Positions 1 to 64,000 of a stretch of DNA of 64,000 bases are shown here, one piece after another. The stretch is from Sphaerolaimus hirsutus (lineage: Eukaryota; Nematoda; Chromadorea; Monhysterida; Sphaerolaimidae). A program made the position numbers and the translations under genes. The stretch lies in NCBI GenBank assembly GCA_964036195.1, contig OZ038453.1, positions 29,082,997-29,146,996 on the forward strand, in the 5' to 3' direction. The notes beneath the pieces are model-generated. The model was not told the origin of the DNA. It did no database searches and was given only the letters and a program-made list of their open reading frames with translations. Every line of letters starts with the position of its first letter. Position 1 is the stretch's first letter.

Positions 1-836
1 AGCGCGCCCGACCAAGGCCACAGAAAGAACGCTCATTTGCGGGGTTTGTTCAAGGTTGTTGCATTGCCGGGTAAGGGTTGGAACTTTGGGACTAAACACA
101 CGCCACAAAACACTAGCACTTGTGAGTTCACCAATCACCCTGGGTGATGGGAATAATTAATTGGCACTACTGTGCTCTTCACTATAAACTGTGCTCTGCA
201 TGTGTCTTGCAGTCGCATGCCGACAATAATTGCCGTTTGCCACTTTTCCACCCATTACCTAGTCCTAAGTAAAAAGCACTTGGTCGGGGAATTTTCTGAA
301 TGTTATCTATCGGGGCGTCTGAGCATTTAACAGAGTCAACACCTGTTAGCTTAACTAGAAACATAAAGCCTTTCTAACCCATTCCCAGACACTGCACCCT
401 TTTGACCAAAAATGTGAACTTGATAAAACCTAAAAATTATAACGCTCGAAAGTACATATTGGGAAATGCAAAAGAAAAACGGAAGTATTCACTTAATTAA
501 CTCAAAATGCGGGTAACCTAATTAGCTTAATTAATGAATCATTAAAATAAAAATTAAAAATTAGCGTCACACGGGAAATAATTAAATAATTAACGGAAAA
601 GAACCAATTAATAAATTCATGGCCGCAGTAGTGTCCATTCGGGCGTACCGTCCTGGGGCTGCGGCTTCGTTGGCGGATTTGCAGTGCACAGCGAACCGCA
701 CGTTCACTGTGACTTCCCTGTGCACCGCGGGTCGTCATTCGGTCGCACATGGTCGTTCTCGAGTCGTCGGAGTGTCTACGCAAAATTGTCGTTACGTTTT
801 TACGCATGATTAGTTAGCCATATTTCTACCTACAAT
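1..836 (-). repeat. 3' LTR of the giant retroelement (truncated by window start)
   Basis: Bases 1-836 recur at 15879-16714 with no difference I can see by eye. The copies diverge right after the shared CTACAAT: CCCACC follows on the left and AGAATAG on the right. The element is coded on the minus strand, so this copy is its 3' LTR and its outer end lies before the window. Read on the minus strand the LTR would begin TGTAGG (TG start), with two shared bases outside it, or ATTGTAGG if those bases belong to it. Full LTR length is unknown because the repeat was still matching at base 1. Confidence 0.9.
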
Positions 837-846
837 CCCACCAGCC
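837..846 (-). other. Candidate polypurine tract
   Basis: On the minus strand GGCTGGTGGG lies directly upstream of the 3' LTR start, where a plus-strand primer tract is expected. It is only moderately purine-rich, so the call rests mainly on position. Confidence 0.35.
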
Positions 847-1415
847 ATTAATTTTTTACCTCCGGGCTAAAAACGACATGTTCAGAAAAAGTGTTTTGCG
901 CCGTTTTTTGATTATTCAAAAATCATGCCTTCTCTGCATTTTTCGGTGGACGGCTGTGGCAGTCACATGCCCTGGGGGTGCAAATATGGCTCGTCTTCAT
1001 TTGAATTATGGCATCAGCTCTCTGCCGTGCCGGCTTTTTGTGCTCGAAACTTCGAAATTTTGGTTCCCGCTCAGGGCTCGATGTGAGAAAAAGTTTTTTC
1101 TTTTTTTGATTTTGGATACTAATTAATCAGACTACTAATCTGTATTATTTCACAGCATCGTGCCACTGTTGGATGGGCAGTTTGGGATCAACATTCAAAT
1201 TACCTGCTCGACCGACATGTCGCAGTCCGTGCGTGTGAAAATTGATCGTCGACAAGATTTTCTAGTTGTTTTCATGGAATATTAACAAGTATGTTTTTTG
1301 TTTGCTGACTATTTTTTGTTACAGAGTTGTCTGTTTCTCCTGATGACACAAAGTTGTGCATGAATTATTACATTGAAACTTTGATAACTGGTTTTTTGAC
1401 AAAAATTGTTTCGTA
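847..1415. other. 3' untranslated region between the helicase ORF and the 3' LTR
   Basis: About 570 bases with no convincing coding frame on either strand. The plus strand has two intron-like acceptor strings (TTTCACAG near 1156 and TTGTTACAG near 1324), but no exon continues from them, so I regard them as chance. Confidence 0.4.
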
Positions 1416-4400
1416 TCAATTTTCACAATTACCATTTTCCATGTGGTGTTCTACCTGTTGCGCTGGAGCTTCCTCCGGTGGCAGTGGGATGGCCTCGACC
1501 GCGTCGTGGTGCTCGGGCGGCGGCGAGGGGGGCTCGGCTACGTTCTGCAGTGCCATGGCCGCCATGTCGTTGCTAATGGGGGAATATTCTTCATTAGGGC
1601 GGTAAACTGGTTCGACAACGGGCACCACTTCCTCCAACACCGGCACACCCTCCTCCCGCGCGTCTGCGGAGGAGTCAGAGCCCGCTGTGGCGGTTTCAAT
1701 GTCAGACAAACATTCCGCCTGCAGTTCTTCTTCGAGGGCCGGGTATCTGTCCGGTCCGACTAGTTCTTTCAAGTCGGCCCGCGGGCGCCATTCCGGAGGC
1801 CAAAATCCCAACACGTTTCCCCAAATTTGGCCTGACTCGTAAGAGTAAATCCGGTCGGCTTTGTGCTCGACCGTCAGAAACCGGTGGAAAAAGGTTGACC
1901 ACAACATGGTCTCGGCGTTGGCCACCACGATGCGCACACATTTGGCGCGGGAGGTGGCTACGTTTCCCCGGGGCAACTCCGCTACAAATCCAACTCTACC
2001 GTACGCCTTCTTGGGATCGGCATCCAGCTGGGCGGAGTCGGTAGGCGGGCTGCCGCGCACGCAGGAAACGATGACCACTTCCGCTTCACGGGCCTGTGCC
2101 TTGTCGGCAGTGATCACGCGGGTGGCCCAGTAAGCCGCGTCGTGTTCTGTATGGGCTACTAGTCGACTGATTAGGGCGCGCGCCTGCGCCGCATAAAAAC
2201 AGACAATTAGCAAACTAGCGGGATCTGTAAGATCTGCCCAGGGCAGGGTGGGATCTTCTTTCACTGTGGCCACGAGGTAGTCGTACAGGTGCAGGATGAT
2301 GCGCAGCTCCTTTTTGTTGATTATGGACATGCCTTCTTTCGATTCGCAGCCCTGGTGCACCAGCGTCGATGACAGCATGACGCCATCCTCGAAGTCGCCA
2401 GGCGCGGGCAACATGGTGGCGCCGTGCGCTGCAGTGTCGTTGTAGGCGCGTAGCAGTCCATTGTACGCCGCCACGGAGTTGGCCTGAATGAGCTGGCGAT
2501 GCCCGCGGAACACTGTTTCCAAGTGAACCACGGGACATAGTTGGTACTGTGTGAGCCTATCAATGAGGGTGGGGTCGGGTTTCAGGACAGGCTCCACCCA
2601 GTCTTGCACGCGAATCATACGCGTCAATTGTTTACTGTCTCCAAATAGAAGCAACATGCCGTTCACTGGGAGCTGAGCCGCCTGAGCCACGCTAATTACT
2701 GCAGCGTCAGACGCCAAAGACGCTTCGTCAATAATTACCGCGCACGCAGTCACACTTTTTATACGGGCGTCGTGGGCGGAGTCCAAAGTGACATGGATTT
2801 GACCGGGCTGCACCACCTCCAAGAACACCCGGTGCAGCCTGACCGTAGCCCTGACATATTTAGACAGCGCCCTACGCAGCACCTTACCCCAAAATCCCTG
2901 ATCAGCTAAACTAGCCTCACCAGCCCGGGCGCCCGCCACGCCTGCCTCGAAGTCATCGAATGGCTGCTCGTCTCCATCGTCGGCGGTGAGAAATGGCACT
3001 TGTTCGGTCAGCTGCGCGCGTATGACGGCGTCGTCCGTGCAGTTGTTGATGATTTCGTCCACCAGTTCGTAGTCCTTCTTGGCGCCGTTGTACTTTTCCA
3101 GCGCTGCCGTCCATTCGGGGCTGAGGCGGACGATGTTGTGGCCGGTTCGCTGTGCTAGGGTGTGCAGGGTTGGCAATTGGGTCGCGGGGGTGGTGTTATA
3201 AGTGGGGTCAGTTTCCCACATGGGACTCAAAACGCGCACCGGAAATGCCGCTCTTAATTTCAAAAATTCTTCAAAACCCTCCAGTTTTTGCATTTCAGAA
3301 AATGGCGTATCAGCCATGGCGGTCCATTTCGCGCGCTCCCGCAATAAAACTTCTAAAGCCCCAAAAATATCCCGCTGCCCTAATTTATTCAGGTTGGTCA
3401 GGGCCCTGCGAGCGCCTTCGTCGGCCGCCGAGTTGACCGTGCACGTGATGAGCGTCGAGTGGTATTTGGCGTTCGGCTGCTTGTCCGATGGCAAGTCGGA
3501 GCCCGCGCGCACCCTGGGTCTCGAGTTATAATAATTATAGCCGCGTGAACACACATACGCCAGTTGATTTTGTGTGGTCGTCTTCCCGGACCCGAAAGGC
3601 GAGTCACACATAATCAAAAGGGGTTTGCGCATTCGCACGGCTGTGATCACAGCTCCTAAAACTTCTACCTGCCCCTGCTGCGGCAAAAACTCACCTAATT
3701 TGGCCTGAATCATGTGTTCGTTTTTTCCTCTGAACAATGATTCGTACAACTCAGTAGCCTCGCGGCTAATGAGCGCCCAGTCAGTTTCGTCATCCAGCAG
3801 ACGCAAATTCAATATCACAGCTAATTGGATTTGCGCCTCCAGGGTGAGTACTTTTGACCCCTGGACCACTTTTGGCACCCAGCCGACCGGCGCTTTGTTC
3901 AGGGCGGCTTGCAGTGATCGCATGGTTCGGTCGTAATTGGGCGAGTCGTTCGAGCCGCGCACCATGTATCTTCCATTCTCCAGGGTTCGGGGCAGCGCTG
4001 ATTGCGACGCCGCCATGTCCAACTTCGCACGCAGCCTTGTAGTGGTAGGCTCTGATTCCACGCTGGTAATTCTAACTGATAGGTTGGGGCTGCCCGCCGC
4101 TGGTTTGTCTTCGTCCGGTCTGGCCAACACCAAGCTCAACACCGACATGGGCGTCGCCTGGTTCAACAGCTGTGTCTGCGTGTTCACCTGCTCCAGCAAA
4201 CGCATGCGCTGTTCTTCTGGTCCTTCGAAAGTGTCAGCTTGCAACTCTTCTGGGTCCGGGCGGCGCACCATAATATCGCATGCAGTGCCCTGCGGCGTGT
4301 GCTCCCAGGACACATGCGCGCACACGTCCGTTGCGCGTTTCGCCCGAAATCGCAAAAATGACTCGTTATAGCAGTGAGCCGCTGCTAAAATGCCCAATTT

Positions 4401-5387
4401 ATACCTGAGAAACGAGTCCATGTTGTCTCTGTTCTCTGTGTCTGGCTGGATGCCCGATGTGCTGATATCCTCGGCCGTGGCGACCTGCAGCCCGTACGCA
4501 TGGCCGTAGAATTCGTCGCCGAACACGCCCAAATCGTTTAGGTCGTGATATTCGACGTGGGCCAGCCCCAACTGCCCAGCACTCAAATTTTCCACTCTGC
4601 TGTCACTCACATACTCTCTGTGCAAAATGACCAACTTTTCCGGCCCGGCATCACCTCGCTCCGCCGCGCCCAGCGGTTCCAGATTCTTGTAATTCGACGG
4701 CGTGAAGGCCGCTCGCAGCCGCGCTGTTTTCCAGTCGCTCGTGTAGGGCTGGTAGCCGGAAGTGTCGCCGCGCGTCAATGTACGTGCCGCTTGAGTGACG
4801 CGCCGCGTGCCCTGCGTACTCACGACCACGGGGGCGGCAACGTTTAAGGGGCATTTTGTCTGATTACCCCATATCGCGACACCGGTAAACTCCCAGTACC
4901 GGGGATTTTCTATTTTTTGTGCGATTGCGGTCGCCGAGAAACGCATCCCGTGGCGCACTAGGGGCAGGAACATCGAGGGGTGTTGTTTCTGAATTTTCGC
5001 GCACAAATCCACCAACTGGGTGGTCCGCTTGTCCCTAGCCGCCTTGGCCCGCTTATTCGAATAATAAAAATACGGATAAGCTTCATCCGCATTCACCCAC
5101 TGCTCGTTTTCGCTGAGTATCGCCATCGTCTGCTCAGAAATTCTCACATGGCACTGATACTCAACATGCCCGTCCGCGCCCGAGTCAATATACACCCTAT
5201 CTACCCAACCTTCGAATTTCCCTCTGCTGGGGTAGATTTCCGGTCCATTTTGCATCTGCTGCGCGCGGTAAAGTTGTCGCGGGGGAATGGTTCCGCCGCC
5301 GCAGGCACCGTGTGTATTTGTCTCCTTGGATTTAATGGGCGGGGCGTCTGTACCTTCAAATGGGCGTTTGCGAGAGGCCGAAGCCAT
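1416..5387 (-). CDS. Retroelement ORF3: UPF1-like superfamily-1 helicase
   Basis: A 1323-residue protein with a good start: ATG with A at -3 and G at +4, followed by a basic SRKRPF stretch. Helicase motifs appear in SF1 order. Walker A (GSGKTT) is near residue 599; Walker B DEAS near 887; GDSKQL (motif III) near 915; QAREAEVVIVSCVR (motif V) near 1096; RGNVATSRAK (motif VI) near 1140. The DEAS box, the Q-x-R-E motif and the arginine motif match the UPF1/DNA2-like SF1B group. The roughly 550-residue N-terminal part is unrecognised. The last 100 residues are acidic and proline-rich. ORF3 lies 3' of integrase and inside the LTRs, the place env normally occupies. The motifs look intact, so ATP-driven unwinding or translocation on nucleic acid is likely. 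Its role in the element's cycle is inference. Confidence 0.85.
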   Translation of the reverse strand: MASASRKRPFEGTDAPPIKSKETNTHGACGGGTIPPRQLYRAQQMQNGPEIYPSRGKFEGWVDRVYIDSGADGHVEYQCHVRISEQTMAILSENEQWVNADEAYPYFYYSNKRAKAARDKRTTQLVDLCAKIQKQHPSMFLPLVRHGMRFSATAIAQKIENPRYWEFTGVAIWGNQTKCPLNVAAPVVVSTQGTRRVTQAARTLTRGDTSGYQPYTSDWKTARLRAAFTPSNYKNLEPLGAAERGDAGPEKLVILHREYVSDSRVENLSAGQLGLAHVEYHDLNDLGVFGDEFYGHAYGLQVATAEDISTSGIQPDTENRDNMDSFLRYKLGILAAAHCYNESFLRFRAKRATDVCAHVSWEHTPQGTACDIMVRRPDPEELQADTFEGPEEQRMRLLEQVNTQTQLLNQATPMSVLSLVLARPDEDKPAAGSPNLSVRITSVESEPTTTRLRAKLDMAASQSALPRTLENGRYMVRGSNDSPNYDRTMRSLQAALNKAPVGWVPKVVQGSKVLTLEAQIQLAVILNLRLLDDETDWALISREATELYESLFRGKNEHMIQAKLGEFLPQQGQVEVLGAVITAVRMRKPLLIMCDSPFGSGKTTTQNQLAYVCSRGYNYYNSRPRVRAGSDLPSDKQPNAKYHSTLITCTVNSAADEGARRALTNLNKLGQRDIFGALEVLLRERAKWTAMADTPFSEMQKLEGFEEFLKLRAAFPVRVLSPMWETDPTYNTTPATQLPTLHTLAQRTGHNIVRLSPEWTAALEKYNGAKKDYELVDEIINNCTDDAVIRAQLTEQVPFLTADDGDEQPFDDFEAGVAGARAGEASLADQGFWGKVLRRALSKYVRATVRLHRVFLEVVQPGQIHVTLDSAHDARIKSVTACAVIIDEASLASDAAVISVAQAAQLPVNGMLLLFGDSKQLTRMIRVQDWVEPVLKPDPTLIDRLTQYQLCPVVHLETVFRGHRQLIQANSVAAYNGLLRAYNDTAAHGATMLPAPGDFEDGVMLSSTLVHQGCESKEGMSIINKKELRIILHLYDYLVATVKEDPTLPWADLTDPASLLIVCFYAAQARALISRLVAHTEHDAAYWATRVITADKAQAREAEVVIVSCVRGSPPTDSAQLDADPKKAYGRVGFVAELPRGNVATSRAKCVRIVVANAETMLWSTFFHRFLTVEHKADRIYSYESGQIWGNVLGFWPPEWRPRADLKELVGPDRYPALEEELQAECLSDIETATAGSDSSADAREEGVPVLEEVVPVVEPVYRPNEEYSPISNDMAAMALQNVAEPPSPPPEHHDAVEAIPLPPEEAPAQQVEHHMENGNCEN

Positions 5388-5615
5388 TATAATTATAACA
5401 ATGGGATAAAATAATTAATTGCGAAGTTTTTATGAACGGGGAAAGTAACAAGAACTCGTGCGGTCCAGTCGCCCGTGGGCAAAAGGGGTGCACGAGCTTC
5501 CTAACAAAACACACACACTTTCACACACACTTCATACCTGTTGTACCTGGTTTCGTGTTGTTTGACGCGACGGCGATGATCGTAACGGCTAATTGATCAG
5601 CTAATTAATCAATTT
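5388..5615 (-). other. Spacer between pol and helicase ORF
   Basis: A 228-base non-coding gap. On the minus strand it contains ACAGGTATGAAG, a possible splice donor, and short purine runs. No obvious acceptor lies right before the helicase ATG. ORF3 would need a spliced or separately initiated RNA, or reinitiation, and the sequence does not show which. Confidence 0.4.
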
Positions 5616-8363
5616 TTAGTCGTCGCCGTATAATTCACTGTAAGAAGGGGGAATTAAATATTCACTGGTTGCCTTGCAACGGTCCGCATGAACTACATAA
5701 ATTTTCTTATTAATATTGTTGAATAAAGTCACTAATGGGTGGGCATAATCAATGCACTCATACGGGCCGATAAAGCGAGGCGCGAATTTCTTACTGGGGC
5801 CCGTCAACTGAGTAATACGCGGCGTGTATACGCGTACCGCTTGTCCGCGTTGCACATTCAATCGGCGCGCACGGCGATTGGCGTAAAATTGCTCTTTTTG
5901 CTGCGCCTTTGCTAAAGCGGTATGCGCTGCTTCGCGTGCTGTGGTCAGACGCGCGCCTAATTCATTTATAAGAGCGCGCTTATGCGGCAATGAGGGCAAT
6001 GCCTCGTTGTCAGGGGGAGGCTCGATCATTCGCTCCCACATGGACGCAGCAGGCTTGCCAAATAGCAACGCATAGGGGGTGGTTTGCAAGGAAGGGTGTT
6101 TCGATGTATTGTACGCGTGTACAGCGGCGCCTAAATGTATGTCCCAATCGTCATGTGTACGATTTACATAGTGTGATACTATTTCCATCAGAACACCATT
6201 CCTACGTTCCACCATTCCGTTGCTCTTGGGGGTGTACGCAAATGATGTATGTTGGGTCGCGTTCAAATATTGTAGAAGCTTGGCAAAAGTGCCCTCGGTA
6301 AAGCTAGGGGCGTTATCACTGAGTATAATGGCCGGCACACTAAATATAGGCAAAATGTGCAACAGAAATGCAAATGATACTGTGTCTTGTTTTATGTCGG
6401 GAACGGGCACAGCAATTCCAAAACGTGTGCACTGATCAACAAATACTAACACATGTCGGTTTCTGCGTTTCGTGGTTAGTAAAGGTCCTATTGCGTCTAC
6501 CGCTATCACATCACCTGGCCTTTTGGCTACCTGGCGGCACACCATTTGAGTTCGCATTGCCGCTCTGAGACCTTTCTTGGCGTTGCACGAAGGGCAGGTG
6601 GCAACCCAGCGCGCACTTTCTGGCCGCATTCCTGGAAACCACGCGAATTCCTGCAACCTTTCGAATGTTTTTATTATTCCTAAATGGCCCGCCGTAGGGT
6701 GATTGTGAGCTAATTCTAACACGAATGGAACTAATTCCGATGGAATACATACGGGGTCGTATAATTGTATACCTGGTATCTGGGACGTTCCCGCTTGGCG
6801 ACGTAATAAACCGTATTGGTCAATAAAATACGGCGCGGCGCTGTAAAAATTATCTGCGCGACACACTTCTATAGTTGTAGCTATGTATGGTTCTTCTGCT
6901 TGTAGTCGCTTCAATTTGTCAACCGAAGTCATTGGAGGTAGTGCCATGATTGTACTGCGCTTAGTTGCACTCGTCAAACCCGGAACAACTTCATTTCCGG
7001 CTCCTGAACCACCAGCCATTGTTCCGGTTCCAGGCGCTTCCGCATTCCGCTGCCGCTCTCGCAGCCCGGGTGACTCCGCCTCCTTTCGCCCGCGCGTCCG
7101 GTCGCTGATTGGTCGCAGTAACTCCGCCTCCTCGTTTACGCTGATTGGTCGGTACGCTGTCCTGCTTGCCGCAGCTACCGTAACCTGCCTATCGTGCGGG
7201 ATAGCGATTTCACGGCACGTAACTTGTGCGAACTGCTCAAAAGCCTCGTCCAGGTCCTTTTTCTCGTCGAATACCACTGGTGCGTCTTGTCTTCTAGATA
7301 ATGCATCTGCTAATTCGTTGCTTTTTCCCCGCAAATGCTTGAACGTGATTTGGTACGGCGTAATTGCTAAAGCGAACTTGTGCAGCATGGCGTGCGGGGT
7401 AGTCTCTAAATTAGGATTCTTTACCCACGAAATACTCTTGGCGTCAGTCCAGACTTCAAAGGGCCGTCCCGCCAGATAACAATGCCAGTTACGTATGCTT
7501 TCGTAGATTGCACACGCTTCCAGGGAAATCGCTGGCCATTTGCTTTGGGTTGCTCCTAACTTCCGGCTGTAAAAGGCACATGCATGTAGTATTTTCTCGT
7601 CCTCTGCTCGTTGTGCTAACACGCCTGCAACAGCAATTTTAGAGGCATCCGTGATAATTATAAACATTCGTTTGGGATCGGGAAACTGCAGACATGGGCT
7701 TCCTAATAATGCTTCCTTGAGCTTATGGAAAGCTTCCAGTGCCTTGGGTTTCGATGTCAAATCCACCGGGGTGTCGCTATTGTAATTTTCTCTTGGTCCC
7801 GTACGCGTGAGATTTGACAAGGGTACAGCTAGCTCTGCGCATCTGTGAATCATGCGTCTGAAAAAACCGATAGCTCCCAGAAATCCCTTTACCTCTTTTA
7901 CGGTAGTGGGTACCGGCCAGTCCTGAATAATGTGCCGTTTATCATCTGGTACGCACACGCCGTCACGACCAATCATAAATCCTAGAAAGCGTACAGCTGT
8001 GACGCGTGCGAAAAAACACTTTTTCGGACTAATTTTGAAATTATTCCTAATTAATCTTTCCAACACCTGTCCTATGTCATATAAATGGGTTTCCCAGGTT
8101 GCACTATAAATTAGTAAATCGTCGATGTATAGTAGCACATTTCTATGTATTAAACCGGCCATGGCTAGTTCAAAACAGCGCTGCGCTAAACTAGGTGAGC
8201 ATTTTAATCCCATGGGTAAACGTTTCAGTTGAAATTGTCCAAAAACATTTCTGAATGACGTGATGTGTCGATCATCTGGGTGCAAAGCAATGTTATAGAA
8301 AGCTTGATTTATGTCAGCACTGCTAAAAATACTTGCAGCTACATAAAGATTCGACTGTTTCAT
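5616..8363 (-). CDS. pol: pol second frame: RT (C-terminal part), RNase H, integrase
   Basis: A 915-codon frame continuing pol. The RT palm core has YIDD near residues 79-82 and the LPMGLK segment upstream. An RNase H region of Ty3 type begins near 233 (TDAS) and ends with the DALSRR motif near 353. After a low-complexity linker comes integrase: an HHCC zinc module (HNHPTAGH near 549, CPSC near 587), catalytic D near 620 (VDAIGP), D near 680 (SDNAPSF) and E near 716 (MVERRNG), then a C-terminal GPY/F module (FIGPYE near 862). These place it in Ty3/gypsy (Metaviridae). All expected catalytic residues are visible. The first ATG at 8363 is probably not a real start, since the frame begins inside the RT domain and overlaps the upstream frame by 41 bases. 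Confidence 0.92.
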   Translation of the reverse strand: MKQSNLYVAASIFSSADINQAFYNIALHPDDRHITSFRNVFGQFQLKRLPMGLKCSPSLAQRCFELAMAGLIHRNVLLYIDDLLIYSATWETHLYDIGQVLERLIRNNFKISPKKCFFARVTAVRFLGFMIGRDGVCVPDDKRHIIQDWPVPTTVKEVKGFLGAIGFFRRMIHRCAELAVPLSNLTRTGPRENYNSDTPVDLTSKPKALEAFHKLKEALLGSPCLQFPDPKRMFIIITDASKIAVAGVLAQRAEDEKILHACAFYSRKLGATQSKWPAISLEACAIYESIRNWHCYLAGRPFEVWTDAKSISWVKNPNLETTPHAMLHKFALAITPYQITFKHLRGKSNELADALSRRQDAPVVFDEKKDLDEAFEQFAQVTCREIAIPHDRQVTVAAASRTAYRPISVNEEAELLRPISDRTRGRKEAESPGLRERQRNAEAPGTGTMAGGSGAGNEVVPGLTSATKRSTIMALPPMTSVDKLKRLQAEEPYIATTIEVCRADNFYSAAPYFIDQYGLLRRQAGTSQIPGIQLYDPVCIPSELVPFVLELAHNHPTAGHLGIIKTFERLQEFAWFPGMRPESARWVATCPSCNAKKGLRAAMRTQMVCRQVAKRPGDVIAVDAIGPLLTTKRRNRHVLVFVDQCTRFGIAVPVPDIKQDTVSFAFLLHILPIFSVPAIILSDNAPSFTEGTFAKLLQYLNATQHTSFAYTPKSNGMVERRNGVLMEIVSHYVNRTHDDWDIHLGAAVHAYNTSKHPSLQTTPYALLFGKPAASMWERMIEPPPDNEALPSLPHKRALINELGARLTTAREAAHTALAKAQQKEQFYANRRARRLNVQRGQAVRVYTPRITQLTGPSKKFAPRFIGPYECIDYAHPLVTLFNNINKKIYVVHADRCKATSEYLIPPSYSELYGDD
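8323..8363 (-). other. Overlap and one-base shift between the two pol frames
   Basis: The upstream frame stops at a TAG (8323-8325) that follows a run of five T on the coding strand (complement of 8325-8329). RT similarity continues in the next frame, shifted by one base, from this same point. A phenylalanine codon in the T run could re-pair after a +1 slip and the next codon is a stop. That resembles known +1 sites, but a simple one-base indel in a homopolymer gives the same picture. Confidence 0.8.
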
Positions 8364-11300
8364 CTAAGCGGGGTAATGGGAATTGGGGAGCGTGCAAAAC
8401 AGCGTTCAGGCGTCTGTAATCGATTACCATCCGCTTTGATCCATCCGGTTTGGATACCACCAGCGTGGGGGCACAATACGGGCTCGTACTGGGTTCCACG
8501 ATGTCGTGCTCGATGAGGCATCTCAAATGATTTTCTAAGTATTGCTGATCATCCAGACTCAACCGGTACATTCTGCAAGCAATCGGCTTTTTGTCCACCA
8601 ATTGCAGCCGGTAGTCCACTAATTCGCTGTAGCCGATGTCATACTTGTGTCGGGCAAAAGCTTCTTTGTACTGCAAAATCACCTTTTTCAGTTCCTCTCT
8701 GCGTTCGTCCGTCAATGTTTCTGGCACAGTAAATTCCATCACGTGTCCATCTGGACATGCAACTTGCAGTGGAGGTCCTAATTTGTCTTCGGCTACTTTG
8801 GGGGGAGGTTCAGTCGCTTGAACCTGTCGACACACATCTCTGTCATAGCACTGCTTCACCCATTCAGCGGGAGGGTCTCCAGGTTTCACCTTCAGCACGC
8901 AGTCCACTGGTTCGACCACTGCAATGCGCTGTCCTACCTGTAGCACTACGGGCTGGTTTCGTACATTTGCACATCTCACCTGAAACACAGGGGCACTAGT
9001 TTCATAGGCCGCTGAAGCAGCCATAACGCCACAGCGTTCACCTACCGTATCCAATCCCATGACCGTAAATAACCTTTCATCCATGGGGGCAGATAATTTT
9101 GCGGTCACTAGCGCTTCATGTCTAGCCAGAATTTCTATTTTTTCATTCACAATAGCGTAAATTCTGCGCTGCTGCACTTCCGGGTCTGGGTTATCAAAGG
9201 GAATGATCGCATTAGCCGTAGGGATTCGTAATTCCCTTGCAGGTAGGTCCACTACCATGTGCCGTAAGACATCTGCACCAATTAGAATTTCACCAGCTAA
9301 TCCGTTCACTGCCTGAAACACAATCCCGAAGGTGTGGTTTCCCATGGTTACCGGTACTTCCATTTGTCCCAATACCAAAAGTTTCGAGTCTGCTGCACAC
9401 CTAAGGGCTCCAATAGGTGAAACTTCATCATGCTTAGTAGCCTTTTCCTTGTGTCGCATCAGCACGTCTCTGTTGCATAATGAACGCATGGCGCCTGTGT
9501 CCAGTAGACATCTTCGATATTCTCTCCCATCAATGGTTATGGTAATGGATGGGCTGTAGTACACATGCACAATCTCTTCACGTCGATTGGCTACTTGATG
9601 GATGTTGTCTCTTTCTTCCGTCGAGAAAGTGATCATGCACACCGATTCTTCTTCCAGATCGTATTTTCTGTTGATACTGTATTGTATAGCGGGAAAACGA
9701 CGCGCGCCCGTGAGTGCGGGCATGCCACTTGGCATTCCCACGCACGGGTTAATTACCGTTCTTACCTTTACCTGTTCGCTAGGGCGGTCCTCAGCCAATT
9801 CGACAATGATATTGGACTTTTCTTCTGTCTTTGGTCGCCTTTTGATTTTTTCCTTTGCCCTGTTCACCAAAGTCACGGCCGTTTCCGGCGCTGCAGCCAT
9901 GAGCGCGGCTAGTAAATACTGCATGGTGACCAGTGCACATATCAGATAGATCCATACTTGTAGCCAGGTGCGCCAGGTGTCAAAATCCCACCATCCCAGC
10001 GCTAATACTGATTTTGCCAAAGTTCGATGTCTTTGCATGTGTGATTCCACTCTCGGCTCCGCCCCCTGCGTGATTTGCCGCACGATAGAATACGCGTGCC
10101 ATACGTCATTCAGGGTGGTCGTCGGCAATAATTCTGACAAGTTGTACATAGTCGTGGCGGCAAAAATCTGATGATGCACATCCCTGACTTTTTCCTGCTG
10201 CCATTTCTGCGGAAAACTGTGGGTGTTATACATAGGCAAATGTTCCAGGCCGCCGACTTCCGGTAGATATTTGTACCATTGTCCATTTAACATTACCACA
10301 CGATTGTGCGCATTGGTGCATGAGCCCGGGATCGCTTGAAAATGCAAAATGTTTGTCAACCTATTCATGTGCAACGTCACATTCTGCCCGTGTACGCTAA
10401 CTTGCACAGGTACTGTTTCGTAGCATTCTGGAGACTTCTCCTCTTTCATGATCTCGTATGTTTTTACCGCAAAACATTTGTGAACCAGAAATCCGTCCGG
10501 CGCGGGTTTGGCAATTATTTCGTTATCATTCATGTACCATCGGGCTGTCGTAGTTGCATGTTCGCTCATAGCCAGGCGCACAAATTCCTGGAAGTGTTGC
10601 ACATTCTTGCAGGTGGCTACGGCCTGCGCGCGCATGGTTTGTTCTGCTGTTTCGTATACCGCCTGCATGCTGGCTGCTAATTGGCCTGCGCTCACTATTC
10701 CCAGCGTGGGTCGACCTTGCGCTCGTTTTTGTCTGACGCTTCGAATCACTGCCTTCGCAAATGGCGCCACTACAATATCCTGGTCCGATTTCCATAATTT
10801 AATGCCGCATGATTCAACCTCTTCATGTGCTCTGAAGGACAGTGATAGTGTATGATCATCAGCTAGCCAGATGTCCTGTCTAATGCGTCCATGCATTTCA
10901 CGCCATTTTTCATAAGGGCATTCCGCCTTCGGGTTCGGCTTCCAAGTTAATTGGCTGCCGTCTTCTAGCGTGCATGCACCCAATTCATAATTGCACTTGC
11001 TAACCTCACCCAGCGTGCTTTGCATGGTGTTGGCTCCATATCTCATTCGTACTTCCCCTCGAAACAGCCCACAGTGTGGCGTCGTTTCACTCACCCATTT
11101 GCAACAGTATAATCCATGTCCTGAGTAGCTAACATTGGTGGGGTACTGGGTGTCCCATGCGTTGTCCAAATCACTCACAGGGGTCATGGGCCCATTGTTG
11201 CACTTGTGATATTTAATCATGCCTTCGCACTCGGCGGCGCCCACAGATCGGGGGTTAGAATCAAACTTTTCCAGCGTGACGTCGCCCCAGAAGTTCTGAT

Positions 11301-14300
11301 ACGTCTTTGCCGTTCGAATCGAGGCCACACACCTGTGTGCTGCCGCACGATATTCTACCATATTTCGCTTGTAGATTGTCAGTGTCAATTTTCGTGGCCG
11401 TTCTAATGACGCCGTGGTGTCAACAATAGCCGTGCAATTGGGTAGAGGGGGGTACGTGTATAAATCGTAGTGATCTGTCAAATCGCTGCAGAGCAGTGGA
11501 AACGAGGGCATGGTAGTCGCGCCCGCGCCCGGCAAAAAGGCTAATCCCATTATAATTAACCCAACTGCCAATACGAAAAACAGCGACTGTGCGACCTGAG
11601 GCATGTAGGGGGGTTCTGAATATGCGCGCGGCGCGGGGCGCACCCCTTCCTCAGTAGACAGAAAACCCATATACCTGTCTACCTGGTTGCTGGAGCCAGT
11701 ACGTGGCGGCAGGGCGGCCGGCGTGGCGTACAAAAACGGGTCCAGGCTGATGTTCATGAGTACATCCAAGGGCACCTCAGTCAACGTGTCCGAGTGGTCG
11801 TCTGCAGGGCAATTAGGCCACAATGTACAGTCCGTTTCTCTCAAATCATGCATTCCAATCCTGCGTAGAAAGGCCAGCCAAGTAGTTCGAAACAGGTAAC
11901 CTTTTTCAGTTCGCATGTATGCCCATGGTTTGATCCAGAATTCCCGCTCCTGCGCGAGCACATGCATTCCAGTAGTGCGCTGCTGCTCTTCGGGTGACTC
12001 TGGGACCAGTTCGTCAGGTTCCTCATCCTCTAATTCCAGGCCTTGCATCACAGGGATTAATTTATTAACGGGACGTATCATCATGCAGCGATCATCTTCG
12101 CGCACATGCATGGTCATACCAGTCGTACTGGACACTCGCGTGGGGTTCAGCGACTCTACGTGTGGGTTACTTACCTGTACCGGTTGCATGTTATATTGTT
12201 GCATGCGCCCATCTGGTCCCATAGCCATCCAGTTAGCTGGCGGCGTTTGATAAGCCATCATTTGCGGTTGCATGTTCATATCGCCAGCCCTCTGTACCGT
12301 CTGCGCTGGTTGTACAGGCATCGGCTGCGCTGGTTGCCACTGCGGATATGCGTATTGCATGGGCACCATACCTGGCTGCATCGCTTGGGCTTGATTATTT
12401 CCCTGATAGCCACCACGTTGTCCTCCGCCGCGCCCACGTCCATTTCCTCTGGATGCTCCGCCGCCGCGGCTCCTTTTGAAGTACTGTTCCCTCTGTTCTG
12501 GGGTTAGTTTGGGGCACTCATATCTGATATGCTCTTCAGAGCCACATTCCCAGCATCCTTTGTCAAATTTTCGTGGGGGCAATTTAGGGGGGTCCCTATT
12601 CAATCCCAAAAGTTTACCTTCCAACGCGCCCAGCTGCGCTAATTTCTTCGCTATCTCTTGGTGCACAGAGTCGAATTTGGCAACACTCTCAGTCATTTTC
12701 TGTTCCATTGTTTCTAACGTCTTGTCGGCCTGGGACGGCAGTCCAGCCATGGCGGGCATGTTTAGCGCCATCAACCTGTCCATTACCTTGTCTGTGGCGC
12801 TGGCAACCACATCCTGTTTGGATTTTTCTCCCTTATTCTGGCTCTGTTCTGCTTCCAGAAAGCTCTCTTGTGCGCGTGCGTTGTCAACCATCTCTTTCCA
12901 AGTGATAGACGCCGTGACAGGTACATTGCGCCGAATTTCATTTCTCAGTCCTCCATGAAATTTTATCATGCACGTGTCACCTCGTTTTTCATGACCCATG
13001 CCTGGATAGGCGCGTTTTATCAACTTTTCCAAACGTACCGCCCATTCCAGTACCGACTCATCTGCGCCCTGTCGCGTCTCAAAAATCTCTCTCTGTGCAT
13101 GATGTTTGTCATTCGGATTTTCATAGAACTTTTCCAGTGCCTGCATCATGTCCTTGTAGTTCAGGTCGCGCAATTCTCTGTACCGCGTGTTGAAAATGGC
13201 TCTGGCACTGCCCTTCAGAAACAATTTCACCAGCGGCTTCCGCTCCTGTAACTTTATGCGCAGCGCATCACATACCGTGTCCCAGCTCCTTCTCCAGTCC
13301 CTGAAACCCTCATTTGGCTTGCCGCGAAAATATCCACATTGCTGTGCTAGGGCTGTGATGACTGCCGCATTACTTTGCTCTAATTGCCAATTTTGTCCCG
13401 GGTCCGTGGGCCACGCCACTTCCGATGTAGCTGACGAGTTCCTGGAGGATGCTGGCGAACGGGATCGAGCGCGTCGCTGCGTAACAGTTCTCACCTGGTT
13501 CGTTCCAGCTGCCGACGGGGGCGCCGCTGGTGCCGTTGATGACTGTAAGGGCGCTGCTTGACCATTGGTCAACACTATCGGCTGCTGGCCACTAGCCGGT
13601 GAATTTCCTCCCAGCGTCGCATTCTGATTTTGTACGGCTTGATTGTGCTGTTGGTACGCAGTCGTCAGGTCAGCTATATCGTCGCTATGTACACTGTGGT
13701 GCGCTTCGAATTCCTGCAAAAAATGTTCCACCCTAGGTACCTCGGCGACTGGGTCACTTCCCCATAAATTCATAGCAATTTTAATTAATGCCACCATACG
13801 CAAGTCCCCTGGTTCACCATTCTGCGAGAAAGCACCAACCGGTCTCGCTTGACTCATCATGTTTGCCCATTTCTTCGCCGCTGCACATGCCTTTTTAGGT
13901 GTCCATTGTGCACAAGATGGCGTTGTTTGCACCGGGTCCAGGTCCATTATGGTAGCTTGGTAAATTAAGTCCGTATTAGTGACCTTTGCGTACCTGTCTT
14001 CCAGTGCCGGGGCCGCCGTCTGGTTCGCGCCGTTGTTTGTCATTCTGCTTGCGGGGCTGCTAATGATTATCACGGGGGGATTATTTGAAATTTCAGTCTT
14101 AATTAACTGGCGTCTAGCCTTTGCAGTTGCGCTCTGCGATCTCGACTGGTCGCTCGATAAATTCCGGCTACTGTTACCTGATACGTCTCTCGGCGTCGAA
14201 GTGCTCTTCGGTGGGCTTAACTGCAGCGCCGGGGAAGTGTCTCCACTCTGCGTCGCTGTCTCTAACAGTTCCGCTACGGTATTTTCAATCACGGGAAATT

Positions 14301-14919
14301 GATCTGCAGTAGCTCCAAGCTCAGCTGCAATCACAGGGTAATCACGTTGAATCGACGGCTGCCCTAGAGGCTCGCTGTCACCAACGTATCCGTCTGAACC
14401 GACTTCAGAACCCGATCGCACTCCAGGCGATATGGATGAGCTGCCCGCGCTCCAACCCAGTGTCCTCCGAAGCTTAGACCACTTACCTGTCTTTCCTGCT
14501 TCCTTTCCTGCAGCTTGTCTGCTTGTCCCAGGCGCTTCTTCCGCTTCTGCGCTGGACGTTAGCTGCCGCGCCGCTGCCGGTACAGCTGGCGTCTTCCACT
14601 GACTGAAACTGTCTGGCGCAGGCCCTGCACCTTCAACCGTTGATAACCTGATTACCGGGGTGTCCTCAGCTGTCTGTCCAGACCAGCGTTGACTTTCACT
14701 CTCCTCTAGCGCTTCCGGCGCCTCTGTTTCAGGGTTAACCGAATCGTTCGACTCACTGTCTCCTGCTTGACTCTCAGCTGCAGCAAGTTGTGCGTCCACT
14801 TCTTGCCCAGCCTTCTGTTGTCGCGCGCGCCTTCGTGCTTGTTTCTGCTTCTCCAACGCAGCGTGCCAAACTTGTTCTATGGTGTCCCCTTGTAAGCTTG
14901 CTGGCCCCCTCGATCTCAA
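8323..14919 (-). CDS. gag-pol: Gag / Env-like glycoprotein / protease / RT N-terminal polyprotein
   Basis: A 2198-codon frame, numbered here from 14919. Residues 1-500 are charged, Ser/Glu/Pro-rich and disordered-looking. Residues 511-690 resemble a retrotransposon Gag capsid. A CCHC zinc knuckle (C-x2-C-x4-H-x4-C) sits near 788-801, followed by an RG-rich and a Met/Pro/Gln-rich stretch. Residues about 1107-1678 form an Env-like glycoprotein, annotated separately. A retropepsin follows, with DTGA at about 1807 and ILIGAD near 1880. RT begins near 2060 and the frame stops within RT. The start is unclear: the codon at 14919 is TTG, and the frame is open to a TAA near 15008 with no ATG before 14043, which is preceded by A at -3. 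Gag may start at 14043, or an ATG may be spliced on from upstream. Confidence 0.88.
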   Translation of the reverse strand: MRSRGPASLQGDTIEQVWHAALEKQKQARRRARQQKAGQEVDAQLAAAESQAGDSESNDSVNPETEAPEALEESESQRWSGQTAEDTPVIRLSTVEGAGPAPDSFSQWKTPAVPAAARQLTSSAEAEEAPGTSRQAAGKEAGKTGKWSKLRRTLGWSAGSSSISPGVRSGSEVGSDGYVGDSEPLGQPSIQRDYPVIAAELGATADQFPVIENTVAELLETATQSGDTSPALQLSPPKSTSTPRDVSGNSSRNLSSDQSRSQSATAKARRQLIKTEISNNPPVIIISSPASRMTNNGANQTAAPALEDRYAKVTNTDLIYQATIMDLDPVQTTPSCAQWTPKKACAAAKKWANMMSQARPVGAFSQNGEPGDLRMVALIKIAMNLWGSDPVAEVPRVEHFLQEFEAHHSVHSDDIADLTTAYQQHNQAVQNQNATLGGNSPASGQQPIVLTNGQAAPLQSSTAPAAPPSAAGTNQVRTVTQRRARSRSPASSRNSSATSEVAWPTDPGQNWQLEQSNAAVITALAQQCGYFRGKPNEGFRDWRRSWDTVCDALRIKLQERKPLVKLFLKGSARAIFNTRYRELRDLNYKDMMQALEKFYENPNDKHHAQREIFETRQGADESVLEWAVRLEKLIKRAYPGMGHEKRGDTCMIKFHGGLRNEIRRNVPVTASITWKEMVDNARAQESFLEAEQSQNKGEKSKQDVVASATDKVMDRLMALNMPAMAGLPSQADKTLETMEQKMTESVAKFDSVHQEIAKKLAQLGALEGKLLGLNRDPPKLPPRKFDKGCWECGSEEHIRYECPKLTPEQREQYFKRSRGGGASRGNGRGRGGGQRGGYQGNNQAQAMQPGMVPMQYAYPQWQPAQPMPVQPAQTVQRAGDMNMQPQMMAYQTPPANWMAMGPDGRMQQYNMQPVQVSNPHVESLNPTRVSSTTGMTMHVREDDRCMMIRPVNKLIPVMQGLELEDEEPDELVPESPEEQQRTTGMHVLAQEREFWIKPWAYMRTEKGYLFRTTWLAFLRRIGMHDLRETDCTLWPNCPADDHSDTLTEVPLDVLMNISLDPFLYATPAALPPRTGSSNQVDRYMGFLSTEEGVRPAPRAYSEPPYMPQVAQSLFFVLAVGLIIMGLAFLPGAGATTMPSFPLLCSDLTDHYDLYTYPPLPNCTAIVDTTASLERPRKLTLTIYKRNMVEYRAAAHRCVASIRTAKTYQNFWGDVTLEKFDSNPRSVGAAECEGMIKYHKCNNGPMTPVSDLDNAWDTQYPTNVSYSGHGLYCCKWVSETTPHCGLFRGEVRMRYGANTMQSTLGEVSKCNYELGACTLEDGSQLTWKPNPKAECPYEKWREMHGRIRQDIWLADDHTLSLSFRAHEEVESCGIKLWKSDQDIVVAPFAKAVIRSVRQKRAQGRPTLGIVSAGQLAASMQAVYETAEQTMRAQAVATCKNVQHFQEFVRLAMSEHATTTARWYMNDNEIIAKPAPDGFLVHKCFAVKTYEIMKEEKSPECYETVPVQVSVHGQNVTLHMNRLTNILHFQAIPGSCTNAHNRVVMLNGQWYKYLPEVGGLEHLPMYNTHSFPQKWQQEKVRDVHHQIFAATTMYNLSELLPTTTLNDVWHAYSIVRQITQGAEPRVESHMQRHRTLAKSVLALGWWDFDTWRTWLQVWIYLICALVTMQYLLAALMAAAPETAVTLVNRAKEKIKRRPKTEEKSNIIVELAEDRPSEQVKVRTVINPCVGMPSGMPALTGARRFPAIQYSINRKYDLEEESVCMITFSTEERDNIHQVANRREEIVHVYYSPSITITIDGREYRRCLLDTGAMRSLCNRDVLMRHKEKATKHDEVSPIGALRCAADSKLLVLGQMEVPVTMGNHTFGIVFQAVNGLAGEILIGADVLRHMVVDLPARELRIPTANAIIPFDNPDPEVQQRRIYAIVNEKIEILARHEALVTAKLSAPMDERLFTVMGLDTVGERCGVMAASAAYETSAPVFQVRCANVRNQPVVLQVGQRIAVVEPVDCVLKVKPGDPPAEWVKQCYDRDVCRQVQATEPPPKVAEDKLGPPLQVACPDGHVMEFTVPETLTDERREELKKVILQYKEAFARHKYDIGYSELVDYRLQLVDKKPIACRMYRLSLDDQQYLENHLRCLIEHDIVEPSTSPYCAPTLVVSKPDGSKRMVIDYRRLNAVLHAPQFPLPRLDETVESLCSCKYF
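9885..11604 (-). other. Env-like glycoprotein domain inside the polyprotein
   Basis: Between the zinc knuckle and the protease lies a hydrophobic segment (residues about 1107-1131), then a cysteine-rich ectodomain of about 515 residues. It has at least four N-glycosylation sequons (NCT, NVS, NVT, NLS). An RQKR furin-type site near 1396-1399 separates an SU-like half from a TM-like half. A second hydrophobic span (about 1651-1678) is followed by basic KEKIKRRPK. This is the layout of a membrane fusion glycoprotein. An ATG at 11604 just before the first hydrophobic segment could start it separately, but its -3 base is T. I cannot assign the glycoprotein to a known fusion-protein class from sequence alone. 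Confidence 0.7.
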
Positions 14920-15878
14920 TTCCCTTTGGGGTGACTCGTTATCCGTGAAGCCGTTTTTTGTAGGGGCGTTGATCAGGCGCCCCAGACAGAAAACTTTATG
15001 GCTTGCTTAGGAAACCACTCGCTACGCTACCAGTTGTCAGATATTTTACGTTTTTACTAATTTTACTACTTTCCGTTTTTACCACAAAAATACGCCACTC
15101 GTCGAGTTTTGCCGCGGCGGAGAATTGCAAATTCCGGTCCCTTTGCGCTTCCGCTTGCGTGCTTAATTAAATAAATAATTGGTTTTTATGGTACGGGGAT
15201 GTTCACACGCAAATCAGGAACGGCGCCAGTACCCCTTGGGGTCCTGACAGTTCCTGAGGACGGACACGGCAACTTACCACTCCCTTCCGTAACTGCTGCC
15301 GGCGGTTTTACTTCGGTTAATTGTTAAATGCCGTAATTAGTGCAAGCCGAAATTAATAAAATTCAAATTAAAATTCAAGCAGTTAGTATGCTTCAGGGGG
15401 ACCAAGTTGGGTTCACGGGAAACTTTATTTTAGCGATGTAGTCAGAGTCAATTTCACAATAGCTCAAGTGAGTCGTATAGCCTCTAGTGGGTGAAAAAAT
15501 GTAAAATCAGCGCGTTTTATAATCACCAAAAACCTACCATAAGCGAAACGAATACTAAATCAAAGACACAACAATTAACCGTAATAAGCGAATTAATAAG
15601 GCAAATTCAATGATCACTGGAAAACCGTAAACATAGCGTACGAGGCACAAGTAAATTAATTCAATGCGGGAAAAATAACTAATTAATCGAACGGGTGCAA
15701 ACGTAATTTAAATCAAGCGTAAAGTAACTGTGGTTATCACTGACGTAATTAAAATGCAATTCATCTCAAAGGTGAGTGTCGTAAACTGGGTTCTATTCAG
15801 AGGTTACGGTACAAATCAGAGCAGGTGGTGTGACACGTGTTATCAACCTGCGCCCCTTTAGGTGAAAAATATTTTTAT
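14920..15878 (-). other. 5' leader of the giant element
   Basis: About 960 bases between the visible 5' LTR edge and the first long frame. There is no long ORF other than the ATG-less extension to about 15008. The primer-binding site could not be fixed. On the coding strand a TGGGGCGCC string near 14992 starts with TGG, but its complement does not read as a normal tRNA T-stem, and no CA lies before it. Part of this interval may belong to the LTR, because the LTR's inner edge cannot be seen in the truncated copy. Confidence 0.5.
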
Positions 15879-16714
15879 AGCGCGCCCGACCAAGGCCACA
15901 GAAAGAACGCTCATTTGCGGGGTTTGTTCAAGGTTGTTGCATTGCCGGGTAAGGGTTGGAACTTTGGGACTAAACACACGCCACAAAACACTAGCACTTG
16001 TGAGTTCACCAATCACCCTGGGTGATGGGAATAATTAATTGGCACTACTGTGCTCTTCACTATAAACTGTGCTCTGCATGTGTCTTGCAGTCGCATGCCG
16101 ACAATAATTGCCGTTTGCCACTTTTCCACCCATTACCTAGTCCTAAGTAAAAAGCACTTGGTCGGGGAATTTTCTGAATGTTATCTATCGGGGCGTCTGA
16201 GCATTTAACAGAGTCAACACCTGTTAGCTTAACTAGAAACATAAAGCCTTTCTAACCCATTCCCAGACACTGCACCCTTTTGACCAAAAATGTGAACTTG
16301 ATAAAACCTAAAAATTATAACGCTCGAAAGTACATATTGGGAAATGCAAAAGAAAAACGGAAGTATTCACTTAATTAACTCAAAATGCGGGTAACCTAAT
16401 TAGCTTAATTAATGAATCATTAAAATAAAAATTAAAAATTAGCGTCACACGGGAAATAATTAAATAATTAACGGAAAAGAACCAATTAATAAATTCATGG
16501 CCGCAGTAGTGTCCATTCGGGCGTACCGTCCTGGGGCTGCGGCTTCGTTGGCGGATTTGCAGTGCACAGCGAACCGCACGTTCACTGTGACTTCCCTGTG
16601 CACCGCGGGTCGTCATTCGGTCGCACATGGTCGTTCTCGAGTCGTCGGAGTGTCTACGCAAAATTGTCGTTACGTTTTTACGCATGATTAGTTAGCCATA
16701 TTTCTACCTACAAT
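15879..16714 (-). repeat. 5' LTR of the giant retroelement
   Basis: The direct-repeat partner of 1-836. The match ends at 16714, and host DNA starting AGAATAG follows. On the element strand a GC-rich stretch (16500-16690) holds a 101-codon frame starting with ATG at 16685. This sense frame contains possible donor strings such as ACGGTACGC, so it could supply a 5' exon with an ATG for the ATG-less main frame. That is inference. The target duplication cannot be checked because the other end is outside the window. Confidence 0.9.
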
Positions 16715-17104
16715 AGAATAGAAAGAATACAATGTGGAGTTGAGAACATTATATTCTGAGAATGTAAGAACACATTAAGAATACATTCAAAGATGCAATC
16801 TGTCACCCAGTTGCCACATTATAAAATACAGAGTTGGACACACAATTTTACATTCGACACTCCATAGAAAGCATAAACCATTTTATTCTGACCTTCGTTT
16901 CAGAAATTCATATTTGCTGAAGGATAAGAAATTCAAAAATGATGATCGAAATTGTTTGCTTCCTGGTGCCGATCCCAGACCCTGTAAAGTGTCAAATGTT
17001 AAGTAAAGTGTCAATTGTCATGACAAATGAAAAGTAAAGTGTTAATTGTGATGCAAAGTTCAGTAATCTTAAATTTAACAGGACAGTTTACACTGCACTT
17101 AGCA
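16715..17104. other. Host flank, no gene seen
   Basis: AT-rich DNA next to the retroelement. From about 16975 it contains fragments of a dispersed AAAGTGTCAA / TGTCATGACAAAT family that recurs near 33090-33440. Confidence 0.4.
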
Positions 17105-17236
17105 GCGTGTGGGAGTGGCGCAGTGTGCATTGGCGCGCGTGCAGGCTGGCTTGATTGCGGACGTCTACGAGAGCGACTGCATCCCCTTGCTCGACAAACG
17201 CTTCAGCCCCTTCTCCAATGTGAACTTGCACACCCT
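17105..17236 (+). other. Exon-like GC-rich island
   Basis: In an AT-rich setting about 130 bases are GC-rich and open in one frame from 17115, with G or C at nearly every third position. It reads VAQCALARVQAG, then LIADVYESDC, then a stretch ending NVNLHTL. An AG acceptor-like string (CACTTAGCAG) precedes it. A hAT-like MITE begins at 17239. This could be a host exon or a captured gene fragment. I do not recognise the protein. Confidence 0.35.
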
Positions 17237-17238
17237 CA

Positions 17239-17548
17239 CAGGGAAAAGTACCTTACTGACAACTCGCTGCCAGCTCAAAGACAACAAGCTGACATGCAGT
17301 TGTTTACACTTGGCAGCGAGTTGTCAGCGTGTGGCAGCGAGCTGGCAGCTAGCTGTAAAAGGCTGCAGTGTGGTTGGCAGCGAGCTGTCGGCTTGCTGAA
17401 GCATGTACTTTATAAACACATTACAGCATTAAAAAACATGTCAGCGAGCTGGCAGCGAGGTTTACAAAAATTGTCAGCGAGCTAGGCCTGATTTTCGCTG
17501 CTTGACAAGCGAGCTGGCAGCAAGTTGTCAGCAAGGTACTTTTCCCTG
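17239..17548. mobile_element. hAT-like MITE, CAGGGAAAAGTACC termini
   Basis: Inverted termini of about 37 bases (CAGGGAAAAGTACC... and its complement). The interior is full of short GGCAGCGAGCTG-type repeats. I see no convincing 8-bp target duplication. Confidence 0.65.
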
Positions 17549-17869
17549 TGCCTGTAGAATGTCAAGTGTCAAAGTCATGTAAAATACCGTGTGAAATGGC
17601 AGCACAAATGCGCTACTGTTCCTCAGGCGGTGTTTACCTGATTTGTTATAAATACTGAATTTTTATCAAAGTATATCAATATGTAAAATACTTTTTTTAC
17701 TCATCTCCGAATACAGAAAATGTTAAATACTTTTTACTTGTACTCATAAGTACATGTGGGTAAATTTTGTTACCGTGGGGGGGGGGGGGATTATTCAAGT
17801 GGGGGATTTTTTTGAGTAAATACGGTATGTACTTTTCGAGTTAATGTAAATACATTATAACAACTGTGG
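17549..17869. other. No gene seen; G-run
   Basis: AT-rich DNA with a run of 12 G near 17778 and remnants of the AAATACTTTTTTTACTCAT-type repeat also found at 20400, 34220 and 63700. Confidence 0.4.
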
Positions 17870-18984
17870 TGTTTACACTCAAAATCAGTGATGACGCAAC
17901 CATTTTGAGCATCTTTTAAAAAGTTTCATATCTCAATGAAAATATTCTTTATTTTTGAGAATAGGTGGTGAAGTATGCATAGTGTATGAGTATGCATACA
18001 TGCCATGTTTCAGATAATTTGTGCTTGCCACTCATAAGTTACAGGTGTTAAAATAAAAGTATGTTGTTGTGACGAGGTCACAAAGCGCGACTAGCATTGA
18101 AAAAAATGACCGATTTTGAGAAAATATAATTAAATATTATCTCAGAAAATCTCTCAAGAAAAAAATATAATTAAATCTCTTGAGTCATTTTCGAAAATAT
18201 AATTAAATCTCTGAGAAAATCTCTTGCAGTTCAAAAAAATCTCATAAAATCTCATAAAATCTCTCAAGTTAAAGTATGATTTAATTGATATTTCAAGGTG
18301 TTTGAACCATTAAGCACATTATGTGTCATCAAACCTTTTCATTCACAATGACATATGATAACAGCATATTGTCTACTGACAGCACACTCTGTACTACCAT
18401 GTAGTATCTGAATAATGAACAACAATATGATTTAGGTACATTTGTCCTCATAGAAGACTACATTGCTTTCATGTGTGACGATCCCCACAGAATTTATCAG
18501 ACAACCTTTTCACCAAAATTTGGTAACTATATTTCCAAGGCATGCTGTCAACTCTTTAGTTGTTAAAATTGCTAGAACCCAGTGCACAAATTTACCCTGT
18601 GCACAAGTAAACAGCAACCTCCAGTGCCAATGTAGACCTCCAGTACAGCCCGTACTTTTGAGTACTGCGTCTTCATGGGACTGCAGGGGTTCAGTATAGT
18701 TCAGGAGGGTTGAAAACATATTTACATTTACACAAAAATACATATACTTGAGTAATAAGTAAATACATCTAAAGTTCCTCTGAAAAAGTACCAGTATTCT
18801 CTTTTGTGTATAATAGTTTGTGTCTTTTGTTTGAAGGACTTTAACTCTAATGTGTCTTTTGTTTGAAAGTACTTAAGTACAGAAATTGTATTTCGGATAG
18901 ACTTTTTTATTGGCTCTTTCATGCCATAGAACAGAAAAAGGGGAGGAAAAACTACAAATAGGGGGGAAAATAGCCAAAAATGGG

Positions 18985-19446
18985 TACCGTATTTCCTCGA
19001 AATACCCCCCCCCCCTCGAAATACCCCCCCCCCCCTCGAAATACCCCCCCTCAAAATGGGCACTATGAACTTATAAACCCCCCCCCCCTCGAAATACCCC
19101 CCCCCCCCAATTTAGTGTATAGAGAACGTAAATGACAAAGGCTGCGGTTTGTCATCCCGACAATGCAGAACACACGTTAAAAACGATGACTCTGTTATGT
19201 GAGAACAGTGTTTGTACGTCTACACACACTTATAAATGTCTTTAGAGTCTTATAAATAGCGATTTTTGTTGCATTTTTCGACGTCTGCGTACGTTTCAGA
19301 CGACATTTTAGTACTGGGGTTTCAAAAAATTTCTGGCGAAATAATAAACCCCCCCCCTCGAAATACCCCCCCCTCGTTTAACCCCCCCTCAAAATTCTCA
19401 CTCTGAAACAATAAACCCCCCGGGGGTATTTCGAGGAAATACGGTA
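18985..19446. mobile_element. GC-tract MITE (TACCGTATTTCCTCG family), about 460 bp
   Basis: Inverted termini TACCGTATTTCCTCGAAATA and complement, with TA at both edges. C-runs alternate with CTCGAAATA near the ends. The core is unique and non-coding. It is almost the exact reverse complement of 36131-36596, so both are recent copies. Confidence 0.85.
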
Positions 19447-19460
19447 TATAAGAAAATATA

Positions 19461-19577
19461 TACCGTAGTATGTCGAATTATCCCCCTTGAATTGACCCCA
19501 CAACTCGAATTAACCCCCCTAAAATTTTGCTGGTGAAATCATATACCCCCATGGGGGTATTTTGAGATAATATGGTA
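19461..19577. mobile_element. Short GC-tract MITE
   Basis: A 117-base relative with TACCGTA...TATGGTA ends and internal CCCCC / GGGGG blocks. It probably arose by internal deletion. Confidence 0.6.
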
Positions 19578-20080
19578 GTTAAAAATAGATGAAAATTTTG
19601 AAAAAAGCACATGAACTAGTGAATTTGAGGTGAAAATGGGCAAATATAGGGAGATTTTCTTGAGAGATTTTCCCAATCAGAAGAAAATATAATTAAATCT
19701 CTCTGGAAAATCATGGAAAAAATATAAATCTCAGAAAATCTTATATTTTCTGAGATTTTCTGAGATTTTTTAAATATAAATCTCCCAGAGATTTTTTCAA
19801 TGCTAAGCGCGACGATCTGTGACAACAGAAATTTTATTCAAATACCTATAACTTATAAGCGACAAATCTGAAACTTGGCATGCAGGTAAAGTATACTCAT
19901 ATGGTACGTATACTTCACCGCTTTTTCTCGAAAATAATTAACTTTTTCATCGAGATATGAAACTTTGAAAAACGACTGCGTCGTCACTAAGTTGAGCTGA
20001 GAAATCGGTTTTGCAAATGAACACCCATCTAATTGCAGTTCATGACCACGGTGGGGTCCGATGGCAGGGGGCACACGCAT

Positions 20081-20246
20081 ACCCTGTAAAAAGCCCTGTA
20101 AAATGTAAAATGTCATGCTAAGTGTCAAAAGTCATGGAAAATGCCTTGTGAAATGGCAAAGGTACGTTTTCTATTGCGCAGGGCATTTTGCATGACTTTC
20201 TCCACTTTGCATGGCAGTTGACATTTTGCAGGGCACTTTACAGGGT
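20081..20246. mobile_element. Palindromic MITE, ACCCTGTAAA termini
   Basis: ACCCTGTAAA at the left and TTTACAGGGT at the right enclose a weak palindrome rich in AATGTCATGC and complement. Relatives occur at 23826-23982 (inside a hAT MITE) and 33090-33440. Confidence 0.6.
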
Positions 20247-20253
20247 GTGTGAC

Positions 20254-20397
20254 TGCAGCAGGGCGAACTGCGTGGTGTGCGGCACGGCGCCTTTCTGCCG
20301 CGCGCACGGCTGCCCCCCTACACATCCGCACAAAGTTTGCAATACCTGCGGTAAATTGACTTTTGCACCTGTCCCTCACTTGGACCACACATGTTAA
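20254..20397 (+). other. Cysteine/histidine-rich terminal-exon-like island
   Basis: A GC-rich open frame of about 47 codons ending in TAA, in AT-rich surroundings. Spacing is zinc-binding-like: NCVVCG, FCRAHGC, HKVCNTCGK, then HLDHTC before the stop. It follows a CTGCAG acceptor-like site and the MITE at 20081. It could be the last exon of a host gene or of a degraded transposase. Not identified. Confidence 0.35.
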
Positions 20398-20530
20398 AAG
20401 TACTCAATAATTTAAAGTATATGCAAACATTAAGTATTGATTTCTAAATGACCATCCAAGTACTGAAAATGTAAAGTATTGTTTTCTTACTTTTATATTT
20501 GTAAATGAGTAAATGTGAGTAAAATACTTG

Positions 20531-20779
20531 TATACTCGGCGGACATGATACTCTGCCCTCACACTAGTTTATGTCTCACGTTGGAAGCGTGCCAATAATG
20601 ATAAAGCATGCGATTTTTGTATAAAAGATGATGAAGATCATTGTTCTGAATAAGTTAACGTATGGTGTTATAACAGCGATGACTTTTTCAACTTTGTATG
20701 AAAATCGCATGCGTAAAACAATCGTTGGCACGCTTCCAGTGGGAACCATGCGTGCAAGGTGTAAAGTTACTGGAGTATA
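20531..20779. mobile_element. Palindromic MITE with TATACTC ends (copy 1)
   Basis: TATACTCGG...GGAGTATA ends enclose an inverted GGAAGCGTGCCAA / TTGGCACGCTTCC pair around an AT-rich loop. A second copy at 40854-41103 has the same layout. Confidence 0.6.
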
Positions 20780-21219
20780 CCTTTGAAAACACAAAAGTGA
20801 ATATTTTTGTGAAATTTATGTAATATGCCTATTTATGCCTATATGTAAAACGTTTTCTGTACTCAAGTACTTTCAAAAAGTGTATGTAATAGTGAGAACT
20901 GGTATATTTTCAGAGGAAATATAAACATATTTACTCAGTACTCGAGTATACATATTTCCAAGTAAACGTAAATACATCTGTACAACTATGATTTGCACTA
21001 AACCAAGATGAGCCAACCCCCCACTCGCAGAAACGTATACGAAATGTCTGTGGGACCAGGGGTGGTGCTGGTGGGACGGTGAAAAGTCCCTGTGCTGCAA
21101 ACGTGCCTTTGCTTATAATTCTCACGATAAAGCAAAGTTTGGCTGCGCCAACCCGTACCAATGAGTCCCTCCAATGGCAGCCGGTCCCGCATTAAGCCCT
21201 GCTTACAACACAACCGTAA
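20780..21219. other. No gene seen
   Basis: About 440 bases. Short open frames exist on the minus strand around 21000-21250, but I see no splice or codon signal supporting them. Confidence 0.35.
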
Positions 21220-22450
21220 ATTAATGGTGATACAAGAAATACATATCACCACAAATTTGAGATACGGTTTTCTTAGTTGACATGTTGAAAGCGCTAATCG
21301 ATATCTACATTGTGACCTGAAGCTCAGAGGTGTGTGTCTCTGTGTGTGTCCTGTGTCTGCTTTTTCACACTGCGGAAATAGTCATCGATCTGGCACACCA
21401 TCTGACTCCTGGGGACCTTACCCTGGGCAAACTTTGAGTGAAAGTCAGCCATAATATACCAGTCGGTCTACCAAATGTCTGATTGACCCAACAACTTTCA
21501 AGAGTTTGGTGGGCACTTTGGAAACCAGTCAGAGGTAAAACTCAAGGAATGTCTCATCATGTGCCATGGCAGCATTTTCCCACTCCAAATAGGTATATGC
21601 CTCAGATGGGGGTCTGAACACAGTGACATTGTGACCTAAAGCTCTAAAAAGTTCCAGTGGTTGTTGAGATATTGATAAAAAATATAAATTTCACTATTTG
21701 TGGGCAACATTTATCATTGGAGTTTTATATACATAGTGAAATCTTTATTTATTAATATCTCAAGAACCACTGGAGCTTTTTTCATAAATTCCAGTCATAA
21801 TTAGTGATGGAAAAGGCACTGGTAAAAATGGCACTGCACGGCAATGGCACCCTTGGGCACTGGCTGGTTGCCGGTGCTAGCACAGAAAGGCACCACACCG
21901 GGCTGGAGGTTCCGAAGTATTTATCTGGTATTTTTTTAGAGGTGGCACCTTCGGAACTGCATTTTTCCATAAATTCTCTATCGATTTTGATGTCTGAGCA
22001 TTCAAAATGATCAGAATGATGTGGCGATCACTTTATGAAGCGATTAGAATAATTACAAAGGGTATGGTACATTTCAAAGTAAATTTGACGCGACGTTTTT
22101 TCTAAAAATAACTAAAAACAGTTGAATCTAGAATATTGAGCTTACAAATATGAATAAGCACATGCTGTTGACGAAATTTTACACCCTATTACGAATTGGC
22201 CAGTGCCTTTCCCGGTGCCTTTTACTTTGGCACTGGTGCTAGCACCTTTGGCACCAGCTGAAAAATGGCACCGCACCGCACCGGCACTGGTGCTATTTGG
22301 AAAAAAATGGCACCAGTGCCCCAGTGTCTTTTCATCACTAGTCACGATGTAGATATCGATTAGTGCTTTAAACATGTCAGCTGAGAAAACCGTATCTCTT
22401 ACCGTTCTTGTGTAATCAAATTTGCGTTGACGTGTATTTCTTGTTTCACC
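21220..22450. repeat. Fold-back element, arms of about 100 bp
   Basis: Left arm (about 21220-21315) and right arm (about 22345-22450) pair imperfectly: AGATACGGTTTTCT, GCTAATCGATATCTACAT and the ACAAGAAATACA outer part. A hAT MITE sits next to the right arm. Confidence 0.65.
21802..22340. mobile_element. hAT-type MITE, TAGTGATGGAAAA termini, GGCAC-rich interior
   Basis: TAGTGATGGAAAAGGCACTGG and its near complement lie at the ends. Flanks GTCATAAT and GTCACGAT match at 6 of 8 positions. The interior is filled with TGGCACC / GGTGCCA variants. Related termini occur at 30481 and 39745. Confidence 0.75.
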
Positions 22451-22691
22451 TTTGATTTATCGTTGTGCTGTAACCACGGCTTTATGGATTTTTTCAAATA
22501 TGCCAGATGTAAATTGTGATTGAATATTGTGAAATCATTGAGGTAAAAAATTGGTGTTAATATAGAGGTGATTTTGAAGCAATATACCAAGTAAATAATA
22601 GCACTATGTGGCCACACAAGCTAGTTTTGATCGTTCCAATTTGAAAACTCATTTAAAAACTGCATGGCGAACAAACACTGATTGACGCTTC

Positions 22692-22918
22692 GGGGGTGCA
22701 CTGATACGCACATCTCCCCGTTACGCACATTTGCCCGTTTTTTTCACTTGACACTTTTTCAAGTGATTTTCAGATATGAGTAAAGTGAAAAAAGTTGCGC
22801 AATGACATTAGTGAACTTTTTTCACTTCACTCATATCTGAAAATCTCTTGAAAAAGTGTCAAGTGAAAAAAACGGGCAAATGTGCGTAACGGGCAGATGT
22901 GCGTATCAGGCCTGCCCC
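22692..22918. mobile_element. Near-perfect palindromic MITE (copy 1)
   Basis: A 227-base element with arms of about 100 bases: GATACGCACATCT, GTTACGCACATTTGCCCG and AGATATGAGTGAAGTGAAAA-like blocks. A 9-bp (or 8-bp) duplication TGACGCTTC flanks it. A second copy is at 52724-52949, with its central loop inverted relative to the ends. Confidence 0.85.
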
Positions 22919-23279
22919 TGACGCTTCCACCATCCCGCAACTGAGCACCTGCACTAGTTTTAGGTTGCAATTATTAGTTTACAGAAAATATCAGTCTATG
23001 AACTATCGTTTAAGGACAAAATTTCGATCGAGTTTTCAAATGGGAACTATGAAAACTAGCTTGTGTGGCGCTAATGTACACTGATGGTTGTTATTCTGCT
23101 CTACTCGACATAATTTATACTCCAAGTGCACTGCTTCTGCAAGATTATGTGGCGCCCAGCGCAATATTTCTTAGATTCTATCTGGAAGCAATTTTTGATC
23201 GCTGTTGGAGTTGTTCAAAGCTAACAGTAAAGCATATTTACCATATATCGCACTACTGACAAAATGTATAATTAAATAT

Positions 23280-23450
23280 ATTGAGGTTGGTGCAATTCAC
23301 AGCAGAAAATAGGTGTGTGGATGCGCGGTGAAGCGTTGTGAAGTGTCTTCACGCCGACACTTCCCGACGCTTCACGAAGCATGCTAACGCTTCCACACAC
23401 TTCACGAAAATATGTGTGAAGACACTTGGTGCTCAAATCTATTCATGTGT
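23280..23450. repeat. GAAGTG/CACTTC short-repeat cluster
   Basis: Dense GAAGCGTTGTGAAGTGTC-like words and their complements. A similar cluster is at 53380-53690. Probably a MITE interior with unclear ends. Confidence 0.45.
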
Positions 23451-23517
23451 CTATTATAAAAGTGGTGTATAGTTACATTTACAATAAACACCCTAGGGGA
23501 TTGGGTTATGTGGGGAG

Positions 23518-24602
23518 TAACGATGGCAAAAAAAGATTCGAAAATTTCAAAACATTTTCGAATTTTCGAATTTTTTTGGAATTTTCGAATTTTTATTTCA
23601 CCCCTAGAAAAAACACTTAAAAATCGATTTATTTTTCAAAAGATTTCAAAAATTAAAAAATTCGAAAATAATTTTAGAATTTTTCAGGAAATTCAAGGCA
23701 ACAAACGCAATCTTATTTCAACGTGCTAAATAAATCGAAAAATGATACGCGGTGCATTTGAAAAAGCATCCAAACAAAACAAAACAGCGTACAAAACAAA
23801 AAAACGTCCAAAAATGGTGAAATGTAAAATGCCCTGTAAAATGTGAAATGTCATGCAAAGTGACAAAAGTGATGAAAATGGCCAGGAAAATGGCTAACAT
23901 ATTTGCCATTTTCCACAGCATTTCCATGACTTTAGACACTTTGCATAACATTTGACATTTCACAGAGCATTTTACAGGTGTTGGGGATGGCCCATAGGAA
24001 CTGCACATACTTAGGTATAAGTAAAAGAGATGTGATCAAAGATAAAAGGATGGTTTCAAGTATTGGTGTGAGAAGTACCTGTGGATTTTGTGAAGTTAGC
24101 ACTGCATGAACTGAGTACGCTCAGTGTGCTAAACTCAGGCAACATTGCACCCTACATTTTTGTGGCAGTAACACTCCATCATGACGTCATAACCACAGCG
24201 CGCAGTGAAATTACAGCTGACTGAACTGATTCAAAGTTTGACGTGGAGTGCAGTGGGGAGTCGGTTCAAAAGTTTTTGGTTGGCTGTCTGCCAGCTGAAG
24301 ACATAAATCATATCTATTTGTAGAGTACCACATCTGCCGAGTATAGCCATTTCCGAAACAGTCAAATTCTGCATTTAAAGCTATAGATTCAATATTTTTG
24401 CCAAAAAATTTGAAAATTATCTGAAAAAATTCAAAAAATAGCCAAAAAAATTCGAAAATTGCCAAAAAAAATTCAAAAATTCAAAAATTAAATTCAAAAT
24501 TCGAAAATTAATGTCAGGAAAAATTCGAAAATTCAAAAATTCATTTAGGAAAAAACACTTAAAAATTTAAATACTTTTTTTTGGGGGGGTTTGCCATCGT
24601 TA
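23518..24602. mobile_element. hAT-type MITE, TAACGATGGCAAA termini, perfect TSD
   Basis: TAACGATGGC...GCCATCGTTA is flanked by perfect 8-bp GTGGGGAG (23510-23517 and 24603-24610). Both ends carry long arrays of TTCGAAAATT words. It contains a nested ACCCTGTAAA-family palindrome at about 23826-23982. No transposase. Confidence 0.9.
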
Positions 24603-24610
24603 GTGGGGAG

Positions 24611-24953
24611 TAGGGTTCAAACAAGATTACTTTTTGGGATGGCAATTGGGATTGTTGTTGTGTTCTTTTCAGCCTAAGGAGTTGTGTCTTTGGATTGGGA
24701 TCGAAAATTGAATGCTAGTGCCGAATTTGGCACAGATTTTGTCTCTGTCAAAAAAACCATGATTGATGTCAGCGACTCACAGTGTAGTGTGTCGCCACAG
24801 TCTGTCTTTCAGATGGGTTTTGGATATACAATAAAATTTTTAAAATTTACGGTATGTGATACCGCATTTTGTTGACATTCTAACTGATTCAGTTGACATG
24901 AATGTGTGATGTCAACTAGCAAGTGGGGGGGCAATTGCATCATTAAAGTGTAA
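24611..24953. other. Unresolved low-coding stretch before the gap
   Basis: It has a TTCTTTTCAG acceptor-like site at about 24670 and an open frame to a TGA at about 24875, but no frame runs from the acceptor without a stop. It may hold a damaged exon. Confidence 0.25.
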
Positions 24954-25153
24954 NNNNNNNNNNNNNNNNNNNNNNNNNNNNNNNNNNNNNNNNNNNNNNN
25001 NNNNNNNNNNNNNNNNNNNNNNNNNNNNNNNNNNNNNNNNNNNNNNNNNNNNNNNNNNNNNNNNNNNNNNNNNNNNNNNNNNNNNNNNNNNNNNNNNNNN
25101 NNNNNNNNNNNNNNNNNNNNNNNNNNNNNNNNNNNNNNNNNNNNNNNNNNNNN
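24954..25153. other. Assembly gap of 200 N
   Basis: Exactly 200 N, probably a placeholder of nominal size. Open frames running through it are not real. Confidence 0.99.
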
Positions 25154-25290
25154 GATTAGATTTGACAAGTTTGTCTAACACTGACCAAATCAAACACTCA
25201 CTCTCACTGTTTTAAATACCTATATGTATTAAAGAAACAAATTAGAATACTATTTTTTCTTTAAAATATTTCATCACAAAAATGTTCCAG

Positions 25291-25466
25291 GTGACGTTTA
25301 CAAAAAAGAAGTAGCTGAATTGCAGTATGGATATATGACTGATGAATGTGCGGAACAGGTCCATCCTAACTGGGAGGAACAGCATCATAATGTAACTTTT
25401 GGAGAAGGCCTGCGAGAGTTATCGGAATTGGGTCCAGAGTATATCCCATTTGACTTCTCTCTGTAA
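25291..25466 (+). CDS. Putative terminal exon of an unidentified host gene
   Basis: An AT-rich tract ends in TTCCAG, after which one frame stays open for 57 codons to a TAA. It starts DVYKKEVAELQYGYM, passes CAEQVHPNWEE and ends in EYIPFDFSL. Composition and codon use look coding, and there is no other open frame of that length here. The preceding exon would lie in or before the N gap. I do not recognise the family. It could equally be a fragment of a transposase gene. A hAT MITE begins 69 bases downstream. Confidence 0.5.
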
Positions 25467-25534
25467 GATGCACTTCATTTTATTTTTAGTTTCTCTATCA
25501 GTTAGAGTTTACTTTTGACGTGCTGTGTGCATAT

Positions 25535-26973
25535 CAGAGTTGTACAAATACTGGTATTTTTGGAAAACGTAAACGTAAATACCTTTTCCAAATAAAAAGT
25601 ATAAATACTAAAATGTAAGGTGTTTCTAAAATACCAAGGAATACGTAAAAAAACGTAAACATAAAAATGTTATACGTGTAGTATTTGCCACTTTGCTTTG
25701 GAGAATACCATTATTTTCAGCTTTATATTTGTCAATCGCTGATTTTCATACAATATTTTTATGTTTTTGCACCACATGTTCACCAAAATGAACAACATCG
25801 AGTCAGACAACTATAACAAATGATAATCTCACACAAACAACAATGATATAAACCTTTTTGTGATTCAATCTGATAAATACCCTAAATCCTCGAATAAAAC
25901 CCCAGGGGAGTTATTTTTTCCTCAGCCATTTTGGAGGGGGGAGTTATTCAAGGGGGGGGAGTTATTCGAGGGGGGGGGGTTATTTTTTCCTCAGAAAACT
26001 TGGACTTTATTTATTGCATGGATGTAGTCTGTAACTCATGTAATTCATGTATTTAACTGTCCAACAACAACAAAAGGAGTGTATACATTGCATATTTACA
26101 CTGTGTATTTGCTTTCGCTGCTGTAGGCTCATATTCTTTTGTATTTTTGTATTGTATTGTTTTCATCCAAAGGGGGGAGTTATTCATGAGGGGGGAGTTA
26201 TTCGAGGGGGGGGAGTTATTTTTTCCTCGCCTCGCCAACAGGGGGGAGTTATTCAAGGGGGGGAGTTATTCGAGGGGGGGTCTTATTCGAGGATTTGCGG
26301 TAACTCACTCAAATGTTTCCATATCCCAAATGGATCCTTTTTACCAAATTTCAAAAGCACAGCATGGCTGAATGGATGCTCAACAGCCAATGCTTCAGTG
26401 CATTGCAACTTTAAAAACTGTTTGTTTAGCCAATTGTGGAAAAATGTCCCATAAAATATACTGTGACATCTGCCATTCCTATCTGAAGATGGAACCTAAA
26501 ATGAATTGTGTTGAATTTTTAATCATAAATGTTACATTTCTTTCACCATTTTGATCATAATTTGTTGTCAGTTTATGACAAAATACAGTTACATTTATAT
26601 GTGCAGCATTAACTCCAGTCAGTGGACAATAGTGGCTATGTATTGGAGTGTATTCAATATTTGAGGTTTTGTTTGTAATCATTCTAATCGCTGCGCACTA
26701 AAGCAATCGCCACATCATTCTGATCATTTTAAGTGCTGAACCATCAAAATCGGTAGAGAATTGATGGAAATGTGCAGATCCGTCTGAGGGCCCTGCCACT
26801 AAGAAACTACTAAATATCGGAATTTTTACGTTTTCCCAAGTACCTGGGTATTTCGGTCAGGAAAACGTAACAAAACGTAATGGTATTTTTGGAAAACGTA
26901 AATGTAAACGTAAATATAAATACCCGAATAACCAGGTATTTCGGGTAAACGTAAATACGTTTTTCCAACTCTG
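25535..26973. mobile_element. hAT-type MITE, CAGAGTTGTA termini
   Basis: CAGAGTTG...CAACTCTG ends are flanked by GTGCATAT and GTGCAAAT (7 of 8 match). The ends are arrays of AAAACGTAAA / TACGTTTACG words. A second MITE is nested at 25878-26302. Confidence 0.85.
25878..26302. mobile_element. Nested GC-tract MITE (AAATCCTCGAATAA type)
   Basis: Ends TACCCTAAATCCTCG and CGAGGATTTGCGGTA, with GGGGGGAGTTATTC repeated between. A sister family of TACCGTATTTCCTCG. Confidence 0.7.
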
Positions 26974-27294
26974 GTGCAAATGCAAAAATACCACAAACAA
27001 TAATATAATACCTGTGATACTGTGAAAACATGAAATAATTCCAAGCACAATTTTTTAATGTGGTCCCTATAATCAATGCTCTTTGATACCAAACCTTCAT
27101 CATTTGGATGGCACAAAGGGTTTGTACACAACATTATAGAACAGTTTTACCATTACCCTTTTTATGATGTCCTCAATATTTTTAATACAAAATACTTATA
27201 AATAAAAGATGTTTTTATTTATTTATATTAGGCTTATCCTTTCCAAAAATATGTAGTTGTTTCTGAAAACTCTGCAAATTTGTACTCATATATC
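26974..27294. other. No gene seen
   Basis: AT-rich DNA between two MITEs. Nothing recognisable. Confidence 0.4.
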
Positions 27295-28535
27295 TAAAGA
27301 TGGCAAACCCTCTGAAAAAAAGTATTTAAATATTTAAGTGTTTTTTCCAAAATGAATTTTCAAATTTTTCCTCAAATGAATTTTCGAATTTTGAATTTAA
27401 TTTTCGAATTTTTGACTTTTCGAATCTTTTTGCGCAATTTTCGAATGTTTTAGGGTAATTTTCGAATTTTTGAATCTTTTTGGGCAATATTCGAATTTTT
27501 TGGGCGTAATTTTCAGATTTTTTACATACTTTTGAATTTTTTGGAAAATTATTGAATTAAGAGCTTTGAGCTGTTAAGTAGTTATGTTGAAATAGTTATG
27601 GGTGCTCGGTGCATTCCTGTGCATTCCTCAATGTGGGGCCATAGCTGGAATTGGGGGTGGCTGTTACGGGGGTCCACCAGACTTTTGTGTCATTCCACTC
27701 TGTTGTGCATATGTAATTGCAAAAATTTTATGTCAATTTGACCAAGTATTTATGTGATTTTTATCTATATTTTTATGATAAATCCTTGAATAAGTCCCCC
27801 TGGAATAACCCCCCTGGAATAATTCAGAAAAATTTATTTTACATGTTGAAATACTGGGTCAAATTGGCATAATGAATTCATACATCACAAATCCAACATC
27901 AAAAAGGTTGTGCAGATCATTTTAAGTACCATATTACCTTGAATTATCCCCCCCCTCGAATAACCCCCCCCTCGAATTAACCCACCCTCAAATTTTGCTG
28001 GCGAAATAATAAACCCCCATGGGGTTATTTAGAGGAAATAAATGGCTTCAAATGGCGGAAATTCGCGTTATTAAGCTTCAAAGTCAACTAGATCGGCCAT
28101 GTAAAATTAACACCTTTTTATAGACTTCTTGGGACTGGGGGACAATTCAAGGAAACAAAACAATTTAGTTGACGTGCAACAGAATGGGGCGACACAAAGT
28201 CTGGTGGACCCACCCCTCAAATGCCTTCCCCGATTCCAGCTATGGGCCCGCCACAGATGCCATTTCAACGTTCATTGACGTTGTTTTTTCATTTCAATAG
28301 ACTTTTTCAGATGCACAGCGTATCAGTTATCAATCGATTTAACACAGAACCTAAGAATGTGTTTTATGTCAGTGAATTCCCTGAAAAATTCGAAAACTAT
28401 TTTCGAATTTTTGAATTTTCGAATTTTTGAATTTTGTTTTTTTTTCCAGTGGTGGAATAAAAATTCGAAAATTCCGAAAAAATTCGAAAATTCAAAAATA
28501 TTTTCGAATTTTCGAATCTTTTTTTGTCATCGTTA
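27295..28535. mobile_element. hAT-type MITE, TAACGATGGC family (diverged)
   Basis: Ends TAAAGATGGCAAAC and TGTCATCGTTA. Flanks CATATATC and CATATACA match at 6 of 8. The ends carry TTTTCGAATTTT arrays. A small GC-tract MITE is nested at about 27927-28040. Confidence 0.75.
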
Positions 28536-28551
28536 CATATACATATCACAG

Positions 28552-28732
28552 GTACTACTGCACATTGGAGTGCAACCAAATTGAAGTATGCTCATTATTA
28601 CATATGCGTGAACAGATAAAGGAAGTGAAAGTGTTGAATGTGACATGTGTCAATGGAGGTCACAGAACACAAGACATGTTTGGACTGACTTGTCAATGTG
28701 TGCTTACTGATGATGAGTTTGTACTTTTCTAA
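28552..28732 (+). other. Possible exon next to a MITE
   Basis: An acceptor-like CATATCACAG is followed by about 60 open codons to a TAA: it begins YYCTLECNQIEVC, continues NVTCVNGGHRTQDM and ends LTDDEFVLF. No identified family. The MITE at 27295-28535 ends 16 bases upstream. Confidence 0.3.
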
Positions 28733-29611
28733 TTTTTGGCATTTTGAATGTGAATCATGTGAATTGCATGCCACTTTTTGTGGGGAAAATCACTTGTAAA
28801 TATACATCAATTTGACTAAAATTTGCAATTACTAAAATTAAATCATTTCATATGCAGAACTTGTAATCCTGGTTCTAATACTACCAGATCATGGCTTGAA
28901 GAATCCTCCAAATACAAGCAAAATTGCATTACAAAATTACAATAATCAGAGCAGTCTAATTTCCAAAGGTTGACACATTTGATTGTATATGCAGGTAATG
29001 TTTATGACAAATAAAATCTGTATATAATTGCTTCAAACACAGAAAAAAACGATTGTGTGCACTTCATTAAATTTGATCACCATGATGGTAGGTGATGACA
29101 TTCTGGAAAGAAGGGGTTTAATTTTTTGTTAATTGATTGTATCTAAAATAACCTTTCTAATATTTAAGTTTAAACAATTGTTTTTGAATTTTTTGGGGTT
29201 ACTTTTGCATTATTGTAGTTTTTACAAGATTATTACATTTTTTACAAGAATTTTTTTACATATATTGTTGTTTTACAGACCATTTTTTCTCCAGAATGAA
29301 ACAGTATTTAAACAAAAACTAACTCAAAACATCGTGCATTCAAATTTCCACAGTAAGCCTTCAACCTCTGTCTCGCAGTAAATGACGAAAAAAACACACA
29401 TTTTATCATGGAATGGTCATGGAATTTATCACAGCATTCTAAGATCCCAATAGCTAATTGCGAATTGCACAAGGGGAAAATTACATGAAGCACAAGACTA
29501 CCATGTGTGATGGTACTCGTTCGTGAGGACATTATGAAACAAATCAATCAATCAATATGAAAAACAGTATTTTTGGATTGAATATTTGATCATCTGTTAA
29601 AACTCAGTTGT
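28733..29611. other. No gene seen
   Basis: AT-rich, with scattered short frames only. Confidence 0.4.
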
Positions 29612-30480
29612 TTTTGTTAAATTAAATGACACAGCAGTGAAAAACAAAAATAAAAACTGTTTCTTGGATAAAAAAACCGCCCAGAACACAGTATTCTTTT
29701 TTGAAATGCTGAAAACAGAGAAAGTGTTCTCAGAAGAGAGACATGCCCATCATAACGTATTTACAGTAGCCTGGAAGTATTTGAACATGATTTTTGTGCC
29801 ATCACTGGCATCATCAGGTAAAGGAGCTTCAACAGAAGCAAACCCGGGCCACTGTAATACAAATAACAAGCCAGGTATCTCGGGCTTGAAGTAGCTGAAA
29901 TGCACATTTTGTCAGCAAACTCCAAGGTTCACCATTGGTTGCAGGATTCACTTTCTAGCCATCACAAAGTTTATCAAAATTGCATACAAACTCCGGATTG
30001 ATTGATTGATGTGTGTGTGTGTGTGTGTGTGGTTTGGTTGCAATTTCTTACTGTTTGACAATTTGATGATTTTTTTTGCAATTTCTTACTGTTTTGAGAT
30101 ATTTATTTCAAATTGTGACTTTGTACAGTTACGTGCATGTGTAAGTATGCAAACTGCAAATATGCAAATGTGCTAAACTATAGTGAAAATAATGTAAAAG
30201 TTGCTCCATTCAACATTTTAAGTAACTTTAACACTGTTTCACAATCACAGACAATTATCTGTGAGGCGGGGTGTTATAGGTTCTTGGGTAATTGTACTAC
30301 TGTACTGTATATTTGATGTATTTATTTTGAAAAAATTGAGTAAATATTCCACAGTTTATGCTCACTTGTATGCTCACCATGCAGCATGGGTCATACCAAA
30401 AAGTTGCGCATCTGACTCGACTCGAGACTTGAGATTTTTGCCTCACTTGAAACTCAATTTTCACTGACTCGCCCTGTGAC

Positions 30481-30719
30481 TAGTGATGTAAAAGCGCCAT
30501 GGCAGTTTTCCGACCACAGCACCAAGCACCGATGGCGCCAGAGCAAAATGGCGCCAAGCGTCAGATCAGAAGCGCCATGGGGCTTTTTTATATGGCGCTA
30601 GCGCCAAGCGCCAGCGCCAGGCATTTTGTTCCTGGCACCAGACAAAATAGCGCCAAGCGACAAAAGCGCCGTGGCGCTTTTTGCTTTGGCGCTAGCGCCA
30701 TGGCGCTTTTACATCATAA
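30481..30719. mobile_element. hAT-type MITE, GCGCCA-rich
   Basis: TAGTGATGTAAAAGCGCC and near complement at the ends. Flanks CCTGTGAC and CTTGTGAC match at 7 of 8. The interior is made of AAGCGCCA / TGGCGCT words. Absent from the other copy of the segment. Confidence 0.8.
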
Positions 30720-30772
30720 CTTGTGACTCGAACTCGAGATTGAAAAAAACAAGTTTCGAGCCCTGATGCGAG

Positions 30773-32355
30773 TGCCAGGCTGTCCGTGCCAGAAACGCGT
30801 AGTGTTTCCTGCGCGTTTATCACAGCGCGCCCGCAGAAATCACAAGCGCTTTAACGGCTGCACACTAAAGTGTTTGCAGGGGGGAAACCCTTTAGCGTGC
30901 GTGGTTCCCGGGCAGGAGTCGCGCAACGCATGTGCCACCTGCGCGCTTGCTGGGGGGAGACGCTTTAGGCGCACGCGTCTCCCAAGTTGCAAACACTTTA
31001 AGAAAACATTGGCTGCGTGTTTGCAGCCGGGAACCCCTTTAACGATTTATTGATAAATATTGGGTGCTGCGAAATTTTTGATGCTCTGATAATGCAGGGT
31101 GGCCCAAAGATTTTGATGTTTTTTTAAAGTTTTTGTTTGATGTGTGACAGTATAGGTTGTTGTTAATATGTATTTACATTTACTTGAAAATATGAATACT
31201 GGAGTACCCTACTTTATACTAGAGTAAATATGTTAACATTCCCTCTGAAAAATGTACCTTTAATAAAAAAACAAAAATTCATAATTGTTGATTAGTAAAA
31301 ATAAATAACACTTTTTTCCTTTCACACAAAACTACCTGCGAATGTTCATGAGTCGCTTAGCCACCCTGTATTATTGATCAAAAGTGATAAAACAACATGC
31401 CTATGTACAGATCTCCCTTTATGAGTGTCTGAATGGAGGGACTATTGACATTTTCGAATGCAGTGTGGCTCAGGATAGAAATGAGTTATCACAATTTTTT
31501 AATTTTTATTTTTACTGCAAAACAAATTTTTTATGGAAATATTTAGCAATAATGTTTGTGTTTTTTTCAATATAAAACCAAGTTTTCACATTTGAATAAA
31601 TAGTGTTATCCACCACACCCCACCCCATTGCGAACTGTGGATGCATAGGTACACTTATCACACTGAACTGACCACACAGGATGTGTGTAACAGTGATTTT
31701 TATTGAACGTTATTGAGCCACTCTGTATTTACTTAGCGCTGTTGCAGTTAATCAATACTGGGAACCTTTGAAAAATTGCGGCCAACTTCAAATAGAATGT
31801 GTCAACTACACATTAGCCACCATATATGTATGCGATGTAATATGTAATGCGTTATAATATTTACTGGGCGGACTTCACACTTAGTCTGGAAACCTACCAT
31901 AACCCATCTGAATAATCAACCAAAAGTGTACAGTTTTTTCATCATAATATTGTGTTTTTACTATGAAATAATTGATTCTGAAATTTATCATAAGATTTTA
32001 TTCATTAAATTATGGTCGTACTCTGCGCATAGATTGCGGTCCACCGGATAAATTTATATAATCAATAATCAATTATTTTTTAATCACTCAACGCGCGCGG
32101 TTCCAGCGCACTTATGATTTTCTTAAAGCGCTTGCGGTCATGGAAACACTTTAGCAGAGGGTTTCCAGACGGCAAGCGCATTTGTGCGCGCGCACCTGCG
32201 TGTTTATAATTTCGGGAACCCCGTTAAGCGGCGTGGTTCCGCGATTGGAGTCGCGTGCACGCATGTGCCACTGCGCGCTTGCCGATTGGTAAACCCTTTA
32301 AGACCACGCGTAACGCGTTTATGCCTTAAAGGGTTTCCGTGGCGGCCAGCCTGGC
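30773..32355. mobile_element. 1.58-kb insertion with GCCAGGCTG inverted ends
   Basis: Ends TGCCAGGCTG and CAGCCTGGC. GAG, or GCGAG if shifted, is duplicated at the flanks. The empty site is at about 59620-59632 in the second segment copy. GC-rich subterminal blocks with ACGCATGTGCCAC occur in both halves. The middle is AT-rich and non-coding. Confidence 0.7.
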
Positions 32356-32828
32356 GAGCGCTTACTTCCCAAAAGTCCCAACACTTTATTGATGGGTTGC
32401 TTTTGTCCATCAATAATGTCTTTGTGTTCATTATCGATCATCATAGGTGTGTGAGTTTAGGTGAACGTGAAATTAAAAAAATTGGCGGACGGAATTTGCA
32501 TCACATGAAATTTTCGTCAACAAACACAAAACCAACGGGGTTTCACCGTCATCATTGACCTGTCAACCAGGTGCCAGTCCCGCACTCCGTAAAATGTTAG
32601 CGTATTTCCTCGAAATACCGAAAGCTTATCGAAATACCCCCCATCAAAATGGGCACTATGAACTAATAAACCCCCCTCGAAAGACCCCCCCCCCCCAGTT
32701 GAGTGTAAAGAGGACGTTCACGTCAATGATATAAGCTGCGGTTTATGACAGAGCAATGCATAACACACGTTAGAAACAATGATTGTGTTGCGTTAGAACA
32801 TGGTTTATACCATCTACATACTCATAAA

Positions 32829-33844
32829 CAGGGTTGGCAAAATCTCAGAAAAAAATATTAAAAAAATAAAAATAAAATGGAAAATTTGAGAATAAAATAA
32901 AATAAAATAAAATGGAAAATTTCAAAATAAAAATAAAAATTGTATAAAAATTCAAATTTTTGTAAATTTTATGTAAAATTGTATACAAATTCATATTTTT
33001 GTAAAAATTGTATAAAAATTCATAATTTTTGTAAAAATTTTCGTTTCTTGCTTATGGTTCAACATGTCTATCCATGGAGCTGGATCAGTCCCAAGCCCTG
33101 TAAAGTGTCAAATATCATATGAAATGTCATGCAAAGCATCAATTGTCATGACAAATGCTAAGTAAAGTGTCAATTGTCATGACAAATAACAATCAAAGTG
33201 GCAACTGTCAAGCAAATTGTATTCAAATCTTGTTTTGTATCCAAATCTTATGTCAACATTTGGATACAAAAAATAAGATCTGGATACAAAAACACAAGAT
33301 TCGGATACACAATTGACACTGCATGACATTTATCATAACAATTGACACTTTGTTTGATATTTGAGATGTCAATTGACTCTTTACTTTACATCCATCATGA
33401 CAATTGACACTTTGCATGACATTTTACAAATGTCCCCGCACACTCCAGTACTCCTTCTACTGAAAATGCAAACCATTATTATCAATTGTTACTTTACACT
33501 TGCTACCTATTGCATGCAACTACCTACTGCATGTAAGTTCTGCAAAGTAATGGAATAATTTGTCACCCGGTTTTCATGTTTAGGTCTAATTATAAAGTTT
33601 TTCTGGCCTTGCATGCAAGATTCTGATTTTTTCTGTTCTGTTTCTGTATTTTTCTTTACATTTTGAAAGAAATATAGAAAATTTCTGTACATTTTTGTAA
33701 AATTTTTGTAAAATGGTTCCATTTTATTTTTTTATTATGATTTTGGAATAAAATAAACTAAATAAAATGAAACAAGAATAAAACACAAATAAAATACATT
33801 TTTATACAATTTGTATACAAATGATTTTTATAAAACCAACCCTG
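32829..33844. mobile_element. hAT-type MITE, CAGGGTTGG termini, perfect TSD
   Basis: CAGGGTTGGC...CCAACCCTG is flanked by perfect CTCATAAA (32821-32828, 33845-33852). The empty site CTCATAAA is at 60056-60063 in the other segment copy. The ends are AATAAAATGGAAAAT arrays. Confidence 0.92.
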
Positions 33845-34187
33845 CTCATAAAAGGCTGTAGACCGTTATACATGTAAATACATGATGGTTTTTGTGGCAT
33901 TTTTCTATGTCTGCATACGTTATTAGTACTGGGAGTTCAAAAAAATTCTGGCGAAATAATAACCCCCCTCAGCTTACCCCCCCCCCTCGAAATAACCCCT
34001 CAAAATTCTCACTCTGAAAAAATAACACCCTGGGGGTCTTTCGAGGAAATACGGTATCTAAAAAGTGACGCAAAGTGCAAGAAGTCATGTAAAAAGTTGT
34101 TGACATGCAAATTGTCAATTTTTACAAGCTTCATGAAATTTCACATTACACTTAGCATAACATTTTACGGGGTGCACAGGTTCACAG

Positions 34188-35008
34188 CAGAGTTGTTAGA
34201 ATTACTGAACTTTTTTTAAAAGTATATGTAAACGTAAAGTATTTTTTTTACTCATCACAAAGTATAGAAAACGTAAAATACCTTTTTTTCATACATACGC
34301 GTAAATGTGAGTACAAATTTTTTCCCAGTAAAATGCAACTGTGACCACTGTTCTTCAAAGAATATGTAGAACTGGGTAGGTTTTCGAAATATTTAGCCCC
34401 CCCCCCTCTCAAAATGGCCACTACAAATTACCTAATATATCCCCCATTGAACCCCCCCCCCCCCAAATTAGTGTAACGAGAATGTAAATATTGAAACTTT
34501 CAGTTTGTGTTTTGTGAAATGCAGGACACACGTTAAAACAATGACTGTGTCACGCTAGAACTGGGTTTATGTCATCTCTATTGACATACTCAGGTATATA
34601 AGTCCATCGACTCTTATATGTATATGGTGCTTATTGTTGCATTTTTCTACCTCGGCATATGTTACAAACAATGATCAGTACTGAGAGTTGGAAAAAATTC
34701 TGGCGAAGTAAAAACTCCCCCTCTAAATTCCCGTCATTGTTAAACCACCCTCAAAATTTGCACTGTGAATAGAGTACATTGTGAGGGGGGAAGGGTTTCG
34801 AGGAAATATAGTACATTGCAGTGCAGTCACCTTATAAATATGTCCCACATTGCATTCTCAGAAATACATTTTCTTTACGCATATCTTTCAAAAATGTACA
34901 CGTACATGTGAGTACGTTACTTTTTCTAAAAGTATATGTAAACGTATTTACCGTGTACTCGCGTACGCGTATTTTTCGAGTAAACGCACGTACCTTTTAA
35001 CAACTCTG
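34188..35008. mobile_element. hAT-type MITE, CAGAGTTGTTA termini
   Basis: Flanks GTTCACAG (34180-34187) and GTTCCCAG (35009-35016). The empty site GTTCCCAG is at 60389-60396. It contains a nested, degraded GC-tract MITE at about 34375-34815. It inserted at the edge of the shared exon. Confidence 0.9.
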
Positions 35009-35195
35009 GTTCCCAGGATCCACTTGACAGAGCTCGCTGAACACGGACGCAGATGGTAGATCGCACGGCTGATAGAAGCTGTCGCCCGCGCCCACCATGT
35101 CCACGTCGTTGACGCAGCACAAGCCCGCATCCACTGCGTCGTTGTAATTGACCCACTCGACGCTGCGGCAGCACGGCAGCGACAGACAGCGCCGC
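35009..35195 (-). pseudogene. Captured or duplicated exon, copy 1
   Basis: On the minus strand a TCTTCCCAG acceptor is followed by about 62 codons in one GC3-rich frame, including CCRSVEWVNYNDA, GLCCVNDVDMVGAGDSFYQP and SASVFSELCQVDPGN. The same exon at 60389-60578 differs by substitutions and a 3-base, frame-preserving length difference. The downstream exon boundary is cut by the hAT insertion. The protein is cysteine-rich and not identified. It could be a host gene piece carried by the repeated segment. Confidence 0.55.
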
Positions 35196-35396
35196 CTGGG
35201 AAGACATTCGAGGTGGCCATGAGAAAGGTTGATAAATCCAAAAAATTAAAATTTCCAGTTAGGCCCCGAAATGTTATCTGGGGCTACTCGCGCACATTTT
35301 ATCATTTTTTCCATATAAATTTATATTTATATTTCCATATATATATTCAAATTTGACATAATTAAATTTGACATAATATTCGAATTTGACAAAAAA

Positions 35397-35753
35397 TTGG
35401 ACAAGAAGTCAACAAGTCCACTTAGTTTTGGGATAAAAGTTGACAAAACAAAACAAGTTGCCTTTTTCATTCGCAAAACCAAGAAAGTCCAGCATGGCAA
35501 CCAAATCATACAAAATCACATTTTGTGGCCTTGTCCACTTTTAGCATTAAATGCACCATTTGGATTGGACATATTTTGTTTATTTCAGCGGGACTATTCA
35601 AGGGAGGGGGGAGGTATCAAGGATTTGCGGTACATAGCACAAGAAGACGGACTTGCACGCATCCAGACTGGCCATGTTATTGCAAAGGTACCCTCCCGCG
35701 GGGTGGTCTCTGATGCACGCGTGGACCACGTCCGACCATTGTGCCGCAGCTGA
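35397..35753 (+). CDS. Conserved small ORF in the segmental repeat (copy 1)
   Basis: 118 codons from the listed start (35397), which is a TTG rather than ATG. The partner at 60761-61123 has 120 codons, and the listed first codon there is also TTG. The copies differ by 6- and 12-base indels that keep the frame. Shared pieces include VQHGNQI, QNHILWPCPLL and VVSDARVDHVRPLCRS. The middle crosses a MITE-like GGACTATTCAAGGGAGGG end, so part of the frame is derived from transposon DNA. No known domain. Confidence 0.35.
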   Translation: MDKKSTSPLSFGIKVDKTKQVAFFIRKTKKVQHGNQIIQNHILWPCPLLALNAPFGLDIFCLFQRDYSREGGGIKDLRYIAQEDGLARIQTGHVIAKVPSRGVVSDARVDHVRPLCRS

Positions 35754-35788
35754 AGGACACAGCGGGCTGTCTGCGAGATGTTCACCCC

Positions 35789-35953
35789 GTGGTATACATA
35801 CGTGGTATACATACGTGGTATACATACGTGGTATACATACGTGGTATACATACGTGGTATACATACGTGGTATACATACGTTGTATACATACGTGGTATA
35901 CATACGTGGTATACAAACGTGGTATACATACATGGTATACATACATGGTATAA
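35789..35953. repeat. 13-bp minisatellite (GTATACATACGTG)
   Basis: About 12 tandem units of GTATACATACGTG, slightly varied at the right end. The unit length is not a multiple of three and contains no stop in any frame, so it produces false ORFs in all six frames. Confidence 0.97.
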
Positions 35954-36010
35954 CGAGCGTGGACATCATTTTGCTTAACGCACACTAGCGATTATTTGCG
36001 CGGTTTTGTT

Positions 36011-37083
36011 TACCGTATGTCCTCGAATTACCCCCCGGGGGTTTATTATTTCAGAGTGAAAATTTTGAGAGAAAAACGTGAAAAATGCAACAATAACCAC
36101 CATTTATAACTTTTTACAGCCTTATAAAGATACCGTATTTCCTCGAAATACCCCCGGGGGGTTTATTGTTTCAGAGTGAGAATTTTGAGGGGGGGTTAAA
36201 CGAGGGGGGGGGGGGGTATTTCGAGGGGGGGGTTTATTATTTCGCCAGAAATTTTTTGAAATCCCAGTACTAAAATGTCGTCTGAAACGTACGCAGACGT
36301 CGAAAAATGCAACAAAAATCGCCATTTATAAGACTCTAAAGACATTTATAAGTGTGTAGACGAACAAACACTGTTCTCACATAACAGAGTCATCGTTTTT
36401 AACGTGTGTTCTGCATTGTCGGGATGACAAACCGCAGCCTTTGTCATCTACGTTCTCTATACACTAAATTTGGGGGGGGGGGTATTTCGAGGGGGGGGGG
36501 GGGTTATAAGTTCATAGTGTCCATTTTGAGGGGGGGTATTTCGAGGGGGGGGGGGTATTTCGAGGGGGGGGGGGGGTATTTCGAGGAAATACGGTATATA
36601 AAGATTTATAAGGATTGTAGATGGTATAAACGATGTTCTAATGTAACACAGTAGGTGTTTTGACTGTCTGTTACGCATTTCCCGGACATCAATTTCAAAG
36701 TGCCCATTTTGAGGGGGGTATTTCGCAGAGTTGTTAGAATTACTGAACTTTTTTAAAAGTATATGTAAACGTAAAGTATTTTTTTTTACTCACCACAAAG
36801 TATAGAAAACGTAAAATACTTTTTTTTTACTTGTACGTACGCGTAAATGTGGGGTACTTTCGTAGAGTGACAATTTTGAGAGAAAAACGTGAAAAATGCA
36901 ACAATAACCACCATTTTTAAGTTTTTACAGCCTTATATAAGGATGTAGATGGTATACATGATGTTCTAACGTAACACAGTAAGTGTTTTGGACGTCTGTT
37001 ATGCATTTCCCGGACCACAAATTCATAGTGCCCATTTTGAGGGGGGTATTTCGAGGTGGGGGGTATTTCGAGGCAATACGATA
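36011..37083. mobile_element. GC-tract MITE split by a second copy of its own family
   Basis: The outer element starts TACCGTATGTCCTCG and ends CGAGGCAATACGATA. It is interrupted at 36131-36596 by a fresh copy flanked by TA. A truncated CAGAGTTGTTAGAATTAC hAT end lies at about 36727-36857. Confidence 0.75.
36131..36596. mobile_element. GC-tract MITE, young copy
   Basis: TACCGTATTTCCTCG and its complement at the ends. Nearly identical to the reverse complement of 18985-19446. Confidence 0.88.
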
Positions 37084-37162
37084 GTTTTCAAGGTCTCTTT
37101 ATTCTAGGAGATAAAAATAATCGCTCTCCTGACTCGTTTACCACATCTATTGTCTCCACAAC

Positions 37163-38005
37163 CAGGGTTGGCAAAATCTCAGAAAAAAATAAAAATAAAA
37201 TAAAAATAAAATGGAAAATTGGAGAATAAAATAAAATAAAATAAAATGGAAAATTAATAAAATAAAAATACAATTTTACTAAAATTCGAATTTTTGTAAA
37301 ATTTTAGTAAAATTGTACAATAATTCGAATTTTTGTACAATTTTAGTTTAGTTTAAATTTTACAAAAACTCGAGTGTCTGTTCAATTCTATAGAACGTTT
37401 TCTATCATGTTGCTTAACTTTCTTGCTGCCACTTTGCAGAACTAGTGCCTTGTTGTATCTTTCATTGTTGTGATTGAGAAATATTGTTGCTCAAAATTGC
37501 CAATTTTCACATTTTTTATAATATTTTCACCTTAAAAATCACTAATTTGTGATTTTTTTCTTATTTTCTTTGTTCCATACCTTGAAAAAGCCTATAAATA
37601 TATTGAATCCCGCAAGCCCCCCCCCCCCCACCCAAAAAACAACAACCCACTTTTAGCTATCTTCCCTTGGGAGGAGCAATTAGCTCCCCCTGAGGGTCAA
37701 AATACAAAATACCTACCTCGAAACCCGTGTCACAAGTTTACAAAAAAATTTTTTGTATTCATCCGCATGCTTCTAGCATGCACATTGTTTTATGTCCTTG
37801 CATCCAAGAATTCCGATTTTTTGTAAAAATTTTGTAAAATATTTGTAAAATTTTTGTAAAATGGTTTCATTTTATTTTATTAATGACATTTCAGAATAAA
37901 ATAAAATAAAATAAACTGAAACATGAATAAAATAAAAATAAAATACAATTTTAATAAAAATAAAATACAATTTTAGTAAAAAGAATTTTACTAAAACCAA
38001 CCATG
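37163..38005. mobile_element. hAT-type MITE, CAGGGTTGG termini, perfect TSD
   Basis: CAGGGTTGGC...CCAACCATG is flanked by perfect TCCACAAC (37155-37162, 38006-38013). The ends carry AATAAAATGG arrays as in 32829-33844. A poly-C/A block is near 37620. Confidence 0.9.
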
Positions 38006-38119
38006 TCCACAACCATTTCGATTTGGTTGCGAATTTTGAAATTTTTAAAGGCACTACCCCCGCGTATCTAAAATATTCAACGGAACCACTTCTGTAATTA
38101 CATAGCAGTGTAGTTACTT

Positions 38120-38296
38120 TATAAATATGTCCCAAATTGAATTTTCATAAATACATTTTCCGTACGCGTACGCTTTGAAAGTGTACGCGTACAAGTGCGT
38201 ACGGTATTTTTTTGAAAAGTATATGTAAATGTATTTACCGCGTACTCGCGTACGCGTATTTTTCGAGTAAATGTACGTACCTTTTAACAACTCTGG
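38120..38296. mobile_element. Right-end remnant of CAGAGTTG hAT MITE
   Basis: TACGCGTA-type words end in TTTTAACAACTCTG, as at 34860-35008. The left end is missing. Confidence 0.6.
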
Positions 38297-38588
38297 TATT
38301 TCGAGGAAGTACAGTATGTCACTACTTACGAGGTGCAGTTGTTGTAGCACTGGTTGTGGCTGCGGTTGTTGTTGTGACTGGCTGGGAAAAGAAACAGAGT
38401 GTTTGGCACTAAAATTGGACATAACAAATATGGATTGAAAAACCTTCAGAATGTGCACTTCATCTATGCCACATGAGCCTTCCTGTTTGCCAGAGTTTTC
38501 ACAAGAGAAAATGAGCTGCATTAGAAAAATGGAACAACATGAATAAAACACAGACCAGAATACATTTGTATGAAACCAAAAAAGCATA

Positions 38589-39410
38589 TACCGTATTTCC
38601 TTGTAATACCCACTCGAAATACCCCCCCGCCCCTTGAAATACCCCCCTCAAAACGGCCACTATGAATAAATAAACCCCCCCTCGAAATACCCCCTCCCAA
38701 ATTGAGTGTAAAGTGAACCTAAATGACAAAACATACAGTTTTTGGTCCGAGCAATGCATAACACACATAAAACAATGACTTTGTTACATTATAACATGGT
38801 TTATACCATCTACGTACTTATATAAGGCTGTAGACTCTTATACATGGTGGTTTTTGTTGCATTTTTCTATGTTTGCGTGTGTTACAAATCACAATTTAGT
38901 ACTGGGATGTAAAAACATTTCTGGTGAACTCCCCCTCCCCCTCGAATTACCCCCCCCCCCCGCCTCAAAATACCCCCCTCAAAATTCTCACTCTGAAACA
39001 ATAAACTACCGTATTTCTCCGTGTAAAGCACCCGGGTGCTATACAAAATCGAGACCCTTTCCAGCAACCTTTTTTAAAAACTTGTATAACACCCGGGTAT
39101 TAGGTCGGGGGGTGTTATACACGGAAACTGGACTAAACTAAAAAAGTGTGCTTTCGTTTTAATTTTATGATTGCTTTTTCGGTTCCCAGCGTGCAGCAAC
39201 CCAATGGAAAAATGTGCGCCGCGGAATTACAATGAGTGGCGCACGTCATTTAAGCGATATTTAAGCAATTCAAATCAGTAATTTTTTGATACCTAGCATA
39301 GCACCCCGGGGTGCTATGCAGCTGTATAACACCCCGGGTGTTGTGCACGGGGGGGTCCTTTACACGGAGAAATACGGTACCCGGGGGGGGCTATTTCGAG
39401 GAAATACAGT
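38589..39410. mobile_element. GC-tract MITE with a nested TTTCTCCGTGTAAAG MITE
   Basis: The outer ends are TACCGTATTTCCTTG and CGAGGAAATACAGT. Inserted at 39007-39379 is a different element with TACCGTATTTCTCCGTGTAA ends, TA at both edges, and CACCCGGGT / ACCCGGGGT blocks. Confidence 0.75.
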
Positions 39411-39744
39411 CAATAATTTGTAAAAGCAGAAAACCAACTTTATGTGTGCCTGCAAAACATTTGACCTCTGCAGTTCTCCACAGCTTACTTCTATCATTGG
39501 GTGTTGTACAGCCCCCAATGTACCAAGGGCACACTGCTCTGAATCTGCATGGTTTTATGGAATTTTACATTGTGCTTTGATTCTTGATAAAGAAATGGTT
39601 TATACGATGTGCAGGTATGAATGAAATTTCTCCTCAACATCACATCATCACACAATTCATAGTGGGAATTATGTGTTCAATGAATTGTAAATAGTGGTGG
39701 AAGTATAGTACAGTGCAGTTTTTTTGTATAAAGTGGGTTTTTAG
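39411..39744. other. No gene seen
   Basis: Short open frames only. Confidence 0.35.
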
Positions 39745-40199
39745 TAGTGATGGAAAAAGTGCCAGGATGTTGGCACCAAGCAGGGGTCTCGAATGGGGGG
39801 TGGCGGGTTGGAAACCGCCCAGCTATCTATCTATCCCGGAGGCCGCTCAGCTATCTATCTATCCCGGAGGCAAAATTTTGGGCTACTACCCACTAAACCC
39901 CCCCCCCAAATCGCTCAGCTATCTACCTATCTAGAGCACTTTTTGAGAAACTATCACCCAATGCACTCAAAATCGCTATTTTTCATACCTTTGTATACAT
40001 TTTCACCTCCAAAATACTAGTTGTTGTTCCTATTTACCTATCTTCAGTACTATATGCTATTGTATACCCATTTTGAGCTATTTTACACCTACTTTTAGCG
40101 ATTTTTCTTTATTTTCCTTTCTATACCCTGAAATAGCCCATATATCGAACCACCACACCCCCCCCAAACCACCCCCCAACCCCCCAAATATTTTCCAGC

Positions 40200-40669
40200 T
40201 ACCGTATTACCTTGAAATACCCCCATGGGGGTTTATTATTTCGCCAGCAAAATTTGAGGGGTGGTTAATTCGAGGGGGGGTTTAATTCGTGGGGGGGGGT
40301 TAATTTGAGGGGGGGTTTTATTATTTCGTCAGAAATTTTCGTAAGGATCGTAGTAAATAGTAGGCATTTGCGTACCCAAAATGGGTAATAAATGTGTCCA
40401 AACAGGATATATTTGGACATAAAAACGTAGATAGCTACACAAACTACTCTTATGTGTAGCTGCAATGCAAATTAACAGTAATATACATCATGTACATTGC
40501 GTACATGACATATTTATTATGTACATGACGTGCATCATTCCGAAGGGGGGGGGGTATTTCGAGGGGGGGGGGGGTTATTATTTCCCCAGCCCATTTTGAG
40601 GGGGGGGGGGTTAATTCGAGGGGGGGGGTTAATTCAAGGGGGGGGGGGATAATTCGAGGTAATACGGTA
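40200..40669. mobile_element. GC-tract MITE inserted in a CTATCTATC array
   Basis: TACCGTATTACCTTG...CGAGGTAATACGGTA. The array reads AGC-TA before it and TA-TCTATCTATCCC after it, so the TA is duplicated at the insertion. Confidence 0.85.
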
Positions 40670-40853
40670 TCTATCTATCCCTAAGGCTGCTCAGCTATAT
40701 ATCCAACCACTCGGAGGGTCAAATTTCAAGATACCCCTGGCACCAAGTGAACCAAGTTGTCACCAGGGGCACAAGTTGGCAAGTACTTGACTCTTGACTT
40801 GACTCTTCACTTTTGACATTGCTGTTGACTTTTAACATGACTCCTGTCTTTGC

Positions 40854-41103
40854 TATACTCAGCGTACGTGATACTCTGCCCTCGCACTGATTTATGTCTC
40901 GTGTTGGAAGCGTGCCAATGATTATCAAATCATGCGATTTCAGTAAAAATATAAAAAAAATTCATCGATGTGAATATGTTAATGAATAACATTATAAAAA
41001 CAATCAATTTTGTCATCTTTTGATGAAACTCGGACGCGTTAACCATCGTTGGCACACTTCCAGCGGGAACCACGCGTGCAGGGTGTAAAGTAACCGGAGT
41101 ATA
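40854..41103. mobile_element. Palindromic MITE with TATACTC ends (copy 2)
   Basis: TATACTCAGCG...CCGGAGTATA, with the inverted GGAAGCGTGCCAA pair. Same layout as 20531-20779. Confidence 0.65.
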
Positions 41104-41328
41104 CCTGCGGAAACCGGACAACTGTCAAGTCAAGAGTCAAAAGCAAAGTCTAGAGTCACATCAAGAGTCCAGAGTAGTGTACTTGTCAACTTGCGGGACT
41201 GGCCCCAAGTTGTCAGAACCCAAGTGTCATGTGCCAATGGTGCCAAAACAAAATGACACCAAACACCTGCGCCAGGAGTTGTTTTCCTAGGGCAATTCAT
41301 TGTTGTTGCACAAAGTGTCAATGGCACC

Positions 41329-42816
41329 TAGGGTGTCAAAAAAATTTTTTTACGGAAAACGGAAAACGGAAAGGTAAAAATTTTTCACTTTACGGAAAAC
41401 GGAAAACGGAACGGTAAACAAAAAAATTCTGCCGGAAAACGGAAAAACGGAAAGATAAAAAATTTTCACTCAGCAGAAAACGGAAAACGGAAAGGTAAAA
41501 AAAAATTTATCAGCCGGAAAACGGAAAACAGAAAAATGAAATGCCGGAATACGGAAAACGGAAAGCAATATTTTCACGGAAACGGAAAAAATAAAGTGAA
41601 ATTTGCACGGACATGGACAAATTTGCATGCAAGTTTGCCTGTTTGGCTTTGATTGTGGTAGCTGTACATTCTGCAACTATGGATCATGCCAGTAACTTCA
41701 CTTGTAGTTCAAGCTTAACTGAACCAACAAAAAATCATCAAAAGTTAGCAAAAATACACTACAACAACAATAAAGTTGGAGTAGATGTGTGTCGACATGG
41801 GGGCCCACAACCCCAAGACACAGTTGGGAGAGCAAGTTTATTGCACAGTGCTGAACTGAACATGCATCACAAAATGTCACAGGTGGTGTGCACTTGAAAC
41901 ATAACAATTGTGGGTTTGGTAATAACCCCATCTACACTACTACTCAACTCCTTGGGGTGTAAACAGATTATATGACCTCGGATAATCATAAAAAGGTAAG
42001 AGATACAACAGAGTTTACAAGTTTCACGTATCTGAAATTACAAAAACCAATTGAACAATGTTTGCATGGGAAAACAGAAAAATTTATACACAAAAGAGTT
42101 TCCTCAATCAAATGAACAAATTTTACATCTTGCATTGACAGCAGGTCTTTTATCAAACATCCATTGACTTGGACTTCTGCTGCACTTTCCTTGATGTGTT
42201 GCATGAGGGCTTGACCATTCGGCAACATTTGCAGAATCAGCAGTCTTCCCAAATCAATAGGCAGGTGGTTGAACTTGATGTCGCAGGTTGACAAATCAGC
42301 CAAATCAGTTTGTGTGGTGATGTTGTGCAGACTTGCCAGGTAGTTGGGATTTCCATGCAGAATCAAGCCAATGGCAGCAAACATCTTGACTCTGAGTTTT
42401 GTGAGCATGTCTCTCTCTTCACGTCTTTGTGAGCACGTCCGATACAGATTTGGATACAGATAAAAATTATGAATGACACAAGAACCTGGTAGAACAAACA
42501 CCATAGTGGAAAAATGCCAGAAAACTGAAAATCTAGCCAGAAAATGGAAAAATGGCCTGGAAAAATGGAAACGGAAAGGTAAAAAATTTTCAGCCAGAAA
42601 ACAGAAAAATGGGCCGGAAAAACGGAAACAGAAAGGTAAAAAAATTTCAGCTGCCGGAAAATGGAAAACGGAAAGGTAAAAAATTTCCAGCTGCTGGAAA
42701 ACGGAAAACGGAAAGGTAAAAAAATTTCAGCTGCTGGAAAACGGAAAACAGAAAGGTAAAAAATTTTCCTGCGGAAAGGCGGAAATGGAAAACGGAAACA
42801 GAAATTTGACACCCTA
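41329..42816. mobile_element. AAACGG-array element with TAGGGTGTCAA termini (interrupted)
   Basis: TAGGGTGTCAAA and TTTGACACCCTA ends, with GGCACC adjacent on both sides. Both halves are arrays of GGAAAACGGAAAGGTAAAAA words. A retroelement remnant (about 41777-42440) is inserted in the middle. Confidence 0.75.
41777..42440 (-). pseudogene. Ty3-like gag-protease element remnant B (3' end)
   Basis: 41777-41955 matches the LTRs of element A (43235-43418). 41986-42420 on the minus strand encodes a run of protein similar to the part downstream of the protease in element A, including DMLTKLRVKMFAA and YLASLHNI. The upstream part is missing, replaced by AAACGG array. It is a truncated copy. Confidence 0.7.
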
Positions 42817-42878
42817 GGCACCACAGCAAAAAAGTGCCATGGCACTTTCTCATAGGCACTACAACTGCCAGGTGCCAG

Positions 42879-43140
42879 TAGGGTGTCAACAAATGTTTTT
42901 AAAGAAAACGGAAACAGAAATGGTAATTTTTTTGCACTTGTCGGAAAATGGAAATGGAAACGGAAAAATATTTGACTTTGCTGGCAAACGGAATGGAAAA
43001 TGGAAAAATATTTGCCTGCGGGAAGCGGAAAACGGAAACAAAAAAAATTTTACACTTGCCAGAAAACGGGACAGAAAACAGAAAAAAATTGGCTGCGGAA
43101 CACAGAAATGGAAAACGGAAAATGGAAATTTGACACCCTA
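42879..43140. mobile_element. AAACGG-array hAT-type MITE, perfect TSD
   Basis: TAGGGTGTCAA...TTGACACCCTA is flanked by perfect 8-bp GGTGCCAG. The interior is GGAAAACGGAAA-type words throughout. A third copy starts at 63923 and runs off the window. Confidence 0.85.
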
Positions 43141-43234
43141 GGTGCCAGTGTCATAGTGATTTTCCATTACTAGTCTTGAGCTGAGGCATTCTTTGTGAGT
43201 ATTATGTATGGTTGGAACTATTGAATGATCTAAA

Positions 43235-43418
43235 GTTGGAGTAGATGTGGGTCGATGCGGGGGCTCACAACCCCAAGACACAGTTGGGAGAGCAAGTTTA
43301 TTGCACTGTGCTGAACTGAACATGCATCACAAATAGGCATAGGTCATACACACATGAAACATAACAATTGTGGGTTTGGTGACAACACAATTAGGCTGAC
43401 CCAATGACTACTCAACTC
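43235..43418 (-). repeat. 3' LTR of gag-protease element A
   Basis: About 184 bases aligning with 45970-46151, at perhaps 85-90% identity by eye. Both contain CAAGTTTATTGCAC and CTGACCCAATGACTA. Confidence 0.75.
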
Positions 43419-43980
43419 CTCGGGGGGTAACAAGATTTTACAACTCGGATAATCATAAAAGATAAGAGATAAAACAAATTTTACAAGTTTCACATATCTG
43501 AAGTTAGATGAAAACAGTTGAACAATGTTTGCATGGGAAAACCAAAAATCATACACAAAAGAGTTTCCTAGATCAATCTAACAAATTTCACTTCTTGTGA
43601 TAACAGCAGGTCTTTTATCCAACATCCATTGTCTTGGACTTCGGTCACACTTTTGTCAATGCATTGCGGGAAGGCTTGACCATTTGGTGTCTACTGTCAG
43701 CAATTTTTGTGGAATCAGCCATCACCCCAAATTGATAAACAGGTGGTCACAACTTGATGTCATAGGTTGATCAATCAGCTGAATCAGTTTGTGTTGCAAT
43801 GTTGTGCAGACTGGCCAGGTAGTCGGGATTTCCAAGCAGAATCGAGCCATCAGCAGCAAACATTTTGACTCTGAGTTTTGTGAGCATGTCTCTGCCCAGT
43901 ATGATTGAGTAGATGATTTGGTTGGAGATCAGGCAGGTGTGCATGGTTGTCGAACCAGCAAAATTGATGCAAATGTTGAT
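43419..43980 (-). pseudogene. Degraded region downstream of the protease of element A
   Basis: Similar to 41956-42440 of remnant B but with stops. It includes the coding-strand equivalents of the MLTKLRVKMF and YLASLHN words. RT, RNase H and integrase are absent, so the element has no pol beyond the protease. Confidence 0.6.
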
Positions 43981-44265
43981 TTAGCCATTGACATTTATCG
44001 GTGACTGGTTGGCAGCAACTAACTTCATTCTGGTCAGTTTGACTTGTTGTCCATTGACATTGATGGAGTTCAGCAACGATGGGTGAATAAGTGTTGCATC
44101 AGCACCGGGGTCCACACGCCAAGTGTCAGCACAGGTTCCATTCATGGACAGTGCCTTGCAGTCAGCATTCTGCTTCGAGCAGTTGTTTGGTAGATCCATC
44201 TCAATCAAATCCACATGTTCAGTGTCTGGGTCCAGTGGACCCAGTAGATCCAGTGGACATTTCAT
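43981..44265 (-). CDS. Retropepsin-like protease fragment of element A
   Basis: A 94-codon frame containing WRVDPGADATLIHPSLL, which fits the aspartic protease active-site region (D-x-G-A-x-x-T/S-x-I), with a P in place of the usual S/T after D. It ends before the ILGxD part, which continues in the degraded stretch downstream. Gag lies directly upstream on the same strand, in a different frame. Confidence 0.6.
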   Translation of the reverse strand: MKCPLDLLGPLDPDTEHVDLIEMDLPNNCSKQNADCKALSMNGTCADTWRVDPGADATLIHPSLLNSINVNGQQVKLTRMKLVAANQSPINVNG

Positions 44266-44369
44266 AAGTCAACTTTGATATGATGTTCCTCGGAAACAAT
44301 CTTCAAGTACATGCAGTCTTCAGTGTTGTGTGTGGGCAGCTCGCGCCAGGTGTGCCATCTGTCAGGTTG

Positions 44370-45350
44370 TCAAGTGTCAGGCCATGTTTGTGGTGGGTAG
44401 CGGCCTTTTCCTCCCCCACCGAATTTGTTTGATGCCATCAATTTGGCAGGGTACCTCTTTGTTTCAGTGCACCATTTCTGCATTGTTTCACAATCATCCA
44501 ACAAGTGGTCATAAATATCACAGGCAGTGCAGTAGTTATTGTTCCTAGTCCAGTTGAACTGCACTTGTTTCGCAGCAAACTCAAGTTGTTCAGCGTTGTT
44601 GAGTAGCTCCTTGAACATCATCAGCTCATAAGTTGGAAGTGAATACAATGAGCTATGCATGTCCTGGTTGTGCATCCCAACCATGAAGTAGTGCTTGAGC
44701 TGGATTTTGAGAGCAGTCAGGCTCGTCTCAGGTAGCGCTTGGCGTACGAGGCTCTCAATCAGCAATCCATAGTCATGGACGTGTTCATTGGGTGCTTGAC
44801 AAGTAGTAAACAATTGGTTCATTGCATTTTGAGCTGCAAAATGGTCTCCATATTGAGATTCCAGGAATTTACAGCATTGTGCAAATGTCTGTCGGTCTTC
44901 GTCAGGCATGTGCTTGAATTGGCACAGGGCACAGCCAGTGTGGCATTTGCACACAAGGATCATGTCAAATTCATCAGGAACTCCTGTCAGCTTGACTCGT
45001 GCTTTCAGGTCACTGAGCCACAGCTTGATCTCCAGTGGGTCCTCATCATCAAATGTCAGAAATCTGTCTTCTAACAATGGAGTCCATAGTTGTTTCTCAT
45101 GAACAGCATACTTTGGCACTGCTGTCAGATTGAGATCTGCCTGTGATGTAGTGCCAGTTTCTGCTTTGCCAGCATTTGTTGTTGAATTTATCAACTTGTT
45201 CATGACCAGCGACAGCATTTCTTTCTGCTCATTCATCATCACGGTTTGCTGTTGCACAGCAGACGTCAATGCTTGCGCTTGTTTTTCTTGTTGGTGCATT
45301 ATTGTCTGCATGAAGCTGCATAACTGCTTGACCAGTTCTGGTGATTCCAA
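44370..45350 (-). CDS. gag: Gag-like protein of element A
   Basis: 326 residues. A Gln-rich N-terminal coiled-coil-like part (residues 1-70) precedes a helical capsid-like region: LLEDRFLTFDDEDPLEIKLW, then FLESQYGD, then LFTTCQAPNEHVHDYG, a capsid-type string. A C-x2-C near the end (YCTACDIYDHLLDDC) looks like a remnant zinc knuckle without the full CCHC. The C-terminus is GGGGKGRYPP. It resembles Ty3/gypsy Gag and lies between the LTRs and 5' of the protease. A short frame at 45229-45621 overlaps upstream. Confidence 0.7.
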   Translation of the reverse strand: MESPELVKQLCSFMQTIMHQQEKQAQALTSAVQQQTVMMNEQKEMLSLVMNKLINSTTNAGKAETGTTSQADLNLTAVPKYAVHEKQLWTPLLEDRFLTFDDEDPLEIKLWLSDLKARVKLTGVPDEFDMILVCKCHTGCALCQFKHMPDEDRQTFAQCCKFLESQYGDHFAAQNAMNQLFTTCQAPNEHVHDYGLLIESLVRQALPETSLTALKIQLKHYFMVGMHNQDMHSSLYSLPTYELMMFKELLNNAEQLEFAAKQVQFNWTRNNNYCTACDIYDHLLDDCETMQKWCTETKRYPAKLMASNKFGGGGKGRYPPQTWPDT

Positions 45351-45953
45351 TGCAGTAGCAGGATGATGATGCAGTACTCACAGCCATAGATTGTTGCAGT
45401 GATAGCGGCCAGAGCAAATTGGTGACACCAGTGTTGCAAATCGTAGCAGCCATCATCTTCAGCTTGGCTGTGTAGCACTCAAAAACCATTTTGCGCCACA
45501 TTTCTTCATTTTTGGGTAAATTATCAGGATTGTGTGCCTTCAAAATTTTTCGCAGCTGGTCGAGTTTCACTTTGATTTGTTGCAGTGGCATACTGGTGCA
45601 CAAAGCCAATGAATGCATCATATGAATTTGACAACATTGTGTGTTAGTTGCATTGTAGTTGAGTGGGTATATCAGTTGTCAGCATGGCTGTAGTCAGGCA
45701 GCGTCGCAAGTCGGACAATGTTGATGGTCAATCACTGCTGAAAATTCCCGATGTAGTTGTGTTGTCTATGTCAGTCGGCGATGTCATGCAGTCAGGCAAA
45801 GTTGTAGTCAGCAGCAATTGTCACTGGATCCTGATGTAGACAAGTCGTCAACATCGAGTTGGAGATGTTGGGCGCTGGTAGTCGGGCAAGTCGGGTAGTC
45901 AGGCAAAGTCAGGTGAAGTCGGGCACAGGTCGTGTAGTTGGGTCTGAGTGAAA
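45351..45953 (-). other. 5' untranslated region of element A
   Basis: Between the primer-binding site and gag. It contains a leader frame (45229-45621) in another frame that reads FECYTAKLKMMAATICN. I cannot say whether it is translated. Confidence 0.4.
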
Positions 45954-45969
45954 CCAGGTCGCGGCACCA
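45954..45969 (-). other. Primer-binding site of element A
   Basis: On the coding strand TGGTGCCGCGACCTGG lies directly after the 5' LTR. The same 13-base core TGGTGCCGCGACC follows the left terminal repeat of the TRIM at 62204, which supports both calls. Confidence 0.85.
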
Positions 45970-46151
45970 GTTGAAGTAGATGTGGGTCAACATGGGGGCC
46001 CACAACCCCAAGACACAGTGGGAGAGCAAGTTTATTGCACAGTGCTGAACTGAAGATGCATCACAAATAGGCATAGGTCAATTACACATGAAACATAACA
46101 ATCGCAAGTTTGGTGACAACCCAATTACACTGACCCAATGACTATTCAACT
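45970..46151 (-). repeat. 5' LTR of gag-protease element A
   Basis: Direct-repeat partner of 43235-43418. The primer-binding site abuts its inner edge. I do not see clear TG...CA ends, and no target duplication could be fixed. Confidence 0.75.
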
Positions 46152-46610
46152 TGAAAAACCACTATTTCCATCCCTGGTCACTATATAAATATCATTATGA
46201 TGACAAATCAATGGAAATTTGTGGAATAAACTAACGTGAAGCATGGGCCACGGAAAGTACCACAACATACCCTCAATCTTTGGTACTGTGTAACTTGGAA
46301 GTATTCAAATGTGACTTTTGTACCAGGAGTGATGCCACCCCGCACATAAACATATACAGTAGCTGATCCACGAGGATAGAGGTAACAAGCAAAATATTGG
46401 GGGCTTGTAGTTGCTGAAGGGATATTTTAGAGTTTGTATCATAATATGAAGCTTTGCCAATATGAAGTTTCACTTAAATGAGACCATCGTTTGTACAATA
46501 AAAATTTGCACAGGCATTTACAAACTGCAGTATGATGCAAGCAGGCCTTGTAAATTGAAACTCAGCTTAGTATCAACAGACCAGACTGTGGTATGGAATT
46601 GAACGTCTAG
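46152..46610. other. No gene seen
   Basis: 46300-46450 has a weak match to the 29770-29890 block of the segmental repeat (TGGAAGTATT...TTTGT.CCA). Otherwise plain. Confidence 0.35.
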
Positions 46611-47590
46611 TACCGTATCCCCCCTTGAATTAACCCCCCCACACTCGAAATACCCCCAGGTGTTTTCGAGCTTGAAAAAAAACAAGCCCCCCCCTCGAAA
46701 TACCCCGTGTCTGGAAAAAAGTACATCATGTATGCAATGGACACGATGTACTTATTGCTGCGTATTTGCATCGCAGCTATACATTACAGCTACAATACAG
46801 GGGTGGGCATTTTCAGTTGCCACTGGAAAAACGTGATAGCGTGAGCTACAGTTGAGATATCACGATGAAATTTTAACACAATAGAGTAGACTCCATAGCA
46901 CTCCTTTTCTGAAGTTTGCAACTCAAACGGCCACATTTTGGGTGAGTTGTGGAACACACAGTTTTTATTGTAATTTTGTGACTTGGCGTCACCCATAGGA
47001 TAAATCGAGGGTGGCATTATAGGCGGGGGTCACCGGTGTTTGATGTCGTCTCATTCTGTTGTACATCGGCCGATTTTGATTCCTTTTGAGTATGTTGGGG
47101 TTTGGGTTCGGGATTATGACCAAATGCTTTTTTTCTCGTATAGTCCCCCAGTCCCGAGATAAGGGGGGTCAAGTCACAAAATTACACTAAAAAGTCTGCT
47201 TGTCATAACTCACCAAAAATGCGGCCATTTGGGTTGCAAGCTTCAGAATAGGGGTCCTACGGAGTCTACTCAATTGTGTTAAAATTTCATTGTGATAGCT
47301 CAACTGTAGCGCAAGCTATCGCGCTTTTCCAGCGGGAACTTAAAATGCCCACCCCTGTATTTACATGGTTAATGATAGTATACGGTCGATAATATGACCG
47401 AAATATGCCCAATATTTTGGTATCATTTATTATGTTTTGGGTACGTAGATACCCATATTTTACTATGACGATGCATAAAAATTTCTGGCGAAATAATAAC
47501 CCCCACCCCCCCCCCCTCGAAATACCAGCCCTTCAAAATTTTCACTTTGAATGAATTATCCCCCGTGGAGGTATTTCGAGGAACATAGGC
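46611..47590. mobile_element. GC-tract MITE with nested palindromic insertion
   Basis: Left end TACCGTATCCCCCCTTGAAT. Right part CCCCGTGGAGGTATTTCGAGGAA, beyond which the end is split by the CATAGGCGGCG MITE. 46798-47357 is a separate insertion. Confidence 0.55.
46798..47357. mobile_element. hAT-like MITE, CAGGGGTGGGCATTTT termini
   Basis: Inverted arms of about 140 bases with matching CAGGGGTGGGCATTTT ends, GTGATAGC words and AACTCACC-like inner parts. No 8-bp duplication is visible, only TA at both sides. The inner 270 bases are non-coding. Confidence 0.7.
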
Positions 47591-47749
47591 GGCGTAAGTG
47601 CTTGTGCGCTTGTGAATGTCACAAGCGGAATTTTCGGTGTCACAAGCAGAAATACCTATGTTTACCTAGTAAAACGTGCACAAGGTCAAATTTTGGCCAA
47701 TGTGATTGTGAATGTCACAAGCACAAATTGGGACCTTGCGCCGCCTATG
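47584..47749. mobile_element. 166-bp palindromic MITE, CATAGGCGGCG termini, perfect TSD
   Basis: CATAGGCGGCG...CGCCGCCTATG is flanked by perfect TCGAGGAA (47576-47583, 47750-47757). The interior is TGAATGTCACAAGC words. It sits in the terminal sequence of a GC-tract MITE. Confidence 0.9.
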
Positions 47750-47787
47750 TCGAGGAATATTCGGAAAGTTGGAATGTAGCATGATGC

Positions 47788-48200
47788 ATACCGTATTTCC
47801 TCGGAATACCCCCCACATCGAAATACCCCCCCCCCCTCGAAATGCCCACTCAAAATTGATCATTGAAATATCATATCAGGATATAAGTGGCAAAACAATC
47901 TCCAAAGGACTTACGTTTATGAATTGAATGTTGATGTAATCAATCAAGAGACTATCAGAGTATGAGTTAGGGTTGAGAATTCGAAAAATTGCTCATCATA
48001 AGTAGATAGCTGGCCAATTTGGGGGGGGGGGTTAAGGAGATAGTAGTGACAAATTATGCCTCCGGGATAGATAGATAGCTGAGCAGCCTCTGGGATAGGT
48101 AGATAGCTGGGTGGTTTGCCCCGACTTACATAACCTTTCCCCCCATGGACATCTTACCCTCTGGGTTGATATAGCCCTCGAGGAATTCTTCCGGCCGAGG
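47788..48200. other. GC-tract MITE end and CTATCTATC array; no gene
   Basis: TACCGTATTTCCTCGGAATA at 47789, with no right end found. Tetranucleotide-like GATAGATAGCTGAG repeats (48060-48115) mirror those at 39824-39945. Confidence 0.5.
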
Positions 48201-48233
48201 ACTATTTCGGCCCGACTTTTATAATGTGGGATG

Positions 48234-49386
48234 TAACGATGGCAAACCCCCAAGAAAAAAGTATTTAAATTTTTAAGTGTTTTTTCTAAAACTAATTTTC
48301 GAATTTTCGAATTTTTCCCCAAATTAATTTTCGAATTTCGAATTTAATTTTCGAATTTTGGAATTTTCGAATCTTTTTTAGCAATTTTTTAATTTTTTTT
48401 GGCCAGTTTTCGAATTTTTTCAAATAATTTTAGAATTTTTTTGGAAAAAATATTGAATCTGAAGCTTTAAACACATTATTTGGACTGTTTTCATATTCTC
48501 CTCAGTTTTTATCACCTTAAACCGTCCCATAATTTAGCATTAAAAATGGTTGAAGGAGTTATACGGACCAGTGTCCTGCTTCTTCATTTAATTCACACAT
48601 TGACACATTTAATTCACCAACGCAGCAAAGGCAAAAAAGGCAACAATTTAAAAATCGGTGTCAAATAAAATATTGGAATCAAATAGAATATTGGCATCAA
48701 ATAAAATATTGGCATCAAATACCGTATTTCCTTGAATTAACCCCCCCCCCCCTGGGGGTCTATTACTTTGCCAGAAATTTTTCGAAATACCAGTGCTAAA
48801 TTGTTTTTTTTTTGTAAGTAACACAGATGTAAAAAATGCAACAAAAACCGCCATTTATAGGACTCTATAGACTTATATAAGTACGTAGACGGTACAAACC
48901 CTGTCCTAACGCAACACAGTCATTGTTTTTAACGTGTTTCCTAGATAACAAACCGCACAAACGTTCCCTATACACCAAATTTGGGTGCGGTATTTCGAGG
49001 GGGGGGTATAAATTCATAGGGCAAATATTGAGGGGGGTATTTTGAGGGGGAGGATATTTCAAGGAAATACGGTATAAAAACGGATGTGTCGAAGCCGCCG
49101 CGGATGACATTTCAATGTTTTTTTTGTTACGTTTCGCTTTTTCATACGCGCCGCTTATCAATTGTCGCTTTATTTAGCACGTTGAACTTAAGAATGCGTT
49201 TTGTTGCCTTGAAATGCCTGAAAAATTTGAAAATTATTTTTGAATTTTTGAATTTTCGAATCTTTTGAAAAATAAATCGATTTTTAAGTGTTTTTTCTAT
49301 GGGTGAAATAAAAATTCGAAAATTCCGGAAAAATTCAAAAATTCGAAAATGTTTTCGAATTTTCGAATCTTTTTTGGCCATCGTTA
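48234..49386. mobile_element. hAT-type MITE, TAACGATGGC family, perfect TSD
   Basis: TAACGATGGCAAAC...GGCCATCGTTA is flanked by perfect GTGGGATG (48226-48233, 49387-49394). The ends are TTTTCGAATTTT arrays. A GC-tract MITE is nested at 48720-49074. Confidence 0.92.
48720..49074. mobile_element. Nested GC-tract MITE
   Basis: TACCGTATTTCCTTG...CAAGGAAATACGGTA with TA edges and C/G runs near both ends. Confidence 0.85.
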
Positions 49387-49588
49387 GTGGGATGATGTAG
49401 TCCTCCATTCAAAATATATAATTACACTATTGGGCCGTGGGAATGTGTTTGATATTTCATTTTATTGATTGCGATGCAAGAAAAAACACTGCTTGCATCA
49501 GATAAAAAATATTTATTGACGCGTGGCATGCCACAATTATGCACGCATCTGTTAGGCCTATTGGCATCGATTATCGATTGTGTGGGTA

Positions 49589-50120
49589 TGCATGCAACTT
49601 CCAAACTACATTTCTTGGCCATTTCTCAGCCAATTTTCACCAATGAACACTTAAAATGATCAGAATCACATGGCGATTACATTTTTATGTTCAGATTATT
49701 GAGAATGTGGTAAACTCATCGTAATCATGACAGACAAATTGCCAATATACTACAGACAAAACGCAAATGCAACACAGACAAAACACCAATGCAACACAGC
49801 AAAATGCCAAAGCATTTTGTCTGTGATCCATTGGTGTTTTGTCTGTGTTGCATTCGCGTTTTGTCTGTGTTGCATTCGCGTTTTGTCTGTGTTGCATTGA
49901 TGTTTTGTCTGTAATCCATTCAGGTTTTGTCTGTGTTGCATTGGCATTTTGTCTGTAGTATATTGGTGATCTGTCTGTCACGATTACCATGAGTTTACCA
50001 AATTCTTAATAATCTGAACATAAAAATGTAATCGCCATGTGATTCTGATCATTTTAAGTGTTCATTGGTGAAAATCGGCTGAGAAATGGCCAAGAAATTG
50101 AATTTTGAAGTTGCATGCAT
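49589..50120. repeat. Fold-back element with a 22-bp minisatellite loop
   Basis: Arms of about 130 bases (TGCATGCAACTTC, GGCCATTTCTCAGCC, GTAATCGCCATGTGATTCTG and complements) surround units of GCGTTTTGTCTGTGTTGCATTC at 49736-49980. Units in the left part are inverted relative to those on the right. Confidence 0.85.
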
Positions 50121-52715
50121 TGTTTTTCGTTCTTCTTTTTAAACAACAATGTTCATCAATGCCAGGAATATTTTCAATGAACAACTCACATGGACCGAAG
50201 GAAATGCCAGTCGCACGATTGGCTAGACCTTTTGGTATTCTCTGCCTCCCTCTTTGCAAACCCCAAGGTACACCATTTTTTGCAGGATTCACAATCCAGC
50301 CATAACAAAATGTGTCAAAATTGCATGACAGATCTGTGGTGAGTTGAGTAGTTATGTGTCCCCCTTGGCGGCATGTAAACACCGGTCATGTATCCAGCAC
50401 CCATTTTTTGATTTTACTTCTTACATCCTATCCCCAGTTCTAGGGTGCCCCAGAGGCTGAACCCACAGGGTGATATTGGCGCAACCCTCCTCCACTTCGC
50501 ATGAATTAGAGGGGTCGCGGCGACCCCTCACAGGGTGGGTCGCCCTAAGTGCACATTTTTTTTTGTTGATTTTTTGGTGTCCCACAGCAGGTCCGGCACC
50601 CGCTGATTTCTGAGCTGTGGGAGGGGTATAAATCTAAAATGTTGGGGATGTGTTACCAACACCACTCCCCCACTATACACTATTCAATAATGTGAGATTA
50701 ATGCGAAAAATTTCTCAAAAATTCACTTATTCCCTAAAAAACACCACTCCCCAATAGATGGATGACAAAAAATTCACTTTTTGGAACTTTTTGATTAGAC
50801 ACTTGAAGAGATGGTTTACGATACTTTAAAGGGAAGGTTTTGATGTTCAAAGTTATGTAAAGAACCATACCTCTAAAATGTCTGCATTGCAAAATTTACT
50901 TGCAATTGCATTGCAAAATATATTTCATTTGTATATAGCATAATCATATAGCAAACATCACAAACATTTTTGTATAGCATAATCAAGCATTTTAAGATGG
51001 GATGATCAGTAGCCCACGTAATGGTAATATTTGCACCATTGTTAGCATTGAAAAAATCTCTGCGAGATTTATATTTAAAAAATCTCAGAAAATCTCAGAT
51101 TATCTGAGATTAATATTTTTTCCACTATTTCCAGAGAGATTCAAATTTATTTTCTTTTTGAGAGATTTTCTGTGATTTTTAAAAATATCAGAAAATCTCT
51201 CAAATTCTGATATTTATATTTATTGATATTTTTTCCAGGTTTTTTTAGAGAGATTTAATGATCGCCGTGCAATGTGAGTAAAAAAGCATAATCACACATT
51301 GCATAATGTGATTATAAAACTTCCTTGTATCTAAGTGTATTTCAGACCTTTTTGTGAAAAATTAAAAGGAACCTATTATCCAAAAAAATTTTTGGTTAAA
51401 ATCATATCCCAATCATGAAATGTCAATCCCATTTGAACTCTACTTGTACATTAGTTATCTTGTGAATGGGATTTGGCCCCTGGATCCTGGGTGTTTGCAT
51501 CGGGTCTGCACTTGTACACACAAACACCCGTTACAGTGTTACATGCCTGTTACATACAAAATTGAACCCGCCATGCACATCCACCCGGTATGCACATAGC
51601 ATCCGCGATGTGCGTACTAGGCAGATGTGCGCGGTGGTTTCAATTTTGTGTGTAACAAACATATGTGCGTAATGGGTATTTGTGCATAATAGGCCTCATT
51701 TGCATCCTAGATCCGTTTGCATCCCTACATGATAATAAAATGAATGCATTACCGGTGAATTGTGCCAGTGCTTGCCTCTCTATGCCAGGTCTTAGCAACT
51801 GATGGTGTTGTGTCATGTGCACTGGTAGTCTGTGGTTTGGTCCACACATTTTTGTTTGATTGATGTAAAATGCCATAAATATGTGTATTATTCATTGAAG
51901 TGGGAAAAAATTTATCAGCGTTCTCGCAGTTTACAAATGTAAGTGGATATGGCTCCCCAGGAAATGTGTCTAAACTAAACCAATATTGATTTACAGATTT
52001 ACATTTTTATAAGATAATGGCTGAGAACGATAATGTAATTCTTTTCAAAAATGTATTTTGAAATTTGAACCACTAATTTTAGAGCATTCTAGAATAAAAG
52101 CTTTGCACCCAACTCAAGTTGTTCATGTCTTGTAGGTTTCAACCAGACATAATAATTGTGTGAAAAAACAGCTGGGTTGGAAACAAGTGAATTTGGTGTG
52201 TACTATAAGTCTCAAATGAAAACTTATGGCAAGGCATGCTCAAATTTGCACATGATATGTGTTGAAATCTGTCCCAGATGTATGATATAAGTAATTTCAA
52301 TATACTTTCTGATGAGTTATAAGTTGTGTCCCAGTAGTTTTTACAGCAGCTTATACACTTGATTATTTTATTGATGTCACGTTGTGCTACATGAACAAAC
52401 ATTTCACTTTTCACAGGTTTGTTGGCCAAGTTAAAATTAAATTTTGCAGATAACAAACTCATTATATCATAGGTATTTACTGACCGTTTAACAGCCTCCC
52501 TCTTGCACACAGTAAACCTCATTCTCCCCAATTGAGATTGCAAAAGTAACATGGACTGCCTGCAGAGAAATGGCCACACAAACTACCATATTTCTCTGAG
52601 TACAATTCCCATGGCATTATACACATTTGCAAGTGCTTTGCATAGTGTCCGAACACTATGCAATTCACCTGACGATGCATGACTGTAGTGTAAAATGTCA
52701 ATCAACTTAGTATCA
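50121..52715. other. Long non-genic stretch
   Basis: No supported gene. It contains a truncated TAGCATTGAAAAAATCTC MITE end (51043-51260) and a short block related to the GTGCGTAA palindromic MITE (51570-51700). The rest is AT-rich single-copy-looking DNA with short frames such as 52139-52579 (146 codons on the minus strand). No domain or splice support. Confidence 0.4.
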
Positions 52716-52723
52716 AATGGAGA

Positions 52724-52949
52724 GGGGGTGCACTGATACGCACATCTGCCCGTTACGCACATTTGCCCGTTTTTTCACTTAACACTTTTTCAAGTGACTT
52801 TCAGATATGAGTGAAGTGAAAAAAGTTCACTAAGTTCATTGCGCAACTTTTTTCACTTTACTCATATCTGAAAATCACTTGAAAAAGTGTTAAGTGAAAA
52901 AAACAGGCAAATGTGCGTAACGGGCAGATGTGCGTATCAGGCCTGCCCC
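52724..52949. mobile_element. Near-perfect palindromic MITE (copy 2), perfect TSD
   Basis: Flanked by perfect AATGGAGA (52716-52723, 52950-52957). Same ends and orientation as 22692-22918, but the central 20-odd bases are in the opposite orientation. Confidence 0.92.
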
Positions 52950-52957
52950 AATGGAGA

Positions 52958-53379
52958 CACTCGACAAGACGCACACACCAGACCAACACACCACCCTTTC
53001 ATCTTTATGTAGCAGGTGCCAGCAAGATAAAATTCATGTGAGGGATTTAGGTAATCCACTTTGTTCACAAAATATTTTGTGTGCATTGCATACTTCCTGG
53101 TACTGCATGGAACTTTTTGCAATGTATAATGCCCTGGGTGCTATGATCGGGGGAAGTTATACTCGGAGACATACAGCATATTTATAAAATGAATCAGAAG
53201 TAATGTTATAGACATTATTGTGTAACATGCCAAGAAAATGGTGCTGACCACTGCGGGAACCATGGTGCTGATGCATGAGTATTTGCATGCAATATGTGAC
53301 ACATGGTGTTAGGTGGGCAGTCCTTCACTTGAAGCCCTAGCACCAGTGGCCAGTGCATACATCACTGTGAGTCAACTGT
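52958..53379. other. No gene seen
   Basis: A plain stretch with short frames only. Confidence 0.35.
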
Positions 53380-53690
53380 CGCAAAAATATACTTTTACAA
53401 CAAAAAATGTGCTGGTGATCTGCCGTGAAGTGCCTTCATGCAGACGCTCACAAGCACTTCAACACACTTCACAAATTTTTGATTTTTTATTTCTGTAAAC
53501 AATTTAGTAATAAAATGTGTTAGTGAAGCGCATTCCATTGGTGATCAGGCATGATCAGAAGTGTGATCACAGGTGGTGAAGTGCCTGGTGATCAGGCGTG
53601 ATCAGGCTCTGAAGTGTGATACCAAGTGGCACTTCAGACCACTTCAGTGCACTTCACGAGCACATTATTTGCTGTGTTTGCTTATAAAAT
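53380..53690. repeat. GAAGTG / TGATCAGG short-repeat cluster
   Basis: GTGAAGTGC, GGTGATCAGGC and CACTTCA words are repeated many times. Similar to 23280-23450. Confidence 0.5.
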
Positions 53691-54337
53691 ATGTATACTT
53701 AAGTAACAAGTAAATATGTACATGTTTCCTCCCAATAACAAACCTGTACTCAATTGTCTTATTCAACATTTAATACTCCAACAACATTATGCAAAAACAC
53801 ATTGATAAAACACAATGTTTACATTTATATTTACTTTGAAAAAAGTCAAGTGTTTACACATACTTGGAAAAAGATACCATACTGTGTATAACTGTGGAGT
53901 CTGGAATCCGGATTAATCAGTGATTGTAAATGAACAGTTGAAAACATGCCACTCAAGTATTGTTTACACATTGTACCACAGTTACCCAACTCACTCCATA
54001 AAATAATACTGTGGCTTCACATGTGGACATTTGGGCTTCCTTAGAAAAGTGTATCTCCTCTGTGTGACTGTTGGGTTACCTATAATTTGGCCATTCGTCA
54101 ATGCAAAAAGACAATATGTGATGCCACACATGAGGCACATAAAAGATATTAAGTTCATCTTGAAATACTGCGATTTTTGTACAAATGAATATTACCAATA
54201 AGCACAAAAAAATACCGATGAATTCACCGCTGTTTATTAATTTTGATTAGAAAATATTCCCACGATGCTCTATTGTTTTTTTTCTTCGTTGTAACTTTCA
54301 CTGATAGAATGCGGGATTTTATTTTCTGTTTCCCATG
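53691..54337. other. No gene seen
   Basis: AT-rich, no supported feature. Confidence 0.4.
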
Positions 54338-54345
54338 GCCACAGA

Positions 54346-55085
54346 TAGGGTTGGGACGATATATCGTATCGAATATCGAATATCGGATGTCGACTATTTT
54401 TTCATATCAAATATCGAATATCGATATCGAAAATTTTGTAAAAATATCGAATATCGATATCGAATATCGACCATTTTTTCGATATTTTGGATATTCTATA
54501 CTCCCTGGGTCTGACTTCAAAAAAGTCAGGAATGGCACTATTAGAAGGCGATTTCATAAGCATTTTTAACAAATTTTGCGTGCAAGAGCGCACTTTGTTC
54601 TCACATGACAGGTATTTTTATTTCAGCACTGGCGGTAGCATCAAATCTTGTGCAAATGCTCTCTCAGATGTTCACATAAGAGTATATGTATGTTTAATAA
54701 CTACTTACACCATGGAAACATCAACGGCACCATGGCATGGCACCTATAAATGGGTCTGGCACTTTTTCCTTACCACATCTGTCACATTTTAAAATCATTT
54801 TCTCATTTTGATCATTGTGTGCCATTTAAATTTGTATCATCTACTTTTCAGTAGAGATGATCAGTTGGGTTTGTGATCAAATGGAAATGCAATATGCCAA
54901 ATGAGATATGCCCTGCTATACCAAAAGCAAAATATCGAAAATATCGAAATATCGATATCGAATATCGAGCATTTTTTAATATCGAATATCGATATCGAGG
55001 GTCCATATCGTATCGATATCGAATATCGAGTTTCAGAAAAAAATATCGAATATCGATATCAAAAAGTCATATCGTCCCAACCCTA
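54346..55085. mobile_element. hAT-type MITE, TAGGGTTGGGACGATAT termini, perfect TSD
   Basis: TAGGGTTGGGACGATAT and complement are flanked by perfect GCCACAGA (54338-54345, 55086-55093). Both ends are arrays of ATATCGA. The middle (about 54500-54930) is ordinary non-repetitive DNA without a supported gene. Confidence 0.93.
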
Positions 55086-55169
55086 GCCACAGAGTTGTTT
55101 TTCGATCCGCATGAACCCGAATGGTGCCGCACTGCTGATGTATTTATGTTGCGCAGTTTTATCACGTGA

Positions 55170-55450
55170 ATAGATGGCCTCCTTCTCGGGGTCGAAACGG
55201 GATCCCGATTGTCGAACGGGTCTCGAATGGGACCGCGGTCCCGGTACAAGGTTCAGCAAATTTCCGGGACTGAGGCGGTCCCTGTCGCGTTCCCGGTCCC
55301 GACAATAAAATACCAGCTGGTCCCGGTTCTGAAAACTGGTCCCGTTTGAATCCCAATCCCGAAATATTTTGGGATTTTGCAGTCCCGAAACCTCTATCCC
55401 CGATTCCGAAATCTCAAAATCCACATACCTATCCCGAAAAGTCAATCCTA
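55170..55450. repeat. GGTCCCG/CGGGACC short-repeat block
   Basis: Words such as GGTCCCG, TCCCGAAA and GGGACC are repeated in both orientations. Probably another MITE interior with unresolved ends. Confidence 0.5.
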
Positions 55451-55477
55451 ATGCTTGAACCCTAGTTCTGGCTCAAA

Positions 55478-55604
55478 CACATTCACTCGTTTCCACCCTA
55501 TCCCTCGAGTGCCCAAAAGCACTGTTTCCGAGAGCTAGTGGCCCACCATCGGGCACCACGTGCAGCAGCTGTCCAAGGTGGTCGGGCTCGAAGAGATCCT
55601 TATG
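55478..55604 (-). other. Exon-like GC-rich island
   Basis: One minus-strand frame is GC3-rich and open across it: it begins HKDLFEPDHLGQLLHVVPDG and later reads LALGNSAFGHS. The hAT-like MITE at 55606 cuts its upstream side. Not identified. Confidence 0.3.
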
Positions 55605-55605
55605 G

Positions 55606-56440
55606 CAGAGTTGCGAAAGCGTATTTACGCTTACCCGAAATACCCGGGTAAATGTGTAGTTATACTTACACTTGCGCCTACGCTTTCATTAAATCCCTGT
55701 ACGCTTTATTACACTTTCCCGGCCGAATTACCCGGGTACCGAAAGCGTAAAAAATATTTCACATAGCCAATTTTAATACTTTAGAAAAAGCATAAAACTA
55801 CAAAACAGAAAGTTAAGTAGAACGTGTAGCAATAACAAGTAACTGCGTGTGTGTAGAAACGCTCTAAAATAGCGTCACATGTACAAATCCTGTGAAAATA
55901 TGAACACAATCTACCTACTGGCTAAATAGGTATTTGTGTGTCTAGAAATTTTGTGGCTTCTGAATTCGGAAATTTGTTGCCATAGTTGATTCCGACGACA
56001 ATTTTGTCACTATTGATAGCCATAAGTCTCAGTTAGAATATTACGCAGACTAGAGTGCCGCTGCCTATGAAATGCCATATCATCCTAGAGCAGACTACCA
56101 AGTGGGTGTCCTAATAGACCCCGGCTTTGAACAATGTTTATTTGTTACGTTGATCGTGATTGGTGATTGTGTTGATAAAAAAATGTGAAAATGAATGGAA
56201 ACAACGTATGAACTTATCTAAAAGTGAATGCAAGGGTGTTTTCTGATCCTTAACAGCAAGATCACTTTCTAAGAAAAAATTTACGCTTACACTTTATTTC
56301 CTTACACTTTACACTCCGCTTACACTTTCCTAGGTATTTAAAAAATACCTTACGCTTTTAGTATCAATACTCAAAATTTGGAAAGTGTATTTACGCTTAC
56401 GCTTACACTTTCCAAAAATACTGGTATTTTAACAACTCTG
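55606..56440. mobile_element. hAT-like MITE, CAGAGTTG termini
   Basis: CAGAGTTGCGAAAGCG at the left and TTTTAACAACTCTG at the right. TTTACGCTTACGC words at both ends. No matching 8-bp flanks (CCTTATGG versus GTATGTGT), so one end may have been altered. Confidence 0.65.
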
Positions 56441-57362
56441 GTATGTGTGTCCAAAGGCAGGAGTGATTTTTTTCTTCATTCTGACATCTGGAGGAATTTA
56501 TTCAAATTGAGTGATATTCAAGGGGGTTTTATTCAAGTATTTATTGTAGAGTAACCAGAAACTAGCTTTCTGTGTGCCAGCAGGGCAGTCGACCTCCCCA
56601 GTTTTCCATTCCCTGGCAAATTCTTCTATATAATCAGAGCTGCATTGCACATTTTGATGTAAAGTTCAAACTGATATGACTGATGGAAGATAGACTTGGA
56701 AAGTTACATATACCACTAGGTGCATGCTGCGTACTGGGGCCAGTTCCGCTTCACAATTTGTTGTTTTTTAAAATTTAATGACACATCTGTGAAAAACAAA
56801 AATAAAAGCTGTTTCTTGGACAAAAAAAACAACCAGAACACAGTATTCATTTTTGAAATGCTGAAAACAGAAAAAGTGTTCTCAGAAGAGAGACATGCCC
56901 ATCATAACGTATTTACAGTAGCCTGGAAGTATTTGAACATGATGTTTGTGCCAGCACTGGCATCATCAGGTAAAGGGGCTTCAACCCCCGGGCCACTGTA
57001 ATACAGATAACAAGCCAGGTATCCCGGGCTTGAAGTAGCTGAAATGCACATTTTGTCAGCAAACTCCAAGGTTTACCATTGGTTGCAGGATTCACTTTCT
57101 AGCCATCACAAAGTTTATCACAATTGCATACAAACTCCGAATTGATTGATTGATGTGTGTGTGTGTGTATGTTGTTTGGTTGCAATTTCTTACTGTTTAA
57201 CAATTTGATGATGGTTTTTTGCAATTTCTTACTGTTTTTAGATATTTATTTCAAATTGTGACTTGATACAGTTACATGCATGTGTAAGTATGCAAACTGC
57301 AAATATGCAAATGTGCTAAACTACAGTGAAAAAAATGAAAAAGTTGCTCCATTCAACATTTT

Positions 57363-59381
57363 GGCCCCGGGCACACTAGTTTACTGGCATTTTCAGTTTA
57401 CTGGTGGTAAACTCAATTTTTTAGTTTACCAGCTAAATTCACGCATTGTAAAAGTGGGCAGAGTTTAGGCCGCCATCTTTATTTTTTTCAAGTTTGTCAG
57501 TGATGTGAATTAACGCTGAAAACGTTAATTTCTAATTTCTTTAATTGTGGAAGAACAGAGCATTGTTCATGCAATTTTTTTTTGTCATTGTGTACAGTAC
57601 ATCCTGTAGATATTGTCAAAATTTTCAAAATATTTTTAAGTGCAGAATTAAAATTGTTATCGAATTTATTTATTTTCGGCAGATAAAAATTCACATAAAA
57701 TCAACCGTTTTGTTTATTTGTTTATTTAATGGATGGAAATGAACAGTTTTCATTCAGCTATCGATTGGTATACACGGCGGACATTAAAAATGAAAATTGG
57801 ATTTTTCATGAATTTTTTTCATAAAAATACATTTTAATCAATAAAAATTCAATGGAATGCACAAATCATTCAAAAATTGAAAGACAACCATAAGATGCAC
57901 ACATAACACAATTTTTGCAGTGTAAAATGAAAGACTTTTCAACTTATGATTTTTTCATTTTGCTAACTAAAGAAGTCTGTAAAAAATAAAAAAATGACCA
58001 AAACTTGTCAATGAAACAACAGTTTGTTCGCCTGTTACCATTGTAACTAATTGCACTTGAAAAATCGACTGTAAGTGTGGCACAACACATGCAAATGATT
58101 TTTTTTAAATTTTTCATTCAAGTTTAATGTGAGTATGTGACTGAATTGCAAACTGCTATTTTTACAGCAATTTTTCAATTTGATTCTAACATAAAACATA
58201 GTTGTAAATTCAACAATCTGAAGGATTTACTGATGCAACACAACCAGTGGGAGTGAGCATACAATTCTTGATCATTCCCCTCATGTGGCTGGCTTCTTTC
58301 TTGTCAATGTACATTTGTATTTACACTGGAGGGACATCATCAGGCTGAGTCAATTTGAGTCAGAAGATGCAGATTTAAACAAAAATTCTGCTTGTAGCAC
58401 TAGTACATTGTTCCACTATGCCTGATATTCTTTTAGTTATATTCTCACATTATTAGCTGTTGGTTACTCTTATATGTATTCCTCAAACAAACATCTTATA
58501 TGTATTCCTTTTTTAAGTTTACTATATGTATGAACTTTTACATGTATTCCCTTTTTAGTTCACTCTATGTTTGAATTTATACATTTTTCTGTGTCGCTAC
58601 AATTTATGGCAAAATTTTAAAAAATTCATAAAATTTTTTTGGAAAAAAAGTTAGGACTTGTAAAAAACACCATTAAAACCGCGCTTTTTTTCTGCACATG
58701 TCAGTGACAAAATGGCTCAAATCTGACTTATGAGTGACAAATGAAGTTACTTTTTCATCTGTGGGGGTTGGCGTCAAACTGAGTCAAAAAGCGACATTCT
58801 GCGACGTTTTTGGCGACTCTCGCGACGATTTACGATGGTTTAATTTAGAGTAAAACAGTAAAAGTAAACTGGTGATGTGTCACCTTTTTTGATTTAGCAG
58901 GGTTACGGTAGCGTCGCAAGTGTCGCAAAAGTCGTTCAGTTTCCTGGTGCATTTCACACGACTATCTTACTGTTAAAGTGCAAAAAGTAACAACTTTATG
59001 AGTAGAATGCTAATTAACAATCATTATAAGCATCAAAATAAGACATAAATGTTATAACAAGCACAAATAACTTGATTCAGATGAAACTCAAAAAACAGTA
59101 GTTTACATCTTATGTGCAACACTTTCTGCGTCACATGCGTTGCCAGCGATGCGTCGCCAAAAATTGCATTCAGTTTGCCCATTACGTTTCACATAAAAAA
59201 TAATCTGGCGACGCGTCGCATTTCTGTGACATGCCGAAACCACTTACCCCAGAAACTGAAACACAAAAATAAACTAATTTTAACACGTCCATCATAAAGG
59301 TAAACCGACGCGCGACGCGATGCGTTTCAGTTTACATTTGTGTTTGACATGCCGCATTGGTAAACTAGTGTGCACACGCAC
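57363..59381. mobile_element. 2.0-kb inverted-repeat element with TTT target duplication
   Basis: GCACACTAGTTTAC near the left end and GTAAACTAGTGTGC near the right end. TTT is duplicated (57360-57362, 59382-59384). The uninterrupted site is at 30216-30219 in the other segment copy. Subterminal parts carry GTTTACTGG and GCGACG words. No transposase ORF. The CACTAG in the terminus and the 3-bp duplication suggest, but do not prove, a CACTA or Harbinger relative. Confidence 0.85.
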
Positions 59382-60388
59382 TTTAAGTAACTTTAACACT
59401 GTTTCACAATCACACACAATTATCTGTCAGGCGGGGTGTTATTGGTTCTTTGGTAATTGTATTTGTACTACTGTACTGTATATTTGATGCATTTATTATG
59501 AAAAATTGAGTAAATATTCCACACGTGTATGCTCACTTGTATGCTCACCATGCAGCATGGGTCATACCAAAAAGCTGCGCATCTGAACTCAAGATTGAAA
59601 AAAAAACAAGTTTCGAGCCCTGATGCGAGCGCTTATTTCCCAAAAGTCCCAACACTTTATTGATGGGTTGCTTTTGTCCATCAATTATGTATTTGTGTTC
59701 ATTATCAATCGTTATAGGTGTGTGAGTTTAGGTGAATGGGAAATTAAACAAATTGGAGGACGGACTTTCCATCACATGAAATTTTCGACACCAAACACAA
59801 AACCAACGGGGTTTCACCGTCATCATTGACCTGTCAACCAGGTGCTCAAATGTTAGCGTATTTCCTCGAAATACTGAACCTGGAAATATCCACCATCAAA
59901 ATGGGAACTATGAACAAATAAACCCCCCTCGAAAGACCCCCCCCCCCAATTGAGTGTAAAGAGAACGTCAATGACAAAAGCTGCGGACAAAATGCATAAC
60001 ACACGTTAAAAACAATGATTGTGTTGCGTTAGAACATGGTTTATACCATCTACATACTCATAAAAGGCTGTACCGTTATACATGTACATGGTGGTTTTTG
60101 TGGCATTTTTCTATGTCTGCATACGTTATTAGTACTGGGAGTTCAAAAAAATTCTGGCGAAATAATAACCCCCTCGGCTTACCCCCCCCCTCCCCTCGAA
60201 ATACCCCCTCAAAATTATCACTCTGAAAAAATAACCCCCTGGGGGTCTTTCGAGGAAATACGGCATCTAAAAAGTGACGCAAAGTGCAAGAAGTCATGGA
60301 AAAAGTTGTTGACATGCAAATTGTCAATTTTTACGAGCTTCATGAAATTTTACATAACACTTAGGATCACATTTCACGGGGTGCACAG

Positions 60389-60578
60389 GTTCCCAGGATC
60401 CACTTGACAGAGCTCGCTGAACACGGACGCAGATGGGGACGCATAGCACGGCTGCGAGAAGCTGTCGCCCGCGCCCACCATGCCCACGTCGTTGACGCAG
60501 CACCAGCCCGCATGCGGTGCGTCGTTGTGGTTGATCCACTCGACGCTGCGGCAGCACGGCAGCGACAAACAGAGCGAC
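60389..60578 (-). pseudogene. Captured or duplicated exon, copy 2
   Basis: Minus-strand exon after a TCTTCCCAG acceptor, GC3-rich. It includes CCRSVEWINHNDA, GWCCVNDVGMVGAGDSFSQP and SASVFSELCQVDPGN. It has one more codon than copy 1 around the PCY/PCD position. Its frame is intact, but no neighbouring exon is visible within the repeat. Confidence 0.55.
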
Positions 60579-60760
60579 CTGGGAAGACATTCGAGGCGGA
60601 CATTCGAAAGGTCGATAAATCCAAAAAAATGTAATTTTCCAGTTAGGCCCCGAAATGTTATTTGGGGCTACTCCCGCACATTTTTTCATTTTTTTTCTCC
60701 ATATATACTTATATTTCCATATATATTCAAATTTGACATGTTTTTGGAAAATTCAAAAAA

Positions 60761-61123
60761 TTGGACAATAAGTCAACAAGTCCACTCAGTTTTGGGCTAA
60801 AAGCTGACAAGACCACAGCCTTTTTCATTCGCAAAACCAAGGAAGTCCAGCATGGCAACCAAATCGTACAGAATCACATTTTGTGGCCTTGTCCACTTTT
60901 AGAATTAAATGCACCATTCGGATTGGACAAGTTAAAGTCCATATTTTGTTTATTTCAGCGGGACTATTCAAGGGAGGGGGGAGTAGTCAAGGCTTTACGG
61001 TACATAGCACAAGAAGACAGACTTGCACGCATCCAGAGTGGGCCTGTACTCGCAAGTGTGCCCTCCCGCGTGGTGGTCTCGGATGCACGCGTGGACCACG
61101 TCCGACCATTGTGCCGCAGCTGA
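60761..61123 (+). CDS. Conserved small ORF in the segmental repeat (copy 2)
   Basis: 120 codons from the listed start (60761), which is a TTG. It pairs with 35397-35753, and frame-preserving indels separate the two. No signal peptide, no membrane span and no known motif. Ends VDHVRPLCRS then TGA. Confidence 0.35.
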   Translation: MDNKSTSPLSFGLKADKTTAFFIRKTKEVQHGNQIVQNHILWPCPLLELNAPFGLDKLKSIFCLFQRDYSREGGVVKALRYIAQEDRLARIQSGPVLASVPSRVVVSDARVDHVRPLCRS

Positions 61124-62110
61124 AGGACACAGCGGGCTGTCTGCGAGGGGTAGATCCCATTTAACATACAGCCCATATCACAGTATGTCTCCCTACACAT
61201 GCCTCAGTGCCCATATCACAGTTTGTCTCCCTACACATGCCCGTGAGTGCAGATCACATGTCGTGTGTGCAATACACATACGTGTGCCCGGTGTTGTGGA
61301 AATGTGTGTCATTCTAGATTGGGGTATTTCTGAGGGGTTGTTATTGTTTCGGCAAGTCACTCAGACATAGGTTTTTCTGAGCGAGTTTAATTCAAGTGAC
61401 AATTTGAGGAAATGTGGTATTTTTTAGTTTCCTGAATGTTATCAAATTTTCTGTGGATTTTGGTGATTACAATTTTTTGTTGTATGAATTTCAAATTTCA
61501 TTTCATTTTTGTTGGGAATGTGCTACCATTTTAACTAACATTTAACATTCTATTTCATGTTTTATTTGGCAACAGTGAGGAGTTTTTCAGTGTGTTTACA
61601 TAATAGCAATTTTAATCAGCAGATTAACTACATATTTACTACATGGGGAGTTTGTCAGGGTAACATTATCAATAATTTTACAATCACTAATTAGTTAAAC
61701 ATGTCTATACAATTTTTTTACAGATTGTCTTCTTTTTATTTGTAAATAGCTATATATTTGTTAATTTGTCACATACTATTTAACAGCTATAATAAAAAAA
61801 TTTGTTGCCATCAATTAACTGAATGTCTCGCATATCACTATATGCATAAAGAGATTTTTATCAACATTATAAAACACAACTAATGCAAACAACAATTTGA
61901 ATTATTTCAAATAAAAACTTAACACACTATTTAAAGCACGCTCACTCATGTACCATGATACTGATCATGCAGGCACAGAAAATATACAATCATGTATAGA
62001 TAAATACATGCAGTTACATGCGCACACGCATTTCCACAACACTGTGCATGCCTATTGTTAAGGGCATTGCCGACGCAGCATGTCAGCCCCTAATAGTGAT
62101 GAGCCCAGCC

Positions 62111-62182
62111 GCCTCTGTAGTCTAGTGGTTAGGGCACTCGTGTTCTATACGAGAGGAGCGGGTTCGATTCCCGCCTGAGGCA
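62111..62182 (+). tRNA. tRNA-Arg(TCT)-like gene inside the left terminal repeat
   Basis: 72 bases fold as a cloverleaf: 7-bp acceptor stem with one T-T mismatch, 4-bp D stem with GTGG loop, 5-bp anticodon stem with loop GTTCTAT, 4-base variable region, and 5-bp T stem with loop TTCGATT. The anticodon reads TCT. A-box-like and B-box (GGTTCGATTCC) promoters are present. Position 32 is G, which is unusual. The D arm resembles Glu/Asp-type tRNAs, so identity is uncertain. A hairpin AGTGCAATTTTGCACT follows. Confidence 0.75.
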
Positions 62183-62417
62183 AGTGCAATTTTGCACTCT
62201 TTCTGGTGCCGCGACCGTGGATCATACGACGACGCCTGACCATCACACATGGCTGGCCGAGTGTGGTCCGAACACCGGTCTTTAAACAGCACGGACCGCG
62301 ATCCGTAGCTTACCCCTACATCAGCACGATGTCAGGGATGACATCTCCGCAACGCCGCGAGGTGTTAAGGGCATTGCCGACGCAGCATGTCAGCCCCTAA
62401 TAGTGATGAGCCCAGCC

Positions 62418-62489
62418 GCCTCTGTAGTCTAGTGGTTAGGGCACTCGTGTTCTATACGAGAGGAGCGGGTTCGATTCCCGCCTGAGGCA
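62418..62489 (+). tRNA. tRNA-Arg(TCT)-like gene inside the right terminal repeat
   Basis: Identical to the copy at 62111-62182, including the acceptor mismatch and the 3' hairpin. Identity of both repeats fits copying of one terminal repeat during reverse transcription. Confidence 0.75.
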
Positions 62490-62634
62490 AGTGCAATTTT
62501 GCACTCTTTCTCTATGTGTATAGCAAATGTGACATGTGATCTGCACTTGCGGGCATGTGTAGGGACACAAACTGTGATATGGGCACTGCGGCATGTATAG
62601 GGAGACATACTGTGATATGGGCTTGTATGTGTAA

Positions 62635-63437
62635 TGTAGCACACTTGCCTGCGAGATGTTCACCCCGTGGCAGGCTGACCATGAAATATTGCCTTTTTTG
62701 GTATACCACATACCACGCTAGAAATTGCAATGGTAACACGCACACAACACAATTGTTTGTTTAGTACATTATAAGAGGTCACCTGGAATTTGTAAGTAAC
62801 CCGTCTAACGCGCAAATGAGTGGGTGCACAAAAAATCAATTCTTCAGTAACACGCAACAGGCACGTGTTATGTGTTCCCATACCTCTTTATTAGTTGAGC
62901 CATTTTATGGCTGTGGGTGTAGCAATGATCTATACCACGGATCTATTTACAAAAAAACAACCATATTGTGTGCGACCTAGATTTATAACACGTTCATTGC
63001 TGACTATTTGTACATAAGTGCTTTCAGTGGACCACACTGCATTTTACACTACAGTGGAGTGTCAAAAGCTGCACAACTAATAAAACCATGCAACAATGCA
63101 ACAATATAAAAACACAGAAACTCATTGAGTTTCTGTGTTTTTGTTTTACACAGAAATATGTAAACTCACAAATTTTGAAAAACTCAAAACTCAAATGAGT
63201 TTTTTTTTGGAGAAGACATAAACACAGAAACATGGAAACACAGAAAAGTTTTTTGAATTTTTTTTCAGTGAAGCAGTTGAATGCACATGAATTCAGTTAA
63301 ACTAAACAAGAAAAGATATGCATGTGTAGTATGTGAATAGGTATGTATGCATATTTTATAATGGAACAAAGAAGAAATTAAAGATCGCATGCACATATCC
63401 TGGTGGATTTGACAATTTAAGTTTTGACATGTTTCAG
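62635..63437. other. No gene seen
   Basis: AT-rich. The CTGCGAGATGTTCACCCCGTGG string at 62649 also occurs at 35770. A local palindrome AAACTCATTGAGTTT is near 63118. Confidence 0.4.
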
Positions 63438-63540
63438 TATACTGTATTACCTCAAATAAACCCCCTTTGAATTAACCCCCTCAAAAATTCCTAGCAAAAT
63501 AATAAACCCCCATGGGGGTATTTTGAGGTAATGCCGTAGT
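63438..63540. mobile_element. Short GC-tract MITE
   Basis: About 100 bases with ends TACTGTATTACCTCA and TTGAGGTAATGCCGTA and internal CCCCC/GGGGG. Confidence 0.6.
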
Positions 63541-63659
63541 TGTAGTTCAAATCACTTCCATAGTCTTCCATACAGTGCACATACATTGAAGAATTTTGGA
63601 GTACTGCACAAATTGGCATTTCTTGGCATTTTTTGATGCTGGTGTTGTGATGTGGATCA

Positions 63660-63922
63660 GAGTTGTTAAAAGTACTGAACTTTTTTCTAAGTATCTGTAA
63701 ACATAAAATATTTTTTTTTCACTCACCCCCTGAGTACAGAAAACGTAAAGTAATTTTTTTTACTTTTACTCATGAGTAAACATGAGTAAGATACTTTCCC
63801 CTCGAGAAAACGGATTTTTGAGTATTTTTGGAAAGTTTTAGCCCAATTTTAACTCAAAATCACTAATTTTTGTACTTTTTTGACCATTTGACCTCCACAT
63901 TCACAAGTACATGTGTTATGTG
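63660..63922. mobile_element. Left end of a CAGAGTTGTTA hAT-like MITE
   Basis: CAGAGTTGTTAAAAGTACTG followed by TACTTTTACTCATGAGTAAA words. No right end before the window ends. Confidence 0.55.
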
Positions 63923-64000
63923 TAGGGTGTCAACAAATTTTTTTTATGGAAAATGGAAAGGTAAAAATATTTCACTTTACAGAAAACGGAAAACGGATAG
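63923..64000. mobile_element. AAACGG-array element, cut by window end
   Basis: TAGGGTGTCAAC followed by GGAAAATGGAAAGG and AAAACGGAAAACGG words, as at 41329 and 42879. Confidence 0.7.

What the first reader, a model, noticed from the sequence alone, without database searches (positions are those of the whole stretch)
9885..11604. Env-like glycoprotein embedded between nucleocapsid and protease
In retroviruses env follows pol. Here a hydrophobic anchor, a cysteine-rich N-glycosylated ectodomain with an RQKR site, and a second membrane span lie in the same open frame as Gag upstream and protease-RT downstream. The topology is consistent: Gag cytosolic, ectodomain luminal, protease-RT back in the cytosol. 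This gag-env-pro-pol order would be highly unusual. It could mean a membrane-spanning polyprotein or a separately spliced Env.
Basis: partly seen in the sequence, partly recalled or inferred. Interest (0 to 1): 0.92.

Follow-up and report, generated by a model that had tools for sequence, protein, structure and literature searches.

The report
Fusion protein inside Gag-Pol frame
A recently active retrovirus-like element in an unidentified genome carries its cell-entry-type membrane protein in the middle of its Gag-Pol frame instead of after it, and many copies keep that protein intact, so the odd gene order looks functional rather than accidental.

Summary
A Ty3/Gypsy-type LTR element (minus strand, identical 1,678-bp LTRs) has one 2,198-codon frame reading Gag, hydrophobic segment, Cys-rich ectodomain with sequons and RQKR, second hydrophobic segment, protease, start of RT. 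The block matches Pfam Monjiviricetes_fusion above its cut-off; a diverged relative in the same genome also matches herpesvirus gB, so a class III fusogen is the best reading. No fold could be computed. At least 69 copies carry the block. In 60 examined, RQKR is kept in 60, every ectodomain cysteine in 59 or 60, and dN/dS is 0.05 (Gag 0.03, PR-RT 0.035). The Gag-Env and Env-PR linkers are similarly constrained (0.06, 0.05), which points to translation straight through. Three consensus splice donors, one just behind Env in the piece's strongest synonymous-constraint spot, suggest spliced Gag and Env forms too. Other PF24664 families of this genome also sit in long frames; nine of 68 matches share theirs with Gag, but about 9 kb apart, so their order may be conventional. 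RNA, protein, structure and host identity are untested.

The parts
15035..16712 (-). 5' LTR, 1678 bp, TGTAGG...TGACA; identical to the 3' LTR; flanked by CTAT (16713-16716), which also follows the 3' LTR
1..834 (-). 3' LTR, first 834 bp; it continues 843 bp beyond the window's left edge
15015..15032 (-). putative primer-binding site (TGG...); tRNA not identified
8323..14919 (-). ORF1, 2198 codons from TTG: Gag-Env-protease-start of RT; first ATG at 14043
12991..13230 (-). Gag capsid domain (PF03732, E 3.5e-6, over cut-off)
12508..12558 (-). CCHC zinc knuckle (PF00098, E 0.012, below cut-off)
14485..14493 (.). donor-like CAG|GTAAGT on the minus strand, last exon base 14487 (SD1), upstream of the first ATG (bases 14489-14481; conservation not tested)
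12169..12177 (-). donor-like CAG|GTAAGT, last exon base 12175 (SD2); exact in 52 of 60 copies
11851..11863 (-). acceptor-like CAG|GAT, first exon base 11860 (SA1), followed by an ATG at 11853 in the Env frame; CAG and ATG kept in 60 of 60 copies
11527..11583 (-). first hydrophobic segment of Env (signal/anchor), after Met 11604
9946..11520 (-). Env ectodomain: 16 Cys, four sequons; PF24664 match at 11031-10255
10723..10734 (-). RQKR, furin-type site; 60 of 60 copies
9889..9945 (-). second hydrophobic segment of Env
9682..9801 (-). strongest synonymous-constraint spot of the sampled piece (6 variable codons, 17.5 expected, family-wise p 0.006)
9760..9768 (-). donor-like AAG|GTAAGA, last exon base 9766 (SD3); exact in 58 of 60 copies
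9707..9748 (-). hairpin just behind SD3; the 58-base stretch 9757-9700 is identical in 52 of 60 copies
9259..9546 (-). retropepsin-like protease (PF13975 E 0.01, PF00077 E 0.044, all below cut-off; LLDTGA visible)
8322..8328 (-). UUU UAG C at the end of ORF1; RT continues in ORF2's frame; TTTTTAG in 57 of 57 copies that cover it
5616..8363 (-). ORF2: rest of RT, RNase H, integrase
5637..5640 (-). acceptor-like CAG|TGA, first exon base 5637 (SA2), near the end of ORF2; conservation not tested
1416..5387 (-). ORF3, 1323 aa, superfamily-1 (UPF1/IGHMBP2-like) helicase domain

Best explanation
A recently mobile Ty3/Gypsy-type endogenous retroviral element whose envelope protein, most likely a class III fusogen related to Monjiviricetes and herpesvirus-gB glycoproteins, is encoded inside the Gag-Pol frame between nucleocapsid and protease. 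Unspliced RNA is translated as Gag-Env-PR-RT: Gag cytosolic, the segment at 11583-11527 starting ER insertion, the ectodomain luminal with furin-type cleavage at RQKR, the segment at 9945-9889 returning the chain so that protease-RT is cytosolic, where protease can free Gag and Pol. RT passes into ORF2 at a fixed UUU-UAG-C site. Alternative splicing probably also makes Gag alone (12175 to 11860) and Env alone (14487 to 11860, with 9766 to 5637 ending Env). Shown: the frame, the Env features, the copies, amino-acid constraint on Env and both linkers, conserved donor motifs. Inferred: class III fold, topology, cleavage, frameshifting, splicing.
For: One intact frame. Env features kept in 59-60 of 60 copies. 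dN/dS 0.05 for Env, 0.03 Gag, 0.035 PR-RT. Linkers 12174-11861 and 9765-9547 at 0.06 and 0.05 in the ORF1 frame, 1.1 or more in the other two frames. PF24664 over cut-off; a diverged relative P0006 matches PF24664 at 3.5e-16 and gB at 1.7e-8, and its 16 weak PDB matches are gB-type molecules. Three MAG|GTAAGW donors on the sense strand, none antisense, 0.19 expected, 0 of 300 simulations with three. Strongest synonymous constraint at the donor behind Env. RT nearest to Ty3 in PDB.
Against: No RNA or protein data. No structure. P0002 itself has no gB or PDB match and exceeds the PF24664 cut-off by only 2.6 bits. gB is below its own cut-off for P0006 (34.7 against 43 bits). Copies were ranked by Env similarity. 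Acceptors come from a home-made score; 11485, inside Env, outscores 11860 (4.6 against 3.6), and the order 14487-9766 of donors was tested in copies for two of three. Looser donor patterns also occur (5 sense, 1 antisense). The 40-codon tail before the donor is less constrained (0.24). The hairpin is not unusual with its flanks (z -0.55). Protease is below Pfam cut-offs.
Confidence: 0.62

Rival explanations
1. Env is made only from spliced RNA, and Gag-Pol is made from RNA in which the Env region is spliced out; the shared frame is incidental.
For: Consensus donors at 12175 and 9766 bracket the block, with synonymous constraint at the second; Env has its own Met before the hydrophobic segment, kept in 60 of 60 copies.
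Against: The linkers 12174-11861 and 9765-9547 are constrained as ORF1-frame codons (0.06, 0.05), which a pure intron would not need. None of the 22 best-scoring acceptors lies between 9766 and the protease at 9546; weaker ones were not listed.
Confidence: 0.2
2. The frame is translated through, but Env works as a membrane anchor for Gag and Pol assembly rather than as a fusogen for cell entry.
For: The element has multiplied to at least 69 near-identical copies within one genome, which needs no cell entry in principle.
Against: RQKR, all cysteines and sequons of a large ectodomain are kept in 59-60 of 60 copies; the best-scoring families are viral fusion proteins.
Confidence: 0.12
3. Chance: an endogenized viral glycoprotein fell in frame into one element copy and amplified as a passenger.
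For: Glycoprotein fragments of Jingchuvirales are often found beside LTR elements in arthropod genomes (PMC10084718, passages).
Against: dN/dS 0.05 at mean pS 0.10 over 60 copies and near-complete retention of Env features. Other PF24664 families of the genome also lie in long open frames.
Confidence: 0.03

Closest known systems
Errantiviruses / env-carrying Ty3/Gypsy elements
   Same: Ty3/Gypsy-type pol with an added viral-type Env; many copies
   Different: Env lies between Gag and protease in the same frame, and is PF24664/gB-like; errantivirus Env follows pol and is baculovirus-F-like (recalled; envelope origin also in PMC12440569, text read in part)
Anakin (BEL/Pao with a chuvirus-type glycoprotein)
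   Same: Glycoprotein of the Jingchuvirales kind, which PF24664 covers (recalled)
   Different: Here the pol is Ty3-like and Env is inside the frame; PMC10084718 (passages) reports no clear capture by Gypsy or Copia elements
Tas of Ascaris (BEL/Pao with a herpesvirus-gB-like Env), recalled only
   Same: gB-like Env in an LTR element
   Different: Env after pol and BEL-type pol, as recalled; no paper was found for it
TelKA elements of bdelloid rotifers
   Same: LTR element with captured fusion glycoprotein
   Different: Env is a paramyxovirus-F-like class I protein in a third ORF (PMC5408684, passages)
Flavivirus polyprotein (capsid, glycoproteins, enzymes in one chain), recalled
   Same: Works-like comparison only: capsid first, glycoprotein threaded through the ER, cytosolic enzymes after it
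   Different: Unrelated; this is a reverse-transcribing LTR element

Membership tests
Ty3/Gypsy (Metaviridae) | RT-RNase H of the Ty3 kind | tested here: met
   Best PDB match is Ty3 Gag-Pol, E 2.6e-56; no RT tree was built
Ty3/Gypsy (Metaviridae) | Order protease-RT-RNase H-integrase | tested here: met
   protease models below cut-off; RT is split over ORF1 and ORF2
Ty3/Gypsy (Metaviridae) | LTRs with TG...CA and a 4-6 bp target duplication | tested here: met
   TGTAGG...TGACA and CTAT, one insertion examined
Errantivirus | env downstream of pol | tested here: not met
   Env is between nucleocapsid and protease; downstream of pol is a helicase ORF
Errantivirus | Baculovirus-F-type Env | tested here: not met
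   The only Pfam match of the block at E up to 1 is PF24664
Class III fusogens (Monjiviricetes/gB type) | Sequence match to a family model over its cut-off | tested here: met
   PF24664 29.6 bits, cut-off 27; relative P0006 58.7 bits, plus gB below its cut-off
Class III fusogens (Monjiviricetes/gB type) | Class III fold with bipartite fusion loops | not tested
   Structure prediction failed or was switched off
Troyka | CG...CG LTR ends, 3-bp duplication, no envelope (PMC12440569, parts 1-3 of 5 read) | tested here: not met
   TG...CA, CTAT, Env present
Retroviridae | gag-pol-env order with spliced env | tested here: not met
   Order is gag-env-pro-pol; splicing itself is not testable with these tools

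The most novel reading that the evidence does not exclude
A reverse-transcribing element that expresses itself in flavivirus style: capsid, class III entry glycoprotein and protease-RT made as one membrane-threaded chain, with splicing and a +1 frameshift inside RT setting the Gag : Env : Pol ratio, and with relatives in the same genome that carry Env in single frames of up to 6,806 codons.
Probability: 0.42. Interest if true: 0.9.

Novelty: new variant of a known kind. Interest (0 to 1): 0.77.

Why it matters
In retroviruses and in the env-bearing retrotransposons I know of, env follows pol. If Env can sit between Gag and protease in a constrained frame, Pol may reach the membrane joined to Env, and the place of env is less fixed than assumed. 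It would also add a Ty3/Gypsy-type element with a Monjiviricetes/gB-type glycoprotein, a capture that a 2023 arthropod survey did not clearly find in Gypsy or Copia elements (PMC10084718, passages). The many near-identical copies make it testable with RNA from the host.

Tried and rejected
Protein database searches with the Env block, with the ORF1 Env region and with the two-member alignment gave nothing at E 0.01; an IMG/VR scan gave nothing. Rfam at gathering thresholds had no match in 8000-17000. NCBIfam had nothing for the Env piece at E 0.1. Troyka was rejected on termini, duplication and Env. Chance insertion was rejected on constraint. Literature: ten searches; in what was listed I saw no gag-env-pol element, and the pair gag-env-pol plus retrotransposon gave 0 papers. 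A directly relevant survey (Chary and Hayashi, eLife 2025, cited in PMC13172572) was not held, so I do not claim that this order is unpublished. Not achieved: RT and helicase positions in sister families, host identity, an RT tree, a structure, copies sampled without regard to Env.
Full report
What is there. The element lies on the minus strand. Its LTRs are 1,678 bp, TG...CA, identical (0 mismatches; the 3' LTR runs beyond the window's left edge), with a 4-bp CTAT duplication, so the insertion is recent. ORF1 (8323-14919) is one 2,198-codon frame; ORF2 (5616-8363) holds most of RT, RNase H and integrase; ORF3 (1416-5387) has a superfamily-1 helicase domain. By sequence the nearest solved RT is Ty3's. 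The host is not identified; the genome has 348 Mb in 762 contigs.

The Env block. From Met 11604: a hydrophobic segment (KD19 2.50), an ectodomain with 16 cysteines, four N-X-S/T sequons and RQKR, then a second segment (KD19 2.07) and a basic tail. In the three pieces that cover ORF1, only these two segments exceed 1.6. Pfam gives Monjiviricetes_fusion (PF24664) at E 2.3e-7, 29.6 bits against a cut-off of 27. PDB chains gave only chance-level matches (best E 0.45, CD44), and no relative was found in the protein database or IMG/VR. Of the neighbours, Retrotrans_gag is over its cut-off; the zinc knuckle and the protease models are below theirs, so protease rests on weak matches, position and a visible LLDTGA.

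A diverged relative sharpens the identity. PF24664 against the same genome gave 68 scored matches of 1,557 candidates, each over the cut-off, and none in 14 control genomes. The frames range from 481 to 6,806 codons; recurring sizes are 2,900-2,911 and 5,676-5,844. One 2-kb piece from a 6,806-codon frame (L062) encodes P0006: hydrophobic segment, Cys-rich ectodomain, second segment, frame open at both ends. It matches PF24664 at 3.5e-16 and herpesvirus gB (PF00606) at 1.7e-8, the latter at 34.7 bits, below its cut-off of 43. Its 16 PDB matches up to E 1 (0.012 to 0.93, all weak) are gB-type molecules (that GP110 and BALF4 are gB is recalled). P0002 and P0006 are 23% identical in a global alignment, BLASTP E 0.001 over 89 residues, and match the same columns of PF24664 (188-448 and 192-445).

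Not a one-copy accident. At least 69 copies of the block exist (69 of 1,238 candidates scored); 57 of 69 sit in frames of 2,216 codons or more, three of them with one stop read through. I examined 60 of the 69 over 4.9 kb. DNA identity to the window copy goes down to 94.5%. 46 of 60 have neither stop nor gap over that piece, 10 have gaps only, 4 have a stop. Mean pS is about 0.10; dN/dS is 0.03 for Gag, 0.05 for Env (N part 0.07, C part 0.03) and 0.035 for PR-RT. RQKR is kept in 60 of 60, 15 of 16 cysteines in 60 and one in 59, sequons in 59 or 60. The copies were ranked by similarity to the Env protein, which favours low Env dN; Gag, most of the linkers and PR-RT lie outside the query and behave alike, though linked. 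Copies without Env could not have been found by this search.

Read-through or splicing? The linker between nucleocapsid and Env (12174-11861) has dN/dS 0.06, 11860-11605 has 0.03, and 9765-9547 between Env's tail and the protease has 0.05, in the ORF1 frame; the other frames give 1.1 or more in these three pieces. The 40-codon tail before 9766 is looser (0.24; another frame 0.42). This is what translation straight through Gag, Env and protease predicts. At the same time the element has exactly three MAG|GTAAGW donor matches on its sense strand (14487, 12175, 9766) and none on the other; 0.19 are expected and 0 of 300 order-2 Markov sequences had three. A looser pattern gives five sense and one antisense. 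The donor behind Env's tail is exact in 58 of 60 copies and the one at 12175 in 52 of 60; 14487 lies outside the sampled piece. The donor behind Env lies in the most synonymously constrained spot of that piece (9801-9682: 6 variable codons, 17.5 expected, family-wise p 0.006 under independent codons), with a hairpin (z -2.07 alone; -0.55 with flanks; 58 bases identical in 52 of 60 copies). Candidate acceptors by a home-made score are 5637 (5.2) and 11860 (3.6), but 11485 inside Env scores 4.6. At 11860, CAG and the following ATG in the Env frame are kept in 60 of 60. Read by eye, 9766-to-5637 would end Env at once with TGA and 12175-to-11860 would end Gag after four codons; early stops are common by chance, so I give this little weight.

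How it most likely works. Unspliced RNA gives a Gag-Env-PR-RT chain threaded twice through the ER membrane, Gag and protease-RT cytosolic; cytosolic protease and luminal furin-type cleavage separate the parts. Spliced RNAs supply extra Gag and Env. RT passes into ORF2 at a UUU-UAG-C site found in 57 of the 57 copies that cover it, a candidate programmed +1 frameshift; synonymous variation is low there too, without reaching significance (family-wise p 0.21). Shown: sequence, copies, constraint. Inferred: everything about RNA and protein.

Sister families and a caution. In 9 of the 68 PF24664 matches a Retrotrans_gag match lies on the same contig and strand in a frame of equal length (3,641 to 5,844 codons), 8.6-9.0 kb upstream (compared by eye; 150 gag matches were scored), against about 2 kb in the window family. 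That leaves room for pol between gag and env, so those frames may have the conventional order, merely fused. The RT and helicase searches that would settle it did not complete (PF13087; PF17919: 116, 121, 123, 128, 132, 136, 140). The gag-env-pro-pol order is claimed for the window family only.

Known or new. Errantiviruses, Anakin, TelKA and (recalled) Tas carry captured Env, after pol as far as I know. PMC10084718 (passages) found no clear Gypsy or Copia capture of Jingchuvirales glycoproteins. My ten literature searches did not show a gag-env-pol element, but a main survey of env-carrying Gypsy elements was not held. I call it a new variant of a known kind.

Noticed in passing
window 8322-8328 (-): RT is split over two frames at UUU-UAG-C; the TTTTTAG is in 57 of 57 copies that cover it, so it looks like a fixed +1 frameshift site inside RT rather than damage.
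   Followed up: partly
window 1416-5387 (-): The element carries a 1,323-aa UPF1/IGHMBP2-like superfamily-1 helicase ORF after pol, unusual for an LTR element as far as I know.
   Followed up: partly
window 14046-14919 (-): The first 292 codons of ORF1 hold no ATG yet score as coding by codon usage (0.11 per codon, other frames negative), so Gag may start at a non-ATG codon or on a spliced leader; a consensus donor sits at 14487.
   Followed up: partly
G000 places, e.g. L062: Several PF24664 Env families in the same genome lie in very long open frames (up to 6,806 codons), some with Gag in a frame of the same length.
   Followed up: partly
window 43981-45350 (-): ORFs that look like a Gag and a retropepsin (DPGAD...) of another, degraded LTR element (by eye).
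   Followed up: no
window 22692-22918: Inverted repeat with 105-nt arms, 93% complementary and 17 nt apart, MITE-like.
   Followed up: no
window 62111-62182 and 62418-62489 (+): Two tRNA-Arg(TCT) genes about 300 bp apart; their 3' ends do not match the element's primer site (by eye).
   Followed up: no
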